From the NCBI GenBank assembly GCA_030428705.1, contig JAUIDI010000006.1, positions 62,001-126,000 of the forward strand: a stretch of DNA of 64,000 nt, written 5' to 3'. Each line of letters starts with the position of its first letter. Within the stretch, counting starts at the first letter, position 1. Below, piece after piece: positions 1 through 64,000 of this stretch. Below the pieces are notes generated by a model. It did no database searches. It was given only the letters and a program-made list of their open reading frames with translations, and was not told the DNA's origin. Source of the DNA: Bacteroidia bacterium. GTDB lineage: Bacteria > Bacteroidota > Bacteroidia > Flavobacteriales > Flavobacteriaceae. Position numbers and translations under genes: made by a program.

Positions 1-3000
1 TAATCGTTCCGTCGCTACCGCCGAAACAACTTACATCGGTAGCTGCCAAGGTAAATGTTGGAATTGCAGGTGCGGGCAATGTGATCGAGACCTGTTCCGT
101 ACAATTGGTCGTGGTATCCGTTACTTCGAAAGTATAGGCTACGGAATGCGTTAATCCCGCAAAAACGCCAGTAGCGTTTGTCGGCCCGGCAGGAGTGATT
201 TGTTCATATGAATAGGCTCCTGAACCGCCATTGGCCGTTATGGTCACCTCACCTGAATTTGCCGGATCACAGTTCTCATCCGCAGAGACATTGGCAGCGA
301 CACTGATCGGGGCATAAATCGTTATGTTTTCGATCTCCCCACATCCGTTGGCATCAAAGATTTCAATTGTATGAGCTCCAGAACTTAAGTTCGATATGGT
401 CATAACGTCGCCAACGCTTACCAAGCTTGCGGCAGCTTGAGGAGCAGCTCCGTCAACACTTATGGCGTATGGCGCAATTCCTGCTACATCCAAGCTGATA
501 TCAATACTAAAGCTTCCTTCGTCGGCCGTACACTGGTCGTTGGAAACGACACTTATTTCAGGCGAAGGATCTGTTGGAACGGTGACATCATCGAACTGAA
601 TACAATTATTGGCATCCTTTATATAAACCCTATAGCCGCCCCCTTCAACATTAAAGACGTTGGCAGCACTACCCGACCAAGTAGAGGCAGTAGGCGCAGG
701 GTCGGTGGTCAATGCAATTTGATATTCGTAGGGAGCTGTACCAAATTGACCGATGGCCGATACCTGCCCCGCATTTATATTGCAATTATCATTTTTTTCC
801 AAGGAAGCCGTAACCTGTAACAAGTTTGTGGATTCCGTGATGGTGAACTGTGATGAAGCTACGGTACAACCTCCATAGAGTCCTCCGTTCTCCGTAAACA
901 AGATATAGTAAACCCCATAAGGCAGCGGCCCTAGGTTGTTCACGCTTACCCCTGTACCTACGGCGGGCGGATTTACATTGGAAGAACCTGTAATCCCCGT
1001 AGAAATATTCGACTGCGAATTGAATATCTCATACGATACACTAGTGGCGCCGCCATCGTAATTATCGAAAGTAAAACTAACATTTCCATCTGCGCTTCCC
1101 GTACATGTGATGTTATTTACGGCATCCAAGGTTGAGGTCAGATTCGAGGGAGAATCGATAGGCGCGGCCGCTGTTTCGAAATAATAACAATTGGTCGTTT
1201 TGTCATGTACTACGAAGGTATAGGTGATGCCTGGTGTGAGTCCGGTAAAAGTACGAGTTGGACCAGTTGGAACATCGGGCGGATAATACGTTGAGGCATA
1301 AGGCACGCCAAAGCTGTCCAAGATTCCAAATTCGTAATCCGTGCCTAAGATCGCAGTCGTAACGGTAACAATAGCGGTACCCCCAACAGCACAATTCGCC
1401 GTAACTGTTGATACATCAATATCAAGATCATCTGGCGGCGAAGCAATTATATTTGTAGTTCTCAAGGAACATCCATTGGCATCGACAACGTCAACCTCAT
1501 AAATGCCAAATTCCAAGATTGCGAACGTGTGGTCCTCTCCACCGGAAGTAGTAATATAAGAGTCGGAGTGTCCATTGTTCCCAGTTAGGTAATAAGTATA
1601 CTCAGCGGTTCCACCGTTCAGGTTTTCAACTGTAATAGACCCTGGGTCGGTTCCGGTAGCAGGGTTACAGGTAATCGGCACAAGGGCGATGTCGTAGGTG
1701 ATTGCGTCCGGTTCGGAAATCACAATGACTTCCATATCAGTACAAGACTTGGCATCGGTAACCGTTACCTCATAGGTGCCGGCGGGCAGTCCAGACGTTT
1801 GTGTGCCATAGTTTGTAGAAGTCGTGGTATTGACAACAGAAATTGTGAATGGAGCCACACCTTGTGTATTGTCAAGATTGACCTGAATCGAAGCACCAGC
1901 ATCGCCATTACACAATATATCGGTAGTTTGAACCAAAGAAGTAATATCTGGAGTAGTGATTGGTTCAACAATAGCTTGAGTGATAACCGTACAATTTCGA
2001 TTATCCGTGATTCTAAAATGATATGTGCCTGCAACCGATGTTGAATATGAAAAACTATTTCCTACTATAGGAGACGTTGCTGACCAAGTTGTTCCTCCAT
2101 CCGTACTAACTTCATAAGTCGCATAAGGAGTATACCCATTTGAAATGGTAACATCGATAATGGCATCCGGCGATACAGTACAATCCAAGGCCTTTGTCAA
2201 AACTGCGGAAGCACTTAGTTGAGGCTCGATAGTCTCGCTTAATATATTCGAGGTACATCCATAGGCATCGGTAACCTGAATGTCATAGGTTCCAGGAATC
2301 AGGTTCGAGATAGTGAACGGATTTCCAATTGCCGTTGTCAACCCTCCCCCATTTATGCTGTAAGAATATGGTGCCACACCATCGGTAACATTGATGGTCA
2401 AAGACGCTTGATTTGAACTGTCATAACAAAAATCGGAAGCAGCATCCAAAGCGATGGTCGGTGCTTGTGCTGGGTCTATTGTTATAGGCTTGTCCACTAT
2501 ACATCCACCCGCGTCGCGTACATAAATGTTATAAGCACCTGAAGGCACATCCGCAAAAACATTGCTAGATTGATAAGGATATACAATAACAGGCCCGACC
2601 GTATTTTCTAATTGGTATTCATAACTTCCCCATCCCCCTATTGGAGTAACGGTAATCGTGGCATTCTCGGTACAGGTTACGGGAGTGTTGGCAAATGTAA
2701 AATCAAGTGCAGCAGGTGGATTGCTAATGGTTGTCACCGTTGTTGCGGAACAACTCGTTGAATCATCAGTAACGGTCACAGTGTAGGTATCGGCAATAAG
2801 ACCTGTAACGGCAATGGCAGTTGTCAAATTGATATTGTTCTGTGATTGTACCACAGTTGCCGAACTATTCTCAACAGTATAGCTATAGGTAGACGCAAAA
2901 TCACTTACGGTAAAAGAAAATTCGCCATCAGAATAACCAAAACAGCTTACATTGCTCGTAAGTTGTGATATTACCTCAACTTGGGGAATATCGGCAACGG

Positions 3001-6000
3001 TATAATTTTCCTGAATCACACAGCCTTTTGCGTCAGTTACCTGAAAGGAATATGTTCCCGGGGCCAATGATGTAAAAACATTATTGTTGCCATTGTTTAC
3101 GGTACTGCCAACCGGAGCTATAATTTCGTAAGTAAAAGGTGCCGTACCATCGGTTACGGTTACGGTCACGTCGGCAACAATGGCCGGGCAGACAGGAGAG
3201 GTCTGTGCAAACGATAAATCGGTCGGGGGATCCAAAGGATCAATTACGATAGCCGGGGTCTCTTCAACGCAACCATTGGCATCACGCACTGTGATGGTAT
3301 ATGTGCCTGCAGTGATTCCCGTATTGAAAGTATCGGAAGCCTGAAAGTTCACGCCATCGATACTGAACATATAACCCGGGGTTCCTCCTGAATAATTTAT
3401 CACTTGAAGTGTTGCCGAGGTGTTATCACAACGATAGTCCGTAACTACATCGATTGTTCCTGGATTCAAGACCAATGGAGCTGTTAGCGTGACATCACTG
3501 GCGAACACACAACCCTTTGCATCCGTCACTGTATAGTTATAGGTGCCAGCAACAAGACCGGCATAGGTTGTTTGGGTCGAGGGAGCACTTCCGTCAAAGA
3601 CGATTTGGTATGGTGGCAAACCTCCTGAAATCTGCAATTCGACAACACCATCCGCGCTGGTATTGCAAAGTGGATTTGTGGCCACTTCAAGCACTGTTGG
3701 CGGACTATTGTCCGTAATAACGATTTGATTGGTAGTGACAGTACAACTTTCACTGTCCGTAATAACAAATTCATACGTTCCCGCGGTGGTCGTGAAGTAG
3801 GAAAAAGGAACACTTGGCACGGCTGTACCTGCCTGGACGGAAGCCCCATTCCTAAATACCTCATAGGTAAATGTTGGATTTCCTCCGGTAATATTGATAC
3901 TAATTTCCGCATCTGGAGTGGCGGAGCAATCCAAATCTTTAATCAAAGTAGCCGACGCCGTCAAGGTCGGAAAGACATCGATACTTGCAGTATCGGTACA
4001 ATTCTTACTATCGATTACTTCGATTGTATAGCTACCAGGCCCGAGTCCTGTGAAATCTGTATTGGACTGATAGGCACCGCCGTTCAATCGATATTGAAAA
4101 GGGGCTTCCCCACCAGAGGTCACATTTGCAGTCAATATTAGACCCGTTGTGCTATCGTAGCACAAACTGTTAGCCGTAACTTGTAATACAGGGGCAACAG
4201 CAGGTGTCAGGGCAAAGGTCTGCGTAACTTCACATCCCCCGGCATCCCTTACGGTTACTGTATAATTTCCTGTAGTATCGGTCAAACCCGTAAACGAATT
4301 TGTGGGCTGAGGGCCCACTATTCCACCGACCGGGTCCTCCAGTATGTATTCATATCCTCCCCAGCCATCTGTAGCGGTAACAACAACGGATCCAGGAACG
4401 GTTCCACTGGCTGAACAGGTAATATCGGTAACATCGAGATCGGCAATCAGCAGGGTTGCCGGGGGTGCCGCAACCGTTACGTCCGTAGTGGCCGTACAAT
4501 TCGTATCGTTATCGGTAACGGTAATGGTGTATGTTCCGGCCGCAAGGGAAGTGAAAGGTAAGGATGCCGCTGTTTCGGCTGTTCCTGAAAAAACCGCTGG
4601 ACCTGTTACGCTATAATCGTAGGTAGATGCAAAATTGGCTATATTGAAAGTAATTGCACCATTCGATAGACCAAAACAGGTTATGTTATTATCAAGTTGA
4701 CCGTTGACGGTTATCGGCGTAATAGGATCAATGGTATGGTCGCGTACTATTATACAGCCTTTATCATCGGTAACCCTAAAAGTGTATGTGCCAGGGGCCA
4801 ATCCGGAGAAAGTTGCATTAGTGCCATTATTCGTTGCATCCCCTGCAGGGGCTATAATCTCATAGCTGAAAGGAGAATTGCCATCGGTCACGCTAACCGT
4901 AACATCTGATGTAGGTGAATCGCAGCTAATAGGGGTTGCTGCAAAAGCCAGGTCGCTAGGTTCGTTTCTTGGATCAATGGTAACAGGACCTGCGAGATAT
5001 GTACAATTGTTGGCATCCCTAACGGTAATGTTATAGGTGCCGTCGGTCAAGTTTTCAAATCTATGGGCATTGGGCGTGGTATCAGGAATGAAGTTGACGC
5101 CGTCAATACTATAGGAATAAGGTGCCGTTCCACCCGTTACGTTCTGCGCCTCGATAATTCCATCTTGTATACATGTATAATCTTGAATCAAAACGGCATC
5201 GGCATCCAGTGCATTTGTTGGGGCGGAAACAGTATGGTACTCAAAATAATCGCAAGAAGCGCTTCCCTTTCTTTGATTAATTATAATGGCATAATCACCC
5301 GATGCCAAACCGGGAAAATAACCCGATGCGTTAGTAGTCAAGGCATCGGCATAATCATAATCGTCTTCATCGAAAGTTGCGGCATCAAACAAGTAATAGG
5401 TTAATTGGTATCCGTTGTCATTAATAAGATTGAACTGAATGGCCCCAGTGGAGTCCCCAAAACAGAGCACATCGATGACCGATGTGGGGTTAAATTCGGC
5501 TGCCGGCCTGAACTCAATGGTCACAGTGTTCGAAATCGCATAACAATTATTTCTGTCAACCACGACAAAAGTATAGTCACCAGGTGCCAGAATATCAAAA
5601 ATTTGACTCGTCTGATACGCTGAGCCCGGAATATCGCTAAATGAAGGATACGAGGTGACAGTCGTACCGCCCTCATCTACATAAGACCAAATGGCATAGG
5701 TGTGCGGGGTTTTTCCGCCACCGGAATCCATTAAGATATTACCTTCCTTACAGGTGATGTGCTGGGAAACCCGAGCCTCTAGCTCGAGGTCATTTTCATC
5801 AACAATTGTAACTTGTTCAATGTGTTCACAACCATCAGCAGTACGTGCAATGGCGATGTAATCCCCAGGGTTCAGATCGGTAAAGGTGAAGTTGTTGTCG
5901 GGCTGTGCGGTTTCGTTATCTACCAATGTTCCTTGCCCTCCGTTCGAACCGTCATCAAGACGGATTTCATACTCATAATCGGGATCGGCATTGTTTATTA

Positions 6001-8743
6001 TAAGGTTGATTGAACCTTTACCCGTACATCCGGCATTGGTGACGTTTACCTCATAGCTAACATTTCTTTCCAATATACCGATATCGGGCGTGCTGAAAAT
6101 ACAGGAACCTGCAATAGGGTCGCCGTTGTTGTCCAATTGAACTACTTCTACCCTGTAATCACCATTTTCACCTGCCGCAAAATCAAAGCTTTTAGTGGGG
6201 CCAAAAGGTTGAATTACGGTGCCGGTGTCGGCATCGACCAGTCTGTAGGCATATCCGCTCCCTAGGTTTGTAACCGTAATATTTCCGGGAGTTGTACAGA
6301 CAATGTCCTTTTTGTTGTATTGAATGTCAAGCGTGTTCTGAAATACGTTGAAATAGAATCTGTTGTTACATCCGTTTTGATAGGTAACCGACAAGCGATA
6401 TTTTCCAGGACTGTCTACATTAAAATTGTTTCCTGTTCCTTCAGAAGACCAGGTACAGGTCAGGTTCTTGTTGGCACAATCATCACCTGTTGGGGAGCAA
6501 CTTGACTCGTCCAGTTTTTCCCAGGTAATACTCTGAGCATCAAGGATGTTGACCTGAAGAAGCCTTGTGTCATTTAGGCCGCAAAGAAATAATTTAGGCA
6601 GCAAATCATTATCGATGCTACACTGTACGATTTCACCCGCTAGGTCATTTGTAGGATCCGCGTCACCATTGACGGTATTGAAGTAGTCAATGATCGGATT
6701 GGTAATCGTGCCCGACCCATAGGCCACGACATCGATGATTTCCTTAAAACCCTTACAGGGATCTGCCACGATTTTGTCAACGATATAGGTGCCGACCTGG
6801 TTGACCGTCATAGTACTCGGGTCGTTGTCGGGATCTCCATCGGTTATTGTGGTGTCGGATGCATCAAAAATACCGTTGTTGTTGTCATCGCGTTTCCATA
6901 CGTAAGCGTCAAAATTATCACCGGCGTCTAAAACGACATCACTTCCGCAAAGCTCAACGGTACGTCTGAAATTACAATCGGAAAGGTCGTCCAACAGAAA
7001 ATTGGTAGCCCCCGGCACCACAAAACCGCAGGCATTAAAATCGGTTACACTGGGGTCGTCCGTTATTTTGTTGTTGTTCTCCACACCAGCATATGTTGAG
7101 TAGGCCAGGTTTTGAATTAAATCTGAGCAAGCATCGATAAAATCAAAACAGTTTTCGGCTACCTGAACCCGCATCCTAATGGAATAGATGGGGTCTTGTG
7201 CATTTACGTAATTATCAGGAATAAAGAACGTAACAGTCCTTGTTGCCGGATCAAAGGAATGTGTAACTCCGGCCGGCGCGACGATGCTTGCTTCATCCAA
7301 GGTGACATTTAACGGCAAAACATCACGAATGGTGTACATCGGACTGTCACCAGGCTGATAGTCGGGGTTGCTCGGATCGATACCCGTAGCGTCATCATTA
7401 CCAATGTTTTGGAATGACAGTACGTAATCGAGTGTCTGCCCTAGATTTACACCTTGCCCTGTAATATCGTTTCCGCCGATGTCCTCTACTCTTTTTTCGA
7501 GCACGATATTAGGCTCTATAATCTCGATATTGAACGAGTTGAAAAAGGGATAATATTGATCCCCATTAGTTCGAAACTCAAAAGTTGCAGCGGTCTCACC
7601 ATTTGGGATAACCGAGTTACCTGGGTTGGACATTTGGAACATATCCGTATCGTAACCCAAGGTATTGGTACTGTTTGGGTTTCTGTTTGTTGTTATCACC
7701 CCGTCCAAGGTGATATCACTGTTGAAAAAGTTGTTGCTATCGAGGTTTCCGAATTGCTCTTGAACCGTTGTAAAACTTCCATTGGACGCGGCACGAATGC
7801 GCATATAGTCTCCAGTGATTGAAAAATCTCCTTCGAGGGTTGCGGCACCGATGTCGGCATTTACAGGACCAGAAGGTATCGTGATAAAGTTCGAATAGTT
7901 TATAGGCACCACATTAGTGCCGCGAACCCAAGCAAAACCATCATAAGTAGTTATCAATCGACCGACCATGGTCGGGTTTTCATAGACGATGACCAGGGTC
8001 CAACCACCTGCGGAACCACCTTGCCCAGTTAAAGCACCTTGGGTTGCTCTAATATTGGCCACGGTATAATCCCCCTGTGGGTCGGCCAGAGGCGTAATCA
8101 AATTTGTAACATCCGCGTAGAACGCATAAGGGCTGTTCGCGCGCATATCGGGATCAGTGCTGAAAAAGCCATCGTACAACAACTCTCCAGTGATATCGAC
8201 ATATGAACCGCCGGGCACCTTGAACTTTACTTGATTGTTATCGGTCTGTCTTCCTTGGCCAACGGGAACCGTATTGGTCTGCGATGTAGATCCGTTAGCA
8301 GTGGCACTAGGGTAGGTTGCCGACCAATAAAGGCCTGCATATCTGATCAGGCTACAATTAGGGTCTGAAAAAGTAAAAGTAGAGGTACTTGAACTAAACG
8401 TAGAAGCGTCGTTATCGACATCGATATAGCGCATGTCCTTATAGTCGTTGTAGTTCCAGTATCCACCGGTTTCGGTGTTGTAATAGTCCGGCGGTCGCTG
8501 CCATCTTGGTACTCTGACATTTTGGTTGTTATATGGCGTATTCGGGCCAATAGTAGGGTCTTCGGCACGGTTCAGAATGTTGTTGCTTATAAAGGTAAGG
8601 TCCCCTCTAAGGTTGTTCTGATACCTAAAGCTATCCCCTGAGGGATAGGTCCTGGTAAATGATGTAAATTCCTGGGAAAGGCCGATAAATGAGAGTAATA
8701 GGGCACAAACCAGAAAGAATTTTTTGCTGGTAAAGTTATTCAT
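1..8743 (-). CDS. Giant SprB-like repeat adhesin, C-terminus beyond left edge
   Basis: The frame is open from the ATG at 8743 to the window edge, about 2,914 residues, with the C-terminus missing. It starts with a type I signal peptide (MNNFTSKKFF, then a hydrophobic stretch ending FIGLSQ). The first ~900 residues are non-repetitive and include a DUF11-like beta-sandwich (IVLEKRVEDIG, LDYVLSFQNIGNDDATG). From about 6300 leftwards come tandem units of roughly 75-90 residues with the SprB-repeat pattern: a Cys near the unit start, a central APYxYSIDG-like strand, then L-x-x-G-T-Y-x-I-x-V-x-D-A-x-x-C. Proteins of this build are secreted by the type IX system and act as mobile surface adhesins in gliding; a CHU_C sorting domain is expected past the edge. 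The ATG lies 3 nt after the stop of the PorP/SprF gene, so the two are surely co-transcribed. Family assignment is confident; the adhesin role is inferred. Confidence 0.9.
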   Translation of the reverse strand, partial: MNNFTSKKFFLVCALLLSFIGLSQEFTSFTRTYPSGDSFRYQNNLRGDLTFISNNILNRAEDPTIGPNTPYNNQNVRVPRWQRPPDYYNTETGGYWNYNDYKDMRYIDVDNDASTFSSSTSTFTFSDPNCSLIRYAGLYWSATYPSATANGSTSQTNTVPVGQGRQTDNNQVKFKVPGGSYVDITGELLYDGFFSTDPDMRANSPYAFYADVTNLITPLADPQGDYTVANIRATQGALTGQGGSAGGWTLVIVYENPTMVGRLITTYDGFAWVRGTNVVPINYSNFITIPSGPVNADIGAATLEGDFSITGDYMRIRAASNGSFTTVQEQFGNLDSNNFFNSDITLDGVITTNRNPNSTNTLGYDTDMFQMSNPGNSVIPNGETAATFEFRTNGDQYYPFFNSFNIEIIEPNIVLEKRVEDIGGNDITGQGVNLGQTLDYVLSFQNIGNDDATGIDPSNPDYQPGDSPMYTIRDVLPLNVTLDEASIVAPAGVTHSFDPATRTVTFFIPDNYVNAQDPIYSIRMRVQVAENCFDFIDACSDLIQNLAYSTYAGVENNNKITDDPSVTDFNACGFVVPGATNFLLDDLSDCNFRRTVELCGSDVVLDAGDNFDAYVWKRDDNNNGIFDASDTTITDGDPDNDPSTMTVNQVGTYIVDKIVADPCKGFKEIIDVVAYGSGTITNPIIDYFNTVNGDADPTNDLAGEIVQCSIDNDLLPKLFLCGLNDTRLLQVNILDAQSITWEKLDESSCSPTGDDCANKNLTCTWSSEGTGNNFNVDSPGKYRLSVTYQNGCNNRFYFNVFQNTLDIQYNKKDIVCTTPGNITVTNLGSGYAYRLVDADTGTVIQPFGPTKSFDFAAGENGDYRVEVVQLDNNGDPIAGSCIFSTPDIGILERNVSYEVNVTNAGCTGKGSINLIINNADPDYEYEIRLDDGSNGGQGTLVDNETAQPDNNFTFTDLNPGDYIAIARTADGCEHIEQVTIVDENDLELEARVSQHITCKEGNILMDSGGGKTPHTYAIWSYVDEGGTTVTSYPSFSDIPGSAYQTSQIFDILAPGDYTFVVVDRNNCYAISNTVTIEFRPAAEFNPTSVIDVLCFGDSTGAIQFNLINDNGYQLTYYLFDAATFDEDDYDYADALTTNASGYFPGLASGDYAIIINQRKGSASCDYFEYHTVSAPTNALDADAVLIQDYTCIQDGIIEAQNVTGGTAPYSYSIDGVNFIPDTTPNAHRFENLTDGTYNITVRDANNCTYLAGPVTIDPRNEPSDLAFAATPISCDSPTSDVTVSVTDGNSPFSYEIIAPAGDATNNGTNATFSGLAPGTYTFRVTDDKGCIIVRDHTIDPITPITVNGQLDNNITCFGLSNGAITFNIANFASTYDYSVTGPAVFSGTAETAASLPFTSLAAGTYTITVTDNDTNCTATTDVTVAAPPATLLIADLDVTDITCSASGTVPGSVVVTATDGWGGYEYILEDPVGGIVGPQPTNSFTGLTDTTGNYTVTVRDAGGCEVTQTFALTPAVAPVLQVTANSLCYDSTTGLILTANVTSGGEAPFQYRLNGGAYQSNTDFTGLGPGSYTIEVIDSKNCTDTASIDVFPTLTASATLIKDLDCSATPDAEISINITGGNPTFTYEVFRNGASVQAGTAVPSVPFSYFTTTAGTYEFVITDSESCTVTTNQIVITDNSPPTVLEVATNPLCNTSADGVVELQISGGLPPYQIVFDGSAPSTQTTYAGLVAGTYNYTVTDAKGCVFASDVTLTAPLVLNPGTIDVVTDYRCDNTSATLQVINYSGGTPGYMFSIDGVNFQASDTFNTGITAGTYTITVRDANGCVEETPAIVIDPLDPPTDLSFAQTSPVCPAIVADVTVTVTDGTAPFTYEIIAPVGSTVNNGNNNVFTSLAPGTYSFQVTDAKGCVIQENYTVADIPQVEVISQLTSNVSCFGYSDGEFSFTVSDFASTYSYTVENSSATVVQSQNNINLTTAIAVTGLIADTYTVTVTDDSTSCSATTVTTISNPPAALDFTFANTPVTCTENATITVTPIGGWGSYEYQLENTVGPVIVYPYQSSNVFADVPSGAYNIYVRDAGGCIVDKPITIDPAQAPTIALDAASDFCYDSSNQASLTINVTDGVAPYSYSINGGGLTTAIGNPFTISNLIPGTYDIQVTDAYGCTSNILSETIEPQLSASAVLTKALDCTVSPDAIIDVTISNGYTPYATYEVSTDGGTTWSATSPIVGNSFSYSTSVAGTYHFRITDNRNCTVITQAIVEPITTPDITSLVQTTDILCNGDAGASIQVNLDNTQGVAPFTISVVNTTTSTNYGTQTSGLPAGTYEVTVTDAKSCTDMEVIVISEPDAITYDIALVPITCNPATGTDPGSITVENLNGGTAEYTYYLTGNNGHSDSYITTSGGEDHTFAILEFGIYEVDVVDANGCSLRTTNIIASPPDDLDIDVSTVTANCAVGGTAIVTVTTAILGTDYEFGILDSFGVPYASTYYPPDVPTGPTRTFTGLTPGITYTFVVHDKTTNCYYFETAAAPIDSPSNLTSTLDAVNNITCTGSADGNVSFTFDNYDGGATSVSYEIFNSQSNISTGITGSSNVNPPAVGTGVSVNNLGPLPYGVYYILFTENGGLYGGCTVASSQFTITESTNLLQVTASLEKNDNCNINAGQVSAIGQFGTAPYEYQIALTTDPAPTASTWSGSAANVFNVEGGGYRVYIKDANNCIQFDDVTVPTDPSPEISVVSNDQCTADEGSFSIDISLDVAGIAPYAISVDGAAPQAAASLVSVGDVMTISNLSSGAHTIEIFDANGCGEIENITIYAPISVAANVSADENCDPANSGEVTITANGGSGAYSYEQITPAGPTNATGVFAGLTHSVAYTFEVTDTTTNCTEQVSITLPAPAIPTFTLAATDVSCFGGSDGTI
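1750..5100 (-). repeat. Higher-order tandem duplication inside the giant adhesin
   Basis: Beyond the single repeat units, a block of several units is present twice in tandem. Matching landmarks are offset by a nearly constant distance: 4972 vs 3238, 4671 vs 2937 and 4155 vs 2421 are each 1734 nt apart (578 codons); 3927 vs 2181 and 5097 vs 3351 are 1746 nt apart; 3519 vs 1752 are 1767 nt apart. Encoded landmarks shared by both copies include YEIIAPxG, CFGxSxG, FASTYxY, GWGxYEY, LCYDS and the DLDC/ALDC segment. The copies have diverged well below identity at DNA level, so the duplication is old and functional rather than an assembly artefact. Boundaries are approximate. Confidence 0.8.
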
Positions 8744-8746
8744 TGG

Positions 8747-10852
8747 TTAAGTCATTAGGTTTGGGTTGACCCGCATGATCCACATTTTATCGTCATACGT
8801 GTCATTTAGTTTTGAGTAGTAAGAAATTAGGGCATTATTCCAAGATTCGTGACGTTTGAGATATACGTACCTCCAGTTATTTTCTGGGTTTACGAAATAA
8901 CTTGCGCTTAGACCATACGAGTTTAAAAGCTCAATAAAGCGTCTCGCGTTGTTTGGGTTGGCGAACACATTCGCAATGATGTAATAGCCGGATCCGACAC
9001 CATCGATTTTGAACGTACGGGTCTCGGTACCGTTATTTGCAATTTCATCGTTGACGACCACATTTTTTTGAAGCACATCGGTGCCGTATTTGGTGGACTT
9101 TTCTTTGAGTTTATCAACATTGTTGGCATAACGTTCATTGGTATATCGGTTATCAACGTTCATAATCCAAAGGTCGCCCTCGTAGGTGCCGTCGATATTC
9201 GATTGATGTGCGGCTACCGCCTCTTCCCAGGTATCAAAACGCTTTAGATATACATATTTGAGACCGTTGTTGGGGTTGTCGATATAATCGGCCGACAGCC
9301 CTTTTTGACCAAGGTCATCAATGAATTTGGTTAGATAGTGACCACCTTTATAAACATTTGCTACGACATAATACCCATCTTGTACACCTTCTAGATTTCT
9401 GAATTTTCTGCTTTTAATAGTGTCTTGCCGTGCGTCTTTCAAAGATGGGGATATGTTTTGAGGACCAATGTTGTCTTGTGCAACGGTACGTTCGGCAACG
9501 GCATCGTTGCTTTTGGTTACTGCATCTTTAGGCAGTGAAGCATTGGTGGTAGATGACGAAACCCCTCCATCATTGCTATTGTTCCTTGTGGTCACTTGAG
9601 GTCGGTCGATTCCTGTCAAAAAGAGCTCCTCGGCCTTTTTTTCGAGGTCGGGTCGCTCACCGTTCGTTTCGTTACGCACCATACGCATGACCATTTCAAA
9701 GCGACGCTCCAAATCTTTTTGACGATTGGCTTCGAGTGAATCTTGACGGAACATTAGTTCGGCGATTATCGCATCGTTTTCCGCCAATTTTCTTTTCAAT
9801 TCCTCTATTTCGTCATTTGAGGCAAGATCCTCTTGGGTCAATTCTTCGTTTTCCACAAGTTGATCGTTGTTTTCTTCCAGCATTACACGGTCTTCGGTAA
9901 GGTTCGGTGTGAAGGCGTAGGCAAATGAAATTTCATGGGTAACACCAAGATTTATAAGATCGGAGGTGTATCCTTTTTCCATAGTATATCCTAAAGACAA
10001 CCTTTTGTTGATGTTGAACCCAACACCTGCCGAAGCGCCATAAAAACTATCGTAGCCTCCCTGAAGCCATCCAAGTTTGGGCAGGTCAAGAATAAGGCTT
10101 CCGCCCAAAGTCAAATCGTCTTGATTACCAAGCACGGGACTGTCCTTTGCGTTCATACGCACTCGAGCCAAAGGCATGAGCCTGGCACTTTCCATGATAC
10201 CGGACCCATTTTTGAACCGATGAGTATATTGTAGGTGTCCCGCGTACGATTTATCCTTAAACTCAGTGAGCTGTTCGCTGGTCTTAAGATTGTAATCGAA
10301 TAAATTTTCGGCATAGGCACCAAAGTCAAAATTTCCAAAAGACAGGTTGAAACCAGGTTGAAACGATAAGATGTTACTGTCAACAGTCCCTAGTAATGCC
10401 TGGTCGTTTGGGTCGAGAGGCGAAGCATTGTTTCTGTCGAATCCGGTATTATAATAGGCAAGGTTCGCCCCAAATGTGAAATTGCTTTTATCACTTAATT
10501 TGACCCCGTAAGCATAATTGGCCATGACACCAATATTGGACACCAACCCTACTTTTTGAGAGTAAACACTCAAGCCCAAACCACTTCGATCACCTATTCT
10601 TCCGCTATAACTCAAAAAATAGGTCTGATCGTTGTTGTCGAATTGTACCGATTGGTTTCTATGTAGAAAATTAATGTATGACTTATCTTCCTGAACGGTT
10701 GAAAAAGTCGGGTTGATCAGAAATCGGTTATACTTCAACAAGTTTTGGGGAGCTACCTTTAAAGGTAGGATAGGATCCTCGTTCTGAGCGTTGGCCGAAG
10801 TCAACGTCAAAACGGAAATCACTAATAGGGCTATGAATTTGGTAAATTTCAT
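8747..10852 (-). CDS. PorP/SprF-family outer-membrane protein fused to two SPOR-like domains
   Basis: This 701-residue protein has a signal peptide (cleavage near residue 22, ANAQ). Residues ~25-316 form a PorP/SprF beta-barrel: the start reads NLLKYNRFLINPTFS and alternating aromatic/glycine strands end HEISFAYAF. A short coiled coil follows (~343-395), then a Ser/Asn/Thr-rich linker, then two related modules at 491-568 and 620-696, each starting GYYxxANV, with YVYLKR in the middle and LWIM/MWIM near the end. PorP/SprF proteins bind type IX substrates at the outer membrane, and in Flavobacterium johnsoniae SprF is needed to display SprB. Its position directly before a giant SprB-like gene supports the same job here. 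A plain SprF has about 300-350 residues, so the C-terminal half is an addition. SPOR domains bind denuded glycan strands; these modules look SPOR-like, but I cannot verify the fold. Confidence 0.9.
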   Translation of the reverse strand: MKFTKFIALLVISVLTLTSANAQNEDPILPLKVAPQNLLKYNRFLINPTFSTVQEDKSYINFLHRNQSVQFDNNDQTYFLSYSGRIGDRSGLGLSVYSQKVGLVSNIGVMANYAYGVKLSDKSNFTFGANLAYYNTGFDRNNASPLDPNDQALLGTVDSNILSFQPGFNLSFGNFDFGAYAENLFDYNLKTSEQLTEFKDKSYAGHLQYTHRFKNGSGIMESARLMPLARVRMNAKDSPVLGNQDDLTLGGSLILDLPKLGWLQGGYDSFYGASAGVGFNINKRLSLGYTMEKGYTSDLINLGVTHEISFAYAFTPNLTEDRVMLEENNDQLVENEELTQEDLASNDEIEELKRKLAENDAIIAELMFRQDSLEANRQKDLERRFEMVMRMVRNETNGERPDLEKKAEELFLTGIDRPQVTTRNNSNDGGVSSSTTNASLPKDAVTKSNDAVAERTVAQDNIGPQNISPSLKDARQDTIKSRKFRNLEGVQDGYYVVANVYKGGHYLTKFIDDLGQKGLSADYIDNPNNGLKYVYLKRFDTWEEAVAAHQSNIDGTYEGDLWIMNVDNRYTNERYANNVDKLKEKSTKYGTDVLQKNVVVNDEIANNGTETRTFKIDGVGSGYYIIANVFANPNNARRFIELLNSYGLSASYFVNPENNWRYVYLKRHESWNNALISYYSKLNDTYDDKMWIMRVNPNLMT

Positions 10853-10857
10853 TTGGG

Positions 10858-13107
10858 TTAGCGGATAACGGTTATGGTTCCTTGCTTGAGTGTTTCGGAA
10901 GCATTCTTAATGACATAGTAAAAAACCATGTTTTGTTGTGGGAATGCCATTGAAGACTCGGGCCAGTTATTTTGATAGTCCGTAACATTCAGAAGCTCGA
11001 TTCCCTTGTCGTTATAAATGATGACATTAACATCGGTTTTGTTTGAATATGAGTTTGGTAATATCCATTGATCGTTTGCCCCATCGCCATTTGGCGTAAT
11101 GACATTTGGCACTTTAAAAGTGTCTAGATATTCAACTGTTATTTGTCTGGTAACTTCACACTCGTCTATATTGGCTATCAAAGTATAATCACCTTCATCG
11201 GTAAACGTAACGCTGTCCGAAGTACCAATTTCATTGTTGTCGCTATCATACCAACGGTAGGCAGTACCCCCGCTCGCGGTCACGACCCTAGAAGTTCCTT
11301 CGGGAAAAATTATGGTACCGGAAGGATCAAGTGTTATCAGATTGGGGTCCAAAGGGGTAATGGTGATTTCGTTTGAGATGAGGTCACATCCGTTTTTGTC
11401 TATTACCAGGCGATAGACGCCGGTTTCCGTTATGCTCAAAGAGAAATCGGCAGTGTTGATGTCAACACCATCCCTTTGCCAGGCAAAAGTTTCTCCGGTC
11501 AGATCAGAAGAGGTATTTACGGTTATAGGGGTACTCGAATTACAAAAAACGGTGCCGGAACTTGTTATCGACACGGTCTCATTAGTCAAAAGCTGTACAG
11601 CTAAGATGTTCGAAGTTGCCGTGTAGGTACTTAAGTCCCCTTCAAGACTATAGTCGCCATTTTCCGTAGGATTAGTAAGGCTGATATTTTCGGATGTCGC
11701 ACCCGATACGTTCACCCCATCCTTTTTCCACTGATAAGTGAAACTTGAGGACACATCGGAAGTCACATCGATTTTACTATTATCGTCCATTACGGCATTA
11801 ATGGCTTGTAATTCGAGAACAATATCCGTGTTGACGCAGCTGGTATAGGCTGAGGCATAATCGATTGTAATTTCGAACGAAGCCGGCGTAACCACCGTAG
11901 TCGTTTCGGAATTTTTTATTGTTCCAGGACAGGTACCACCACCTTGGGTTATTTCGGCATAATAAGTACCTTCTTGGGAGGTGTCGTACGAAGCACTGGT
12001 CGCTCCGACGATTTCTACATTGTTTCGATACCATTTATAGGTAGGCCCCGTAGCAGTCGTTGAAACGCTCAATGTCTCGGTTTGTGCCGGAAGCAATACA
12101 ACATTGGGATCGTTTAAAAGCGTGACGGTAAAGTTGTCGGCATTGGTAATCGTTATGGCGGCCGATTTTTCAGTACAAATGGACGAACTTGAGATTTCCA
12201 CCTGATAGTCCCCTTCAAAACCTGGTATAGATGCATCAACGGTGTATGTTGATAGTGTCGCTCCGCCAATGGCAGTTCCGTCTTTATACCATTTATAGCT
12301 CCATGAAGGATCTGTAGTGTTTATGCTCAATGTTTCCGTATCGCCTGAGCATAAGGCCGTTTTTGAGGGAGGAGTTATAAAAATACCCTGCCCGGTCGAA
12401 CCAATCGTGACGTCGACAATGTTGGAATCCGTATTGCCCGATCCTGTGCAAGTATTGCCGTAATCTATTACGGCTTGGTACATGGCAGATTGGGTTACGT
12501 TTAGTGTATGACCGCTTTCACCGGCCAAAGGACTGCCGCTGCGATACCAAATATACTGATAGGTTTCTGGGTTTGGAATGTTGTCGACCTGAAGGGTAAC
12601 GGGTCCAGTGGAGCAGATTTGCCCTGGAGGGACCCCATCTCCAAGCTGGCTAATGTTCAGGTTACCGGTAACATCCATGTAGTACATATCGAAAGCAGCC
12701 GATTCAGGACCTGTCGAGACCGGGTCTGTGCTTCTGACCCTCATTTTATAACCGTTTCCACGGGTGTCCGTCGGCAGGGCAAACGACATTAAAAAGGTAT
12801 GGTTGGTGTTCTGGTCATCGACCCGACCCAACTCTACGGCACCAGTAAAGCTTCCGGCCGAATCAGAAAGTTCCAGGATAAACTCGTTTGTGCTATTGGC
12901 GGTTCCCGCCCAAGAGATTTCAACAAAGTATTCGTTGAAACTGTCTTGTGCGCAAGCGGCTGTCCATGGGTCGTTACCTGGATAATTAGGATTGTCCGCT
13001 GGTACGGGTGGATCAGGGACAATGACTTGGGCTTGAATTTGAGCAGTAACCAGAAATAACATACCTAGTGTCAAAAAACGTACGGAGTAAAATAATTTAG
13101 TTCTCAT
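10858..13107 (-). CDS. Secreted Ig-like repeat protein with type B (CHU_C) T9SS sorting domain
   Basis: The 749-residue protein has a signal peptide (to about residue 26, IQAQ) and a fibronectin-like first domain (EYFVEISWAGT, YKMRVRSTDP). Several Ig-like/PKD-type domains follow, each with a YKWYKDG-, YKWYRNN- or FAWQRDG-type strand and a GxYxxxI strand. Residues ~665-749 are a gliding motility-associated C-terminal domain: VPNVITPNGDGANDQW, later VIIYNDKGIELL, ending KQGTITVIR. This CHU_C domain is the type B export and attachment signal of the type IX system. The gene is first in a three-gene operon; its stop is 5 nt before the PorP/SprF start. It is comparable in position to the sprC/sprD genes next to sprB in F. 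johnsoniae, but I do not claim orthology. The ligand is unknown. Confidence 0.92.
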   Translation of the reverse strand: MRTKLFYSVRFLTLGMLFLVTAQIQAQVIVPDPPVPADNPNYPGNDPWTAACAQDSFNEYFVEISWAGTANSTNEFILELSDSAGSFTGAVELGRVDDQNTNHTFLMSFALPTDTRGNGYKMRVRSTDPVSTGPESAAFDMYYMDVTGNLNISQLGDGVPPGQICSTGPVTLQVDNIPNPETYQYIWYRSGSPLAGESGHTLNVTQSAMYQAVIDYGNTCTGSGNTDSNIVDVTIGSTGQGIFITPPSKTALCSGDTETLSINTTDPSWSYKWYKDGTAIGGATLSTYTVDASIPGFEGDYQVEISSSSICTEKSAAITITNADNFTVTLLNDPNVVLLPAQTETLSVSTTATGPTYKWYRNNVEIVGATSASYDTSQEGTYYAEITQGGGTCPGTIKNSETTTVVTPASFEITIDYASAYTSCVNTDIVLELQAINAVMDDNSKIDVTSDVSSSFTYQWKKDGVNVSGATSENISLTNPTENGDYSLEGDLSTYTATSNILAVQLLTNETVSITSSGTVFCNSSTPITVNTSSDLTGETFAWQRDGVDINTADFSLSITETGVYRLVIDKNGCDLISNEITITPLDPNLITLDPSGTIIFPEGTSRVVTASGGTAYRWYDSDNNEIGTSDSVTFTDEGDYTLIANIDECEVTRQITVEYLDTFKVPNVITPNGDGANDQWILPNSYSNKTDVNVIIYNDKGIELLNVTDYQNNWPESSMAFPQQNMVFYYVIKNASETLKQGTITVIR

Positions 13108-13355
13108 AAGAGGTTGTGGTTTTGTGTGGGTCCGTGGTTTTCGATTTGGGAAAAGTTTAATGCTTTTAGGGTTTTATGATTATGCTGTGCGGGTCAAAAC
13201 AACCAACAGTTGTCCCAACCCAGATATTCAACAACAAATATGTTATTTAATTACTGCGTGAAGAATTTAATGTTGTGGGCGTAATTAAAATTGTTGTGAA
13301 ACGCTTTTATTGTAGAGTGAGGCGGTTTTAAGGGCTACTATTACGGCATTTTTCC

Positions 13356-13363
13356 TACTTTTG
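13356..13363 (+). promoter_or_regulatory. Promoter -7 element (TACTTTTG) of glnS
   Basis: This is a perfect match to the Bacteroidota -7 consensus TAnnTTTG, ending 21 nt before the ATG at 13385. It overlaps an in-frame TTG at 13361, which therefore cannot be the start codon. I see no clear -33 TTG-type box at the usual spacing. Confidence 0.65.
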
Positions 13364-13384
13364 TGCTTCCAGAAAAAACGCCCT

Positions 13385-15070
13385 ATGAGCGATAAGCCTA
13401 AATCATTGAATTTTTTAGAGCATATTGTAGAGGAGGACTTGAAAAACGGTTTTCCAAAAGAAAAATTGCGCTTTCGATTTCCGCCTGAACCGAACGGTTA
13501 TTTACATATTGGCCATGCCAGCTCTATTTGTTTGAATTTCGGGCTGGGGGAACGTTATGGTGCTCCGGTAAATTTGCGTTTCGATGATACCAATCCTGTA
13601 AAGGAGGAACAGGAGTACGTAGATGCGATAAAAGGGGATGTCGAATGGTTGGGCTATTCTTGGGATACCGAACGGTATGCATCTGATTATTTCCAGCAGC
13701 TATATGATTGGGCGGTTATATTGATAAAGAGAGGAAAGGCATACGTTGACAGTCAATCTTCAGAGGAAATGGCCGCTCAGAAAGGAACCCCTACCGAGCC
13801 AGGTACAAATAGTCCGTATAGAGATCGATCTGTAGATGAGAACCTAGAGTTTTTTGAAAAAATGAAAGAAGGACATTTTGAGGAAGGAACGCATGTACTT
13901 CGGGCAAAGATAGATATGGCCTCTCCCAACATGTTGATGCGAGATCCCATTATGTACAGGGTTTTGAAAAAGGCACACCACAGAACGAATACCGATTGGT
14001 GTATTTATCCTATGTACGATTGGACACATGGCGAAAGCGATTATATCGAACAGGTTACCCACTCATTGTGTACACTAGAGTTCGCTATGCATCGCGAGTT
14101 GTACGATTGGTTTCTAGATCAAGTATACAATCCAAGTAAAGTGCGACCTAAACAAAGAGAATTTGCCAGACGAAATCTTAGCCATACGGTCGTTAGTAAG
14201 CGCAAACTTCTTCAATTGGTCGAACAGGGTGTCGTTAATGGGTGGGACGACCCTCGCATGCCCACTATTTCTGGATTGCGTAGAAGAGGCTATACCCCGG
14301 AATCCATTAAGAATTTTGCAGATACTATCGGAATTGCCAAACGCGAGAACCTTATCGATGTTTCGCTTTTGGAATTCCATGTTCGTGAGCATTTGAACAA
14401 AATCGCGCCCAGGGTCATGGGCGTCTTGGACCCTGTGAAAGTGGTTATCACGAATTATCCCGAAGGGCAGGAAGAATGGCTCGATGCAGAGAACAATCCA
14501 GAAGATGAATCTGCCGGGTCTAGAAAAGTACCTTTTTCAAGGGAAATCTATATTGAGAGGGATGATTTTAGGGAGGAAGCGAACCGAAAATTTTTTCGAC
14601 TGAAGTTAGGCGGTGAGGTTCGGCTCAAAAACGCATTTATTATAAAGGCCGAAAGCTGTACGAAAGATGCCGATGGCAACATTGTTGAAATACAATGCGC
14701 TTATGATCCCAAAAGCAAAAGTGGAAGCGGAACCGAAGAAAGCCTTCGAAAGGTCAAAGGTACTTTGCACTGGGTTTCGGTAAAGCATGCTTTCGCCGCT
14801 GAAGTTCGATTGTATGATCGACTTTTCACTGATGAAAGTCCGGATACGCACAAGGACAAAGATTTTATGGAGTTTATCAATCCTGATTCCTTAAAGATTG
14901 TTACGGGATACTTGGAACCAAGTTTGAAAGAAGCGAACATAGGGGACAGGGTTCAGTTTCAGCGCTTGGGTTATTTCTGCGTGGATCCCGACTCGACTTC
15001 CGATAAAATGGTTTTTAATAGAACCGTGGGTTTACGTGATACTTGGGCCAAAATACAAGAAAAAGCCTAA
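13385..15070 (+). CDS. glnS: Glutaminyl-tRNA synthetase
   Basis: This 561-residue class I synthetase charges tRNA-Gln with glutamine in the cytoplasm. The HIGH signature is at residues 41-44 (PEPNGYLHIGHAS). The KMSKS counterpart is VVSKRKL at about residue 265, followed by MPTISGLRRRGYTPESI, which is specific to GlnRS rather than GluRS. The C-terminal part is the two-barrel anticodon-binding domain. Length is normal. I start it at ATG 13385 (MSDKPK) because the promoter -7 element overlaps the upstream in-frame TTG. It is transcribed divergently from the adhesin operon. Confidence 0.97.
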   Translation: MSDKPKSLNFLEHIVEEDLKNGFPKEKLRFRFPPEPNGYLHIGHASSICLNFGLGERYGAPVNLRFDDTNPVKEEQEYVDAIKGDVEWLGYSWDTERYASDYFQQLYDWAVILIKRGKAYVDSQSSEEMAAQKGTPTEPGTNSPYRDRSVDENLEFFEKMKEGHFEEGTHVLRAKIDMASPNMLMRDPIMYRVLKKAHHRTNTDWCIYPMYDWTHGESDYIEQVTHSLCTLEFAMHRELYDWFLDQVYNPSKVRPKQREFARRNLSHTVVSKRKLLQLVEQGVVNGWDDPRMPTISGLRRRGYTPESIKNFADTIGIAKRENLIDVSLLEFHVREHLNKIAPRVMGVLDPVKVVITNYPEGQEEWLDAENNPEDESAGSRKVPFSREIYIERDDFREEANRKFFRLKLGGEVRLKNAFIIKAESCTKDADGNIVEIQCAYDPKSKSGSGTEESLRKVKGTLHWVSVKHAFAAEVRLYDRLFTDESPDTHKDKDFMEFINPDSLKIVTGYLEPSLKEANIGDRVQFQRLGYFCVDPDSTSDKMVFNRTVGLRDTWAKIQEKA

Positions 15071-15270
15071 GATCGAATTTTCTTATCCAACAAAATATAC
15101 CAATTGATATTTTCTATTGAGGAAGGCTTGTTTTAAAGCCGTTTAAAAGCGTTTTGGTTCGGGCACAACCCAATGATTGTGTACTGTCAAAACAGACCAA
15201 TAGGGCCGTTTAATTCGATTTTTGGATCGATTTTGGCACTGAACATTAAAAATTGCAAAATCAGGGTAAA

Positions 15271-16197
15271 TTATTCTTTTTTCCTTGGATTGCCTTTTTT
15301 CATTTGCTCACCGATCATATTACTAGCGGTAAACGAGGCGACCATATTATTCAGCATATCACTGCCTGCTTGTGGTGAGTTGGGTAACAAGATCAAATTG
15401 GTGTTGGTTTCCTCGCCTATCGATTGTAGGGTATCATAATGTTGAGTCACTACGATTAGGGCCGATGCTTCTTGGGAGTTGATGCCGACCTTGTTCAATA
15501 CCTCTACTGATTCTTCGAGACCTCTTGCAATTTCACGTCGCTGATCGGCAATACCCTGCCCTTGTAGCCTTTTGCTTTCCGCTTCGGCCTTAGCCTTTTC
15601 AACAATAAGTATACGGGCCGCATCCCCTTCGAATTGAGCTGCTATTTTTTCGCGTTCCGAAGCATTGATACGGTTCATCGCCGCTTTGACTTGGGCATCT
15701 GGGTCGATATCGGTAACCAGGGTTTTGATAATATCGTAGCCATAGTCGAGCATCGCATCTTGAAGTTCACTTTTAACCGCTATAGCGATATCGTCTTTTT
15801 TGACAAAGACATCGTCCAATTTCATTTTAGGCACTTCGGCCCTGACCACGTCGAATACGTAAGACGTTATCTGATCATGCGGATATTCAAGTTTATAAAA
15901 GGCCTCATATACTTTATCCCTTATAACAACGTACTGAACCGAGACTTTAAGTTTTACGAACACATCGTCAAGCGTCTTTGTTTCGACAATGACATCCAGC
16001 TGCTGAATCTTGAGCCCTATTCGGGCCGCAATACGATCGATTAAAGGAATTTTCATCTGTAGCCCCGAATGACGAATACTTTGAAATTTACCAAAGCGCT
16101 CGATGATTACGGCCGTCTGTTGCTTTACAATGAAAAAGGAGGAAAAGAGAATAATAAGACCGAAAAAAAGTAACGGAATAAAAATAAAATTACCCAT
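15271..16197 (-). CDS. SPFH/Band 7 (stomatin/paraslipin) membrane protein
   Basis: The 308-residue protein has one N-terminal membrane helix (residues ~4-25) followed by a complete SPFH domain: TAVIIERFGKFQSIRHSGLQ, TKTLDDVFVKLKVSVQYVV, YDIIKTLVTDIDPD. An Ala/Glu-rich coiled-coil region contains NASEREKIAAQFEGDA and KAEAESKRLQGQGIADQR. Members of this family oligomerise into membrane microdomain scaffolds and often control a membrane protease. There is no nfeD-type partner next to it. It converges on glnS across a 200-bp gap (15071-15270) with no convincing terminator. Molecular function here is unknown beyond the family. Confidence 0.93.
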   Translation of the reverse strand: MGNFIFIPLLFFGLIILFSSFFIVKQQTAVIIERFGKFQSIRHSGLQMKIPLIDRIAARIGLKIQQLDVIVETKTLDDVFVKLKVSVQYVVIRDKVYEAFYKLEYPHDQITSYVFDVVRAEVPKMKLDDVFVKKDDIAIAVKSELQDAMLDYGYDIIKTLVTDIDPDAQVKAAMNRINASEREKIAAQFEGDAARILIVEKAKAEAESKRLQGQGIADQRREIARGLEESVEVLNKVGINSQEASALIVVTQHYDTLQSIGEETNTNLILLPNSPQAGSDMLNNMVASFTASNMIGEQMKKGNPRKKE

Positions 16198-16337
16198 GGC
16201 TTGCGATTTTAGTTAATGGAATGAATTTACAAAAAGCTTGTGTTATATGGGTCGCTGGGGGCTTTTATTTGTTACAGGACGTTTAACGATTTAGTATCTT
16301 AGCCTTGAGGGTATTTTTAACATTTATAAAGCAAAAC

Positions 16338-17045
16338 ATGACCGCAAACGAAATTTTAAGCCAGCTTCAAGAGTTTGGGGATGAACAGACTAAATCCACG
16401 CACCGACGGCATGGCGCAAAAGAACCCTTTTATGGTGTCAAGATTCAACATTTGAAGAAAATTCTAAAAAAAACAAAAAAGAACCATGAATTGTCTTTGG
16501 AGCTATATGCCACGGGCAATTCGGATGCAATGTATTTGGCTGGTTTAATGGCTGATGAAAAACAAATTACGAAAGAACAGCTTGACGTTTGGGTTGAAAA
16601 AGCTTATTGGCCATATTTGAGCGAATGTACAGTTCCCTGGGTGGCGGCCGAAACGGATTTTGGTTTTGAAATCGGTTTGAAGTGGATTGAATCCGGTAAA
16701 GAGAACGTGGCCGCTGCAGGCTGGGCGACATTGGCAAGCTTTGCTTCTGTAAATGAAGATAAATCATTAAATATAATGGCCTATGAACAGCTGCTTGAAA
16801 AAGTTAAAGTAGAAATTCACTCATCCCAAAACAGGGTGCGATATGCTATGAATGGCTTTGTGATTGCTGTAGGTACCTATATAGAGCCTTTAACCGAAAA
16901 ATCCAAGGATGTGGCAAATGCAATAGGAAAAGTAAATGTGAATGTTGGAAAAACTGCTTGCAAAGTAGCTCTGGCTACTGCTTACATTAAAAAAGCAATT
17001 GCAAAAAATCGAATTGGTAAGAAACGGAAAGCTGTAAGATGTTGA
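16338..17045 (+). CDS. DNA alkylation repair (AlkD-like) HEAT-repeat protein
   Basis: This 235-residue all-helical protein resembles the AlkD/DNA alkylation repair family: the start TANEILSQLQEFG, the block YGVKIQHLKKILKKTKK, and paired helices such as NSDAMYLAGLMAD and WVAAETDFGFEIGLKWI. AlkD proteins excise positively charged N3- and N7-alkylpurines using HEAT repeats. Many distant relatives have unproven activity, so the glycosylase role is provisional. ATG 16338 is chosen over an in-frame TTG 33 nt upstream. The last residues are very basic (KNRIGKKRKAVRC). The stop is 9 nt from the convergent gltX stop. Confidence 0.85.
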   Translation: MTANEILSQLQEFGDEQTKSTHRRHGAKEPFYGVKIQHLKKILKKTKKNHELSLELYATGNSDAMYLAGLMADEKQITKEQLDVWVEKAYWPYLSECTVPWVAAETDFGFEIGLKWIESGKENVAAAGWATLASFASVNEDKSLNIMAYEQLLEKVKVEIHSSQNRVRYAMNGFVIAVGTYIEPLTEKSKDVANAIGKVNVNVGKTACKVALATAYIKKAIAKNRIGKKRKAVRC

Positions 17046-17054
17046 ACCAAGGGT

Positions 17055-18599
17055 TTACTCAAGTACCACCAAAGCGCTTTCAATCCTACTGAGCGTTTCC
17101 TCTTTCCCAATCAAAGCCATAATATCAAACAAGTGCGGGCCTTTCATGGCGCCAACAATTACTAAACGCAAGGGCGGCATCACTTTGCCAAAGGAGAGTT
17201 CTTTTTCGACAATCCATGATTTAACGGTGTTTTCAACGGTTTCAGAGGTAAAATCGTCGATATTTTGTAAAACGGTCAAAAGCTCGGCCATTACGGTCGG
17301 CGTGTCTTCCTTCCATTGTTTTTTTACGGCTTTTTCGTCATATGTTTCGGGGGCTTCAAAGAAGTAATCGCCCAATTCCCAAAAATCCTTGACAAAAACA
17401 GCCCGTTCTTTTATTAGGGAAACGACTTTTTCTACATACGAACTGTCAGGTCGAGCGGAGTCGAGACCTCCTGCGTCACTTCGACTTCGCTCAGTGTCTA
17501 CAGAATGGCTTTCCAAGTATTTCAGGAACAAACCCGCCAATTCTTCATTGCTCCTTTCTTGCAGATAATGTTGATTATACCATTTGGTCTTGTCCGGGTC
17601 AAAGCGTGCCCCTGATTTGTTCACACGCTCCAACGTAAAACTTTGGGTGAGTTCCTCCAAGCTAAATAGTTCTTGCTCCGTACCGGGATTCCAACCCAGA
17701 AGGGCCAAAAAGTTGACGACGGCCTCGGGAAAATAACCTGCTTCACGATATCCCACGGATTCCTTCCAAGACAAAGGAAATACTGGAAACCCCATTTTTT
17801 CACCGTCCCTTTTGCTCAACTTTCCTTTGCCGACCGGTTTCATAATTAAGGGGAGATGTGCAAATTTCGGGGCCCGCCACCCAAACGCGTCGTATAACTG
17901 TTGATGCAGGGCCAAGGAGGGCAACCACTCTTCACCGCGAATGACATGGGTGATTTCCATTAAATGGTCGTCTACGATGTTGGCCAAATGATATGTCGGC
18001 ATTCCATCGCTTTTGAACAAAACTTTGTCGTCAAGGGTATTGGTGTCTATTTCTATTTTCCCTCGGATAATGTCGGTCAACAAGAGTTTTTCATCTTGAG
18101 GGGTTTTGAAGCGTATAACGTACGCTTCTCCTGAATCGAGACGCTTTTGGGTTTCTTCATCGTTCAACGATAACGAATTGTCAAGTTTCAGGCGGTTATG
18201 CCAATTATAGATAAAGGTTTTTCCTTTGGCTTCATGGTCCTTTCGGTGAAAATCCAATCGTTCTGGAGTGTCAAAAGCGTAATACGCCTTCCCTTTTTGC
18301 ACAAGCTCATCTGCGAATCGTTTATAAAGGTGTTTGCGCTCACTTTGCCGGTAGGGGCCGAACCCGTGTTCTTTGCCGGGGCCTTCATCAAATGGAATGC
18401 CGCACCAATTCAAGGCGTTTATGATGTATTCCTCGGCACTTTCAACATAGCGGTTTTGATCGGTATCCTCGATACGTAATATAAAATCACCGCTATTTTT
18501 TTTGGCAAAAAGATAGTTGAACAAAGCGGTGCGTAAACCACCTATGTGCAAAGGCCCTGTAGGGCTTGGAGCAAAACGAACACGAACTTTCCCTGACAT
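17055..18599 (-). CDS. gltX: Glutamyl-tRNA synthetase with an in-frame repeat insertion
   Basis: This 514-residue class I synthetase charges tRNA-Glu. The N-terminus is VRFAPSPTGPLHIGGLRTALFN (HIGH-type motif HIGG, residues 18-21) and the KMSKS-type motif is KLSKRDG. I start at ATG 18599 because the promoter -7 element lies at 18617-18624, inside any longer version. Around residues 367-386 the protein has an alien segment rich in Ser, Asp and Arg (SVDTERSRSDAGGL, then DSARPDSS). This is encoded by a palindromic DNA repeat inserted without breaking the frame. It falls between helices of the C-terminal region, downstream of the catalytic core, which may explain why it is tolerated. Confidence 0.96.
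   Translation of the reverse strand: MSGKVRVRFAPSPTGPLHIGGLRTALFNYLFAKKNSGDFILRIEDTDQNRYVESAEEYIINALNWCGIPFDEGPGKEHGFGPYRQSERKHLYKRFADELVQKGKAYYAFDTPERLDFHRKDHEAKGKTFIYNWHNRLKLDNSLSLNDEETQKRLDSGEAYVIRFKTPQDEKLLLTDIIRGKIEIDTNTLDDKVLFKSDGMPTYHLANIVDDHLMEITHVIRGEEWLPSLALHQQLYDAFGWRAPKFAHLPLIMKPVGKGKLSKRDGEKMGFPVFPLSWKESVGYREAGYFPEAVVNFLALLGWNPGTEQELFSLEELTQSFTLERVNKSGARFDPDKTKWYNQHYLQERSNEELAGLFLKYLESHSVDTERSRSDAGGLDSARPDSSYVEKVVSLIKERAVFVKDFWELGDYFFEAPETYDEKAVKKQWKEDTPTVMAELLTVLQNIDDFTSETVENTVKSWIVEKELSFGKVMPPLRLVIVGAMKGPHLFDIMALIGKEETLSRIESALVVLE
17442..17500. repeat. Palindromic REP-like element inserted within gltX
   Basis: The arms TCGAGCGGAGTCGA (17451-17464) and TCGACTTCGCTCAG (17481-17494) form an imperfect inverted repeat around a ~16-nt loop, with flanking ACTGTCAGG and TGTCTACA. 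Base composition and encoded peptide differ from the surrounding GluRS sequence. From memory, similar short palindromes with GTCGAG...CTCGAC cores are dispersed in marine flavobacterial genomes. No second copy occurs in this window, so dispersal must be checked genome-wide. Confidence 0.7.
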
Positions 18600-18616
18600 T
18601 GTAAAAATTTGTAGGG

Positions 18617-18624
18617 CAAAGATA
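18617..18624 (-). promoter_or_regulatory. Promoter -7 element (TATCTTTG) of gltX
   Basis: On the minus strand this reads TATCTTTG, a perfect TAnnTTTG match, ending 17 nt before the gltX ATG at 18599. It fixes that start. Confidence 0.65.
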
Positions 18625-18764
18625 GGCGAAAGCAGGGCATGCACAAACTAGTGTCCGCGGCTTTGGGCTTTATAAAGATCAAACCTTTAATTTTATCTTA
18701 AAAACCTACCGATCAAAGGTTAGGGGGCTTTTTTGCATTATCTTGGTGTAAAAAATCGACGGAT

Positions 18765-21700
18765 TTGCAGCAGTATCAGAACATACTCCACAAACTGAAA
18801 GAATTCACAAGACGGTTCTATACCAAAATGCTGGTCAAGGGCGCCTTATTGTTTTTCGTCTTGGGGCTGCTATTTTTAATCGTAATACTTGGGGTGGAAT
18901 ATTTTTTATGGATGAATTCCATAGGAAGGTTTATTTTGCTCCTTGCCTTTATCATGGTAGAAGGTTATCTCTTTTTCAGGTACATCTTGACGCCTTTATT
19001 TTATCTGTTCCGAATAAAAGAAGGGATTAGTAACAAACAGGCCTCAACGATAATCGGGAAACATTTTCCCGAAGTAGGGGACAAGTTGTTGAATTTGTTG
19101 GATTTAGCTGAAGACAGCCAAAAATCAGAACTGTTGTTGGCGAGTATCGAACAACGTTCCGAAAAGTTGGATCCCATCCCTTTTGCAAAGGCGGTAGATT
19201 TTAGGGAAAACCTAAAATATGCCAAGTACTTGGCAATACCTGTGGCCATTTTTGCCTTGATAGGACTATCGGGTAATTTGGGCAATTTTTTTGGATCTGC
19301 AGATCGTGTGGTCAACTATGATCTTGCCTACGAGCCTCCGGCTCCTTTTTTCTTTACGTTGTTGTCTGCCAAGTTGGATGTGCTTGAAAGTGACACCTAT
19401 ACGGCCCAGGTGATGACCGAAGGTGATGTCAAACCCAAAGATGTTTATATCGTCGTCGACGGTACGGAATTCCTGCTACAGGAAAGCGATGGGGTATTTA
19501 AGCACACCTTTTCACCACCACTTTCGCCGACCGCCTTTTATTTTATGGCAAACGGCATCAGATCGAAGGAATATAAGTTAAACGTGCTCAAAACACCTTC
19601 CATTCAGGATTTTGAATTGGCATTGGATTATCCAGCCTATGTGGGCAAACAAAAAGAAACCTTGAGAAGTACTGGAAATGCTACATTTCCGGAAGGCACC
19701 AAGGTGACGTGGCAAATCGTTGGCCGAGATACCGACCGTATAGACCTGATAACAAAAGACACCCTTAACACCTTTCAAAGCGATGGGGTCAATTTTAGGC
19801 TCACCGAGCGCATTTATAAAAATTTCCCCTATCAATTGGCCACCTCGAACCGGAATGTGAGCAACTATGAGAAATTGGATTACCGTTTCACCGTAATCAA
19901 GGATGCCTATCCAACGATCAAGGCAACGCAGGTCATTGACTCATTAAACCCCAATGTTTCGTATTATATCGGGGAGGCTTCCGACGATTATAAAATTGCA
20001 AAAATAAGCTTGGTATGTTATCCCGATTCAAATAGCGATGATAAGCAGAGAATCGAGCTTGCGGCACCCAATGTCAACTTTGAGCAGTTCTACTATACTT
20101 TCCCATCCGGACTAGATCTCGAGGAGGGCCGATCGTACAGCTTTTATTTTGAAGTTGTCGATAATGATGCCATACATAAAGGTAAAGTGAGCAAAAGCCA
20201 AATTTTTACCACGGCCTTGCTTGATGATAATCAATTGCGAAATAAAGAATTGGAGTCCCAACAATCGATAATTGATAATATGGATAGATCCTTGGAAAAG
20301 TTCAAGGAACAAAAAGAAACCTTGAAAGAAATCAATGCGGAGCAAAAGGAAAAAAGCCAATTGAACTTTAATGACCAAAATCAAATAAAGGATTTTCTTA
20401 AAAAACAACAACAACAGGAAAATCTAATGCAGAAATTCAGCAATCAGCTTAAGGAAAACCTTGATAAGTCAGCAAAAGACGATGAGTTGAACAAAATGCT
20501 CCAAGAGCGTTTGGAACGACAGGAGCTTGAGGCGAAGAAAAATGAAAAGCTATTGGATGAACTTAATAAGATTGCCGATAAGATCGATAAGGAAGAATTG
20601 GCTAAACGGTTGGACGAATTGGGGAAAAAGCAGCAGAACAGCGAGAGAAACCTAGAACAGCTTTTAGAATTGACCAAACGGTATTATGTTACCGAAAAGA
20701 CATCGCAACTGGCAAAGGATTTGGAAGAACTGGCCAAAAAACAGGATATTTTATCGGATTTAAAGCTTGGTCAGGATTTTTCCAACAAGGAACAGGAAAA
20801 ATTGAACGAAGATTTTGAAAAGATCAGCGATGAACTTGAAGAGCTTGCAAAGGATAATGAAAACCTTAAAAAGCCTTTGGATTTGAAAGTAGGAAAGGAA
20901 GCGTCGGAAGCGGTAAAAAAGGATCAAAAAGAGGCTTTGGAAGAGATAAACAAACATCAGGGAATAGAGGAGACCTCGGAGTCCGGCGAAAAGGAGAACG
21001 CGGCAGATAAGGCAAAAGAGAAACAGAAGTCTGCGGCATCGAAAATGAAGAAAATGAGCGAGGAGCTTGATGGTTCATCAATGTCGGGCGGTGGCGGGTC
21101 GAGCATTACAGAAGATGCCGAAATGTTGCGCCAGATTTTGGATAATCTAATTACATTTTCCTTTAAGCAAGAAAACCTGTTCGACGTTCTTGAGGCAAAT
21201 GATAATGAAATCTCCCAATTTTCTAGATCTGTGCGTGAACAGCAAGAGCTAAAGGAACTGTTCGGGCATGTTGATGACAGCCTTTTTTCATTGTCATTGC
21301 GCAGGGCGGAACTTTCCGAATTTGTCAATGAACAGATTACAGAGGTTTATTACAACATTGATAAGGCGTTGGAAAGCATGGCGGAGAATCAAATACATCA
21401 GGGCATATCGTACCAAAAGTATGTTCTTAACGCATCGAATAGCCTTGCAGATTTTCTTGCCAATATATTGGACAACATGCAGCAGAGTATGCAGATGGGG
21501 AATGGACAAAGCGATGAGGAGGGATTTCAATTGCCGGATATTATTAAAGGCCAAGGGGAACTGAAGGAAAAGATGGAGGGAATGGGAAACTCCAATAGTG
21601 GAAAACCTGAATCAGGGGAGGAGCAGGGAAAAGAAGGGGAAGGCAAGTCTGGTGAGGGTCAATCCGATTCGAAAGGAGATCAAGGTGGACAGAAGGGTGA

Positions 21701-22244
21701 AGAAGGGAGTAATGGACAAGATGGTCAGAATGAGGGAAATGGAAAACAAGGAAATAAAGGCAAGGAAATGGGGGAGGGCCAACAAGGGCAGTCGGGTGGT
21801 CTTGGCAATGGCGAGCCTAGCGAGGATGAGTTAAAAGAAATCTATGAAATTTACAAAAGCCAACAAATGTTGCGACAAAAATTGGAGGAGCAGTTACGTG
21901 ATATGATAAAAAATGATGACCGTAAATTGGGTGAAAAGCTGCTACGTCAAATGGAGGATTTCGAAAATGATTTATTGGAGAATGGCGTTACAGAGCGCAC
22001 GCTATCGAAAGTAAATACCATTCAATATGAGCTGTTAAGGTTAGAGAACGCCGCTTTAAAACAGGGAAAAAAGCAGGAGCGCGAAAGTAATACCAACAAG
22101 ATGGAGTTCAAAACGCCTATTACTACTAAACCCTCATTATTAGATAATTATCGCAATGAAGTTGAAATTTTAGACAGACAAGCACTACCTTTGCGCCGAA
22201 ATTTTCAGAACAAGGTAAAGGAGTATTTTAAAAGCGATGATTGA
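18765..22244 (+). CDS. DUF4175-family membrane/coiled-coil protein
   Basis: The 1,159-residue protein has two membrane helices near the N-terminus (residues ~25-75, LFFVLGLLFLIVILGVEYFL then FILLLAFIMVEGYLFF) and a third near 155-175. A large beta-rich periplasmic region follows. Residues ~490-900 are long charged coiled coils (repeated EELAKK/LDELGKK), and ~910-1030 is a Gly/Glu/Gln/Ser low-complexity stretch. It belongs to the DUF4175 family common in Bacteroidota; its function is unknown. The start is TTG 18765: no ATG lies in frame upstream, and the next Met (residue 22) would cut conserved N-terminal sequence. A near-consensus -7 element (TATCTTGG) ends 18 nt before it. Its stop overlaps the ybeY start by 8 nt (ATGATTGA), so the two are translationally coupled. 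Confidence 0.9.
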   Translation: MQQYQNILHKLKEFTRRFYTKMLVKGALLFFVLGLLFLIVILGVEYFLWMNSIGRFILLLAFIMVEGYLFFRYILTPLFYLFRIKEGISNKQASTIIGKHFPEVGDKLLNLLDLAEDSQKSELLLASIEQRSEKLDPIPFAKAVDFRENLKYAKYLAIPVAIFALIGLSGNLGNFFGSADRVVNYDLAYEPPAPFFFTLLSAKLDVLESDTYTAQVMTEGDVKPKDVYIVVDGTEFLLQESDGVFKHTFSPPLSPTAFYFMANGIRSKEYKLNVLKTPSIQDFELALDYPAYVGKQKETLRSTGNATFPEGTKVTWQIVGRDTDRIDLITKDTLNTFQSDGVNFRLTERIYKNFPYQLATSNRNVSNYEKLDYRFTVIKDAYPTIKATQVIDSLNPNVSYYIGEASDDYKIAKISLVCYPDSNSDDKQRIELAAPNVNFEQFYYTFPSGLDLEEGRSYSFYFEVVDNDAIHKGKVSKSQIFTTALLDDNQLRNKELESQQSIIDNMDRSLEKFKEQKETLKEINAEQKEKSQLNFNDQNQIKDFLKKQQQQENLMQKFSNQLKENLDKSAKDDELNKMLQERLERQELEAKKNEKLLDELNKIADKIDKEELAKRLDELGKKQQNSERNLEQLLELTKRYYVTEKTSQLAKDLEELAKKQDILSDLKLGQDFSNKEQEKLNEDFEKISDELEELAKDNENLKKPLDLKVGKEASEAVKKDQKEALEEINKHQGIEETSESGEKENAADKAKEKQKSAASKMKKMSEELDGSSMSGGGGSSITEDAEMLRQILDNLITFSFKQENLFDVLEANDNEISQFSRSVREQQELKELFGHVDDSLFSLSLRRAELSEFVNEQITEVYYNIDKALESMAENQIHQGISYQKYVLNASNSLADFLANILDNMQQSMQMGNGQSDEEGFQLPDIIKGQGELKEKMEGMGNSNSGKPESGEEQGKEGEGKSGEGQSDSKGDQGGQKGEEGSNGQDGQNEGNGKQGNKGKEMGEGQQGQSGGLGNGEPSEDELKEIYEIYKSQQMLRQKLEEQLRDMIKNDDRKLGEKLLRQMEDFENDLLENGVTERTLSKVNTIQYELLRLENAALKQGKKQERESNTNKMEFKTPITTKPSLLDNYRNEVEILDRQALPLRRNFQNKVKEYFKSDD

Positions 22245-22656
22245 GTTTCACTACGAGACTGATTTTAAGATCACCAGAGAAACATATTATGCCGATTGGG
22301 TAAGTAGGGTTATAGAATCGGAACTTTCCTTTCCTTCCCGGATTGATTATATCTTTTGTGACGATGAGTATTTATTATCCATTAATCAAAAATATCTGGA
22401 CCATGATACGTATACCGATATTATTACTTTTGATTATTCGTCCGGAAAACAAATAGAAGGTGATATTTTTATTTCCGTCGATAGAGTCAAGGAGAATGCT
22501 GAGCGATATGAAGTTGATTTTGAAGATGAGCTGCTTCGAGTGATGGCGCATGGAGTTCTGCATTTGATAGGATATGGGGACAAAACTAAAGATGAGGCTG
22601 AGGTAATGAGGGCCAAGGAAGAAAAAAAAATCAAAATGTTCCACGTGGAACAATAG
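22237..22656 (+). CDS. ybeY: Endoribonuclease YbeY (rRNA maturation)
   Basis: This 139-residue zinc metalloprotein processes the 16S rRNA 3' end and supports ribosome quality control. The metal site is MAHGVLHLIGYGDKT: the first two His of the HGxLHLxGYxH signature are present, but the third ligand position is Asp. The protein ends MFHVEQ; these last codons are themselves the parS-like palindrome at 22637-22652. The start overlaps the DUF4175 stop by 8 nt and mnmG follows 6 nt after the stop, so ybeY sits in a DUF4175-ybeY-mnmG operon. Confidence 0.95.
   Translation: MIEFHYETDFKITRETYYADWVSRVIESELSFPSRIDYIFCDDEYLLSINQKYLDHDTYTDIITFDYSSGKQIEGDIFISVDRVKENAERYEVDFEDELLRVMAHGVLHLIGYGDKTKDEAEVMRAKEEKKIKMFHVEQ
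22637..22652. promoter_or_regulatory. parS-like site 1 (TGTTCCACGTGGAACA), inside 3' end of ybeY
   Basis: This is a perfect 16-bp palindrome matching the ParB-binding parS core (consensus TGTTTCACGTGAAACA) with symmetric changes in the arms. It encodes FHVEQ at the YbeY C-terminus, so it is constrained both as DNA and as protein. ParB binds such sites near the replication origin for chromosome segregation. An identical copy lies at 24541. No parA or parB is visible in the window. Confidence 0.85.
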
Positions 22657-22662
22657 AAAAGT

Positions 22663-24531
22663 ATGTTTGCAGATGTATATGATGTTATAGTAGTTGGAGG
22701 GGGCCACGCCGGAGCGGAGGCTGCTGCTGCATCCGCCAACATGGGGTCAAAGACCTTGTTGGTTACGATGAACTTGCAAACCATTGGGCAGATGTCATGC
22801 AACCCGGCTATGGGGGGTATTGCAAAAGGCCAGATTGTTAGGGAAATCGATGCCCTTGGGGGATATAGTGGAATAATTACCGACAAGTCCGCAATTCAGT
22901 TCAAGATGTTGAACAAATCAAAAGGGCCGGCGATGTGGAGCCCAAGGGCGCAAAACGACCGTATGAGGTTTGCCGAAGAATGGCGTTTGGCACTTGAAGG
23001 AACTCCCAATTGTGATTTTTACCAAGAAATGGTCAAGGGACTTTTGGTTGAAGACAATAAAATCGTTGGTGTTCGAACTTCGTTAGGAATTGATATAAAA
23101 GGCCGGGCAGTTGTTTTGACCAATGGCACTTTTCTTAATGGATTGATCCATATCGGCGATAAACAATTCGGTGGAGGTAGAGCAGGTGAGAAAGCTGCTA
23201 CGGGTATTACGGAACAACTTACCGACATTGGCTTTGAAAGCGGACGCATGAAGACGGGAACGCCGCCTAGAGTAGATGGTCGATCTCTTGATTATTCGAA
23301 GATGATCGTTCAACCAGGGGATGAGCAACCCGAAAAATTCTCATATCTCGACACCCCGGTTCTAACCGAACAAAGGGATTGTTATATGAGCCATACCAAT
23401 GCTTTGGTCCATGATTTGTTACGGGAAGGCTTTGACCGTTCCCCGATGTTCAATGGACGAATTAAAAGCATAGGACCTAGATATTGCCCCTCCATTGAAG
23501 ATAAAATCAATCGTTTTGCCGACAAAGAAGCCCATCAACTTTTTGTCGAACCTGAAGGATGGGATACGGTAGAGGTTTATGTGAACGGCTTTTCTACCTC
23601 TCTTCCTGAAGACGTTCAATACAAGGCATTGCGATCGGTAAAAGGTTTTGAGAACGTTAAGTTTTTTAGACCCGGATATGCCATTGAGTACGACTATTTC
23701 CCTCCAACACAATTAAGGCACACCCTCGAGACCAAGCTAATTGACAATCTTTATTTTGCCGGACAGATTAATGGCACGACGGGTTATGAGGAAGCAGCTT
23801 CTCAAGGACTTATGGCAGGCATAAATGCACATCTTAAGCTGAAGGGGGAAGAACCGTTCATATTAAAAAGGGATGAAGCTTACATCGGTGTTTTGATAGA
23901 CGATCTGATAACCAAGGGAACCGAAGAACCTTATCGTATGTTCACCTCTAGGGCCGAATATCGAACACTTTTAAGACAGGACAATGCGGATCTTAGGCTT
24001 ACTCCGAAAGGATATCAAATTGGACTTGCCAGGGAAGACCGCTTGCGGCGTATGGAAAACAAAAAGGAAAAATCGGAAGCTTTTGTCGAGTTTTTCAGAG
24101 AGACGAGTGTTTTACCAGAAGAAATTAATCCTATTTTAGAAAGTGTTGATTCGGCGCTCGTCAAACAGTCGGACAAGATGTTCAAGGTTTTTTCGAGACC
24201 GAACGTTACCATGGAACATATGATGCAATTGGAACCAGTTTCCGCTTTTGTTGCCGAGAATGATTTAAACAGGGAGGTGTTGGAGCAAACCGAAGTACAA
24301 GTAAAGTATTCCGGCTATATAGCAAAGGAAAAGCTTAATGCGGACAAGCTTAATCGCCTTGAGAATGTCAAAATTCCAAAGAATTTTGACTATTCAAAAT
24401 TGAAGTCGCTCTCTTATGAAGCCCGGGAAAAATTAAAGACAATTCAACCGATTACTATTTCACAGGCTTCCCGAATAAGTGGTGTTTCTCCGGCTGACAT
24501 TAGTGTTTTATTAGTCTATCTTGGACGTTGA
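22663..24531 (+). CDS. mnmG: tRNA uridine-5-carboxymethylaminomethyl synthesis enzyme MnmG
   Basis: This 622-residue FAD protein works with MnmE to add the carboxymethylaminomethyl group at wobble uridine 34 of certain tRNAs. The dinucleotide-binding motif is VVGGGHAGAEAA near the N-terminus. Family signatures are MSCNPAMGGIAKGQ and GRMKTGTPPRVDGR, and a C-terminal helical domain ends SRISGVSPADISVLLVYLGR. Length is normal. In many bacteria mnmG (gidA) lies beside the origin region. Here two identical parS-like palindromes flank it, one 10 nt before its start and one 9 nt after its stop. Confidence 0.98.
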   Translation: MFADVYDVIVVGGGHAGAEAAAASANMGSKTLLVTMNLQTIGQMSCNPAMGGIAKGQIVREIDALGGYSGIITDKSAIQFKMLNKSKGPAMWSPRAQNDRMRFAEEWRLALEGTPNCDFYQEMVKGLLVEDNKIVGVRTSLGIDIKGRAVVLTNGTFLNGLIHIGDKQFGGGRAGEKAATGITEQLTDIGFESGRMKTGTPPRVDGRSLDYSKMIVQPGDEQPEKFSYLDTPVLTEQRDCYMSHTNALVHDLLREGFDRSPMFNGRIKSIGPRYCPSIEDKINRFADKEAHQLFVEPEGWDTVEVYVNGFSTSLPEDVQYKALRSVKGFENVKFFRPGYAIEYDYFPPTQLRHTLETKLIDNLYFAGQINGTTGYEEAASQGLMAGINAHLKLKGEEPFILKRDEAYIGVLIDDLITKGTEEPYRMFTSRAEYRTLLRQDNADLRLTPKGYQIGLAREDRLRRMENKKEKSEAFVEFFRETSVLPEEINPILESVDSALVKQSDKMFKVFSRPNVTMEHMMQLEPVSAFVAENDLNREVLEQTEVQVKYSGYIAKEKLNADKLNRLENVKIPKNFDYSKLKSLSYEAREKLKTIQPITISQASRISGVSPADISVLLVYLGR

Positions 24532-24540
24532 TTTTTCCAC

Positions 24541-24556
24541 TGTTCCACGTGGAACA
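24541..24556. promoter_or_regulatory. parS-like site 2 (TGTTCCACGTGGAACA), downstream of mnmG
   Basis: This copy is identical to the site at 22637 and lies in the non-coding gap 9 nt after the mnmG stop, so no coding constraint explains it here. Two exact copies of a 16-bp palindrome within 2 kb is strong support for a real ParB site pair. Confidence 0.87.
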
Positions 24557-24694
24557 ACAAAGCGCGGATACCGCCAAAGCACTTCCCGAACAAAATGAAA
24601 GCTTGGATATTCATTTGATGTTTTAGATTTGTTATTGAGCGGTTTTGAAGTGGCTTGGTTTTTGATAGTTCTTGGGAAACCAAACCGATAGCAC

Positions 24695-25249
24695 ATGCGA
24701 AGAATTTTACTAATTAGCAGTGTCTTTTTTTTATCATATTCCTGTATTCCTTTGAGGATTGCACCTAAAATCGAAGACCACAAAATTACCCGTGGCAAGA
24801 AGTTTAAACGAAGCCTATCAAAAAGACAGATGTTCATTTTTGAGGACCCTAAGGACGAAGGCCACTTCTACGATTACATCAACACCAAATTTCAATTAGG
24901 GCATAATAACGTCTATGACGATGTTCCGTTCATGGTCGATGGCGAACAATATTTCTTAGCTTGGTACGAAGTGGAAATTCCTGATAAGACTTTGGATCTC
25001 GCATCAATTCTTATCAATGTAGGTATGAACGAATTGATGGGCGGAGACGGTGAAAACCCATTTCTAGATACCCCTGAGGTTGTTAGAAAAGGGAATTGGT
25101 ATTTGGCGATTGAAGTGTATAGTGACACTGAGAAAGATTGTTTGGCAGAAAATTCACTTTCAAGGAACGTGGTTTTAAAGTATCTTCGTGCACTGAAAAA
25201 AGAGTACTTAGCCACCCACAACAACAATGAAGTCGTATTTAAGAACTAA
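24695..25249 (+). CDS. Uncharacterised lipoprotein
   Basis: The 184-residue protein begins with a lipoprotein signal (MRRILLISSVFFLSYSC, Cys 17). The mature part has no motif I recognise; it is mixed charged and aromatic with a basic patch (KRSLSKRQM) and an acidic middle. Its last 23 nt overlap the start of the methyltransferase gene, which indicates co-expression. It probably faces the periplasm or is held in the outer membrane. No function can be assigned. Confidence 0.8.
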   Translation: MRRILLISSVFFLSYSCIPLRIAPKIEDHKITRGKKFKRSLSKRQMFIFEDPKDEGHFYDYINTKFQLGHNNVYDDVPFMVDGEQYFLAWYEVEIPDKTLDLASILINVGMNELMGGDGENPFLDTPEVVRKGNWYLAIEVYSDTEKDCLAENSLSRNVVLKYLRALKKEYLATHNNNEVVFKN

Positions 25250-26054
25250 GGATTATTCCGTTTCCCAAGAAGAATTTGAATTGTTATACGACCCCGAAAT
25301 GGAAATGTTGGTGACACGGCCAATTCCGGAAAATCCTGACGAATACTACAAAAGCGACGACTATATTTCGCATACCGATTCAAGCAAGTCCTTGGTCGAT
25401 AAGATTTATCAAATAGTCAAGAAGTTCAGCTTTTATTCCAAGCTAAGGTTGATTAATCAATTTAGCAAGGAAAGGAAAAGATTATTGGATATAGGTGCGG
25501 GTACCGGAGATTTTTTGAAGGCCGCGAAAAGTGCAGGATGGAGCATTTGGGGAATTGAACCAAACCACGATGCGAGAATGCGCGCTCGGGAAAAAAGGGT
25601 GGAATTACTTTCCGAAATAGAGTTGCTTTCCGAGCAAAAGTTTGAGGTAATTACGCTATGGCATGTTCTTGAACATCTTCCTGATTTGGAGAACCAGATC
25701 TTGAAACTGTTAGGGTGCTTGGAACAAAATGGAACATTGGTAATAGCAGTCCCCAATTTCAATTCATACGATGCAAAATACTATAAAGAGTTTTGGGCGG
25801 CATTCGATGTACCTCGACACCTATGGCATTTTTCAACAACGGCAATCGAAAGACTGTTCTTGAAACACGGGCTAAAAGTAGTTAGGGTCAAACCTTTGAT
25901 TTTCGATTCGTTCTATGTCTCGCTGCTTTCAGAAAAGTACAAGACAGGGAAACAGAATTTTGCCAAGGCATTATGGATTGGACTACGATCAAATATTGTC
26001 GCATGGCGTACAAAAGAGTACTCTTCGCTCATTTACATACTACAAAGAGCCTAA
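25227..26054 (+). CDS. Class I SAM-dependent methyltransferase
   Basis: This 275-residue protein carries the SAM-binding motif I LLDIGAGTGDFLKAA (residues ~88-102), an acidic end to strand 2 (GIEPN), and a motif IV/post-IV region (ITLWHVLEHLPDLENQI). A YYKEFWAAFDVPRHLWHF segment is typical of the type 11/12 methyltransferases found next to polysaccharide or tRNA-modification genes. The substrate is unknown. The N-terminus (YSVSQEEFELLYDPEMEML) looks like the substrate-side part of this subfamily. It starts inside the upstream lipoprotein gene (23-nt overlap). Confidence 0.9.
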   Translation: MKSYLRTKDYSVSQEEFELLYDPEMEMLVTRPIPENPDEYYKSDDYISHTDSSKSLVDKIYQIVKKFSFYSKLRLINQFSKERKRLLDIGAGTGDFLKAAKSAGWSIWGIEPNHDARMRAREKRVELLSEIELLSEQKFEVITLWHVLEHLPDLENQILKLLGCLEQNGTLVIAVPNFNSYDAKYYKEFWAAFDVPRHLWHFSTTAIERLFLKHGLKVVRVKPLIFDSFYVSLLSEKYKTGKQNFAKALWIGLRSNIVAWRTKEYSSLIYILQRA

Positions 26055-26377
26055 TGTTTATTTTAAGGCGATTTCCCGAACTTTTCTATCAAGCGGCAAC
26101 ATATCCCATATCATGTCGGAAATTGTACGATAAAGGCCCTTTTATGAAGCAAGAACAAATAGACTAGTCCTATTTTGTAATAAACTAATAATAAATAAAT
26201 CTTATACTAATAGGTTTCTACTTTTACTGGTGCCCCAAAAAATCAATTGAGTAAAAAAACGCACTACTACAAAAAATAAGGTAGCTCTAGAATTTCGAAA
26301 AACCTTTTACTACTTTTGCGCAACTTTAAAAAGAACAGGACTCCGATTAGGATTCCAAAGAACAAAAATTAAACGAG
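26055..26377. other. Intergenic stretch with promoter for the OmpH-like gene
   Basis: These 323 nt hold no convincing gene. They are AT-rich, with no stable T-tailed hairpin seen after the methyltransferase stop. The only clear signal is the -7 element at 26311-26318. Confidence 0.6.
26311..26318 (+). promoter_or_regulatory. Promoter -7 element (TACTTTTG) of OmpH-like gene
   Basis: This is a perfect TAnnTTTG match, 59 nt before the ATG at 26378, giving a leader of about 50 nt. Confidence 0.6.
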
Positions 26378-26884
26378 ATGAAGAATTTAATTTGGATTGC
26401 GATAATAGTGGTGTTGACTTCTTGTGAGCAACAAAAAATAGGTTTTGTCGATAATGTCAAATTGATGGATGAATATCAGGAAAAAATTGACGTCGAGACA
26501 AAATTTAAGGCGAAGGTCGATGCACTGACCAAAAAAAGGGATAGTATCTCACAAGCTTTTCAGATCGAGGCTCAGGCATTTCAATCGAAGGCCCAAAGCA
26601 TGTCTCAGAAAAAGGCGCAGGAAGAGTATGGCCTGATCCAACAAAAAGGGCAGTTCATCGGGCAGCAACTTCAGCAAGAAGACCAACAGTTGCAAGCATC
26701 GGGGCAGATCGAAATGGACAGTATAGTCAGCAAGGTAAAAAAGGAAATCAAGGCCTACGGCGAGGCCAATGGTTATACCTATATATTAGGAGGGGGTGAC
26801 GGAGGTAGTGTACTCTATGGTACAGAAGTTCTCGATCTTACCGATGAAATCGTGAAGATATTGAACGACAAATACAAAAAATAA
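26378..26884 (+). CDS. OmpH/Skp-like periplasmic chaperone, lipoprotein form
   Basis: The 168-residue protein has a lipoprotein signal ending TSC (Cys 16). The Skp/OmpH layout follows: a short strand IGFVDNVKLMDEY, a long Lys/Gln-rich coiled coil (residues ~40-110), and a closing segment AYGEANGYTYILGGGDGG with the family's final strand and helix. Skp-type proteins hold unfolded outer-membrane proteins in the periplasm as trimers with tentacle-like coiled coils. The lipid anchor differs from classical soluble Skp. It is monocistronic, with its own promoter upstream and a strong terminator downstream. Confidence 0.88.
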   Translation: MKNLIWIAIIVVLTSCEQQKIGFVDNVKLMDEYQEKIDVETKFKAKVDALTKKRDSISQAFQIEAQAFQSKAQSMSQKKAQEEYGLIQQKGQFIGQQLQQEDQQLQASGQIEMDSIVSKVKKEIKAYGEANGYTYILGGGDGGSVLYGTEVLDLTDEIVKILNDKYKK

Positions 26885-26910
26885 AACGAACTTTTTATTA
26901 ATACAAGAAG

Positions 26911-26936
26911 GCCATAACAAATGTTATGGCTTTTTT
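26911..26936 (+). terminator. Rho-independent terminator after OmpH-like gene
   Basis: The perfect stem GCCATAAC/GTTATGGC (26911-26930) is followed by TTTTTT. It lies 27 nt after the stop and abuts the convergent DoxX-like gene. Confidence 0.9.
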
Positions 26937-27333
26937 ATTGCTGAAGCAAAAAGACCAAAAAAATAGCAGGAATAAGATAAATAACAATCGTTTTGGCCCC
27001 TTCATAGTCTTTGGCCATTCGTTGACCGAACAATAGCATTAACAGCGACACACATGAGAGAATTGCCCCATAAAATGCCAAGTTGCCACCGGTTGCGAAC
27101 GTAATTTGAACGAGGCCGATCAGGCAAAACAGGCCGGCGAGAACCTCACAAATAAGAACTATGGCCAACATTCCAGTGATCATACCATGTAAGGGAGACT
27201 TTGAAAAATGCGATTTGAGCCAGGAGAGATTACCTTTCCAATCGAATACTTTGTCCAGGCCACTTTGCAAAAAAGTGATGATCAAAAACAATAACAACAA
27301 GATTTCCGTAGCATTTTCCAAAACAGTTTGCAT
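26935..27333 (-). CDS. DoxX-like four-helix membrane protein
   Basis: This 132-residue, very hydrophobic protein has four predicted membrane helices: ILLLLFLIITFLQSG, MITGMLAIVLICEVLAGLF, LAFYGAILSCVSLLMLLFG and TIVIYLIPAIFLVFLL. The length and the GLDKVFDWKG segment after helix 1 suit the DoxX/DUF6-type small membrane proteins of Bacteroidota. No enzymatic motif is visible. It starts 10 nt after the stop of the delta-prime gene and is probably transcribed with it. Confidence 0.75.
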   Translation of the reverse strand: MQTVLENATEILLLLFLIITFLQSGLDKVFDWKGNLSWLKSHFSKSPLHGMITGMLAIVLICEVLAGLFCLIGLVQITFATGGNLAFYGAILSCVSLLMLLFGQRMAKDYEGAKTIVIYLIPAIFLVFLLQQ

Positions 27334-27343
27334 AGGTGAGGTT

Positions 27344-28495
27344 TTATGCCGCTTTTTTATGAAGCAGTCTGGTTAGCTTGATCGATAGATCGGTCAAGAC
27401 GAGTTTAGAATTTCCGTTCCGTTCAATATGGTACATGGCGTCTTCCAGTTCTGAGGTTATTTCCAGAATATTGTTTTCATGGACAAATGAAGCGAACTTC
27501 TCGAGATGAAACCCATCGGCGCGGATTTTCATATAGGCCAAATCTCTCGCATTGAAATTGATGAGCATCGCCTGGCGCATGACCATGAGGCAATATTGCA
27601 AAAACTTTTTTTGGGTTTCCCTTCCCGTTTTGGCCACCTCTTCACTCCATAAAATAAGATCATGGATTGCGGATCGATTCCCCTTTGCCTTAAAGGCGCT
27701 ACGTACCCATTGTACGAACCATTTTTCGAAGATTAGATCCTCTGAGTCAGTGTTCATGAGATCCAAAGCCTTGTTGAAATTTCCATTGGCTTCGAATGCT
27801 ATACGCATGGCTTCGTCCCTGGTACATCCTCTTTCAATAAGCGCGTTTGTGATGGTTTCTTCGGCCAAAGGCGGGAAATGAAGGATTTGACAGCGGGAAC
27901 GGATCGTCTGTATGATTTGTTCCTCTTCTTCTGCAAGCAATAGAAATATTGTTTTTTCGGGCGGTTCCTCGATCAATTTTAAAAGCTTGTTGGCAGCGGC
28001 GGTGTTCATCTTTTCTGCCATCCAAATAAGCATAACCTTGTATCCCCCTTCATAAGACTTCAGTACAAGCTTTTTGACAATATCCTGTGCCTCGTCAACG
28101 CCGATTTGTCCCTGCTTTTTTTCAATTCCGATCAATCGGTACCAATCGAAAAGATTGCCATAGGGCTGTTCTTTTACGAATTGACGCCATTCCTCCATAT
28201 AATGATCGCTAACCGCGTGGCTTTTTACCTTATCGGAATTGGCCACCGGAAAAGCAAAATGAAGATCAGGATGTGCCAGTGAATCAAACTTTAAATTACA
28301 ACTCGTGTCGCCCGCTTCGTTCTCAGAATTTTTATTGCCACAGACTACATATTGTGCATAGGCTAAGGCCAAGGGCAAGGTTCCGGAACCTTCGGGGCCG
28401 ACAAAAAGTTGGGCATGGGGAATTCGCCCCGCGTCGGCACTCGAGGCCAGATGGTTTTTGATGTGGGCCAAGCCCAAAATGTCTTTGAAGCGCAT
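27344..28495 (-). CDS. holB: DNA polymerase III delta-prime subunit (clamp loader)
   Basis: The 383-residue AAA+ protein aligns with clamp-loader delta-prime. It has a RIPHAQLFVGPEGSGTLPLALAYAQ start with a degenerate P-loop (GPEGSGT), an LLKLIEEPPEKTIFLLLAEE block, and a sensor-1/SRC motif IIQTIRSRCQILHFPP. The SRC motif is the arginine-finger region conserved in delta-prime and gamma/tau. The region between residues ~55 and 140 is longer than in Escherichia coli and is typical of Bacteroidota. The start follows the -7 promoter element at 28500 with only 4 nt between, so the mRNA may be leaderless. Confidence 0.92.
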   Translation of the reverse strand: MRFKDILGLAHIKNHLASSADAGRIPHAQLFVGPEGSGTLPLALAYAQYVVCGNKNSENEAGDTSCNLKFDSLAHPDLHFAFPVANSDKVKSHAVSDHYMEEWRQFVKEQPYGNLFDWYRLIGIEKKQGQIGVDEAQDIVKKLVLKSYEGGYKVMLIWMAEKMNTAAANKLLKLIEEPPEKTIFLLLAEEEEQIIQTIRSRCQILHFPPLAEETITNALIERGCTRDEAMRIAFEANGNFNKALDLMNTDSEDLIFEKWFVQWVRSAFKAKGNRSAIHDLILWSEEVAKTGRETQKKFLQYCLMVMRQAMLINFNARDLAYMKIRADGFHLEKFASFVHENNILEITSELEDAMYHIERNGNSKLVLTDLSIKLTRLLHKKAA

Positions 28496-28499
28496 AGTT

Positions 28500-28507
28500 C
28501 AAATATA
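28500..28507 (-). promoter_or_regulatory. Promoter -7 element (TATATTTG) of delta-prime gene
   Basis: The minus strand reads TATATTTG, a perfect TAnnTTTG match, only 4 nt upstream of the ATG at 28495. That predicts a transcript starting at or very near the start codon. Confidence 0.6.
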
Positions 28508-28720
28508 GTTTATTCCGACTTAAAATGGGTGACGGTATCGCTATCGTACAGATATTCAAAAAAACGAATACGGCACCGACCAAACAGTCTGTAAAAATGA
28601 TGGATTGCCATTTTTGTCCCATAAACAGCGGGTTTCGGCATTTTTACACATATGATGAAAAATGATTTTTTTAGCAGGATAAAAACAAGAACCGACCATG
28701 CGGTCGGAAAATATGGCAAA

Positions 28721-28751
28721 ACGGGGCGCCAATTATTGTCCGCCCCGTTTT
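28721..28751. terminator. GC-rich hairpin with T-tract between divergent genes
   Basis: The 8-bp stem ACGGGGCG/CGCCCCGT has a 12-nt loop and is followed by TTT on both strands. It resembles a bidirectional terminator, yet no gene ends here. It may insulate the two divergent promoters or act as a protein-binding palindrome. Confidence 0.4.
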
Positions 28752-28771
28752 ATATGCACGGAAGAAATATC

Positions 28772-28779
28772 TACATTTG
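28772..28779 (+). promoter_or_regulatory. Promoter -7 element (TACATTTG) of pgk
   Basis: This is a perfect TAnnTTTG match, ending 23 nt before the pgk ATG. Confidence 0.65.
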
Positions 28780-28802
28780 GAATTCTTTAAAAACGAGCCT
28801 GA

Positions 28803-29996
28803 ATGAGAACGATAGACCATTTTAATTTCGAGAATAAAAAAGCATTGATTCGAGTAGATTTCAATGTACCCTTGGATGCCGACTTTAACGTTACGGATAC
28901 CAATAGGGTCGAGGCGGCAAAACCGACCATTATCAAAGTATTGGAAGATGGAGGAAGTGCTGTTTTGATGAGCCATTTGGGAAGGCCGAAAGGACAAAGA
29001 AATCCGGATATGTCACTGAAACATATCTGTTCAAAGGTTTCTGAAATTATCGGTGTTCAGGTCAGGTTTGTCGAGGATTGTGTCGGTGAGGCAGCGGAAA
29101 AGGCAGTGGCCGATTTGCAACCCGGTGATGTCTTGTTGTTGGAAAATCTTCGTTTTCATGCGGAAGAGGAAAAAGGGGATGAAGGTTTTGCACAGCAGCT
29201 TTCGAAATTGGGTGACATTTATGTGAACGATGCTTTTGGAACGGCCCATAGGGCACACGCATCCACAACGATCGTGGCCCAATTCTTTCCCGATAAAAAA
29301 TGTTTTGGATATCTATTGGCCAAAGAAATCGACGCGATTGAAAAGGTGATGCGCACAGGTGAAAAACCGGTGCTCGCCATATTGGGAGGCGCTAAGGTTT
29401 CATCGAAGATTACCATCATAGAAAACATCTTGGATAAGGTTGATTACTTGATTATCGGCGGAGGGATGACCTATACATTCGTTAAGGCCCAAGGTGGGCA
29501 AGTGGGAGATTCGATTTGCGAGGATGATAAAATGGATCTGGCACTTGATATTTTGAAACAAGCCAAGGCGAAAGGGGTAGAAGTGTATATTCCCGTTGAC
29601 GTCGTGGCGGCAAATGCCTTTTCAAATGAGGCGGAAACAAAGATTGTCGATGTAGCCGAAATTCCGGAAGGTTGGCAAGGATTGGATGCCGGGCCAAGGA
29701 CTTTAGAGAACTTCAAGGCTGTCATCTTAAAGTCCAAAACCATATTATGGAACGGCCCTGTCGGCGTCTTTGAAATGGAAAGTTTTGCCAAAGGCACTAT
29801 CGCCATCGGAAACTATATTGAAGAAGCCACTAAAAACGGTGCTTTTTCTTTGGTAGGCGGAGGCGATTCCGTAGCTGCGGTCAAACAATTCGGCTTTGAG
29901 GACAAAGTAAGTTATGTCTCGACGGGTGGTGGCGCGATGCTCGAAAGCTTGGAAGGTAAAACGCTACCGGGAATCGCCGCAATATTGGAAGAATAA
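28803..29996 (+). CDS. pgk: Phosphoglycerate kinase
   Basis: The 397-residue glycolytic enzyme interconverts 1,3-bisphosphoglycerate plus ADP with 3-phosphoglycerate plus ATP. Signatures are RVDFNVPLD (residues ~18-26), [25 protein letters not shown], the nucleotide-site GGAKVSSKI and the C-terminal [14 protein letters not shown] with TGGGAMLE. Full length, two Rossmann-type lobes, cytoplasmic. It has its own promoter and is followed by a 116-bp gap before the transglycosylase gene. Confidence 0.98.
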
Positions 29997-30112
29997 GGGC
30001 GTTATCGATAAAAGGGGATAAACGGTTTTTTTAGCGTTTAACACGTCAAAGTTTTATCTTTTCCAAAAAAAAGACGATTTTAGATGTTCCCGCTTTAACT
30101 CAAAACGCAACG

Positions 30113-31777
30113 ATGATCAAGAAAATCGGTATTCTTTCTTTTTCTATTCTTTTTTCCTTTTCGACTTTGCTGTCCGCCCAGGAGAATGATTCTATTCCCA
30201 CCAAGGTAAACGACACCCTTGTCATGGTATCGTCGGATACCACAGAGATGGATATGAAAGGTTTGGAACAGATGGAACTTATGGATTCGGAAACGGATTT
30301 GAAGGACAATCCGTTGGTTTTTTCCAAAAAAGACGAAAAGGCAAAGTACAATTTACAAGATAATCCTTTGGCGGCCAAGTACGATAGCTTGTGGATGAAA
30401 GAGTTGTACGAGAGTGCAGCGCTTTTTGACGAGATGTACGAAGAGGTCTCGACCTTGGATGTAACTAAAGAGCCTAGCACCGATGAGGTTTATGTTTACG
30501 ATTTACCAACTGACACTTTAAAGGCAAGGCTGGCGAAACTGAATCAAAAAACCCCGTTTAACGTTGCGTACAATCCATCCCTTGAGAATGTTATAAAGTC
30601 GTTCCTCACCCGAAAAAGAGGTTTGATGGAACGGATGCTGACCGTTAGCCAATTCTATTTTCCTTTGTTCGAGGAACAATTGGACAATCATGACATTCCC
30701 TTGGAAATGAAATACCTTTCGATCGTCGAATCGGCCTTGAACCCGAAAGCAAGGTCTCGGGTCGGGGCAACGGGCCTTTGGCAGTTCATGTACGGCACCG
30801 GAAAGATGTACAAACTCGATGTGAGCAGTTATGTAGACGAACGGAGCGACCCTATAAAATCGACGGAAGCCGCCTGCAAATATTTGGCGAAGTTGTATGA
30901 CATTTTTGATGATTGGGATTTGGCCCTGGCAGCCTACAATTCGGGCCCTGGCAATGTTAACAAGGCTATTCGAAGATCTGGCGGGTATATGAATTACTGG
31001 AACATTCGCCGAAACTTACCCCGTGAAACTGCTGGATATGTTCCTGCTTTTTTGGCCACAATGTACCTTTTCGAATATGCCGAAGAACATGATCTTAAGG
31101 GAAAAAAGGTAGAGCGGCCTTATTTCGAGACCGATACCATACAAGTAAAAAGCTTGATAACCTTTGATCAGATATCGAAGCTTGTCGGAATCAGCGTTGA
31201 AGAACTTAAAGTTTTGAATCCATCGTATAAATTGAACGTAATTCCGTTTATCGAGGGAAAAGAGTATGCTCTGAGATTGCCAAAAGAAGCCATGGGCAAA
31301 TTTGTTGCCAATGAAGTACAGATCTACGCCTTTGTCAAAAAAGAATTAGAAAGTAAGGAAAGTCCCTTACCCCAATTAATTAAACAAGCAGAGGCAAATC
31401 GAATACGGTATCGCGTAAGAAGTGGCGATTATTTGGGCAAGATCGCCGAGAGATATGGTGTCCGTGTCAGTCAAATAAAACAGTGGAACGGATTGCGAAG
31501 CAACAACTTGAGAATAGGGCAACGACTGACCATTTATCCAAGAAACAGGGGTGGAGCCGTAGTTTCTTCGGTCAAGAAAAATACAGTCTCGAACCCACAA
31601 AATCAGACTTTTCCACCAGGGACAAAGATTCATACGGTTCAGAGCGGCGATTCACTTTGGACGATTTCTAGAAAATATCCAGGAATTACTGTCGAAAATT
31701 TACGAGAATGGAACGGTATTAGTGGTAGCAAACTACAACCAGGCACAAAACTAAAATTGTGCGACTGTTCATCGTAA
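30113..31777 (+). CDS. MltD-like lytic transglycosylase with two LysM domains
   Basis: This 554-residue periplasmic/outer-membrane enzyme cleaves the MurNAc-GlcNAc bond of peptidoglycan. It has a signal peptide to about residue 22 (LLSAQ), an acidic linker, then the SLT domain at ~180-320: MKYLSIVESALNP with catalytic Glu 206, ATGLWQFMYGTGKMY, and ALAAYNSGPGNVNKAI. C-terminal LysM repeats at 433-476 (YRVRSGDYLGKIAERYG) and 507-551 (HTVQSGDSLWTISRKY) bind glycan strands. The domain order equals E. coli MltD, but there is no lipobox. The DUF4837 lipoprotein follows 12 nt downstream. Confidence 0.93.
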   Translation: MIKKIGILSFSILFSFSTLLSAQENDSIPTKVNDTLVMVSSDTTEMDMKGLEQMELMDSETDLKDNPLVFSKKDEKAKYNLQDNPLAAKYDSLWMKELYESAALFDEMYEEVSTLDVTKEPSTDEVYVYDLPTDTLKARLAKLNQKTPFNVAYNPSLENVIKSFLTRKRGLMERMLTVSQFYFPLFEEQLDNHDIPLEMKYLSIVESALNPKARSRVGATGLWQFMYGTGKMYKLDVSSYVDERSDPIKSTEAACKYLAKLYDIFDDWDLALAAYNSGPGNVNKAIRRSGGYMNYWNIRRNLPRETAGYVPAFLATMYLFEYAEEHDLKGKKVERPYFETDTIQVKSLITFDQISKLVGISVEELKVLNPSYKLNVIPFIEGKEYALRLPKEAMGKFVANEVQIYAFVKKELESKESPLPQLIKQAEANRIRYRVRSGDYLGKIAERYGVRVSQIKQWNGLRSNNLRIGQRLTIYPRNRGGAVVSSVKKNTVSNPQNQTFPPGTKIHTVQSGDSLWTISRKYPGITVENLREWNGISGSKLQPGTKLKLCDCSS

Positions 31778-31789
31778 ACCAGAAAACAT

Positions 31790-32794
31790 ATGAAACCGAG
31801 ACACTTGAGAACACTCACATGGGCATTATTGCTCATAGCAGTGCTATTCGTAGCATGCAAGGAAGACAAAAAAAACTACAAACCGACCTCTATAGGAGCC
31901 ATTAACTCTTTGGCCGTTGTCATCGATAACGAGCTTTGGAAAGGTAAGGTCGGCGATAAGGTGAGGGAACACTTTGCCGCTACGGTTGTCGGCCTCACAT
32001 GGGACGAACCCCTATTTTCCATAGAGCAGATGCCGACCCAGGTCTTTTCGGGTTCCATCAGAAACAGAAGGAATATTCTTTATGTTCAGAAAGATTCGGT
32101 CAATGTGGCCCATGTTAAGACAGATATGTACGCCATTCCCCAAAAGGTTGGGGTTGTTAAAGGAGGAACGGAAGATGAGCTGATTCAAAACCTGGAGGAG
32201 AAAGCGGATGAATTCATTACGGCTTTTAAGGATACCGAACTAAAAGTCTCACAAAAGAATTTTTTAAAATCGTTAAATAACGAGACGGTTTTACAGGATA
32301 AATTCGGAATAGCACTTAGTTTACCTTCCATCTATAGGATAGACGTGCGCAAAGACAATTTTGTCTGGATCGAGCGACAGATTCAAAAAGGCACTGCAAG
32401 CCTCATTGCGTATGAAATGCCAGGAGATTATTTCAAAAATGATTCGACCTTCATAAGGGATATTATCCATATGCGGGACTCCATTGGGGAAAAGTATATT
32501 CCAGGAGCCGATGTGCCGGGAAAAGTGACCCATATGCGAACAGAACCGGCCTTTGCGCCTTCTGTTTTTCCGGCTGAAATAGCAGGAAGGGAGGCCATTG
32601 AGGTCAGAGGTATTTGGGATATAAAGAACTATCCCATGGCGGGCCCCTTTTTGACCTATATCATCAAGGATACCGAAAATGACAGAATAATGGTGCTTGA
32701 AGGGTTCGTATTTGCCCCGGCAACTAATAAACGCGATGATATATTTCAGCTCGAAGCCATTATGAAGACCGTTAGATTTTTGCCTAAAGAATAG
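31790..32794 (+). CDS. DUF4837 family lipoprotein
   Basis: This 334-residue protein has a lipoprotein signal (LLIAVLFVAC, Cys ~23) and then the DUF4837 pattern SLAVVIDNELWKGKVGDKVREHF, with the block RRNILYVQKDS. The family is confined largely to Bacteroidota and has no established function. It lies 12 nt after the MltD-like gene and before a strong terminator, so the two form an operon, and a role in the cell envelope is likely. Confidence 0.88.
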   Translation: MKPRHLRTLTWALLLIAVLFVACKEDKKNYKPTSIGAINSLAVVIDNELWKGKVGDKVREHFAATVVGLTWDEPLFSIEQMPTQVFSGSIRNRRNILYVQKDSVNVAHVKTDMYAIPQKVGVVKGGTEDELIQNLEEKADEFITAFKDTELKVSQKNFLKSLNNETVLQDKFGIALSLPSIYRIDVRKDNFVWIERQIQKGTASLIAYEMPGDYFKNDSTFIRDIIHMRDSIGEKYIPGADVPGKVTHMRTEPAFAPSVFPAEIAGREAIEVRGIWDIKNYPMAGPFLTYIIKDTENDRIMVLEGFVFAPATNKRDDIFQLEAIMKTVRFLPKE

Positions 32795-32821
32795 ACAGAT
32801 TATCACCGAACGTTGTAAAAT

Positions 32822-32857
32822 AAAAAAGTCCCCCGAATTTACGTCGGGGGACTTTTC
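32822..32857. terminator. Bidirectional terminator between DUF4837 and small membrane gene 1
   Basis: The perfect 9-bp stem GTCCCCCGA/TCGGGGGAC has a 7-nt loop, flanked by AAAAAA on the left and TTTT on the right. It can end both the DUF4837 transcript (+) and the convergent small gene at 32878-33048 (-). Confidence 0.9.
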
Positions 32858-32877
32858 TTAAAATGGCACATATCTTG

Positions 32878-33048
32878 TTAGTCAAAGGCAAACCCTGTAG
32901 ACATCCTAAAAATTAACGCATAGGCGGCCACAATCAAAAGAAAGAAGCAAAACCAGGAAAAAACCTTAAAATATTTTTTAAGGATTAGATTCCCCCAATT
33001 TTTAAAAGCCTCCAGATAGATTTCTTTTACAAGTAAAATTTTCTTCAT
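32878..33048 (-). CDS. Small membrane protein, copy 1 (DUF6747-like)
   Basis: This 56-residue protein has an amphipathic basic N-terminal half (MKKILLVKEIYLEAFKNWG), a KYFKVFSWFCFF membrane entry, one hydrophobic segment of about 20 residues and the C-terminus TGFAFD. It is clearly paralogous to the next gene at 33325-33495: the IKEIYLEAF, YFKxFSWFCF and TGFAFD blocks match. I recall the family as the flavobacterial DUF6747 but cannot check. It ends 21 nt before a terminator. It is too short for many gene callers. Function unknown. Confidence 0.82.
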   Translation of the reverse strand: MKKILLVKEIYLEAFKNWGNLILKKYFKVFSWFCFFLLIVAAYALIFRMSTGFAFD

Positions 33049-33269
33049 ATTTCTTCATATTTTGGGTTAATAATTCATGATGGACTACAAAGTTGCGAAT
33101 AAGCGAAGTAGCAAAATAAATATTTAGGTAAGCGGACTGTAAATTGGGTTGATATGTTTTTTTTATTTTACCAACTCTTTTAAAGGTTAAAAACATCGAT
33201 AAAAACTTGACAGTAATTTGGCGTAACCCTAATAAAAAACAGGAAAGCAAGACTTTTGAATAGCTGTGA

Positions 33270-33300
33270 AAAAAAACGCCCAGAATATGTTCTGGGCGTT
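33270..33300 (-). terminator. Rho-independent terminator of small membrane gene 2
   Basis: Read on the minus strand, the stem AACGCCCAGA/TCTGGGCGTT is followed by eight T residues, 24 nt after the stop at 33325. Confidence 0.88.
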
Positions 33301-33324
33301 AGTGGTTAGGTTGGTTTGTATTCT

Positions 33325-33495
33325 TTAATCAAAGGCAAAGCCTGTCGCAAGTCTAAAAATGAAAGCGTAAAGCACAATTAGAAAAGCTGCAAAGCAAAAC
33401 CATGAGAAAGCTTTGAAATACGATTTGATAAGATAGTGGCCTAAATTTCTGAAGGCTTCCAAGTAGATTTCTTTAATAAGTAGGGCTGTTTTCAT
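33325..33495 (-). CDS. Small membrane protein, copy 2 (DUF6747-like)
   Basis: At 56 residues it is exactly the length of copy 1 and starts MKTALLIKEIYLEAFRNLG, continues YFKAFSWFCFAAF, and ends LATGFAFD. Conservation between the copies is strong over the whole length, while the DNA around them differs, so both are under protein-level selection. Each copy has its own terminator, so they are separately transcribed units rather than one operon. Confidence 0.84.
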   Translation of the reverse strand: MKTALLIKEIYLEAFRNLGHYLIKSYFKAFSWFCFAAFLIVLYAFIFRLATGFAFD

Positions 33496-33651
33496 GATTT
33501 GGGATTTTGATTCAACACTTTAATATATAACGTTACAACACTCGATACTGTATTTCTTAGGGTTTCTTTGTTGTGTAGGATGCCACCAGTGTTGTGATCA
33601 GTTGATTTTTGTAGCTATTTTTGCATTTGTAGGAAGAACAATTGTCAAAAT

Positions 33652-33685
33652 AAAAACCGCCGTTTGTTTTCAAACGGCGGTTTTT
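33652..33685 (-). terminator. Terminator of PorE-like gene
   Basis: The long perfect stem CCGCCGTTTG/CAAACGGCGG has a TTTT loop and is flanked by AAAAA and TTTTT. It is symmetric, so it works on both strands; it lies 22 nt after the stop of the minus-strand gene at 33708. Confidence 0.92.
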
Positions 33686-33707
33686 GCAAAGTTAGTTAGT
33701 CCTCAAG

Positions 33708-36245
33708 TTACATATTCACGATTATGAATTCCGATCTACGGTTGAGGTAGTGCTTCTGTTCGGTGCAGGCCACGCTTCCATCACATTCGTTCAATAAACG
33801 CTCCTCACCGTACCCTATGGCACTTTCGATTCGTTCAGGGGCAATACCCTGTTTGATAATGTAATCCCTAGTAGATTTCGCTCGGCTATCCGATAGATAT
33901 CTGTTATATATTCGCTTACCGCGTGAATCGGTGTGTGATTCGATTTTGATGACCATGTTTGGATATTCTTTCATTACCGCTACCAATTTGTCAAGCTCTT
34001 CCGCTGCATCACGCCTAATGTTGTATCTATCGAAATCAAAATGGATCATCTCTGTTTTCAGCTTCTTGATACCATCTTCGATCGCGATCATTTCTTTCAA
34101 TCGTCTCATGGATATATCTACGATGGTCGTGTCGTTTTGAGTCGTCGCCACCTCGCGTTGATCTTCAAAAAACTCGTCTTTCACTGTTTTCAAGGTATAT
34201 TTTGTATTCTCATCGAGATCCTCGAAAATGAAATGGCCATCATCATCGGTGACCACTTCTTTTAATTTAATATTGTTTTCATCCAATAACTGGACCAATG
34301 TTTTGGGCATGATATCCCCGGTTATTAATTCGGTCACCGTACCGGCAATAGCATTTTGGTTTGTAGGCACTTCTTCAACGACCAATTTTTTGAACGAATA
34401 GATATCATCATCGCCTTTTCCTCCCGCCCTATTCGAAGCGAAGAATCCTTTTTGGGTTTTCTCGTCGACGATATATGAAAAATCATCACGATTGCTGTTA
34501 ACGGGCTTCCCGAGGTTAAGCACTTCCTGAAAGCCCTCCTCCTCGTTATAAGCTGCCTCGAAAACATCTAGGCCACCTAAGCCGGTATGCCCATTCGATG
34601 AAAAATAGAGTTTTTCGGCATTGATAAACGGGAACATTTCTTTCTTTTCGGTGTTGATTTCAGGGCCTAGGTTTCGAGGCTCGGAATAGGTGCCGTTTTC
34701 AAGCACGTCAACGACAAATATGTCGGTTTCGCCAATGCTACCTGGCATATCCGACACAAAATAAAGTTGTTTCCCATCAGGACTTAGAGCCGGATGGCCT
34801 GTTGAATAATTATCACTATTGAAAGGCAGTTCTTCGGCTTCCGTCCATTCCTCATCCACTTTTCTAGACCTATATATTTTGAGATGGTTTACTCCGTTTT
34901 TGTCTCGACGAAGTTTTTTGCCGTAATTATTTCTGGTAAAGTATATTGTTTTCTTGTCGGGAGAAAATGTAACCGATGCCTCGTGGTATTTTGTATTTAT
35001 CTTCTTGGAAAACTTTAGGGCGTCCTTGAGATCTTGCGATTCTTCATTGATCTTGGCAACATATAGGTCCAAGTAAGGTTGGTTGTTCCATTTATACCGT
35101 CTGGTATTAAAAAAAGAAGAGTCTCTCGCCGAGGCAAACACAACTTGGTTGGAATCTAAGAACATGGGCGAAAAATCGGAATACTCGGTATTGATAGCCA
35201 TGTTTTTGATATCGAAATTTTTCTCAGTGTTTAAGATTTTGTCCAATACGACTTCGGTAGGCGTTTGATTACCACCAATATTATCATTAATGGAAATATC
35301 TCCTGTTTTTAGTTTTCGATTATAGAGGCGCATAAGCCGCTTGGCCCTACCATATTTACCCGTTCCTTTTAGAGTATGGGCATATTTGAAAACATAATCG
35401 GCGGACATGTCCTTGCCATATTTATCATAAAGAATGTCGTACCAATGGTAGGCTTTTTCCATATTCGTATTGAAATAATGGGAATCACCGGCCTTTTGGA
35501 TTATTTCGAACGAATAGTTTTTTTCTCCTTTTTTCAAAGCCTGTTCGTATAGTTCGGCAGCCTCGGCATACCACATTTTGTCGAAATAGTAATCGGCTTT
35601 TTGAATCAATTTATTTTTGTTCGGATTTTCATTTAAAGTATTTGCTGTACTTGATTTTTCTTTTTGCTTATCGATCATTTCGTAAGTGACCTCTTCAAGT
35701 GAGGGGCTGTTTTTCGATGCATCTTCCATAACTTGTGTAGCATCTATGGAAGAAACAAGAGTTTCGTGCTCTTGATTGACATCGCCCAAAGTTAAAATCC
35801 ACGTGTCGTCTTCGTACCTACCATCGAATTTTGAAGCACATGAATTGATGGCCGACCTCCAGCCTGAACTGTGTTGAATGTAAACGTAATTCAGGTTATT
35901 TTCCGGATTTTTGAACGAACCTGACTCAAAACCTCTTTTGTTGAATTTGTTCAAGGTCTTTTTGAGCTTGCGGCCACCTTTACTATACACCCCGACGATA
36001 ACGTAATAACCATCTTCGGCGCCATCAATGCTACCAAAAGAGCGCGTGGGAATATTGTGTTCTGCTGCTTCTTCTTTAAAGGTTTTGTCTTTTTCTTTAA
36101 AAACCGCTGATTGACGGGTATCACCAACCTTATATGGGGTATCGATGGTATTGTCGCTCACCAAAACAGTGCTATCGTCTTGCGCATTAAGGATAAATAG
36201 GGACCCTAATAGCAATAAGGCATAGGTTGCGATGCGTTTTTTCAT
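33708..36245 (-). CDS. PorE-like OmpA-family protein with N-terminal SPOR-like domain
   Basis: The 845-residue protein has a signal peptide (to ~21, ILNAQ; no lipobox). Next is a SPOR-like module (76-154: GYYVIVGVY, YVYIQH, WILTLG), then TPR helices (~210-305), a PD40-type propeller (~345-620; TFSPDKKTIYFTRNN, ALSPDGKQLYFVSD) and a carboxypeptidase-regulatory-like domain (~630-715). It ends in an OmpA peptidoglycan-binding domain (730-845; IHFDFDRYNIR, IESHTDSRG, LSDSRAKSTRDYI, LNRRSEF). TPR-propeller-CRD-OmpA is the order of Porphyromonas PorE, which anchors the type IX machinery to the cell wall; PorE lacks the N-terminal module and is a lipoprotein. The module closely resembles the two in the PorP/SprF fusion at 8747-10852, so the proteins may belong to one complex (inference). 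Confidence 0.9.
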   Translation of the reverse strand: MKKRIATYALLLLGSLFILNAQDDSTVLVSDNTIDTPYKVGDTRQSAVFKEKDKTFKEEAAEHNIPTRSFGSIDGAEDGYYVIVGVYSKGGRKLKKTLNKFNKRGFESGSFKNPENNLNYVYIQHSSGWRSAINSCASKFDGRYEDDTWILTLGDVNQEHETLVSSIDATQVMEDASKNSPSLEEVTYEMIDKQKEKSSTANTLNENPNKNKLIQKADYYFDKMWYAEAAELYEQALKKGEKNYSFEIIQKAGDSHYFNTNMEKAYHWYDILYDKYGKDMSADYVFKYAHTLKGTGKYGRAKRLMRLYNRKLKTGDISINDNIGGNQTPTEVVLDKILNTEKNFDIKNMAINTEYSDFSPMFLDSNQVVFASARDSSFFNTRRYKWNNQPYLDLYVAKINEESQDLKDALKFSKKINTKYHEASVTFSPDKKTIYFTRNNYGKKLRRDKNGVNHLKIYRSRKVDEEWTEAEELPFNSDNYSTGHPALSPDGKQLYFVSDMPGSIGETDIFVVDVLENGTYSEPRNLGPEINTEKKEMFPFINAEKLYFSSNGHTGLGGLDVFEAAYNEEEGFQEVLNLGKPVNSNRDDFSYIVDEKTQKGFFASNRAGGKGDDDIYSFKKLVVEEVPTNQNAIAGTVTELITGDIMPKTLVQLLDENNIKLKEVVTDDDGHFIFEDLDENTKYTLKTVKDEFFEDQREVATTQNDTTIVDISMRRLKEMIAIEDGIKKLKTEMIHFDFDRYNIRRDAAEELDKLVAVMKEYPNMVIKIESHTDSRGKRIYNRYLSDSRAKSTRDYIIKQGIAPERIESAIGYGEERLLNECDGSVACTEQKHYLNRRSEFIIVNM

Positions 36246-36746
36246 GGTCAGTTTATTAGAAAAATCGTGGGAATTTAAGATTGTCCTGGTTTTGTTGGAT
36301 ATTTAAAAAACATTTTATTGTTTTTCGAATTAATACTGCCGAGCACATTGCTAATTGTTAAAAATCAATTGGCTTTTATTAACCATAATAATCCTACCAT
36401 CGATTCTGAATTCCACTTACGACTATTTAGCATTGAACATCAAAGCGCACAAAGATTAACTTTGACGGCTCAGAGCCCAATGATTCATAAATTCAAATTT
36501 ACCGACTACTGAGTGAGGATATAAATTTTTGTTGTGAAAGGCCTGATTTGCGTCGTGAAGCCAGATAACATTGTTATTTCCTTTGTTTTCCTACGCCATT
36601 TATTAGGAAGTAACGCATAACTTATAGAGTGTTTTGGGCAAATAGACCGGCACGAACAACCTGCGATCATGACATAGACATATGGGAAAATAAAAACGCC
36701 TTTGAATTGATTCAAAGGCGTTTTTGTTTAGTTATAAATAGATTGT
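36246..36746. other. 501-nt intergenic stretch, AT-rich, no supported gene
   Basis: It lies between the start of the PorE-like gene and the stop of tatA, both on the minus strand. Apart from the terminator at 36692-36725 I find no gene and no perfect -7 element. Short open frames on either strand have no protein-like composition. It probably holds the promoter and leader of the PorE-like gene. Confidence 0.5.
36692..36725 (-). terminator. Terminator of tatA
   Basis: The perfect stem ACGCCTTTGAA/TTCAAAGGCGT has a 4-nt loop, flanked by AAAA and TTTT. It lies 21 nt beyond the tatA stop. Confidence 0.9.
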
Positions 36747-36929
36747 CTATTCTTTTTTATCTTCAATTTTTTCATCCTCTTTTGAGGCATCCTTGAATTC
36801 CTTGATTCCGCTTCCAAGCCCTCGCATAAGTTCAGGAATTTTTTTCCCTCCGAATAAAAGCAAGACGATTACGACCACAACGGCAATTTGCCAAGGCCCA
36901 ATTGCTAAAAATGTATTTAAAATTGCCAT
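36747..36929 (-). CDS. tatA: Twin-arginine translocase subunit TatA
   Basis: The 60-residue protein has the TatA/E layout: a single membrane helix (residues ~10-27, [17 protein letters not shown]), the [16 protein letters not shown] hinge, an amphipathic helix and a charged tail. It pulls folded twin-arginine substrates across the inner membrane with TatC, which is not in this window. Monocistronic, with a clear -7 element and terminator. Confidence 0.96.
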
Positions 36930-36950
36930 AGTTTAAATTTTAATGGATAA

Positions 36951-36958
36951 CAAATGTA
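36951..36958 (-). promoter_or_regulatory. Promoter -7 element (TACATTTG) of tatA
   Basis: The minus strand reads TACATTTG, a perfect match to TAnnTTTG, ending 21 nt before the tatA ATG. Confidence 0.65.
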
Positions 36959-37113
36959 CTAAAAAAGTAATTAAGAGCCCGTTAATATTAACGCCCAAAG
37001 GCGATTTTAATTACCCGGGCGATAATTATTTGATTATTGCGGTTTGCACCCGATCAATTGGTTAAGGGGATTATAAAATTTAATGGAACCGTATCATAAT
37101 TCAACCGCATCCT

Positions 37114-37121
37114 TATCTTTG
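37114..37121 (+). promoter_or_regulatory. Promoter -7 element (TATCTTTG) of M23 peptidase gene
   Basis: This perfect TAnnTTTG match ends 6 nt before the ATG at 37128. The transcript would start at or next to the start codon, which implies leaderless translation. Confidence 0.6.
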
Positions 37122-37127
37122 CTTATT

Positions 37128-37997
37128 ATGGCCAAGAAGGTAAAAAAAAGAAAGGAAATTAAAAGGAAGCTCTTGCACAAGTATCGCTTGGTCATACTTA
37201 ATGAAAGCACTTTTGAAGAAAAAATATCCTTTAAACTGAGCCGATTGAACGTATTTGTGACCGGTTCCCTTTTTATCATCGGTTTAATTGGCTTGACCAT
37301 TCTGCTCATTGCATTCACCCCGCTTAGGGAATACATACCGGGATATTCTTCTACCGAATTGAAGCGGCAGGCCACAGAGCTTACCTATAAGACTGATTCT
37401 TTGGTACGCACCCTGGATTATACCAATCGTTATCTTGATAATGTCCGTATGGTGCTGAGAGGAGAGGTCGAGAATACAGTCGTGAATCGTGATTCGCTTT
37501 TCGGGCAGTATAAATTAGATCCTTCTACGGTAGATTTAACACCGATTAAAGAAGATTCCATGTTAAGGGCAGAGGTCGCTCTCGAAGACAAATACAATCT
37601 TTTTGAAAGAAATGCCGAAAAGGTTGGAATAGTTTTCTTTCCCCCAATATCGGGAATGGTGACCCAGCAATACGATTCTAACACCAAGCACTATGCGGTG
37701 GATGTGGTCGCCCCGAAAGACTCCCCGGTCAAGGCGGTTGCCAATGGCGTGGTCATTTTTGCCGAATGGACCGCCGACACGGGCTATGTGGTGATTATCG
37801 AACATAAGGAAGGATTTCTCAGTGCCTATAAGCACAATGGATCATTGAACAAAAACCAGGGCGATTTGGTAAGGGCCGGTGAAGTCATAGCTTCCGTGGG
37901 CAACACAGGCGAGCTAACGACAGGCCCTCATTTGCATTTCGAACTTTGGGATAACGGTACGCCGGTCAACCCACTCGACTTCATTGATTTCAAATAG
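37128..37997 (+). CDS. M23 family zinc endopeptidase (peptidoglycan hydrolase), membrane-anchored
   Basis: The 289-residue protein has a very basic cytoplasmic N-terminus (AKKVKKRKEIKRKL), one membrane helix (residues ~48-70), a periplasmic linker, and a C-terminal LytM/M23 domain at ~175-287. Metal ligands are visible in HYAVDVVAPKDS (H and D) and GPHLHFELW (HxH). M23 enzymes cut peptide cross-links in peptidoglycan. I start at ATG 37128 rather than an in-frame ATG 45 nt upstream because the promoter element at 37114 lies between them. The GH3 gene follows 6 nt downstream. Confidence 0.92.
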   Translation: MAKKVKKRKEIKRKLLHKYRLVILNESTFEEKISFKLSRLNVFVTGSLFIIGLIGLTILLIAFTPLREYIPGYSSTELKRQATELTYKTDSLVRTLDYTNRYLDNVRMVLRGEVENTVVNRDSLFGQYKLDPSTVDLTPIKEDSMLRAEVALEDKYNLFERNAEKVGIVFFPPISGMVTQQYDSNTKHYAVDVVAPKDSPVKAVANGVVIFAEWTADTGYVVIIEHKEGFLSAYKHNGSLNKNQGDLVRAGEVIASVGNTGELTTGPHLHFELWDNGTPVNPLDFIDFK

Positions 37998-38003
37998 GTC
38001 TTT

Positions 38004-39503
38004 ATGTCATTGAAATCGTTAGCCGCCAGGATCTTTGCCAAGAATATTGCAAGAAAAACCATGAAATGGGCCAATGACCCGATCAATACACAACAAAGGG
38101 TTTTCAACCGGTTGATTAAAATGGCTTCCAAAACGGATTTCGGCAAAAATCATGGTTTTTCCAAAATCAGATCTCACCAAGACTTTGTCAAAAATGTACC
38201 GGTGCGCGACTATGAGGACCTAAAACCCTATATCGAAAAAGTGATCGAAGGCCAAAAGAATATACTTTGGCCCGGTAAACCCCTATATTTTGCAAAGACT
38301 TCGGGAACAACATCGGGGGCAAAATATATTCCGATTACCGATGAGTCCATTAAATGCCAGGTAGAGGCCTCACGAAATGCCATTCTGAATTACATTCATG
38401 AAACAGGTAATGCGGATTTTGTCGATGGAAAAATGATCTTTCTACAGGGAAGTCCTGAGATGCAAGAAAAAAACGGGATCAAACTGGGGAGGCTCTCCGG
38501 TATATCGGCTCATTATGTGCCCAATTACCTACAGAAAAACCGTTTACCCAGTTGGCGGACCAATTGCATCGATGATTGGGAAACAAAGGTCGATACTATT
38601 GTAGAAGAGACGTTAGATCAGAACATGACGGTTATTGCTGGCATTCCCTCTTGGGTTCAAATGTATTTTGAAAAGTTGCGGGCAAGAAGCGGCAAGAAAA
38701 TCGGCGACCTTTTCAAAAACTTCCAATTGTTTATCTATGGAGGGGTGAACTATGAACCGTATCGTGAGAAATTCGAACGCTTGATCGGCAGGAAAGTCGA
38801 CAGCATTGAACTTTTTCCGGCCAGCGAAGGGTTTTTTGCCTACCAATATTCCCAAAAGGAAAAGGGCATGTTGCTTCTTTTGGATGCCGGAATATTTTAC
38901 GAGTTCATCAAGGCCGATGATTTTTTTGGGCAAAATGCCAGACGATTGACCTTATCTGACGTTGAAATAGGCACGAATTACGTGATGATTATCTCCACCA
39001 ATGCAGGACTGTGGGCCTATAATTTAGGAGATACCGTTCAGTTTATTTCTACAAATCCCTATAAAATAGTAGTTTCTGGGCGTATCAAACATTTTATCTC
39101 GGCCTTTGGCGAACATGTCATTGCGAAGGAAGTGGAAACGGCAATGCAGGAGGCTATCGCCCAAACCGATGCCAGAGTCAATGAATTTACCGTTGCCCCA
39201 CAGATTACCCCTGATTCGGACGAGCTTCCATATCATGAATGGCTTGTAGAGTTCGAAAAAATGCCTACCGATTTGGCCAAGTTCATCAAAATTCTAGATG
39301 ATTCCCTGCAAGGACAGAACAGTTATTATTTTGACCTTATCGATGGTAAGATATTACAGACCCTAAAAGTAACGCCAATCAGTGATGGAGGGTTCACAGA
39401 CTACATGAAATCGGTTGGTAAGCTAGGGGGTCAAAACAAAGTGCAGCGTTTGGCGAACGACCGAAGCGTGGCAAATGGGCTCTTGGCCTATAAACGGCAG
39501 TAA
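38004..39503 (+). CDS. GH3 auxin-responsive-promoter family acyl-adenylating enzyme
   Basis: This 499-residue protein is of the GH3/ANL superfamily. It has the ATP-binding loop TSGTTSGAKYIPIT (residues ~93-106), the YGGVNYEPYREKFE segment, the ELFPASEGFFAYQ motif, and VVSGRIKHFISAFGEHV near the C-terminal domain. In plants GH3 proteins join amino acids to acyl-adenylates of hormones; the bacterial versions have unknown substrates. It starts 6 nt after the M23 peptidase gene, with which it is probably co-transcribed. Confidence 0.92.
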   Translation: MSLKSLAARIFAKNIARKTMKWANDPINTQQRVFNRLIKMASKTDFGKNHGFSKIRSHQDFVKNVPVRDYEDLKPYIEKVIEGQKNILWPGKPLYFAKTSGTTSGAKYIPITDESIKCQVEASRNAILNYIHETGNADFVDGKMIFLQGSPEMQEKNGIKLGRLSGISAHYVPNYLQKNRLPSWRTNCIDDWETKVDTIVEETLDQNMTVIAGIPSWVQMYFEKLRARSGKKIGDLFKNFQLFIYGGVNYEPYREKFERLIGRKVDSIELFPASEGFFAYQYSQKEKGMLLLLDAGIFYEFIKADDFFGQNARRLTLSDVEIGTNYVMIISTNAGLWAYNLGDTVQFISTNPYKIVVSGRIKHFISAFGEHVIAKEVETAMQEAIAQTDARVNEFTVAPQITPDSDELPYHEWLVEFEKMPTDLAKFIKILDDSLQGQNSYYFDLIDGKILQTLKVTPISDGGFTDYMKSVGKLGGQNKVQRLANDRSVANGLLAYKRQ

Positions 39504-39584
39504 TACATCGAAAACCTCAAGAATCACCTAAAATTCTTAGTTTAACAGTGTAAATTAGTTTACGTCGATTAAACTGAAAAAGCC

Positions 39585-39941
39585 ATGAAAAAGAGTTTGA
39601 TATTGTTTTTTCTGATTCTTGTTGCGTGCCATAAAACTGATGATACGACACTGGTTTACCCTAGTTTTAAAATCCACAATAAGACAGGTAATACTCTGGA
39701 AAATGTTGAGATGTATTCAGTGAAAATTCAGAATTTAACTCCGGGAGCCTCATCAGATTGGCATAAGTTCCCCAATGAAAACGTCGTTAAAAACAGTCCT
39801 AGTTTCTCGTTTAATGTCAACGGAGTGCGATTCCTTGCTGTTTTAGAACCTGACACAACAGTAGTTGGAGACGAAATTTTCATTGACTCCCTTTATTTTG
39901 GAACGTATCCGCAGCCTTATTGGTCACGAGGTTCTGACTAG
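39585..39941 (+). CDS. Small uncharacterised lipoprotein
   Basis: The 118-residue protein has a lipoprotein signal (LFFLILVAC, Cys 15). The mature region looks like a single beta-sandwich (FKIHNKTGNTLENVEMYSVKI, SFSFNVNGVRFL). No family is recognised. It stands alone between the GH3 gene and the DUF6909-type gene and has no clear promoter motif. Confidence 0.75.
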   Translation: MKKSLILFFLILVACHKTDDTTLVYPSFKIHNKTGNTLENVEMYSVKIQNLTPGASSDWHKFPNENVVKNSPSFSFNVNGVRFLAVLEPDTTVVGDEIFIDSLYFGTYPQPYWSRGSD

Positions 39942-40075
39942 GTCAAATGTGTCCTAAAATTTATTCTGCCCAGACAATCGCCCACACTTAAAATCCATTC
40001 TGAATGTGATTTAGAATTGCATTTCCCATTAGAAGTAAGTGCAGTAGAAGGCCTAATTTTATTAAATTTTAATTG

Positions 40076-40083
40076 TAATTTTG
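40076..40083 (+). promoter_or_regulatory. Promoter -7 element (TAATTTTG) before the DUF6909-type gene
   Basis: This perfect TAnnTTTG match ends 14 nt before the ATG at 40098. It excludes the longer in-frame TTG start at 40017. It may drive the whole forward arm of the polysaccharide locus, since gene gaps downstream are short. Confidence 0.6.
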
Positions 40084-40097
40084 CTTTCAAAGCACCT

Positions 40098-41783
40098 ATG
40101 GGCAAGGCAACGACTACCACAAGAGCTCAAGAATCAACCAATGCCATAGAACGGCTTTACATTACCATGCGCCACCTTTTCAATCGCGGGTTTTATAAGC
40201 CGACCGGTGTTTCAGGGGAATCTATTAAAAATGCACTCCTTCTGTTACGCCCTGAAATTTACGGATCGATTGCCGAAGAAAAGGCCGAACTCAATGGATT
40301 GATTTACGTCTTGGAGCGTCTTCCCGAGGGTATTGAACAATGTCGTTACATCAATTTGACTTCCGATGAAGGGTATAGCAAATCGCATTTCAAACCTATA
40401 ATTCCACCAAAGCGCCGAAGAAACTGTTATCGTATTGACGAAGAACAGATGAACGTCGAAATAACCCGAGGCCGTTCGGATATTTATGACATTCTTACCC
40501 ACCTGACCTTTCTTTTTATTGAATCCCAAAAAATATGCAAAAAGGTATTGATCGAAGATACCGACAAGACGATTCGAGATTGGGTAAAATTGGAGCTGGC
40601 CGTTAAAAAAAACAAATTGTCACAGGCTGAAAAAGAAGTGGCCCTGATACATACTGCAAATATTCTTGGCCGCTCGTTTGAGGAAACTATGGAGGTTTAC
40701 CAAAAACTTGCAACCAAGGAGAATCCCGAACGTTTTCTAAATATTATCTATTGGTTGGGTAAATTGGCCATTGAAGAAGAGGTGACGGGTGAAAAAAGGG
40801 TAATTACCTTCAGTGCTGTGCTAAGAGAACGATTGGGCCATCACATACATGGGGAACGTTGGGCGAACACAATCAAAGAAGTTTTGGCCAAACACGGCCT
40901 GCTAAAAAGACCGATTCATATTATCAGCGCCAACATGCATAGTGTGATGAACTCGCTTTTTGCAAAAAATGCACTTAAAAAAGAGTTTCCCGAAAATGGT
41001 ATTTTGGAAATCTACGAGGCTTTGAGCTCATCTTCAAACACCGATCTTCGTAACAAGGTAGTCTCGGCGGCCACGAAAAATGGCATGATATCCATTGACG
41101 ACGTTTCAGGCACGAACATCGACGTGCAGATTTTCGATATGGCAAAAATTGGCAGTACGGCCTGTTGCTATGAACTTTCGGAAGACATTCCAGATGATGA
41201 AAAACCTGTTATCTTTGTGATGGACTATGCTTTTGGGGAACAGGCATATGAAACCATCGATGAGTTATTGAAGCCCTACAAAGTCAAAAGAAAGAAAGAC
41301 GTTTTTTTGAACATAGCTTCGGTATCGATAATGGGCAAGGCAGGTATTTTGGAAGGAGGAAAAGGAGATTTGATGATTCCTTCCGCACATATATTCGAGG
41401 GCACGGCAGATAATTACCCCTTTAAAAATGAACTATGCGCAGCCGATTTTGAAGGCCATGGACTGGAGGTTTATGAAGGAGCGATGGTGACCGTACTTGG
41501 CACCTCATTGCAGAATAAGGATATTTTGAAGTTTTTTCATCAATCGACATGGAACGTCATCGGACTTGAAATGGAAGGGGTACATTATCAAAAAGCGATA
41601 CAATCGGCCTCCAAGATAAGAAAAAGCATTCGTGAAGACGTGAAGGTACGATATGCGTACTACGCTTCGGACAATCCTTTGGAAACAGGCAGCACCCTTG
41701 CATCGGGAGGCTTGGGAACAACCGGCGTAAAACCAACATATTTGATAACCGACAAAATACTCGAGCAAATTTTCAATACTTAG
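40098..41783 (+). CDS. DUF6909-type protein with nucleoside-phosphorylase-like C-terminal half
   Basis: The 561-residue protein falls in a family I recall as DUF6909; its function is not established. The N-terminal ~300 residues are helical (NAIERLYITMRHLFNRGFYKP; DILTHLTFLFIESQKI). The C-terminal ~200 residues look like a nucleoside phosphorylase/nucleosidase fold: VIFVMDYAFGEQAY, SIMGKAGILEGGKGDLMIPSAH, and near the end NVIGLEMEGVHYQKAI, which resembles the ribose-binding EMEG motif of that superfamily. No signal peptide, so cytoplasmic. The stop is 2 nt before the Wzz-like start, so it is the first gene of the polysaccharide operon or read through into it. The phosphorylase link is inference from motifs. 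Confidence 0.8.
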   Translation: MGKATTTTRAQESTNAIERLYITMRHLFNRGFYKPTGVSGESIKNALLLLRPEIYGSIAEEKAELNGLIYVLERLPEGIEQCRYINLTSDEGYSKSHFKPIIPPKRRRNCYRIDEEQMNVEITRGRSDIYDILTHLTFLFIESQKICKKVLIEDTDKTIRDWVKLELAVKKNKLSQAEKEVALIHTANILGRSFEETMEVYQKLATKENPERFLNIIYWLGKLAIEEEVTGEKRVITFSAVLRERLGHHIHGERWANTIKEVLAKHGLLKRPIHIISANMHSVMNSLFAKNALKKEFPENGILEIYEALSSSSNTDLRNKVVSAATKNGMISIDDVSGTNIDVQIFDMAKIGSTACCYELSEDIPDDEKPVIFVMDYAFGEQAYETIDELLKPYKVKRKKDVFLNIASVSIMGKAGILEGGKGDLMIPSAHIFEGTADNYPFKNELCAADFEGHGLEVYEGAMVTVLGTSLQNKDILKFFHQSTWNVIGLEMEGVHYQKAIQSASKIRKSIREDVKVRYAYYASDNPLETGSTLASGGLGTTGVKPTYLITDKILEQIFNT

Positions 41784-41785
41784 CC

Positions 41786-42793
41786 ATGGGAGACAAACCA
41801 CCAAAGACCAGTTCAACGTCCGAAGAAATAGACTTGGGGCAGTTGTTCCAAATGTTTAAAAGGGGCTTGCACCGCATCTTTGAAGGGGTGCTGCGAATTT
41901 TTCTATACCTGAAAAAAAATGCCGTAAAATTAGGGGCCTTGATTTTTTTGGGATTGGTAATCGGCTTCTTGCTCAATATGTTCGTTGACAAAAAGCTGAA
42001 AAGCGAGGTCATCGTAATGCCAAATTTTGAAAGCAAGGACTATCTGTACGATGTTGTCGAAGAGATTCAAGCTAATTTTATAAGCAAAGACACATTGTTC
42101 TTCAGAAATATGGGTATCGACGTTAATGAACTTAGAGGGTTTGAAATTAGCATTCAACCCGTTGAAAATGAAGAACTCGATGCTGAAAAACTTAAGGAAA
42201 GCAATGATTATCTGGAGATTCTTCAAAACCTAAAAGAAGAGGATTTTGTACTCGATGTTATCAAATCGGAAATTCTAAAAAAGACGGTTCTCACCCACAG
42301 AATTACCTTTTCGCACAAAAACCCGATAAAAGGCGAGGAATACATCTCTAAAATAATGGATTATATCAATGGTAATCCCTACTTCACTGAGTTGCGAAAA
42401 GTTTCCGAACAAAATGCAAAGGTACGGATTGAAAAGAATAATGAGCTCATTGTGCAGATAGACGATCTCGTGGCCAGTTTTAACAAACAGTTGGCGGCAT
42501 CCGAAGCGACCCGTGGCAAAGAAGGAGTTGTTTTATTTGATAAAGAAAGAAGTTTGGATGTTCCCGGTCTTCTAAGATTAAAGAATGATTTAATTGAAGA
42601 AATAGAAGAAAAACAATTGGACCTGGTCGAACAAAAAGAGGCGATAGGTATTGTCAACTTAGGCAAGACCCAAGTGGTGAAAAAACAATTTTTGAACAAA
42701 AGTTTGGTCTGGCTTCCAGCGATTCTGGTCGGGCTTTTCTTTGCATGGTCCTTACTAGTCTTTTTAAACAGGAAGGCTAAGGAATTGATTTGA
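41786..42793 (+). CDS. Wzz/chain-length-determinant-like inner-membrane protein
   Basis: The 335-residue protein has two membrane helices, near residues 50-68 (LGALIFLGLVIGFLLNMFV) and 305-325 (SLVWLPAILVGLFFAWSLLVF), bracketing a periplasmic coiled-coil region. This is the topology of polysaccharide co-polymerases that set chain length for Wzy products. Sequence similarity to classical Wzz is weak and there is no kinase domain. Its position directly before rfbB supports the role. Confidence 0.78.
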   Translation: MGDKPPKTSSTSEEIDLGQLFQMFKRGLHRIFEGVLRIFLYLKKNAVKLGALIFLGLVIGFLLNMFVDKKLKSEVIVMPNFESKDYLYDVVEEIQANFISKDTLFFRNMGIDVNELRGFEISIQPVENEELDAEKLKESNDYLEILQNLKEEDFVLDVIKSEILKKTVLTHRITFSHKNPIKGEEYISKIMDYINGNPYFTELRKVSEQNAKVRIEKNNELIVQIDDLVASFNKQLAASEATRGKEGVVLFDKERSLDVPGLLRLKNDLIEEIEEKQLDLVEQKEAIGIVNLGKTQVVKKQFLNKSLVWLPAILVGLFFAWSLLVFLNRKAKELI

Positions 42794-42832
42794 ATATACT
42801 GATTGGAATATTAAATCCCAAAGAATTATATC

Positions 42833-43876
42833 ATGAATATTTTAATTACCGGAGGTGCAGGTTTTATCGGTTCTCACGTTGTTCGTAGATTTGTCAGCAA
42901 TTATCCGCAGTATCATATTTTCAATCTTGACGCCCTTACCTATGCCGGTAATCTTGAGAATTTGAGGGATATCGAAGGAGCTACTAATTATACTTTTATC
43001 AAAGGCGATATCGTCAATGCCGAACTTATCAATGACTTGTTCAAAAACCATGAATTTGATGGAGTCATCCATTTAGCGGCCGAATCACATGTCGACCGTT
43101 CGATAACGGATCCTTTGGCCTTTGTTCGTACCAATATCATAGGTACCGTTAATCTACTCAATGCCTCTAGAGATTCTTGGAAAGATCATAAAAAAGGCAA
43201 ACGTTTTTACCATATAAGCACCGATGAGGTTTATGGTTCGCTTGGTAGCGAGGGACTTTTTACAGAGACAACGCCGTATGACCCGAATTCTCCCTATTCT
43301 GCATCCAAGGCCAGTTCAGATCATTTTGTACGTGCCTATGGTGAGACCTATGACCTTCCGTATGTGTTGACCAACTGCTCGAACAATTATGGACCCAATC
43401 ATTTTCCCGAAAAATTGATTCCATTGTTTATTAACAATATCATTGAAAGCAAGCCTTTACCCGTATATGGCGACGGAAAATACACCCGTGATTGGCTTTT
43501 TGTGGAAGATCATGCCAGGGCAATCGACTTGGTTTTCCATAAAGGTGAGAATCGTGAAACCTATAATATCGGGGGCTTTAATGAATGGCAGAACATCGAT
43601 TTGGTAAAGTTACTTTGTCAATTGATGGATAAAAAAGTGGGTCGGCCCCAAGGCACTTCTGAGCAATTGATAACCTATGTTAAAGACCGTCCGGGACATG
43701 ATTTGCGATATGCCATTGATGCCGATAAAATCAATAAAGAATTGGGTTGGGAACCATCTGTTACATTCGAGGAAGGATTGGAACGGACGATAGATTGGTA
43801 TTTGGAAAACCAAGAATGGCTAGACAACGTTACTTCAGGGGATTACCAGGAGTACTACACCAAGATGTACAATTAA
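42833..43876 (+). CDS. rfbB: dTDP-glucose 4,6-dehydratase
   Basis: This 347-residue extended SDR enzyme makes dTDP-4-dehydro-6-deoxyglucose, step two of dTDP-L-rhamnose synthesis. The NAD site is [11 protein letters not shown] (residues 7-17); the catalytic set includes [11 protein letters not shown] and the YxxxK motif [30 protein letters not shown] is diagnostic for RfbB. It is followed 5 nt later by rfbA. Confidence 0.97.
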
Positions 43877-43881
43877 ATATT

Positions 43882-44751
43882 ATGAAAGGAATAATCTTAG
43901 CCGGAGGCTCTGGAACACGTTTGCACCCTTTGACCCTTTCGGTCAGTAAACAACTGATGCCCATCTATGACAAACCGATGATTTATTATCCCCTTTCCAC
44001 TTTGATGTATGCGGGAATTCGGGAAATATTGATTATTTCGACACCTAAAGACCTTCCGTTATTCAGAGATTTATTGGGCGATGGCGAAAAATACGGCTGT
44101 TCCTTTTCCTTTGCGGTTCAAGAGGCCCCAAATGGTTTGGCCGAAGCTTTTATTATTGGCGCCGACTTTGTCGGAAATGATAAAGTGGCCTTGATTTTGG
44201 GCGACAATATTTTCTACGGTTCCGGGTTGGCCAAACTGTTGCAATCGAACAATGACCCTGATGGAGGAATTATTTATGCGTATCGCGTACATGACCCCGA
44301 GCGTTATGGAGTGGTCGAGTTTGACGAGGAAGGAAAGGCGATTAGCATCGAAGAGAAACCTGTAGCGCCTAAATCGAATTATGCGGTGCCGGGCATCTAT
44401 TTTTATGATAACGATGTGGTGGAAATCGCCAAAAGCATACCGCCCAGTCACAGGGGCGAGTTGGAAATCACAGATGTCAACAAGGTCTATCTTGAAAAGG
44501 GCAAGCTAAACGTGAGTATCTTGGATCGTGGAACGGCTTGGTTGGATACAGGCACTTTTCAATCCCTCATGCAAGCCTCTCAATTCGTTGAGGTCATCGA
44601 GGAGCGGCAAGGTCTTAAAATAGGCGCAATCGAGGCCGCCGCTTACGAAATGGGTTTTATCAATAAGAACCAATTCAAAAAGCTGGCCGAACCTTTGATG
44701 AAGAGTGGATATGGTAAAAACCTTTTGGGAATATTAAGTAAGCATCAATGA
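43882..44751 (+). CDS. rfbA: Glucose-1-phosphate thymidylyltransferase
   Basis: This 289-residue enzyme makes dTDP-glucose from dTTP and glucose 1-phosphate. It opens with the nucleotidyltransferase signature [18 protein letters not shown] and [17 protein letters not shown]; the product-site block is [11 protein letters not shown] and the tail has [15 protein letters not shown]. The start is ATG 43882; a longer in-frame version would overlap rfbB by 130 nt and add unrelated sequence. Overlaps rfbC by 4 nt. Confidence 0.97.
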
Positions 44752-45293
44752 ACGTTACCGAAACGAAACTAAAAGGTTGTTTTGTTATTGAACCTACGGT
44801 ATTTACTGATGAACGAGGCTATTTTATGGAATCGTTCAACGCAGTGCGCTTTAATAGGGCTATCGGTAGGGAAGTCGATTTTGTTCAGGATAATCAATCA
44901 TTTTCAACGAAGGGAGTCGTACGTGCGTTACATTACCAAATTGGTGAACATGCCCAGGCAAAGCTTGTTCGGGTACTCTATGGTAAAGTTCTGGATGTTG
45001 CGGTCGATCTACGAAAAGATTCCCCGACTTATGCGGAACATATTGCCATAGAGCTTAGCGATGAAAACAAAAAACAACTTTTTATACCGAAAGGTTTTGC
45101 ACATGGGTTCGTCACTTTGAGTGAAGAAGCCGAGTTTTTCTATAAATGCGATAATTACTACAATAAAGCTTCGGAAGAAGGAATCATCTTCAACGACCCG
45201 ACCTTGAATATTGATTGGAAACTACCTGAAGATAAGCTGATCGTTTCCGAAAAGGACCGGTTTTTACCAACGCTTCAGAAAGCAAGATTATGA
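44748..45293 (+). CDS. rfbC: dTDP-4-dehydrorhamnose 3,5-epimerase
   Basis: This 181-residue cupin-fold epimerase is step three of the dTDP-L-rhamnose pathway. Key parts are [30 protein letters not shown] (catalytic His in ALHYQ) and [22 protein letters not shown]. Start and stop overlap its neighbours by 4 nt each (ATGA), which implies translational coupling within rfbBACD. Confidence 0.97.
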
Positions 45294-46153
45294 AGAACGT
45301 TTTGGTCACCGGGGGGAACGGGCAATTGGCTACTTGCATCAAGGATATCGATTCCAGCACCTCCGAATACCACTTTATCTATGTAGACCTGCCCGAACTG
45401 GATATCACCGACAAGGATAAAGTAAACAGTCTTTTCGAAGCAAATACTATTTCTCACTGCATAAACTGTGCGGCCTATACTGCCGTTGACAAAGCAGAAT
45501 CAGAAAAAGAACTCGCCTATTCGGTCAATGTTACGGGAGCCAAAAATTTGGCCGAGGCCTGTTACGAACATAAGGCTGTAATGATTCAAATTTCAACGGA
45601 CTTTGTTTTTGACGGTAATCAAGGCCGTTTGTATAACGAGAACGACGAAACAAATCCCTTAGGCGTTTATGGGGCCACTAAATGGCAGGGTGAACTGGCC
45701 GTTTCGAAAGCCCTCGAAAGACATTTCGTGTTGAGAACCTCGTGGTTGTATTCCGAATACGCGCACAATTTTGTAAAGACAATGCTGCGCTTGGGGTCGG
45801 AGCGCAATGAATTGAATGTTGTAAGCGACCAAATAGGCACACCGACTTACGCAGGTGACCTTGCCAAGGCCATTTTAAAGATCATACAAGAGGATATCAA
45901 TGAGTATGGCACTTATCACTATAGTAACGAGGGCGTTGCCAGTTGGTACGATTTTGCAAAGGCCATATTTGAAATTGCCGAAATAAATTGCAATGTGCTG
46001 CCGGTAAGGACCGAGGCCTATCCGACTCCGGCAAACCGCCCATCGTTTAGTGCAATGGACAAATCAAAGATTAAAAACATTTTGCAGTTAGAGATACCGT
46101 ATTGGAGGGAGAGTTTGGAAAGGTGTTTAGAGATATTTCATAAAGACAATTAG
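45290..46153 (+). CDS. rfbD: dTDP-4-dehydrorhamnose reductase
   Basis: This 287-residue SDR enzyme carries out the last step to dTDP-L-rhamnose, with NAD(P)H. The dinucleotide site is VTGGNGQLATCI; STDFVFDG and the YGATKWQGE motif give the catalytic Tyr and Lys. NYSNEG-type sequence (HYSNEGVASWYDFAKAI) is typical of RfbD. Completes a full rhamnose pathway in four adjacent genes. Confidence 0.97.
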   Translation: MKNVLVTGGNGQLATCIKDIDSSTSEYHFIYVDLPELDITDKDKVNSLFEANTISHCINCAAYTAVDKAESEKELAYSVNVTGAKNLAEACYEHKAVMIQISTDFVFDGNQGRLYNENDETNPLGVYGATKWQGELAVSKALERHFVLRTSWLYSEYAHNFVKTMLRLGSERNELNVVSDQIGTPTYAGDLAKAILKIIQEDINEYGTYHYSNEGVASWYDFAKAIFEIAEINCNVLPVRTEAYPTPANRPSFSAMDKSKIKNILQLEIPYWRESLERCLEIFHKDN

Positions 46154-46159
46154 AATTAT

Positions 46160-47977
46160 ATGTGTGGAATTGCGGGAATATATTCTAAAAACATTGTTGA
46201 TAGGTTAACGGATCGTATCGAGAAGATGAATTCATCCATTGCACATCGAGGTCCGGATTCGGGTGCACACTATTCGGTCGGCGATAAAATTGCCCTCGGA
46301 CATAGAAGATTGAGCATTATAGACTTAAGGGAAATAGCGAATCAACCAATGCACTCCAATAATGGGGACTTGCATCTTGTTTTTAATGGCGAAATCTACA
46401 ATTTTCAGGAGATAAAAGAACAACTGAATTATCAATTTAAGACAGATTCGGATACCGAGGTTATCTTGGCCGCGGTCCAAGAAAAGGGAATTGATTGGTT
46501 TTTAAAACAATCGAACGGAATGTTCGCTTTTGCACTATATAATTCTAGAACTAAAGAGCTTATTCTTGCAAGGGACAGAATGGGGATAAAACCCTTATTT
46601 TACCATAAGAATGATGACCATTTTATATTTGGGTCCGAAATCAAGGCCATTCTTTCAAGTGGTTTGGTAAGGGCTGAATTCAATGAGTCGGCCGTGGATG
46701 AATATTTGGCCAATAGATATATTCGGGCACCTTACACTTTTTTTGAAAACATTCTTCAGGTTCACCCAGGAACTTACCTGACTTTGAATAGTAATTTATC
46801 CCATACGGAAACTACTTTTTGGGAGCTTCCGAAAAACCAGAATTTTTCTGAAACTTTTGATGAAGAAAAGTTGGAAGATCAATTTGATCAAGAATTGACC
46901 AGGGCCATTAAATACCGATTGATTGCTGACGTACCTTTGGGTACGTACTTAAGCGGGGGCGTCGATTCAAGTTTGATTACCGCTATTACCGCATTGAATA
47001 AAAAAGATAAGGTAAACACCTATACGATTGGGTTTCCTGAAATGAACGAATTCGAATATTCTGAAATAATCGCAGAAAAATATAATACGGAGCATCACGA
47101 AATCTTAATGAAAAAAGAGGACTATATGGGCCGCTGGGAAGAGCTTATCAGATACAAGGATGCTCCTTTAGGAGTACCCAATGAAATCCCTTTGGCAGTA
47201 ATGTCGTCTAAATTAAAAGAGAAGATAACGGTTGTACTTTCAGGGGAAGGAGCGGATGAACTTATGGGTGGTTACGGTAGAATTTTCCGCGCCCCGTTCG
47301 ATTACAAACATGATAAGACAAATCAAACTTTTTACGATTACTTTATTGGTCAATATGAGTATGTACCAAGGGCCATGCGAGACGAATTGATTTCAACCCC
47401 TATTGTCTATCGCAAAGAATTCGATGAGAATATTCAAAAGGATTTTTCAAAATATCGAAATGAGGAAAATGTTTTTCAATTTTTTCATGAATACCATGTA
47501 AAAGGGTTGCTTCAACGGGTTGATATGACAACGATGCAGACTTCGGTAGAGGCACGAGTCCCTTTTTTAGATCATAATTTAATTGAGTTTTCTTATAATA
47601 AAATACCATACGATTTAAAACTAAAATGGAATTCCTCGAAAGCTGAGGAAGAGGCCAAAACAAAAGAATCAAGTAATTATAGCGAGGTTCTAGATACTCC
47701 AAAATATTTATTGCGGAAAGTATCGTACAAATATCTACCCAAAGAAATCATCGAACGAAAAAAAGTGGGGTTTCCAGTACCTTTGACAGATTGGTTTGAG
47801 AACCTTGAAGAAGTGGCCATGGAGTTGCTGATGGACGTTTCTTGGTTAAAAAAAGGGGTGGTCAATGAGCTGGTAGAAAAAAGCAAAATAGAATCTAGGG
47901 CCGGCCAAGTACTATGGATGTTTATTAATATTGAACTCTTTAGAAAATCATATTTTGAGAAAGAGTGGCGATGGTAA
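46160..47977 (+). CDS. asnB: Asparagine synthase (glutamine-hydrolysing)
   Basis: This 605-residue two-domain enzyme has the N-terminal nucleophile Cys 2 (MCGIAGIYS), glutaminase signatures IAHRGPDSG and LVFNGEIYNF, then the synthetase P-loop YLSGGVDSSLI and VVLSGEGADELMGGYGR. In surface-polysaccharide loci such enzymes often amidate uronic acids or make sugar amides rather than serve bulk asparagine synthesis. Its place between rfbD and the tagD-like gene suggests that role, but the sequence cannot decide. Confidence 0.93.
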   Translation: MCGIAGIYSKNIVDRLTDRIEKMNSSIAHRGPDSGAHYSVGDKIALGHRRLSIIDLREIANQPMHSNNGDLHLVFNGEIYNFQEIKEQLNYQFKTDSDTEVILAAVQEKGIDWFLKQSNGMFAFALYNSRTKELILARDRMGIKPLFYHKNDDHFIFGSEIKAILSSGLVRAEFNESAVDEYLANRYIRAPYTFFENILQVHPGTYLTLNSNLSHTETTFWELPKNQNFSETFDEEKLEDQFDQELTRAIKYRLIADVPLGTYLSGGVDSSLITAITALNKKDKVNTYTIGFPEMNEFEYSEIIAEKYNTEHHEILMKKEDYMGRWEELIRYKDAPLGVPNEIPLAVMSSKLKEKITVVLSGEGADELMGGYGRIFRAPFDYKHDKTNQTFYDYFIGQYEYVPRAMRDELISTPIVYRKEFDENIQKDFSKYRNEENVFQFFHEYHVKGLLQRVDMTTMQTSVEARVPFLDHNLIEFSYNKIPYDLKLKWNSSKAEEEAKTKESSNYSEVLDTPKYLLRKVSYKYLPKEIIERKKVGFPVPLTDWFENLEEVAMELLMDVSWLKKGVVNELVEKSKIESRAGQVLWMFINIELFRKSYFEKEWRW

Positions 47978-47992
47978 CCAAAAGAATATATC

Positions 47993-48433
47993 ATGTTTAA
48001 AAGAGGAGACGAAAAATTAGTAGTAGGGTATACCTCGGGAGTTTATGACCTGTTCCATATTGGGCATTTAAATTTGTTAAAGAATGCGAAGGGACTTTGT
48101 GACAAACTTATTGTTGGGGTAACGAGTGATGAATTGGTGGCCTACAAGAACAAAAAGGCCATAATACCGCATCAAGAGCGTATGGAGATTGTACGAAATA
48201 TTAAACATGTAGATTCGGTCGTCCCTCAGAACGATATGGATAAGTTCAAGATGTGGCAAAGGCTCAAATTCGATGTTATGTTCGTGGGAGATGATTGGTT
48301 CGAAACTGAAAAGTGGCAAGATTTGGATGCACAATTCAAGGAAGTTGGGGTGAAAATCATTTACTTTCCGTATACAAAAGGCACCTCATCAACCTTGATT
48401 AATCAAACTTTGAAAGACTTGCGTACAAAATAA
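47993..48433 (+). CDS. Glycerol-3-phosphate cytidylyltransferase-like (TagD-like) enzyme
   Basis: The 146-residue nucleotidyltransferase is close to TagD/GCT, which makes CDP-glycerol from CTP and glycerol 3-phosphate. The HxGH motif is in GVYDLFHIGHLNLLKNAKG. The second signature is TKGTSSTLI, in the place of RTxGISTT. Length equals TagD (~130 residues) and lacks the extra domains of FAD or CoA enzymes. The TagF-like gene two ORFs downstream uses CDP-glycerol, which supports the substrate; other alcohol phosphates remain possible. Confidence 0.88.
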   Translation: MFKRGDEKLVVGYTSGVYDLFHIGHLNLLKNAKGLCDKLIVGVTSDELVAYKNKKAIIPHQERMEIVRNIKHVDSVVPQNDMDKFKMWQRLKFDVMFVGDDWFETEKWQDLDAQFKEVGVKIIYFPYTKGTSSTLINQTLKDLRTK

Positions 48434-48467
48434 ATGTAGTAAATAGATTCGAAATTTGAGTTTTAAA

Positions 48468-49676
48468 ATGCTGCCATCTCTATTTTACAAATTGATACGT
48501 AAAGTCGGCCCTTGTCTTGTACTCATTGTGGTCTTATCTACCGAAAGCTGTGCCGAGAAACATGGTACTTATTTTGAATTTTTTTCAAATCCGTTAAATG
48601 ATCGGGTGTCCATCGACTATGAGCTTTCAAGCTATAATGAAGACCAAAAAAAGTTTGTTACATCGACATATTCAAAAAACATAGATCCAAAAAGAACCGC
48701 ATTAGTAATAATAGATTTATGGCCGCCAAAGTTTTTGGATTCGCTAACAATAAAATATATAAATCCATTGATCAAAGAGGTAGACAGTCTGGGGATGAAA
48801 ATTATATATTCTCCCTCCAGCGGTCCGTTAAATCGGCATTTGGAAATACTAGATGATGGTATTTTCTTTTTTAATCAAGATATGATGGACAAATATCTTT
48901 TGGATAACAATATCGAAAATCTAATTTATGTGGGTTATGATACCCTGTATTGTGTCTTGGACAAACCCAATGGAATATTCTCATACCTAGCTCGAAACGG
49001 CCATGAAATAGAAATGTTCGCCTTAGATATCGGTCTTTTGTCGTCAACCGCTGAAATGAAAACAATGGCCATTGAATTATTGAAGAAAAATAGAATTGGG
49101 TTCATTAAAAACTGCAAGATAAAGGCACCAAAAAATTTTCCGGAGAATACCTTAACCGATGTTATGGCTAAAGTTCAAAATGAAACCAAATCGGGATCTC
49201 ATTTTGCTATAATTTTTAAGAAAGATACTATAAGTCAAGAGTTTAATGAATTCAAGCAAAAACTGGTCGAGAACAATATCGATTATGCCGAAGTTGTTGA
49301 AAATAAAATGATATACCACGGACAAATGATTCCACCGCATAAATTCATCAGGGTACTTAGAAGCGGCCAGTTCGGTAACATCTATTATGCGGGATATCAT
49401 ATCAACAATGAAATTCTATGGAGTGATTTTGGTCTTATTACCTTATATATTAAACTCAGGTATAATAAAGTACCTCTGCCAAGGCTCTATGTACTTAATG
49501 ACTTGAGTTTTGCCGTTGCCTCCGATGGAATTTCACCGGAAATGGAAAAGTCCACGATTATTAACCACTACCATGGTCTGAACAATATTATGAGTTCCAC
49601 ATTGTTGGAAGAGACAGAAAAGCAAACGGATTCATCTCAAACTGGCCCATCCACAGAAAGCACAACCAACAACTAA
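48468..49676 (+). CDS. Exported isochorismatase-fold hydrolase-like protein
   Basis: The 402-residue protein has an N-terminal hydrophobic segment ending ESC (a weak lipobox, Cys 28). Residues ~75-210 resemble the isochorismatase/cysteine hydrolase fold: RTALVIIDLWPP holds the first catalytic Asp (83) and NLIYVGYDTLYCVLDKPNG gives the Cys (162) in the usual loop. I do not see the expected catalytic Lys with confidence. The last ~190 residues are unrecognised and end in a Ser/Thr/Gln-rich tail. ATG 48468 is preferred to an in-frame TTG 12 nt earlier. An exported member between TagD-like and TagF-like genes is unusual; activity unknown. Confidence 0.75.
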   Translation: MLPSLFYKLIRKVGPCLVLIVVLSTESCAEKHGTYFEFFSNPLNDRVSIDYELSSYNEDQKKFVTSTYSKNIDPKRTALVIIDLWPPKFLDSLTIKYINPLIKEVDSLGMKIIYSPSSGPLNRHLEILDDGIFFFNQDMMDKYLLDNNIENLIYVGYDTLYCVLDKPNGIFSYLARNGHEIEMFALDIGLLSSTAEMKTMAIELLKKNRIGFIKNCKIKAPKNFPENTLTDVMAKVQNETKSGSHFAIIFKKDTISQEFNEFKQKLVENNIDYAEVVENKMIYHGQMIPPHKFIRVLRSGQFGNIYYAGYHINNEILWSDFGLITLYIKLRYNKVPLPRLYVLNDLSFAVASDGISPEMEKSTIINHYHGLNNIMSSTLLEETEKQTDSSQTGPSTESTTNN

Positions 49677-49695
49677 CTCTAAAAAAATACCAATA

Positions 49696-50883
49696 TTGTC
49701 CCGTATTCTAAAATACGTATTGTTCGTCTTTTTTCTACCGCTCTGGTGGTTGCAAAGATTAGTGCCTCGGAATAGGAACGTTTGGGTTTTTGGAGCTTGG
49801 TATGGCAATCGGTATTCCGATAACAGTAGGTATCTTTATGAATATGTTCGCAAGCATCATCCCGAAATTAGGACGGTATGGTTAACAAGAGATGTCCATA
49901 TCAAAGATTCCATTAATCAAAAAGGTGGGACTGCTTTTTTGACAAATAGCCTGAAAGGAATTGTGTATAGCCTGAAAGCAAAGAATGTCCTTATCAGTTC
50001 AGGCAAAAGAGATGTGAACCCGCTATTTATCAATGGCTCAAATTGGATTCAACTATGGCATGGTAGCCCTGCTAAAAAAATAGGATTGGATGATAGATAC
50101 TCCAATTCGAACTCCTTTTTTCAGCAAAAAATAGTAAAACCTATTTTCCCTTTTTTGTCCGAGTTCACATACTATCGAATTGCATCAAATTCGCCAATAT
50201 TTTCAAAGATTCTTTCCTCTGCCTTCGGCGCGCCCTTATCAAGAATCATGGAAACAGGTACTCCAAGAAATGATATTTTTTATTCTAAAAAAGAGGATGA
50301 TTTTAATAAAAGTCTTCGTAAAAAATATAAGGGTTGTAGATTGATATATTATTTACCCACTTTTAGGGATTTTGAAGGGGCGAAAAGTCTATTTACTACA
50401 AGTGATTATGATGAGCCTAAATTAAAGGCATTTCTAGAGGGGCAAAACATGGTATTAGTAAGTAAAGGGCATTATGTGGATAATCGACTTGCAAATGAAA
50501 GTTCTGATTCGAACGGTCGGTTGATTCATTTGGCCGACAAAGAAGTAAGCGACATTAATTTAATGCTAAAAGATGCTGATTTACTGATTACGGACTATTC
50601 CAGTGCCTACTACGATTTTTTGCTTACAGAGCGACCAATTATTTTTGCGGCATTCGACCTAAAAGAATATTTAGCAGGATCTCGTGAAATGTATTTTAAA
50701 TATGAAGATATAGTTGCAGGGCCCATTGTAAAAGATTGGTCTTCACTTTTGGGAAGTTTAGAAACGATTTGGACAGATCAACATTTCAAAAAGTTGATTA
50801 AGGAAAAAAACACCCTATTCAATAAATATCACGATGCAGATAATTCGAAGCGGGTCTTTGAGAAGATTCATGCACTAAAATGA
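49696..50883 (+). CDS. CDP-glycerol glycerophosphotransferase family protein (TagF/TagB-like)
   Basis: This 395-residue protein of the Glyphos_transf family transfers glycerol phosphate (or a related alcohol phosphate) from a CDP donor. Signatures: IQLWHGSPAKKIGLDD (catalytic His), GTPRNDIF, LPTFRD, and ITDYSSAYYDFLLTERPIIFAAFDLKEY. A hydrophobic N-terminus (YVLFVFFLPLWWLQ) suits membrane association. The start appears to be TTG 49696: no in-frame ATG is present upstream or near. Such enzymes build wall teichoic acids in Gram-positive bacteria and glycerol-phosphate capsules in some Gram-negatives. Last gene of the forward arm. Confidence 0.9.
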   Translation: MSRILKYVLFVFFLPLWWLQRLVPRNRNVWVFGAWYGNRYSDNSRYLYEYVRKHHPEIRTVWLTRDVHIKDSINQKGGTAFLTNSLKGIVYSLKAKNVLISSGKRDVNPLFINGSNWIQLWHGSPAKKIGLDDRYSNSNSFFQQKIVKPIFPFLSEFTYYRIASNSPIFSKILSSAFGAPLSRIMETGTPRNDIFYSKKEDDFNKSLRKKYKGCRLIYYLPTFRDFEGAKSLFTTSDYDEPKLKAFLEGQNMVLVSKGHYVDNRLANESSDSNGRLIHLADKEVSDINLMLKDADLLITDYSSAYYDFLLTERPIIFAAFDLKEYLAGSREMYFKYEDIVAGPIVKDWSSLLGSLETIWTDQHFKKLIKEKNTLFNKYHDADNSKRVFEKIHALK

Positions 50884-50942
50884 TTTCTGCCGATTCGATT
50901 AAATACTGACATTCGAGACCTAAAGACTTTGGGATTACACCG

Positions 50943-51364
50943 TTAAATTTTTCTTCCCAACACAATATGCTCCCGGCTTTCACACGTGTTTACCACCTCA
51001 ATGTTGAAGTATTCGGGCATTTTCGTTAAAAGGGCTACATCAAAAACATGATGGTGCAAGACCCTGTTTTGTCTTTGTGATACAAATAATTTTCACCGCT
51101 CTTAATCGTTCCTTCCCAGAGTGTCGTATTTGAAAAGTTACAGCCATCTAGGCCATTAATAACCTTAGAGATTGGAACAAAACCGTCGTTGCGAAAAAGT
51201 CCGCTAGGACCTCCGATTTCCAGTCCTGATGTGTTGGCGAACAAATGTTGAACCGATTCAAGGTCCGGAATCCGTTCGGGATTCAATTTTGCCATTACCT
51301 TTTTGAATGCATATCCAACTCCTTTTTCGTTCAATACTTTAAAAATCTTGCCCAGTTTTGTCAT
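50943..51364 (-). pseudogene. Deleted SAM-methyltransferase pseudogene
   Basis: Reading from ATG 51364, the first ~110 residues match the start of a known methyltransferase family (FANTSGLEIGGPSGLFR, then CNFSNTTLWEGTI). This breaks off near 51075. In another frame the final 37 residues of the same family resume directly (LHHHVFDVALLTKMPEYFNI, ending HIVLGRKI, stop at 50943-50945). About 100 middle residues, including most of the Rossmann core, are missing. The natural explanation is an internal deletion with frameshift, leaving a dead gene. It lies on the strand opposite to its neighbours, at the junction between two blocks of the locus. Confidence 0.82.
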
Positions 51365-51469
51365 TGTATTTTCGATATGGTTTGACAAAGATACGATTGC
51401 CAAGGTTAAAGAAGTTTTTATTTATCCATGATTTATCCGCTCTGATAATTTACCACGATTTGCATTGTG

Positions 51470-51477
51470 TATCTTTG
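51470..51477 (+). promoter_or_regulatory. Promoter -7 element (TATCTTTG) of MBL-fold gene
   Basis: This perfect TAnnTTTG match ends 23 nt before the ATG at 51501, which fixes that start over an in-frame ATG at 51465. Confidence 0.65.
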
Positions 51478-51500
51478 GAGTTCTTATCTGTGGCATTAAA

Positions 51501-52418
51501 ATGGCAAAAAAGATTATAGGAATTTTCTTTTTTTTGAGCTTGTGGTCTTGTTCGATCATGGAAACTGGGCAAGATATTCTTGATATCAAGGACTTTCCCG
51601 GCCGTACCGATGATTTTTCCCTATGGCAAATGGAGCCTTTTCGGGAAGAAGTACAAATGGGCTATCTCTTAAGGACCGACGATGGTAATATTATTGTTGT
51701 CGATGGTGGAGGCGTTGTCACCGCTCCGGTATTGGAAGGTCACATTGTCCAACTTGGGGGCATTGTACACACATGGGTCTTGACCCACCCGCATTTGGAT
51801 CATATTGGCGCTTTTTTAGAGGTCGTAAAAAACCAAAAGGTCAAAATCGAACGAATTGCCCATGTACCTTTGCCCGAAGTATGGGTAAGGCAAAACGAGC
51901 CTAATACGAGTGACCTACACAAACAATATATGAATGTAGTTGCTTTATTGAACGGTGAGAAAATTGCAATGAAAATAGGTGATACCCTGAGTCTGGGTAA
52001 GGGAGTTCAGCTTAGGGTAATCGGAGCGTTCAATGAACGTATTGTCCGGAATGCGGTCAACAATTCCTCAATGGTGTTTCGAGTGGAGAGCAAGTCGAAA
52101 TCGGTACTGTTTCTTGGTGATTTGGGTATCGAGGGGGGCAGAACTTTGTTGGCCAATACGGATTCAGACTTGGTGAAAGCCGATTATGTGCAAATGGCAC
52201 ATCATGGACAGCATGGTGTCGACCTTGATTTTTATAGGGCAGTAGGTGCCAAATATGCTTTATGGCCGACCCCGAAATGGTTATGGGAAAATCGAGCGGA
52301 CGGACAAGGCTATAATACGGGAAACTTCAAGACCTTTGAGGTGCGGGTCTGGATGGACGAATTGGGAATCAAAAAAAACTATGTTTCCGGTCTTGACGGA
52401 ACGATACAAATTGATTGA
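51501..52418 (+). CDS. Metallo-beta-lactamase-fold lipoprotein
   Basis: The 305-residue protein has a lipoprotein signal (IIGIFFFLSLWSC, Cys 16). The MBL metal motif HxHxDH is in LTHPHLDHIGAF; further ligands are in LFLGDLG and MAHHGQHG. The order and spacing resemble ComEC/Rec2-type MBL domains rather than beta-lactamases. A periplasm-facing phosphodiesterase or hydrolase acting on the glycan or its lipid carrier is possible, but the substrate is not known. Confidence 0.85.
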   Translation: MAKKIIGIFFFLSLWSCSIMETGQDILDIKDFPGRTDDFSLWQMEPFREEVQMGYLLRTDDGNIIVVDGGGVVTAPVLEGHIVQLGGIVHTWVLTHPHLDHIGAFLEVVKNQKVKIERIAHVPLPEVWVRQNEPNTSDLHKQYMNVVALLNGEKIAMKIGDTLSLGKGVQLRVIGAFNERIVRNAVNNSSMVFRVESKSKSVLFLGDLGIEGGRTLLANTDSDLVKADYVQMAHHGQHGVDLDFYRAVGAKYALWPTPKWLWENRADGQGYNTGNFKTFEVRVWMDELGIKKNYVSGLDGTIQID

Positions 52419-52537
52419 ACTTTAAAGTGCAAAAATACATAATCTACTGGTTTGGAAAGGAAATTCAATTGTAAGGACGTCCATTATCTCGAACTTCTTA
52501 TTTTGTATTTCTTACTTTTCAAGCCACAAACCTATAA

Positions 52538-53953
52538 ATGCCAACTGTATCCAAGAATATTTTCTGGTCAACGCTAACCTCGGCCCTGCAGCTCTATACG
52601 GGTAGTGTTGTCTTCATCGTATTGGCCAAGCTTATGGATATCGAAGAATTCGGTATTCTGAGTTTTGGTTTCTCCTTGGCCGCCTTGGTGGCAATAGCCT
52701 CCGATTTCGGGTTTTCGTTGATGATCATGAAAGACTATCCGCAACAGGAAACCGGGGAACGTGCCAATTATTTGGGCAATAGCCTAATGGCCAAGCTGGT
52801 CCTGTCACTTGGCAGCAGTCTTATTTTTTGCGTATATCTCTTTGGATTTTATAAAGGGGATTGGCTTTTGGTAGGAGGCTTATATACGCTTATTGCCGTT
52901 GCGCAATCGTTCGTTACCTATCTTCAAGCGTTATTGCGTATCGAGAACCGATTTCATAAATACACCGAAACGGTGGCTATCTACGCCTTAGCGGTTACAC
53001 TTTGCGTGCTGGTGTATTGGCGGTTTAGGATTTCGTTGTTGCAATTGGTCTGGGCGCTTCTTGTCTGTCGGATCGTACAATTGGTCTGGGCGTTTTTTTT
53101 GAATCGAAAGACTTTAATCGGGTTTTCTTTCGACAGGCATAAAATCAAAGGACTTTTGATAGGCAGTTGGTCTTTTGGACTCCATATGCTATTGGGCATT
53201 TTTTATTTCATGGTCGACACCCAGATTATATCGCTGTACCTCGGTGCGGAAGAAGTTGCACTGTACCAGTCGGTATTTCGAATTGTCTTGATTTTGTTGA
53301 TGTTCTCCGATATCGTTTCCAGTGTACTGTTACCATACCTGTCCTTTAAGTTTTACAAACGGGAGGATATTTCCCAACACGTATCCAAAATCTTTTTATA
53401 CCTTTTTATTATCGGATGTTCATTATTCTTAGTGTTCACTGCGTTTGACACCAAAATTCTTGAAATACTCTATACGCCCGAATATTTGAGTGCCTCGGTA
53501 TTGGTGTTGCCGTTTTCAATTGTAATTATACTACGTACCGTATCGGCGTTGTTGGGGAATATTTTGACGATTTCCGACAGGCAGACCTATCGTGTACTTA
53601 CAGTTGGAGTTTCGTTGGTGGTGAGCCTTGTTTTGAACGTGGTTTTCATACCGAGACACGGCATTTTATCCGCGGCTTGGATCAGTGTAATCGTGCATTT
53701 GGTACTTTTTGGTATGTATTTTTATTACAGCAAACAAGAAATACCTTCCTTACAGGTCTTGGGAGCTTCTAATGTAATCATATTTTTGACCACGGTCCTC
53801 ATTTATATTGCCATTCATGTTTTGACCAATGGAAGCTATGCCGTAATTGGTTTAGGGGTTGTTTTTTGGGTTGGTATAGTTTATTTCGTTATGAGGAGAG
53901 ACCAAAACTATACCTTTTTCAAACAGATACTTGGCGAAAAAGGGGTCGATTAA
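52538..53953 (+). CDS. Wzx-like polysaccharide flippase
   Basis: This 471-residue integral membrane protein has about 12-14 helices and belongs to the polysaccharide transport/MOP superfamily. The N-terminus VSKNIFWSTLTSALQLYTGSV and the block LAKLMDIEEFGILSFGFSLAAL are typical. It would move the undecaprenyl-linked repeat unit across the inner membrane for Wzy. A one-mismatch -7 element (TACTTTTC, 52513-52520) precedes the ATG by 17 nt. Converges on the fusion gene with only 5 nt between stops. Confidence 0.9.
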   Translation: MPTVSKNIFWSTLTSALQLYTGSVVFIVLAKLMDIEEFGILSFGFSLAALVAIASDFGFSLMIMKDYPQQETGERANYLGNSLMAKLVLSLGSSLIFCVYLFGFYKGDWLLVGGLYTLIAVAQSFVTYLQALLRIENRFHKYTETVAIYALAVTLCVLVYWRFRISLLQLVWALLVCRIVQLVWAFFLNRKTLIGFSFDRHKIKGLLIGSWSFGLHMLLGIFYFMVDTQIISLYLGAEEVALYQSVFRIVLILLMFSDIVSSVLLPYLSFKFYKREDISQHVSKIFLYLFIIGCSLFLVFTAFDTKILEILYTPEYLSASVLVLPFSIVIILRTVSALLGNILTISDRQTYRVLTVGVSLVVSLVLNVVFIPRHGILSAAWISVIVHLVLFGMYFYYSKQEIPSLQVLGASNVIIFLTTVLIYIAIHVLTNGSYAVIGLGVVFWVGIVYFVMRRDQNYTFFKQILGEKGVD

Positions 53954-53958
53954 CTCGA

Positions 53959-56922
53959 CTATCTTGGTTCAGGATCAAATATCCAATTGTCCGCGTACAT
54001 ACCATAGACAATACCGATTTCATTTTCTAGCACGTATTTTTCGTCTTTGCCAGGTTCTACATTTACTTGGTATACGTAAACTTTGATATTATTTCTTCTA
54101 AGTTGATTGAGTAGTTTTTTTTGAGCAGGAATGTTGGTACGAGGTATCGCAACAAATTTTACATTCTTATTTTTCAAATAAGTGATTTTATCACCCTTTA
54201 TTTGGCTCAACGGAACCGTTGAAATAATACCTTCGATTCCGTTCCGAATGGCTGATTCTAAAGAGTCATGAGTAAATAACTCCATCATTAGTCTTTCTTT
54301 GTCTACGAATTGGTTTGCGAAAGTTAGTGGCTTATTTGTCTTGTCGGTTATCAAGATGGCATCAGGATGCTCGGCAAACCATTGATTTATTCCCTTAATA
54401 TCCAATGACGAATACTTGCCATAGATTTTATGTTTTTTGAATTCAGTAAGAGTAACTGGAACATCTTCCTTATAATTGGTTTGTTTTGACCAATGACCCC
54501 AATCATGCGATGCGACAAATTTACCATCGGAGGTTTCAATAATATCCAATTCAAAATAACGAAAACCTTTAGCATAGCTAGAGTCGAGGGCTTCTTTTGT
54601 ATTTGTGTACTTAATGCCATTGAGTTCTCCTCCTGCGTGTGCTATGAATCTATCGTTTGATTCCAAATATTCTTCAACGGGTCTGGATAAATAACGTTCT
54701 GTATTTTGAACATCTATTGGATAATCTAAAACTTTATGTATTGAAGCAGCATCGATTTCTTCATTAATAGTGCCATTCAAATTATGCATGATATACGCTT
54801 CTTGATGCTTTAGTTTAGCAAGCTTATTGAACCCCATAAGTTTAAGTTCCTTGGCAACAGCATTAAGTTTTTTGGCGGCAGAATCATGGACCAGAATTAG
54901 AAAGGGCACTTTATTTTTTAGTAGTGTTTTTAAAGTTTTGATGAATTCATTGACTTCGTCACTTTCTTGATAGGTGTCAAAAGTTTTGAATTCATAATCC
55001 GTGAAATTGTTAAGGCAAATTATAGTCAGTCCTCGACCGATTATCTCTTTTTTGTCCTTTAATTTAAAGTAGCTGTTTCTTAGTGTATGATAGCCGTTGC
55101 TACTAAGTACTATATTATCCGCAGTTTTGGCTTCCAGAATTTTTTCGAGAAGCTCGACATCTGTTTTTTTAAAAGTTAGATGCCTCTTATCCTTTTTCGT
55201 CAAGGCAAATCCTAATGGCCCTTTTAAGGCGGCATATAAAATACCTTTTGACATATATAAGTCTAAGTAATTCGTTTTTGGGGTTCTTCTATATGCAATT
55301 TTTTCAAAAGGAATCTCAAAACTGTCATATGCTCTCATCTGATTATCGAAAATGACTCTACGACAGAATTTGTCTTCAGGAATATTGCTTGAAAAGCAAA
55401 GTAATCCATCGTCATTTTTAATCTCGAATCCAAACCCTTCGTCTGTTACCTCGATAGAAAAGCCCTCATCACAAACAATACTTTGTAGTGCAGAATTATT
55501 GAGCTGTGTCAATTGCTTCATATTCTTTATTAAGAAAGAATTTTTATCCTCGAATTCTATAAAGTCAGTCAAAAACTTGGCATTGTGTTTAAGTTCTGCA
55601 CCTTGTAAGATTATTTTGGGAATATCTATTTGTGAAATAATTTCATCCTTTGGAAATTCAAAATTTTGTTTTTTGGCGTTTGTCAACAAAAATAGGGATC
55701 GCTCACTATTTTTATCCAGAATGGGAGGTTTGCCCATGAATAGATGGTCTGGAAAAATGTAGAAAACTGTCTCAGATAGCATGTTTTCTTTTTCTAAAAA
55801 AGAAATTAAGTCACCTATAAGATAATCGGTTGCCGCAATCATGGTTTCAAGTTCGCTATTCTTTTCTCCCACAATTTTGGCCATCCGTGCATCATATGTT
55901 CCATTGGGGAAATGAGTAGAAATCGTAGATAAGAATAAACCAAATGGGCGTCGCGAATCTTTTTTAATGAGTAACTCTTTTTTAAACTCTTTGAATAGAT
56001 CCTTATCATGAATACCCCATGGAACACTTTCATATCTTGTTTCAAAGTCCTTTTCTGATTTAACGACGAACCCTAGAGTGCTTAACATGTCATCGATACC
56101 CGAAAACTCCTTCTTCCCGATAAAATATTCAAGGTCATAATCATATTCTTTGAATACATCTGCAATAGTTGTCAACTTATTTTGATAATTATTCTGGAAC
56201 GCACTATTGCCATCTATCCCAAAATAACCGGGCATACCCGTTACCATAGTATAAATTGAAGCTGAGGTCCAATCACTTCCTGTGGATGGATTTAATTCAT
56301 AAAAAGTATTGCTCTGTACCAAGCGGGTCAAATTTGGAGTTAACTCTTTTAAGTCGTTTTCTAGATAATCTTTTTCAAAAGATTCTAGACAAATCACTAC
56401 TACATTTTTCTTTTTTGAACTTTTGTCTATTTCAATGGCATTTTTTAAGACATAGTCATCGGGATTGATATCCAAACTTTTCAGTGCTTCTTCAAATGAA
56501 GCACTGCCCGCAAACTTCAATTTTAGGGTATCATAGGCATTGTTGAGAATTCCACCGTTGAAGCCCATAATAACGAACCCCGCCAATAAAAGACCAATGG
56601 GTATTATTTTGTTCGCTAACTGTGTGCGAACAACTTTTCCCAAAAAGTGAATAAGCAGTGTTGCCAACAGCAATGCAAGAATTATGAACAGAAGCTCGGT
56701 GCCGAAAAAATCGGAAACCGATGTAGCATCTTTTAAACTAAAGTTTTCATAGAAACGGTAGTCGGCGATGTTTCCGGTGAGGATTACCGAACTGAGTTGA
56801 ACGGTAAATAAAATCCCGAAAATAAGCGACAATGCAAGAGCAAGTATTTTATTACCAATCGGAACAAAAGACCTCAATAGTACGAGTACCAAAAGCAAAC
56901 ATGCCAATTGCAGGAATTCCAT
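53959..56922 (-). CDS. LtaS-like phosphoglycerol transferase / ILEI-like domain / GDPD-like fusion
   Basis: The 987-residue protein has ~4 membrane helices (1-125). A sulfatase-fold domain of the LtaS/OpgB type follows at 172-455: VVVICLESFEKDYL with E180, TGSDWTSAS with probable nucleophile T219, and FPDHLF with D392 and H393. Residues ~600-718 (IIGRGLTIICLNNF, FKTFDTYQ, FLILVHDSAAKKL, MGFNKLAKLKHQEAYIM) resemble the ILEI/PANDER carbohydrate-binding-like domain. Residues 757-985 are GDPD-like: FIAHAGGELNG (H762), FELDIIETSDGKFVASHDW (E791, D793, H806, D807). LtaS/OpgB enzymes move phosphoglycerol from phosphatidylglycerol to a polymer, and GDPD enzymes cut glycerophosphodiesters. Such a fusion would both add and trim glycerol phosphate on a periplasmic glycan (inference). 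Last gene of the reverse-arm operon. Confidence 0.85.
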   Translation of the reverse strand: MEFLQLACLLLVLVLLRSFVPIGNKILALALSLIFGILFTVQLSSVILTGNIADYRFYENFSLKDATSVSDFFGTELLFIILALLLATLLIHFLGKVVRTQLANKIIPIGLLLAGFVIMGFNGGILNNAYDTLKLKFAGSASFEEALKSLDINPDDYVLKNAIEIDKSSKKKNVVVICLESFEKDYLENDLKELTPNLTRLVQSNTFYELNPSTGSDWTSASIYTMVTGMPGYFGIDGNSAFQNNYQNKLTTIADVFKEYDYDLEYFIGKKEFSGIDDMLSTLGFVVKSEKDFETRYESVPWGIHDKDLFKEFKKELLIKKDSRRPFGLFLSTISTHFPNGTYDARMAKIVGEKNSELETMIAATDYLIGDLISFLEKENMLSETVFYIFPDHLFMGKPPILDKNSERSLFLLTNAKKQNFEFPKDEIISQIDIPKIILQGAELKHNAKFLTDFIEFEDKNSFLIKNMKQLTQLNNSALQSIVCDEGFSIEVTDEGFGFEIKNDDGLLCFSSNIPEDKFCRRVIFDNQMRAYDSFEIPFEKIAYRRTPKTNYLDLYMSKGILYAALKGPLGFALTKKDKRHLTFKKTDVELLEKILEAKTADNIVLSSNGYHTLRNSYFKLKDKKEIIGRGLTIICLNNFTDYEFKTFDTYQESDEVNEFIKTLKTLLKNKVPFLILVHDSAAKKLNAVAKELKLMGFNKLAKLKHQEAYIMHNLNGTINEEIDAASIHKVLDYPIDVQNTERYLSRPVEEYLESNDRFIAHAGGELNGIKYTNTKEALDSSYAKGFRYFELDIIETSDGKFVASHDWGHWSKQTNYKEDVPVTLTEFKKHKIYGKYSSLDIKGINQWFAEHPDAILITDKTNKPLTFANQFVDKERLMMELFTHDSLESAIRNGIEGIISTVPLSQIKGDKITYLKNKNVKFVAIPRTNIPAQKKLLNQLRRNNIKVYVYQVNVEPGKDEKYVLENEIGIVYGMYADNWIFDPEPR

Positions 56923-56937
56923 ATACTTTGAGAACTA

Positions 56938-58074
56938 TTAGTGCTTATTCCAAACCACCCGGTTCACATAATCGACATACGATAGAATGATACGCACGAC
57001 CTTTTCGCTGACATTGGGCATACTGTAATCGCCAACAAGGCGAAAGGTGCGCTCAGGGTCTCTTTTCTGGGCCTCCAAAGCGATTAGTCCTTGTAAGATG
57101 CGTTCAGAACTCAAACCGACCATCATGACCGAAGCTTCCTCCATGGCCTCGGGTCGTTCGTGCGCCTCCCGGATGTTGAGCGCCCTGAAATTCAATATTG
57201 ACGACTCTTCCGAAATTGTTCCACTGTCAGAGAGTACCGCAAATGCATTGCATTGCAATGCATTGTAATCGGTAAAGCCCATGGGTTTCATAAGCTGGAT
57301 CGCTTCGTGGGTCTTTAGTCCTTTTGAATCGAGCATATTTCTTGTACGTGGGTGGGTCGAAACAATGATAGGGTAGCCATATTTCTCGGCAATGGCATTT
57401 AACGAATCGATAAGCCCCTCAAAGTTTTTCGAGGCGCTTATGTTTTCTTCACGGTGTGACGACACCACAAAATATTCATTTTTTTTCAGTTTGAGATCTT
57501 CAAGGATGTTGGATTTGCCGATTTTTTCCTTGAAATGGTCCAACACCTCGAACATTGGGCTTCCGGTTTTGATAATGCGATCTGCGGGCAATCCCTCGCG
57601 GAGCAAATATTCGCGGGCAATGTCGCTATAGGTGAGATTGACATCTGAAATATGATCGACAATCTTGCGGTTGGTCTCTTCTGGTACCCGCTGATCGAAG
57701 CAGCGGTTACCGGCTTCCATATGAAAGATCGGGATTTTTCTTTTTTTTGCGGGAATGGCACAGAGGCATGAATTGGTATCCCCAAGCACCAAGAAAGCAT
57801 CGGGACTTATTTCTTCCAACAAAGGGTCGATTTTGATCAAGATATTGCCGACCGTCTCCGTCGCGTTCTTTCCCGCGGCGTTAAGAAAATGGTCCGGTTT
57901 GCGAATACCAAGGTCATCGAAGAATATCTCGTTCAATTCATAATCATAATTCTGACCGGTATGGACCAAGGTGTGTTCAATGGCCTCATTCTTGTCTAAG
58001 GCACTTAATACACGTGCAAGTCTTATAATTTCGGGCCGTGTACCCACAACCGTAATTACTTTTAGTTTTTTCAA
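56938..58074 (-). CDS. fnlC: UDP-N-acetyl-L-talosamine/GlcNAc 2-epimerase (FnlC/CapG, WecB family)
   Basis: This 378-residue non-hydrolysing 2-epimerase has VVGTRPEIIRLARVL at the N-terminus, LVLGDTNSCLCAIPAKK, HMEAGNRCFDQRVPEETNRK, and the nucleotide-site SDSGTISEESSIL. It follows FnlA/CapE and FnlB/CapF homologues, so the expected substrate is UDP-2-acetamido-2,6-dideoxy-L-talose, giving UDP-L-FucNAc. The WecB reaction alone would be the alternative. The start is TTG 58074; no ATG is available in frame. The upstream gap carries a heptanucleotide repeat tract. Confidence 0.93.
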   Translation of the reverse strand: MKKLKVITVVGTRPEIIRLARVLSALDKNEAIEHTLVHTGQNYDYELNEIFFDDLGIRKPDHFLNAAGKNATETVGNILIKIDPLLEEISPDAFLVLGDTNSCLCAIPAKKRKIPIFHMEAGNRCFDQRVPEETNRKIVDHISDVNLTYSDIAREYLLREGLPADRIIKTGSPMFEVLDHFKEKIGKSNILEDLKLKKNEYFVVSSHREENISASKNFEGLIDSLNAIAEKYGYPIIVSTHPRTRNMLDSKGLKTHEAIQLMKPMGFTDYNALQCNAFAVLSDSGTISEESSILNFRALNIREAHERPEAMEEASVMMVGLSSERILQGLIALEAQKRDPERTFRLVGDYSMPNVSEKVVRIILSYVDYVNRVVWNKH

Positions 58075-58177
58075 AATATATTTTAATTAGAATTTACGTT
58101 GCAAAATTATTTTTATCCAGTGTTCAACAAAAAAGCTGAAGCTCATGTGTCAAGTTCAAACGCAAGATTGTTGTTTT

Positions 58178-58233
58178 CCAACATCCAACATCCAACATCC
58201 AACATCCAACATCCAACATCCAACATCCAACAC
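58178..58233. repeat. Heptanucleotide tandem repeat (CCAACAT x7 plus partial)
   Basis: Seven perfect 7-bp units cover 58178-58226, followed by a degenerate unit CCAACAC. The tract lies in the 166-bp gap between fnlB and fnlC, 7 nt from the fnlB stop and 104 nt upstream of the fnlC start. Uniform units imply recent slippage and a copy number that varies between cells or strains. Confidence 0.95.
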
Positions 58234-58240
58234 CCAGCCA

Positions 58241-59380
58241 TCATACTTCTTCAAAATAAGTATCCGCATCTTGTGGGTCATAAGGCTCATTGATCCAAAA
58301 CAGGGTTATCAATTCCTCTTCTCCAATGTTTTTGATGTTATGGGTATACCAAATGGGCATATCGACATAAGCGGGTTCTTTTCCATCGAGATAATAATCG
58401 ATTACTTCATCGGTACCAATTTTACGCAATTGAATCAAGGCTTTTCCGCTGATGACTGCAAAACGCTCGGCCTTTCGTGTATGATAATGATTGCCCCTTG
58501 TAATACCAGGAACGGTGGTCGAGAATGAGAATTGTCCGCTCGTTTGTGTTCGGGCGATTTCCACAAAACTCCCTCTCGGGTCGGTATGTTTGGTATATTT
58601 AACCGGATAATGCGTTTCAGGAACATAACATCGGAAGGTATTGAACAAAGCCTTTTCGAAAGGTTGCTCTAAATTTGGGAATACACCATTCTCCATATAA
58701 TCGATTTTATAGTTTTTTAATAGCGTCAAAATTTCCGATACCTTTTTATGGTAATTTGGAGGAATGTCCAATTGAGAGCTATTCTTTCCTATAGAACGGG
58801 TCTCGGCACTCCCTTTGATGACTTCTATAAAATGCTGTACGAGCTCATTGACATAGATGAGTCCGATTTCCCCGTCGTTGATTATGGTCGCTTCTTCATT
58901 ACGAGCAATCTTGTGACAAAAAGTTGCCACCACGGAATTATAGTTGGGTTTGCCAAATGGACCGAATACATTGGGTATTGTTAGAGAAGTAAAAGAACCT
59001 CCATTGGAAGCGGCCCAAACCATAAATTTTTCCTTCCCTTCTTTTTTTGATTTTCCGTATAGATTGTCCTTTTCCTCCTGTGTGGAGGAAGAAAAAAGGA
59101 TGTGCGGTTTGACATTTTTATTTTCACAGGCTGATATTAACTTCGAGACCAAGTCGATATTGGTATTGTAAATAACATTTTGGTCTTCATGACGGTTCAT
59201 CGCGGCCAAATGCATGATGACATCGCACTGCGAAACGAAATTTTCCAAAATCGAACTTTTTGAAAAAGCGTTTCGGTCAAAAGGAATAAGCTCAAAACTT
59301 TCGTCAAGGGCAAGCCTTCGATAGAGGTGGTCGCCTACAAATCCGTTTTGTCCTGTGATACCTATTTTTTGTTTTTTCAT
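58241..59380 (-). CDS. fnlB: UDP-2-acetamido-2,6-dideoxy-hexos-4-ulose reductase/epimerase (FnlB/CapF)
   Basis: The 379-residue bifunctional protein has an SDR domain (residues 1-240: GITGQNGFVGDHLYRRL, VIMHLAAMNRHED, LYGKSKKEGKEKF with Tyr and Lys) and a C-terminal cupin (255-379: HTDPRGSFVEIARTQTSG, TRGNHYHTRKAERFAVISG, with metal His residues). CapF/WbjC proteins epimerise C3 (cupin) and reduce C4 (SDR) to give UDP-6-deoxy-L-TalNAc. It lies between FnlA and FnlC homologues and completes the FucNAc pathway. Confidence 0.94.
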   Translation of the reverse strand: MKKQKIGITGQNGFVGDHLYRRLALDESFELIPFDRNAFSKSSILENFVSQCDVIMHLAAMNRHEDQNVIYNTNIDLVSKLISACENKNVKPHILFSSSTQEEKDNLYGKSKKEGKEKFMVWAASNGGSFTSLTIPNVFGPFGKPNYNSVVATFCHKIARNEEATIINDGEIGLIYVNELVQHFIEVIKGSAETRSIGKNSSQLDIPPNYHKKVSEILTLLKNYKIDYMENGVFPNLEQPFEKALFNTFRCYVPETHYPVKYTKHTDPRGSFVEIARTQTSGQFSFSTTVPGITRGNHYHTRKAERFAVISGKALIQLRKIGTDEVIDYYLDGKEPAYVDMPIWYTHNIKNIGEEELITLFWINEPYDPQDADTYFEEV

Positions 59381-59384
59381 TGAA

Positions 59385-59813
59385 TTACCATTGTGCGGAC
59401 CATCGATCCGTGGGATATCTAAAATCGTCTTTTTGTGATTCGTTCAGCGAAAAGTTCGAAAACACCATGAGTCTTGAATCCTCAGCTTGCGCCTTGAACC
59501 CATTGGCATAACCTCCGGGAACTTCCAAAACAAAAGGATCGGCCTCGTTCAACGTAAAACTTTCGCATTGAAGGACGATGGAAGGATTCTCAAAATCGTC
59601 TATTTTAACGAGGTTGAGCAGAAAGCTTCCCGAATGGCAATAAAACCATTTTTTTTCTTCCTTATGGGCCTGCCATGCCCTTATTATATCGGTTGAACTC
59701 GGAGCTATCTCATAAAACCGAACGACCTGCCCCATATCAAAGTTATTGAAAAAACGCAACGTGCCCCGCTCATCGACATGGTCCGATCCATTTATTATTC
59801 GAGCCTTTTCCAC
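59385..59813 (-). CDS. WxcM-like cupin (sugar isomerase/epimerase family)
   Basis: The 142-residue cupin of the FdtA/WxcM group contains DERGTLRFFNNFDMGQVVRFY, a helix with IRAWQAHKEEKKWFYC (the usual RGxHAH position is changed to AWQAHK), GSFLLNLV and PGGYANGFKA. Family members isomerise dTDP-4-keto-6-deoxy sugars, but this one sits between fnlA and fnlB, so it may act on the UDP-sugar or have a support role. The start is GTG 59813, immediately after the TAA of fnlA with no gap, which implies coupled translation. Confidence 0.82.
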   Translation of the reverse strand: MEKARIINGSDHVDERGTLRFFNNFDMGQVVRFYEIAPSSTDIIRAWQAHKEEKKWFYCHSGSFLLNLVKIDDFENPSIVLQCESFTLNEADPFVLEVPGGYANGFKAQAEDSRLMVFSNFSLNESQKDDFRYPTDRWSAQW

Positions 59814-60818
59814 TTAAAGTTCCTGCTTGATATATTCCAAATTTTTGAGCAAAGCCTTTATGCCATTGCCATCTAAACGTTCGGTATTGTGGGAGTGGTA
59901 ATCCTCGATCTCACTGATGTCCGTTTCTCCTTCCGAATAATAGCGACTGTAGTTGAGGTCGCGGTTGTCCGCTGGAATACGGTAAAACTCACCCATATCC
60001 TCCGCTTTTTGCATCTCCTCCCGTGTGCACAAAGTTTCATAAAGTTTTTCTCCGTGCCGTGTTCCTATAATCTTTACCTCATTGTTCACACCAAAGATGT
60101 CTTTAAGAGCCAATGCCAAATCACCGATGGTACTTGCAGGGGCCTTGTTCACAAAAAGATCGCCCTGATTGCCGTTCTCGAAGGCGAAAAGCACCAGATC
60201 TACTGCATCTTCTAGCGACATTAAAAAGCGTGTCATTTTGGGATCGGTGATGGTCAACGGACTATTTTCCTTGATTTGTTTGACGAACAAGGGAATGACC
60301 GATCCCCGGGATGCCATAACATTTCCGTATCGTGTCAGGCAGACCGTCGTACTTTCTTCGGGAATGTTCCTTGAAGCGGCGACCGCTACCTTTTCCATTA
60401 AAGCCTTGCTAATGCCCATTGCATTTATTGGATAGGCAGCCTTGTCGGTGCTCAGGCAAATGATTTTCCTGACCTTATTGGCCACAGCCGCATCAATAGT
60501 ATTTTGGGTGCCGAAAACATTGGTTTTTGTTGCTTCAATAGGAAAGAATTCACAAGACGGCACTTGCTTCAACGCTGCGGCATGAAAGACATAATCCACA
60601 CCATTCATAGCATTTGCGATGCTATTGTAGTCGCGTACATCGCCGATGTAGAACTTTACTTTCTTGCTCTTTAACCGATTGCGCATATCGTCCTGTTTCT
60701 TTTCGTCACGGCTGAAGATGCGTATTTCTTTGATTTCGGTCTGCAAAAAGCGGTTGAGGACGGCATTTCCAAAAGATCCGGTTCCTCCGGTTATCAAAAG
60801 GGTCTTATCTTTGAACAT
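59814..60818 (-). CDS. fnlA: UDP-GlcNAc 4,6-dehydratase/5-epimerase (FnlA/CapE)
   Basis: This 334-residue extended SDR enzyme is the first step of UDP-L-FucNAc synthesis. It has ITGGTGSFGNAVLNRFL, the RDEKKQDDMR block, DYVFHAAALKQVPSCEFFP and CLSTDKAAYPINAMGISKALMEK. In the last motif Met replaces the usual catalytic Tyr before xxxK, as in CapE and relatives. It leads the reverse-arm operon fnlA, WxcM-like cupin, fnlB, fnlC, LtaS/GDPD fusion. No perfect -7 element is seen in the 156-bp gap to the divergent polymerase gene. Confidence 0.95.
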   Translation of the reverse strand: MFKDKTLLITGGTGSFGNAVLNRFLQTEIKEIRIFSRDEKKQDDMRNRLKSKKVKFYIGDVRDYNSIANAMNGVDYVFHAAALKQVPSCEFFPIEATKTNVFGTQNTIDAAVANKVRKIICLSTDKAAYPINAMGISKALMEKVAVAASRNIPEESTTVCLTRYGNVMASRGSVIPLFVKQIKENSPLTITDPKMTRFLMSLEDAVDLVLFAFENGNQGDLFVNKAPASTIGDLALALKDIFGVNNEVKIIGTRHGEKLYETLCTREEMQKAEDMGEFYRIPADNRDLNYSRYYSEGETDISEIEDYHSHNTERLDGNGIKALLKNLEYIKQEL

Positions 60819-60974
60819 GTTTTAGAAGTAAAATTGCCCTAAAATTAACATAATAAATGTTGAACGCCATCTTTCGACCGATGGTATTTGAATCGATTTA
60901 TAAAGAAAGACACGAAGTAGAGCCGAGTTTCTTTTTTTCAAGGGCTTTATAAATGCACCAACGCAAAGCGGCCG

Positions 60975-62342
60975 ATGACCAATTTAGGAAATACCATTCC
61001 AATGGCGTGGAGGGATAAAATCCCCTATTATTTATTGTTAGTGCTCTGTTTTTTCCCAGTAATGCCATTTGGGGTAATGTCCGTTGCAATAATGGCATTT
61101 GCGCTGAGCTGTATTGTTTGCAATTATCCTGATTTTGCCAAGAATCGCAAAAAAATAGGATGGAAGCCCTTTCTCGTAAATATTGCTTTTTATTTTCTTT
61201 TAGGTTTTACGGTATTGTATTCCGAAAACACGAAAAATGCTGTAGTACAATTGCAAAAAGCCTTGCCACTGGTGGTCTTGCCACTGGTATTTTTCTATTT
61301 CCCACCGAAAATCGATATAAAAAGGCGCAACATCTTGTTCATAGTTTTTATAATGGCCAATTTTCTCTTCGCCGGATACCTATTTAAATACCTGACAAAC
61401 AATGCCAGTGATTTTGAGGTCACTACAACACCCGGTCTAGTACTTTTTGAGGGATTGAAGGACGGGAACTTTTTTGCGCAATTGAAAGACTTGTGGAATG
61501 GTTCTTTTTATGAGGTTTTATATTATGCTCGCATGAAAGTCGAGAGCAAGCTTTACATCCATAAGACCTATGCTTCCCAAAACGTTCTTTGGTGTATATT
61601 GATGGTCTTATATTTCCTTTTCAGAAGAAACATGACATTGTCCATAAAGATCTTACTTGGCGTCGTTCTAATTTTGCTTATAGCATTATTGTTCTATTAT
61701 TATTCCCTTATCAATTTATTATTGTTCCTTGTACTGGTTCCCGGATACATTTTTTATAAAATTCCCTCAAAAAAGGGACGGGTCGCATTCGCAAGTTTGA
61801 TTTTCTTGATTTGTATCGGCCTTTTTTCATTTTTAAATACATCCCCACATGAGATTAATCCCCAAACGTATGAGGAGTATACACAGTTTGAACATCCTCA
61901 ATATATTCTAGATAATATCGCGACGATGTTCAATAACGATGACCGCTATGCGATCAATAAATGCAACGCGGATCTTATAGCTTCATCTTCGGTTTTTGGG
62001 CATGGCCTTGGCGATGTCCAGGATCAATTGGATAGCTGTTATGATAATTTGAATAAAACAGCGGGATATAGCCTCGATACGAAGACCCAAAATCTTAACC
62101 CGCACAATTACTATGCATTTTTATGGATAGCTGGAGGGATAGTTGTATTGTTGGCGTTTTTGTATATGCTGTTTTTCAATTTTTCCATTGGCTTTAAGAA
62201 TAAAGATTTACTTTATCTTGCTTTGCTCCTCCTTATTGCGTCCAATCTGATTGCCGAAAGTACGTTGAGCCGGGCCCATGGTATCTTGTTTTTTGCACTT
62301 TGGAATAGTCTTTTACTGACTAAAAATTTAGCTCGTGCCTAG
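60975..62342 (+). CDS. Wzy-like O-antigen polymerase/ligase
   Basis: The 455-residue membrane protein has about 10-12 helices and one large periplasmic loop (residues ~290-385). The O-antigen polymerase/ligase family motif is near the C-terminus: NPHNYYAFLWIAGG, followed by a last helix pair with ESTLSRAHGILFFA. It would join repeat units or attach them to a carrier. Overlaps or abuts the glycosyltransferase gene. Confidence 0.87.
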   Translation: MTNLGNTIPMAWRDKIPYYLLLVLCFFPVMPFGVMSVAIMAFALSCIVCNYPDFAKNRKKIGWKPFLVNIAFYFLLGFTVLYSENTKNAVVQLQKALPLVVLPLVFFYFPPKIDIKRRNILFIVFIMANFLFAGYLFKYLTNNASDFEVTTTPGLVLFEGLKDGNFFAQLKDLWNGSFYEVLYYARMKVESKLYIHKTYASQNVLWCILMVLYFLFRRNMTLSIKILLGVVLILLIALLFYYYSLINLLLFLVLVPGYIFYKIPSKKGRVAFASLIFLICIGLFSFLNTSPHEINPQTYEEYTQFEHPQYILDNIATMFNNDDRYAINKCNADLIASSSVFGHGLGDVQDQLDSCYDNLNKTAGYSLDTKTQNLNPHNYYAFLWIAGGIVVLLAFLYMLFFNFSIGFKNKDLLYLALLLLIASNLIAESTLSRAHGILFFALWNSLLLTKNLARA

Positions 62343-62343
62343 A

Positions 62344-63210
62344 ATGACCGACCTTGAGAAGCGTACCTACTCATTCGATGATTTTGTTATCGTTCTCGTA
62401 TTATACCGAACAGTATTGGAAGATTGTAATTCCTTTAAGACATTGGTCGGAACCTCTCGAATGGATAAGAAGATCGATTTATTGGTTTATGACAATAGTC
62501 CAGAGGTACAAGAGCGCCCCTTAGATTTTGAGCTTCAAGGATTTAAGGTCCGTTATATTTCGGATACAGGCAATCCGGGTATAGGAAAAGCCTATAATAC
62601 GGCTATTCGGTTTGCGAAGGAAAGAAGTAAGAAATGGATTCTTTTCTTGGATCAAGATACCCAGATTGCACCGGGCATGCTGCAATTGTACCTTGACACT
62701 ATCAATATTAAAAGGGAAATTCAAATTTTCGCCACTACCTTGTTTGGTAACGACGGTCGATTGATCTCCCCGTCAAAGTATCGGTTTAAAAGAGGTTTTC
62801 GACTTGAAAACATCCCGAAAGGAAAGGCTTTCTTAAAAAAAATACGGCCTATCAACAGTTTATTGTTATTATCAGCCGAAGTCTTCGAAACGGTGGGGGA
62901 CTATAACGAAGAAATAAAACTTGATTTTAGTGACCACGAATTTTTAGGAAGGGTCGAGAAACACTATCGTGAAATGTATGTCGTTCCCGCGGATAATAGG
63001 CATAGCCTGTCTTCGAGTGACGACCATGATTTGCAAAGCATCAAGTCAAGATTTATTATTTTTTGCAAAGGGGCCCATGTAGCGGGAGGTTCGGGGTTCA
63101 TTTCGGGGATGCAGTATTTTATAGTTTGCCTGCTCCGCGCATTAAAATTGGGCATTAAATTCAGGGCGTTGTTTTTTTTAAAGGTGGTATTTAAAGAATG
63201 GTTGGTGTGA
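62344..63210 (+). CDS. Family 2 glycosyltransferase
   Basis: This 288-residue GT-A enzyme has a VIVLVLYRTVLEDCNS start, DLLVYDNSPE, the loop DTGNPGIGKAYNTAIRFA and the DxD-type metal motif FLDQDTQIAPGM. The later INSLLLLSAEVFETVG and KLDFSDHEFLGRV are usual for rhamnosyl- or other polysaccharide transferases. I start at ATG 62344; an in-frame GTG at 62335 would overlap the Wzy stop. The acceptor sugar is unknown. Confidence 0.9.
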   Translation: MTDLEKRTYSFDDFVIVLVLYRTVLEDCNSFKTLVGTSRMDKKIDLLVYDNSPEVQERPLDFELQGFKVRYISDTGNPGIGKAYNTAIRFAKERSKKWILFLDQDTQIAPGMLQLYLDTINIKREIQIFATTLFGNDGRLISPSKYRFKRGFRLENIPKGKAFLKKIRPINSLLLLSAEVFETVGDYNEEIKLDFSDHEFLGRVEKHYREMYVVPADNRHSLSSSDDHDLQSIKSRFIIFCKGAHVAGGSGFISGMQYFIVCLLRALKLGIKFRALFFLKVVFKEWLV

Positions 63211-63212
63211 AC

Positions 63213-64000
63213 ATGAAAATTCCGTTAAAAATAAAATTGGGGAGTGCGTCCATTGCAGGGATTTTCTTTACAGTATTCTTGCTCGAACTTTTTTTGGGCG
63301 GTGCCGGAAGACTTACCACTTTCGGACCTTTGACGCTTCGAATGTATCTATTCATTTTAGGCCTGTTCGGGTTAGGACTTTTGTTATTGATGGGCAAGAA
63401 AATAACGAAGACCACGGTTTCGTTAATGTTGATTTTCGTTTGTGTCTTTGCGATTGCAACTGTGCGTGGGCTTTGGAACAGTGAGGAATATTCTCGAATA
63501 GTGGATGATGCCAAGATGGTCTCGTTTTTCTTTATTCTACCTTTTTTTGATATCATGATTAGTAGTTATCGCGTAGCAGAAAGGGTGGTTCGATTGCTGA
63601 AGTTCTCTGCCTTGTTCATGGCGGTCGCTTACCTTATATTTTTAGTAGTCCTGAACCTGAAGCTGATTCCTTTTTTAACGATTTATCGGGCCCTATCGAA
63701 ACCGGAATATTTTGCCGAATTCGGGTTTCGAGGAGAAATTGCCATGATTTACAAAGGCTTCGCCTATGTGGCCATAGGATATTTCTTTTATTTCTTTTCG
63801 CAAAAGAGCAAGCGAAATACCCTAAAAATTCTGGTGGTCTTTGTCGCGATCATGCTCACTCTGGTGAGGGCCTATATGCTTTTGATCTTTGGAATGACCT
63901 TCTTCTACATCGTCTATCGGTTTTTGGTGGCGAGACAAAATCGTCTATTGAACATTGTGGTAATTTCAGCCATTATAATCGGGGCCTTGGCTTTTGTGCC
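63213..64000 (+). CDS. Polymerase-like polytopic membrane protein, cut by right edge
   Basis: At least 262 residues are visible, with repeated hydrophobic helices (SASIAGIFFTVFLLELFLGG, MYLFILGLFGLGLLLL, VSLMLIFVCVFAIATVRG) and a short FRGEIAMIYKGFAYVAIGY segment. The arrangement suits an O-antigen polymerase/ligase-type protein, which would be the second in this locus. It starts about where the glycosyltransferase gene ends (in-frame ATGs at 63198 and 63213 are possible). The C-terminus is outside the window, so the key motif cannot be checked. Confidence 0.7.
   Translation, partial: MKIPLKIKLGSASIAGIFFTVFLLELFLGGAGRLTTFGPLTLRMYLFILGLFGLGLLLLMGKKITKTTVSLMLIFVCVFAIATVRGLWNSEEYSRIVDDAKMVSFFFILPFFDIMISSYRVAERVVRLLKFSALFMAVAYLIFLVVLNLKLIPFLTIYRALSKPEYFAEFGFRGEIAMIYKGFAYVAIGYFFYFFSQKSKRNTLKILVVFVAIMLTLVRAYMLLIFGMTFFYIVYRFLVARQNRLLNIVVISAIIIGALAFV

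Follow-up and report, generated by a model that had tools for sequence, protein, structure and literature searches.

Two putative phosphate-adding modules in a surface-polysaccharide locus of a Bacteroidia bacterium

Results

The window analyzed here, a 64,000-nucleotide stretch of DNA from a Bacteroidia bacterium, a marine flavobacterium, carries a locus whose product is probably a Wzx/Wzy-type, O-antigen-like surface polysaccharide. The dTDP-rhamnose pathway is complete, as a first-pass annotation of this DNA had read it: rmlB, rmlA (start near 43879), rmlC and rmlD (42833..46153, + strand) all give nearly full-length Pfam matches. The N-acetyl-fucosamine-type nucleotide-sugar genes that it listed are also present, as WecB-, WbjC-, FdtA- and WbjB-like genes (56938..60818, - strand), although the WbjC-like gene scores 291 bits against NF047837, under the cut-off of 500. 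A Wzx-type flippase gene (52538..53953, +; PF01943 and synteny) is convergent to the adjoining fusion gene described below, and genes for a Wzy/ligase-like membrane protein (PF04932) and a GT2-like protein, the latter assigned by eye, lie at 60975..63210 (+). By eye, a UXS-like gene lies just outside the window. The annotation had centered on three open reading frames, a TagD-like gene, a TagF-like gene and a fusion of LtaS/OpgB-like and GDPD-like domains, and all three sit where it placed them. A metallo-beta-lactamase-fold protein (51465..52418, +), probably exported and not matching the strict lipobox pattern, is found near Wzx with or without TagF. Because the gene orders and domain orders of the locus recur in other genomes, the arrangement is more than chance.

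Four genes on the + strand (46160-50883) form a cassette. The first encodes a 605-aa AsnB-type glutamine amidotransferase (46160..47977; TIGR01536 438 bits, cut-off 267) with Cys2 and the SGGVDS loop present; we rejected the idea that it is simply the cell's asparagine synthase, since the genome has four more genes above the TIGR01536 cut-off. The second encodes a 146-aa TagD-like cytidylyltransferase (47993..48433; PF01467 81.6 bits, cut-off 21), whose HxGH nucleotidyltransferase motif reads HIGH. The third product (48456..49676) is a probably exported protein of unknown family, with an N-terminal hydrophobic stretch and then an invariant Cys that does not match the strict lipobox pattern. 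A Pfam search with it gave no match, its PDB matches are weak and uninformative (STAS domains, E 0.0054 at best), and D87 and C166 fall, by eye, in an isochorismatase-like pattern; relatives at 40-43% identity occur in three of the five AsnB-TagD loci that have other TagF types. The fourth gene encodes the TagF-like transferase (49696..50883), a single 395-aa PF04464 domain (230 bits, cut-off 22.1) with both conserved His motifs, WHG and KGH.

The annotation was right to call the second gene a cytidylyltransferase, but membership of the glycerol-3-phosphate family is not borne out: "TagD-like" is a loose name because the protein scores 90 bits against TIGR01518 (glycerol-3-phosphate cytidylyltransferase), whose cut-off is 165.4. 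We compared it using four patterns (TYGT-D; D[ED]FN; PE--W-QK; RT--[IV]ST) common to 1coz, L068 and the long TagDs L069, L072 and L073. Each of these five glycerol-type sequences carries all four, and none of the four was found in the window TagD or in its seven close relatives. The best PDB match is an ethanolamine-phosphate cytidylyltransferase at 68.7 bits, barely above 1coz at 67.8. By sequence, the window TagD is no recognizable glycerol-3-phosphate enzyme.

The AsnB clade directly adjoins TagD in 8 of 8 genomes (299 searched), and the pair precedes a CDP-alcohol-phosphotransferase family gene in L066. AsnB-type amidotransferases of O-antigen loci are known to amidate uronic acids, which brings in the alternative that the two are functionally unrelated neighbors, with AsnB as the amidating enzyme for a glycan uronic acid and TagD as the source of CDP-glycerol or CDP-ethanolamine. 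The UXS-like gene and the narrow lead of the ethanolamine enzyme among the PDB matches speak for such a division, but the pair stays adjacent in all eight genomes while the surrounding flippases and transferases vary, and we give this alternative a minority share of our confidence. We predict that the cassette supplies an activated phospho- or phosphono-alcohol as donor; CDP-glycerol is a less likely candidate than a neutral amide, for example CDP-glyceramide. A possible precedent is the O-polysaccharide of Providencia alcalifaciens O22, which contains D-glyceramide 2-phosphate according to the title of Ovchinnikova 2012 (via PMC6222762); this phosphodiester-linked amide of phosphoglycerate would correspond to the product that we propose for AsnB-TagD.

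For TagF, the PF04464 assignment stands, whereas the protein reaches 134 bits against TarF (NF041712), short of the cut-off of 550. It is the only PF04464 match in the window's genome (E <= 0.001), so there is no separate TagB-type primase, and the teichoic-acid-like polymer envisaged by the annotation loses its footing. The three TagF orthologues that we found (L008, L054 and L055; 59-62% identity) lie behind a phosphonate cassette of the hydroxyethylphosphonate-CMP type, with genes for a PEP mutase-cytidylyltransferase, a phosphonopyruvate decarboxylase and an Fe-ADH. An order-wide search (395 genomes, E <= 1e-25) returned TagF in 15 genomes, with only the window's own above 33% identity; in this set, gene context was read for G080 (L059) alone.

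These neighbors suggest another possibility, that the window TagF transfers 2-hydroxyethylphosphonate or a related group and that TagD is a CMP-phosphonate synthase. The window TagD has a PYTxGxSST end in common with PDB 5x3d, which carries the tool name PEP phosphomutase and which we take to be a Fom1 domain. However, TagD is just 31-34% identical to Fom1-type domains, and the best hit in the window's genome to PEP mutase (PF13714) has 28.3 bits, below the cut-off of 31.5 that 9 of 14 control genomes pass in this broad family. The case for a PEP-mutase route in this genome is weak, and we hold the phosphonate alternative to be improbable. Fom1, of the CMP-hydroxyethylphosphonate route, is described in PMC6697681; the orthologues of the window TagF follow such genes, whereas the window carries AsnB-TagD in that slot.

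The cassette is separable from the rest of the locus. It occupies the slot of a methyltransferase gene in near relatives: in L002 and L006 the locus is otherwise as here and retains the fusion, with the methyltransferase instead of TagD/TagF. A SAM methyltransferase pseudogene beside the cassette (50944..51403, - strand) has lost about 360 bp of its middle relative to the intact L002 copy (PF08241). The GC content of the cassette is 0.354-0.383, against 0.40-0.46 for 13 of 18 other locus genes; that of the fusion gene is also low, at 0.352. The relatives without the cassette, the decayed methyltransferase at its edge and the low GC together identify it as a separable module, and L002 and L006 speak against the notion that the three annotated genes need each other. 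L004 and L007 end within rmlD and have no TagD/TagF up to that point, and the short contigs L003 and L005 were excluded from the presence/absence comparison.

The fusion gene (53959..56922, - strand) encodes a 987-aa protein whose architecture we assigned from Pfam/NCBIfam matches, AF2 models, fold searches and a seven-protein alignment, which omits L006 because frame breaks interrupt its fusion. A predicted membrane part (residues about 1-150) precedes an LtaS/OpgB-type sulfatase-fold domain (about 165-480), a small beta domain (487-585), an ILEI/POMGnT1-stem-like domain (about 600-735) and a GDPD TIM-barrel (about 750-987); the AF2 model of the whole chain has moderate confidence only (pLDDT 69.7). 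The fusion matches PF00884 at 73 bits, and residues 1-398 match PRK12363 at 102 bits, short of the OpgB equivalog cut-off of 572. LtaS/LtaP and 3lxq are the closest folds to the transferase domain (Z 23.6-24.4), others being at or below 19.9 among the matches listed; these are the best Foldseek matches, and further families may fit too. E180, T219, H337, D392 and H393 are invariant in all seven aligned proteins, and the E, H and D-H align with Listeria LtaP.

The GDPD domain (PF03009 36.2 bits, cut-off 23.6) reaches Z 17.3 with 3no3 and 14.9 with B. subtilis GlpQ, and H762, E791, D793, H806 and K861 are invariant both in the seven aligned proteins and across 10 GDPD domains drawn more widely. 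The window domain reads H-A-G-G and T859-D860-K861, whereas the usual GDPD patterns are H-R-G and an acidic residue ahead of the lysine (E-x-K); the second difference is a point against our main explanation. The annotated fusion is real, with an ILEI domain (PF15711 29.3 bits, cut-off 27) that had been overlooked. In fold, this domain matches the POMGnT1 stem best (Z 15.8, rmsd 2.4, 130/150 residues), ahead of FAM3 proteins (Z 13.0-14.0), and it probably binds glycan.

Among 299 genomes searched, we found 8 triple fusions, 6 transferase-GDPD proteins and stand-alone ILEI-GDPD proteins in 19 genomes. This Rosetta-stone pattern supports the fusion as one functional unit, predicted to combine glycerol-phosphate transfer from phosphatidylglycerol with phosphodiester hydrolysis. 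L002 and G222 (L010/L041) were treated as the same genome and counted once, as were L004 and G247 (L011/L057); wide-context reading did not extend to G234, whose triple fusion is split in two, or to the second G247 copy, on contig C10. At the phylum level, in 198 genomes each, the fusion search (E <= 1e-20) recovered the window's genome only and the TagD search (E <= 1e-25) recovered that genome and G032 only; these samples are sparse and therefore say little on the range of either.

The surroundings of these relatives point in two directions. Of 16 stand-alone ILEI-GDPD loci retrieved, 12 have a YaiO-type gene as neighbor and the other 4 are flanked by GH3 and DUF6909 genes. The two GH3/DUF6909 loci examined further (L045, L046) are polysaccharide loci, and in five of five YaiO-type loci examined further (three of the 12 plus second copies in the window's genome and in G222) the next genes encode an LtaS-like protein and a PgaC-like GT2. 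Polysaccharide genes accompany the stand-alone form in all seven loci examined (L039, L040, L045-L047, L056 and L058). The fusions of G285, G012 and G074 (36-39% identity), by contrast, adjoin apparent thrS and ribosomal-protein genes, that of G168 adjoins apparent pyrG and mnmA (all by eye), and the transferase-GDPD genes L049-L051 sit among housekeeping-type genes. That some fusions lie outside polysaccharide loci is a point against a glycan-editing explanation.

It is a point in favor of a lipid-directed GDPD domain, which would act like a lysophospholipase D on lyso-phosphatidylglycerol or other glycerophosphodiesters and edit no glycan. By sequence, a profile of the 10 GDPD domains matches only three PDB sequences at E <= 0.01 (E 0.0034-0.0035), all lysoplasmalogen-specific phospholipase D with H-A-G-G in common, and the fold matches include S. 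aureus lysophosphatidylglycerol phospholipase D (Z 13.3). The position of the POMGnT1-stem-like ILEI domain between transferase and GDPD, and the polysaccharide genes beside the stand-alone form in every locus examined, count against a lipid substrate. We regard this reading as unlikely, though it deserves serious weight.

The first-pass annotation had instead proposed one glycerol-phosphate system, with TagD and TagF acting via CDP-glycerol, the LtaS domain via phosphatidylglycerol, and the GDPD domain editing both products. All of the genes do lie within one locus, TagF retains its His motifs, and a TagF orthologue and the fusion also occur together in L008. Stereochemistry would allow part of this scheme: according to PMC7086022, GlpQ-type GDPD cuts only sn-glycerol-3-phosphoryl groups, whereas LtaS-type transfer gives sn-glycerol-1-phosphate, so the GDPD domain may fail to erase its partner's product and yet could cut a product derived from CDP-glycerol. 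Compared with the L002 protein, moreover, the fusion is a mosaic, with residues 1-150 82-96% identical, the last 37 95%, and those between 31-72%. Exchange or divergence of the periplasmic part thus took place in the very genome that acquired the cassette, an argument for a closer link between the modules than our main explanation assumes; adaptation to a glycan changed by the cassette would fit.

Other observations oppose a single system. L002 and L006 have the fusion without TagD/TagF, and G061 and G082, with near TagF orthologues, yielded no fusion in the 299-genome search. The annotation had named co-occurrence of the families as a check: no PF04464 match (E <= 0.001) was found in 4 of the 8 triple-fusion genomes, the AsnB-TagD pair is in one of the eight, and fusion and PF04464 do not co-occur significantly (Fisher p = 0.22). 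In L008, TagF is behind phosphonate genes, not TagD. We reject a single teichoic-acid-like system because the fusion exists without TagD/TagF, TagD lacks the glycerol signature and the genome has one PF04464 gene, and we judge the broader one-system scheme decidedly unlikely.

Discussion

We favor, with slightly better than even confidence, a model of two separable phosphate-adding modules acting on a Wzx/Wzy-type surface polysaccharide. In the cytoplasm, AsnB would amidate a small phosphorylated hydroxy-acid, TagD would link the amide with CMP, and transfer of the phospho-alcohol onto the lipid-linked glycan would fall to the TagF-like enzyme. In the periplasm, the predicted N-terminal membrane helices would anchor the fusion, the LtaS/OpgB-type domain would shift glycerol-phosphate from phosphatidylglycerol to a glycan held by the ILEI domain, and the GDPD domain would cleave glycerophosphodiesters. 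With transferase and GDPD in one chain, addition and removal, or trimming, would reside together, and both active sites may serve one polymer. This model keeps the CDP-alcohol architecture that the annotation saw in TagD plus TagF, and likely cytoplasmic and periplasmic phosphate addition; the CDP-glycerol donor (given the missing TagD signature, the tie to AsnB and the phosphonate neighbors), the poly(glycerol-phosphate) and the likeness to teichoic acid do not carry over.

Parts of the locus resemble known systems. The fusion has the predicted membrane anchor, extracytoplasmic sulfatase-fold domain and E, T, H and D-H residues of LtaS/OpgB (MdoB), with LtaS the top fold family, but it is joined to ILEI and GDPD and lies below the OpgB cut-off; the GacH phosphoglycerol transferase is presumably a further likeness. 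Its GDPD domain has the TIM-barrel and H/E/D/H residues of the GlpQ/GDPD teichoicases, and differs in its H-A-G-G and T-D-K and in its fusion to a transferase. Its ILEI domain has the fold of the POMGnT1 stem and FAM3 (ILEI) and passes the PF15711 cut-off, but is bacterial, presumably periplasmic, and joined to GDPD. In Gram-negatives, TagF-like capsule polymerases (Litschko et al. 2018, PMC5974469) likewise combine a TagF-like enzyme in a surface-polysaccharide locus with phosphodiester chemistry, whereas the window TagF is a single domain in a Wzx/Wzy-type locus. Among the matches listed from the open-licence literature, available as partial texts, we found no report of an LtaS/OpgB-GDPD fusion, an AsnB-TagD pairing or a TagF-like phosphonate transferase.

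More tentatively, AsnB and TagD may be a new building-block module that draws CDP-glyceramide or another amidated phospho-acid from glycolysis, the window TagF clade may transfer neutral phospho- and phosphono-alcohols in general to surface glycans, with 2-hydroxyethylphosphonate, which has been reported as an ester on marine polysaccharides, used in sister loci, and LtaS-ILEI-GDPD may write and erase glycerol-phosphate across the membrane, its periplasmic part being exchanged as the glycan changes.

Phosphoglycerol transferases and glycerophosphodiesterases have mostly been studied separately. A protein that joins both via a glycan-binding-type fold offers a direct test of whether one machine can write and erase on surface glycans, and the AsnB-TagD pair would give a short route, open to experimental test, to an unusual activated phospho-amide.

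Results

The surface-polysaccharide locus runs from a Wzz-like gene, named by eye and from its position as a protein without a Pfam match, through rmlBACD to AsnB (46160-47977, forward), a TagD-like gene (47993-48433, forward, 146 aa), a gene for an unknown, exported-looking protein (48456-49676, forward), a TagF-like gene (49696-50883, forward, 395 aa), a gene for an exported-looking metallo-beta-lactamase-fold protein (51465-52418), Wzx and the 987-aa fusion (53959-56922, reverse). WecB/WbjC/FdtA/WbjB-like genes, a Wzy/ligase-like protein and a GT2-like protein follow, and past the window end lie further glycosyltransferase-like genes (recognized by eye) and the gene of a WecA-like initiating enzyme (PF00953). 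The first-pass annotation read the TagD-like, TagF-like and fusion genes as one possible teichoic-acid-like glycerol-phosphate system. All three genes are present where it placed them, but our analysis supports that interpretation only in part. The genome, estimated by software to be 99.99% complete, holds one PF04464 match.

The fusion begins with hydrophobic helices, modelled within residues 2-149 in agreement with a crude hydropathy profile. An LtaS/OpgB-type domain comes next, then a small beta domain, and the chain ends in an ILEI and a GDPD domain. In the full-length AF2 model, which is of moderate confidence (pLDDT 69.7), the best listed fold matches of residues 141-479 are LtaS, LtaP and the LtaS-like 3lxq (Z 23.6-24.4), well above the next row at 19.9. 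Residues E180, T219, H337, D392 and H393 are invariant in seven aligned fusion proteins (seven of the eight in hand, the split copy of L006 being omitted), and the E, H and D-H align with Listeria LtaP. When the C-terminal part is modelled alone (pLDDT 78.4), GDPD enzymes are matched with Z values of up to 17.3. Residues H762, E791, D793, H806 and K861 of the GDPD domain do not vary among the seven fusions or among 10 GDPD domains sampled more widely, and its loop, H-A-G-G, is that of lysoplasmalogen phospholipase D. The modelled ILEI domain resembles the POMGnT1 stem (Z 15.8, rmsd 2.4 over 130 of 150 residues) more than FAM3 proteins, and three of the matched POMGnT1 stem entries have truncated titles with the words 'in complex with Gl...' or 'Ma...'. 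From this we fairly infer a putative glycan-binding role.

Among 299 genomes of the family, 48 contain a match to the fusion (E <= 1e-10). The triple fusion occurs in eight, in two pieces in G234; six have the transferase and GDPD parts without ILEI (open frames of 745-776 aa); 17 match in the sulfatase part alone; and G033 has a lone GDPD plus a separate sulfatase match. A stand-alone ILEI-GDPD is found in 19 of the 299, three of which, including the window's genome (contig C15), also carry a fusion. Sixteen stand-alone loci were returned: four lie between GH3 and DUF6909 genes and 12 adjoin a YaiO-type barrel gene. Wider context was read for seven copies. Two (L045, L046) sit within rhamnose polysaccharide loci resembling the window's; in the other five (L039, L040, L047, L056, L058), genes for an LtaS-like sulfatase-domain protein and a PgaC-like GT2 come after the YaiO-type gene. 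L039 (9004-18289) is the copy on contig C15, so that the window's own genome has a second, unlinked set, comprising ILEI-GDPD, the YaiO-type barrel, the LtaS-like protein (with a weak TPR match), the PgaC-like GT2 and a HEAT protein.

This Rosetta-stone pattern of fused and split forms is the main evidence that glycerophosphate transfer and hydrolysis belong together on a glycan. One transferase-GDPD gene (L048, 6990-11528) is flanked by what look, by eye, like the ABC exporter genes Wzm and Wzt. However, other surroundings, also read by eye, are of the housekeeping type and count against the link: the fusions of G285, G012 and G074 adjoin apparent thrS and ribosomal-protein genes, that of G168 apparent pyrG and mnmA, and the transferase-GDPD genes of L049, L050 and L051 lie among genes of this type.

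Comparison with relatives separates the fusion from the cassette formed by AsnB, TagD, the exported-looking protein and TagF. L002 (Flavobacteriaceae NBU2977) and L006 (Maribacter halichondriae) keep the locus and lack all four genes; the other shared genes of L002 are 76-97% identical to the window's, the fusion 58%. The slot is occupied in these relatives by a methyltransferase gene (561 aa in L002, frame-broken in L006) and a second methyltransferase, which is longer there than its decayed counterpart at the edge of the cassette in the window (50944-51403, reverse; ends kept at 50944-51068 and 51062-51403, about 360 bp of the middle gone). The L006 sequence (6996-12954) also has frame breaks in its FdtA-like, WbjC-like and fusion genes, perhaps sequencing errors. 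The GC fraction of the cassette is 0.354-0.383; 13 of the 18 other genes fall at 0.40-0.46, and the remaining five, including the fusion (0.352), are lower. The metallo-beta-lactamase-fold protein is retained near Wzx in L002, L004, L006, L007, L008, L054 (partial) and L055, whether TagF is present or absent.

Co-occurrence of the fusion with PF04464 is not significant (p = 0.22): a PF04464 match is present in four of the eight triple-fusion genomes and absent from four, while 80 of all 299 genomes have one. AsnB-TagD occurs in one of the eight. G061 and G082, which carry near TagF orthologues, are absent from the 48 genomes with a fusion match at E <= 1e-10 among the 299 searched. Judged by gene content, the fusion has no need of TagD or TagF.

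The fusion allele itself provides a counterpoint. In 50-residue blocks, the window's protein and that of L002 (10001-12955) are 82-96% identical over residues 1-150 and 95% over the last 37, and only 31-72% in the middle (residues 151-950). Over residues 151-300 and 351-450, L002 is nearer L008 (62-84%) than the window (50-68%), which makes the window's allele the odd one. Exchange or rapid change thus seems to have affected the periplasmic part in the very genome that acquired the cassette. This fits two modules linked by a shared glycan substrate, closer than the presence and absence data imply, although a single genome cannot decide it.

The TagD-like protein reaches 90 bits with the family model of glycerol-3-phosphate cytidylyltransferases, whose cut-off is 165.4. 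Each of five comparison proteins, namely 1coz (TagD of B. subtilis), the TagD of L068 and three long proteins of similar length with a C-terminal, glycerol-type TagD domain (L069, 4320-5672; L072, 8539-9903; L073, 7734-9092), has the same four residue patterns; the window's TagD and its seven close relatives have none of the four. The front half of the L069 protein resembles GpsA, a glycerol-3-phosphate dehydrogenase, by eye. We regard CDP-glycerol as an unlikely donor.

The AsnB clade (E <= 1e-150) is present in eight of the 299 genomes and directly adjoins this type of TagD in all eight, so AsnB probably bears on the substrate of the paired TagDs. What lies downstream varies: the window's TagF in its own genome, other TagF types (25-28% identity) in G006, G080, G184, G268 and G289, and a CDP-alcohol-phosphotransferase family protein in L066 (PF01066) and, by likeness, L067. 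Two more TagDs, L064 and L065 (47-50% identity), have no adjoining AsnB and are accompanied by a LicD gene (PF04991) and a look-alike, respectively. TagDs of this kind thus accompany three kinds of phospho-alcohol transferases. The exported-looking protein, with an isochorismatase-like D...C pattern by eye, is 40-43% conserved beside AsnB-TagD-TagF sets in L059, L060 and L061. In the simplest chemistry, AsnB would amidate a phospho-hydroxy-acid such as phosphoglycerate before activation by CTP. Such an amidated phospho-acid donor is a tentative proposal, rated somewhat above CDP-glycerol; a glycan with D-glyceramide 2-phosphate is known from Providencia alcalifaciens O22 (cited in PMC6222762).

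The window's TagF groups with those of L008, L054 and L055 (59-62% identity, support 0.999), where the gene stands directly behind PEP mutase-cytidylyltransferase, phosphonopyruvate decarboxylase and Fe-ADH genes (L054, 9852-14608; L055, 5501-10254; L008, 19134-22905, where the fetched locus includes just the final 106 residues of the PEP mutase). The L054 and L055 sets lie inside rhamnose polysaccharide loci. In L055 the PEP mutase (414.7 against 319.6) and decarboxylase (472.5 against 312.5) exceed their NCBIfam cut-offs, whereas the ADH falls below every NCBIfam cut-off and above Pfam's; the N-terminal domain of the mutase scores 212 bits to 5x3d, which we take to be the Fom1 domain. A whole-genome family search of the window's genome gave no PEP_mutase match over the cut-off. 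With phosphonate genes in the relatives and AsnB-TagD here, one transferase type would be served by two alternative donor modules, and the TagF-like proteins of L054, L055 and L008 are candidate hydroxyethylphosphonate transferases.

A different pair, a cytidylyltransferase of about 210 aa near a PF04464 gene (open frame of about 350 or 610-640 aa), recurs in G082 (contig C3; L070, 8241-10745), G026, G032, G151, G162, G197, G203, G212, G231 and G258.

Discussion

Among the novelties of the locus, the LtaS/OpgB-ILEI-GDPD domain arrangement and its split variants are the most secure, and the AsnB-TagD pair with the phosphonate-linked TagF clade the most suggestive. The fusion also raises a question of stereochemistry. 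GlpQ-type enzymes, according to PMC7086022, cleave sn-glycerol-3-phosphoryl groups and spare the sn-glycerol-1-phosphate of the LTA type. If the GDPD domain follows this rule, it would be unable to remove what its transferase partner adds; if not, its specificity would differ from the GlpQ type, and either outcome would be informative.
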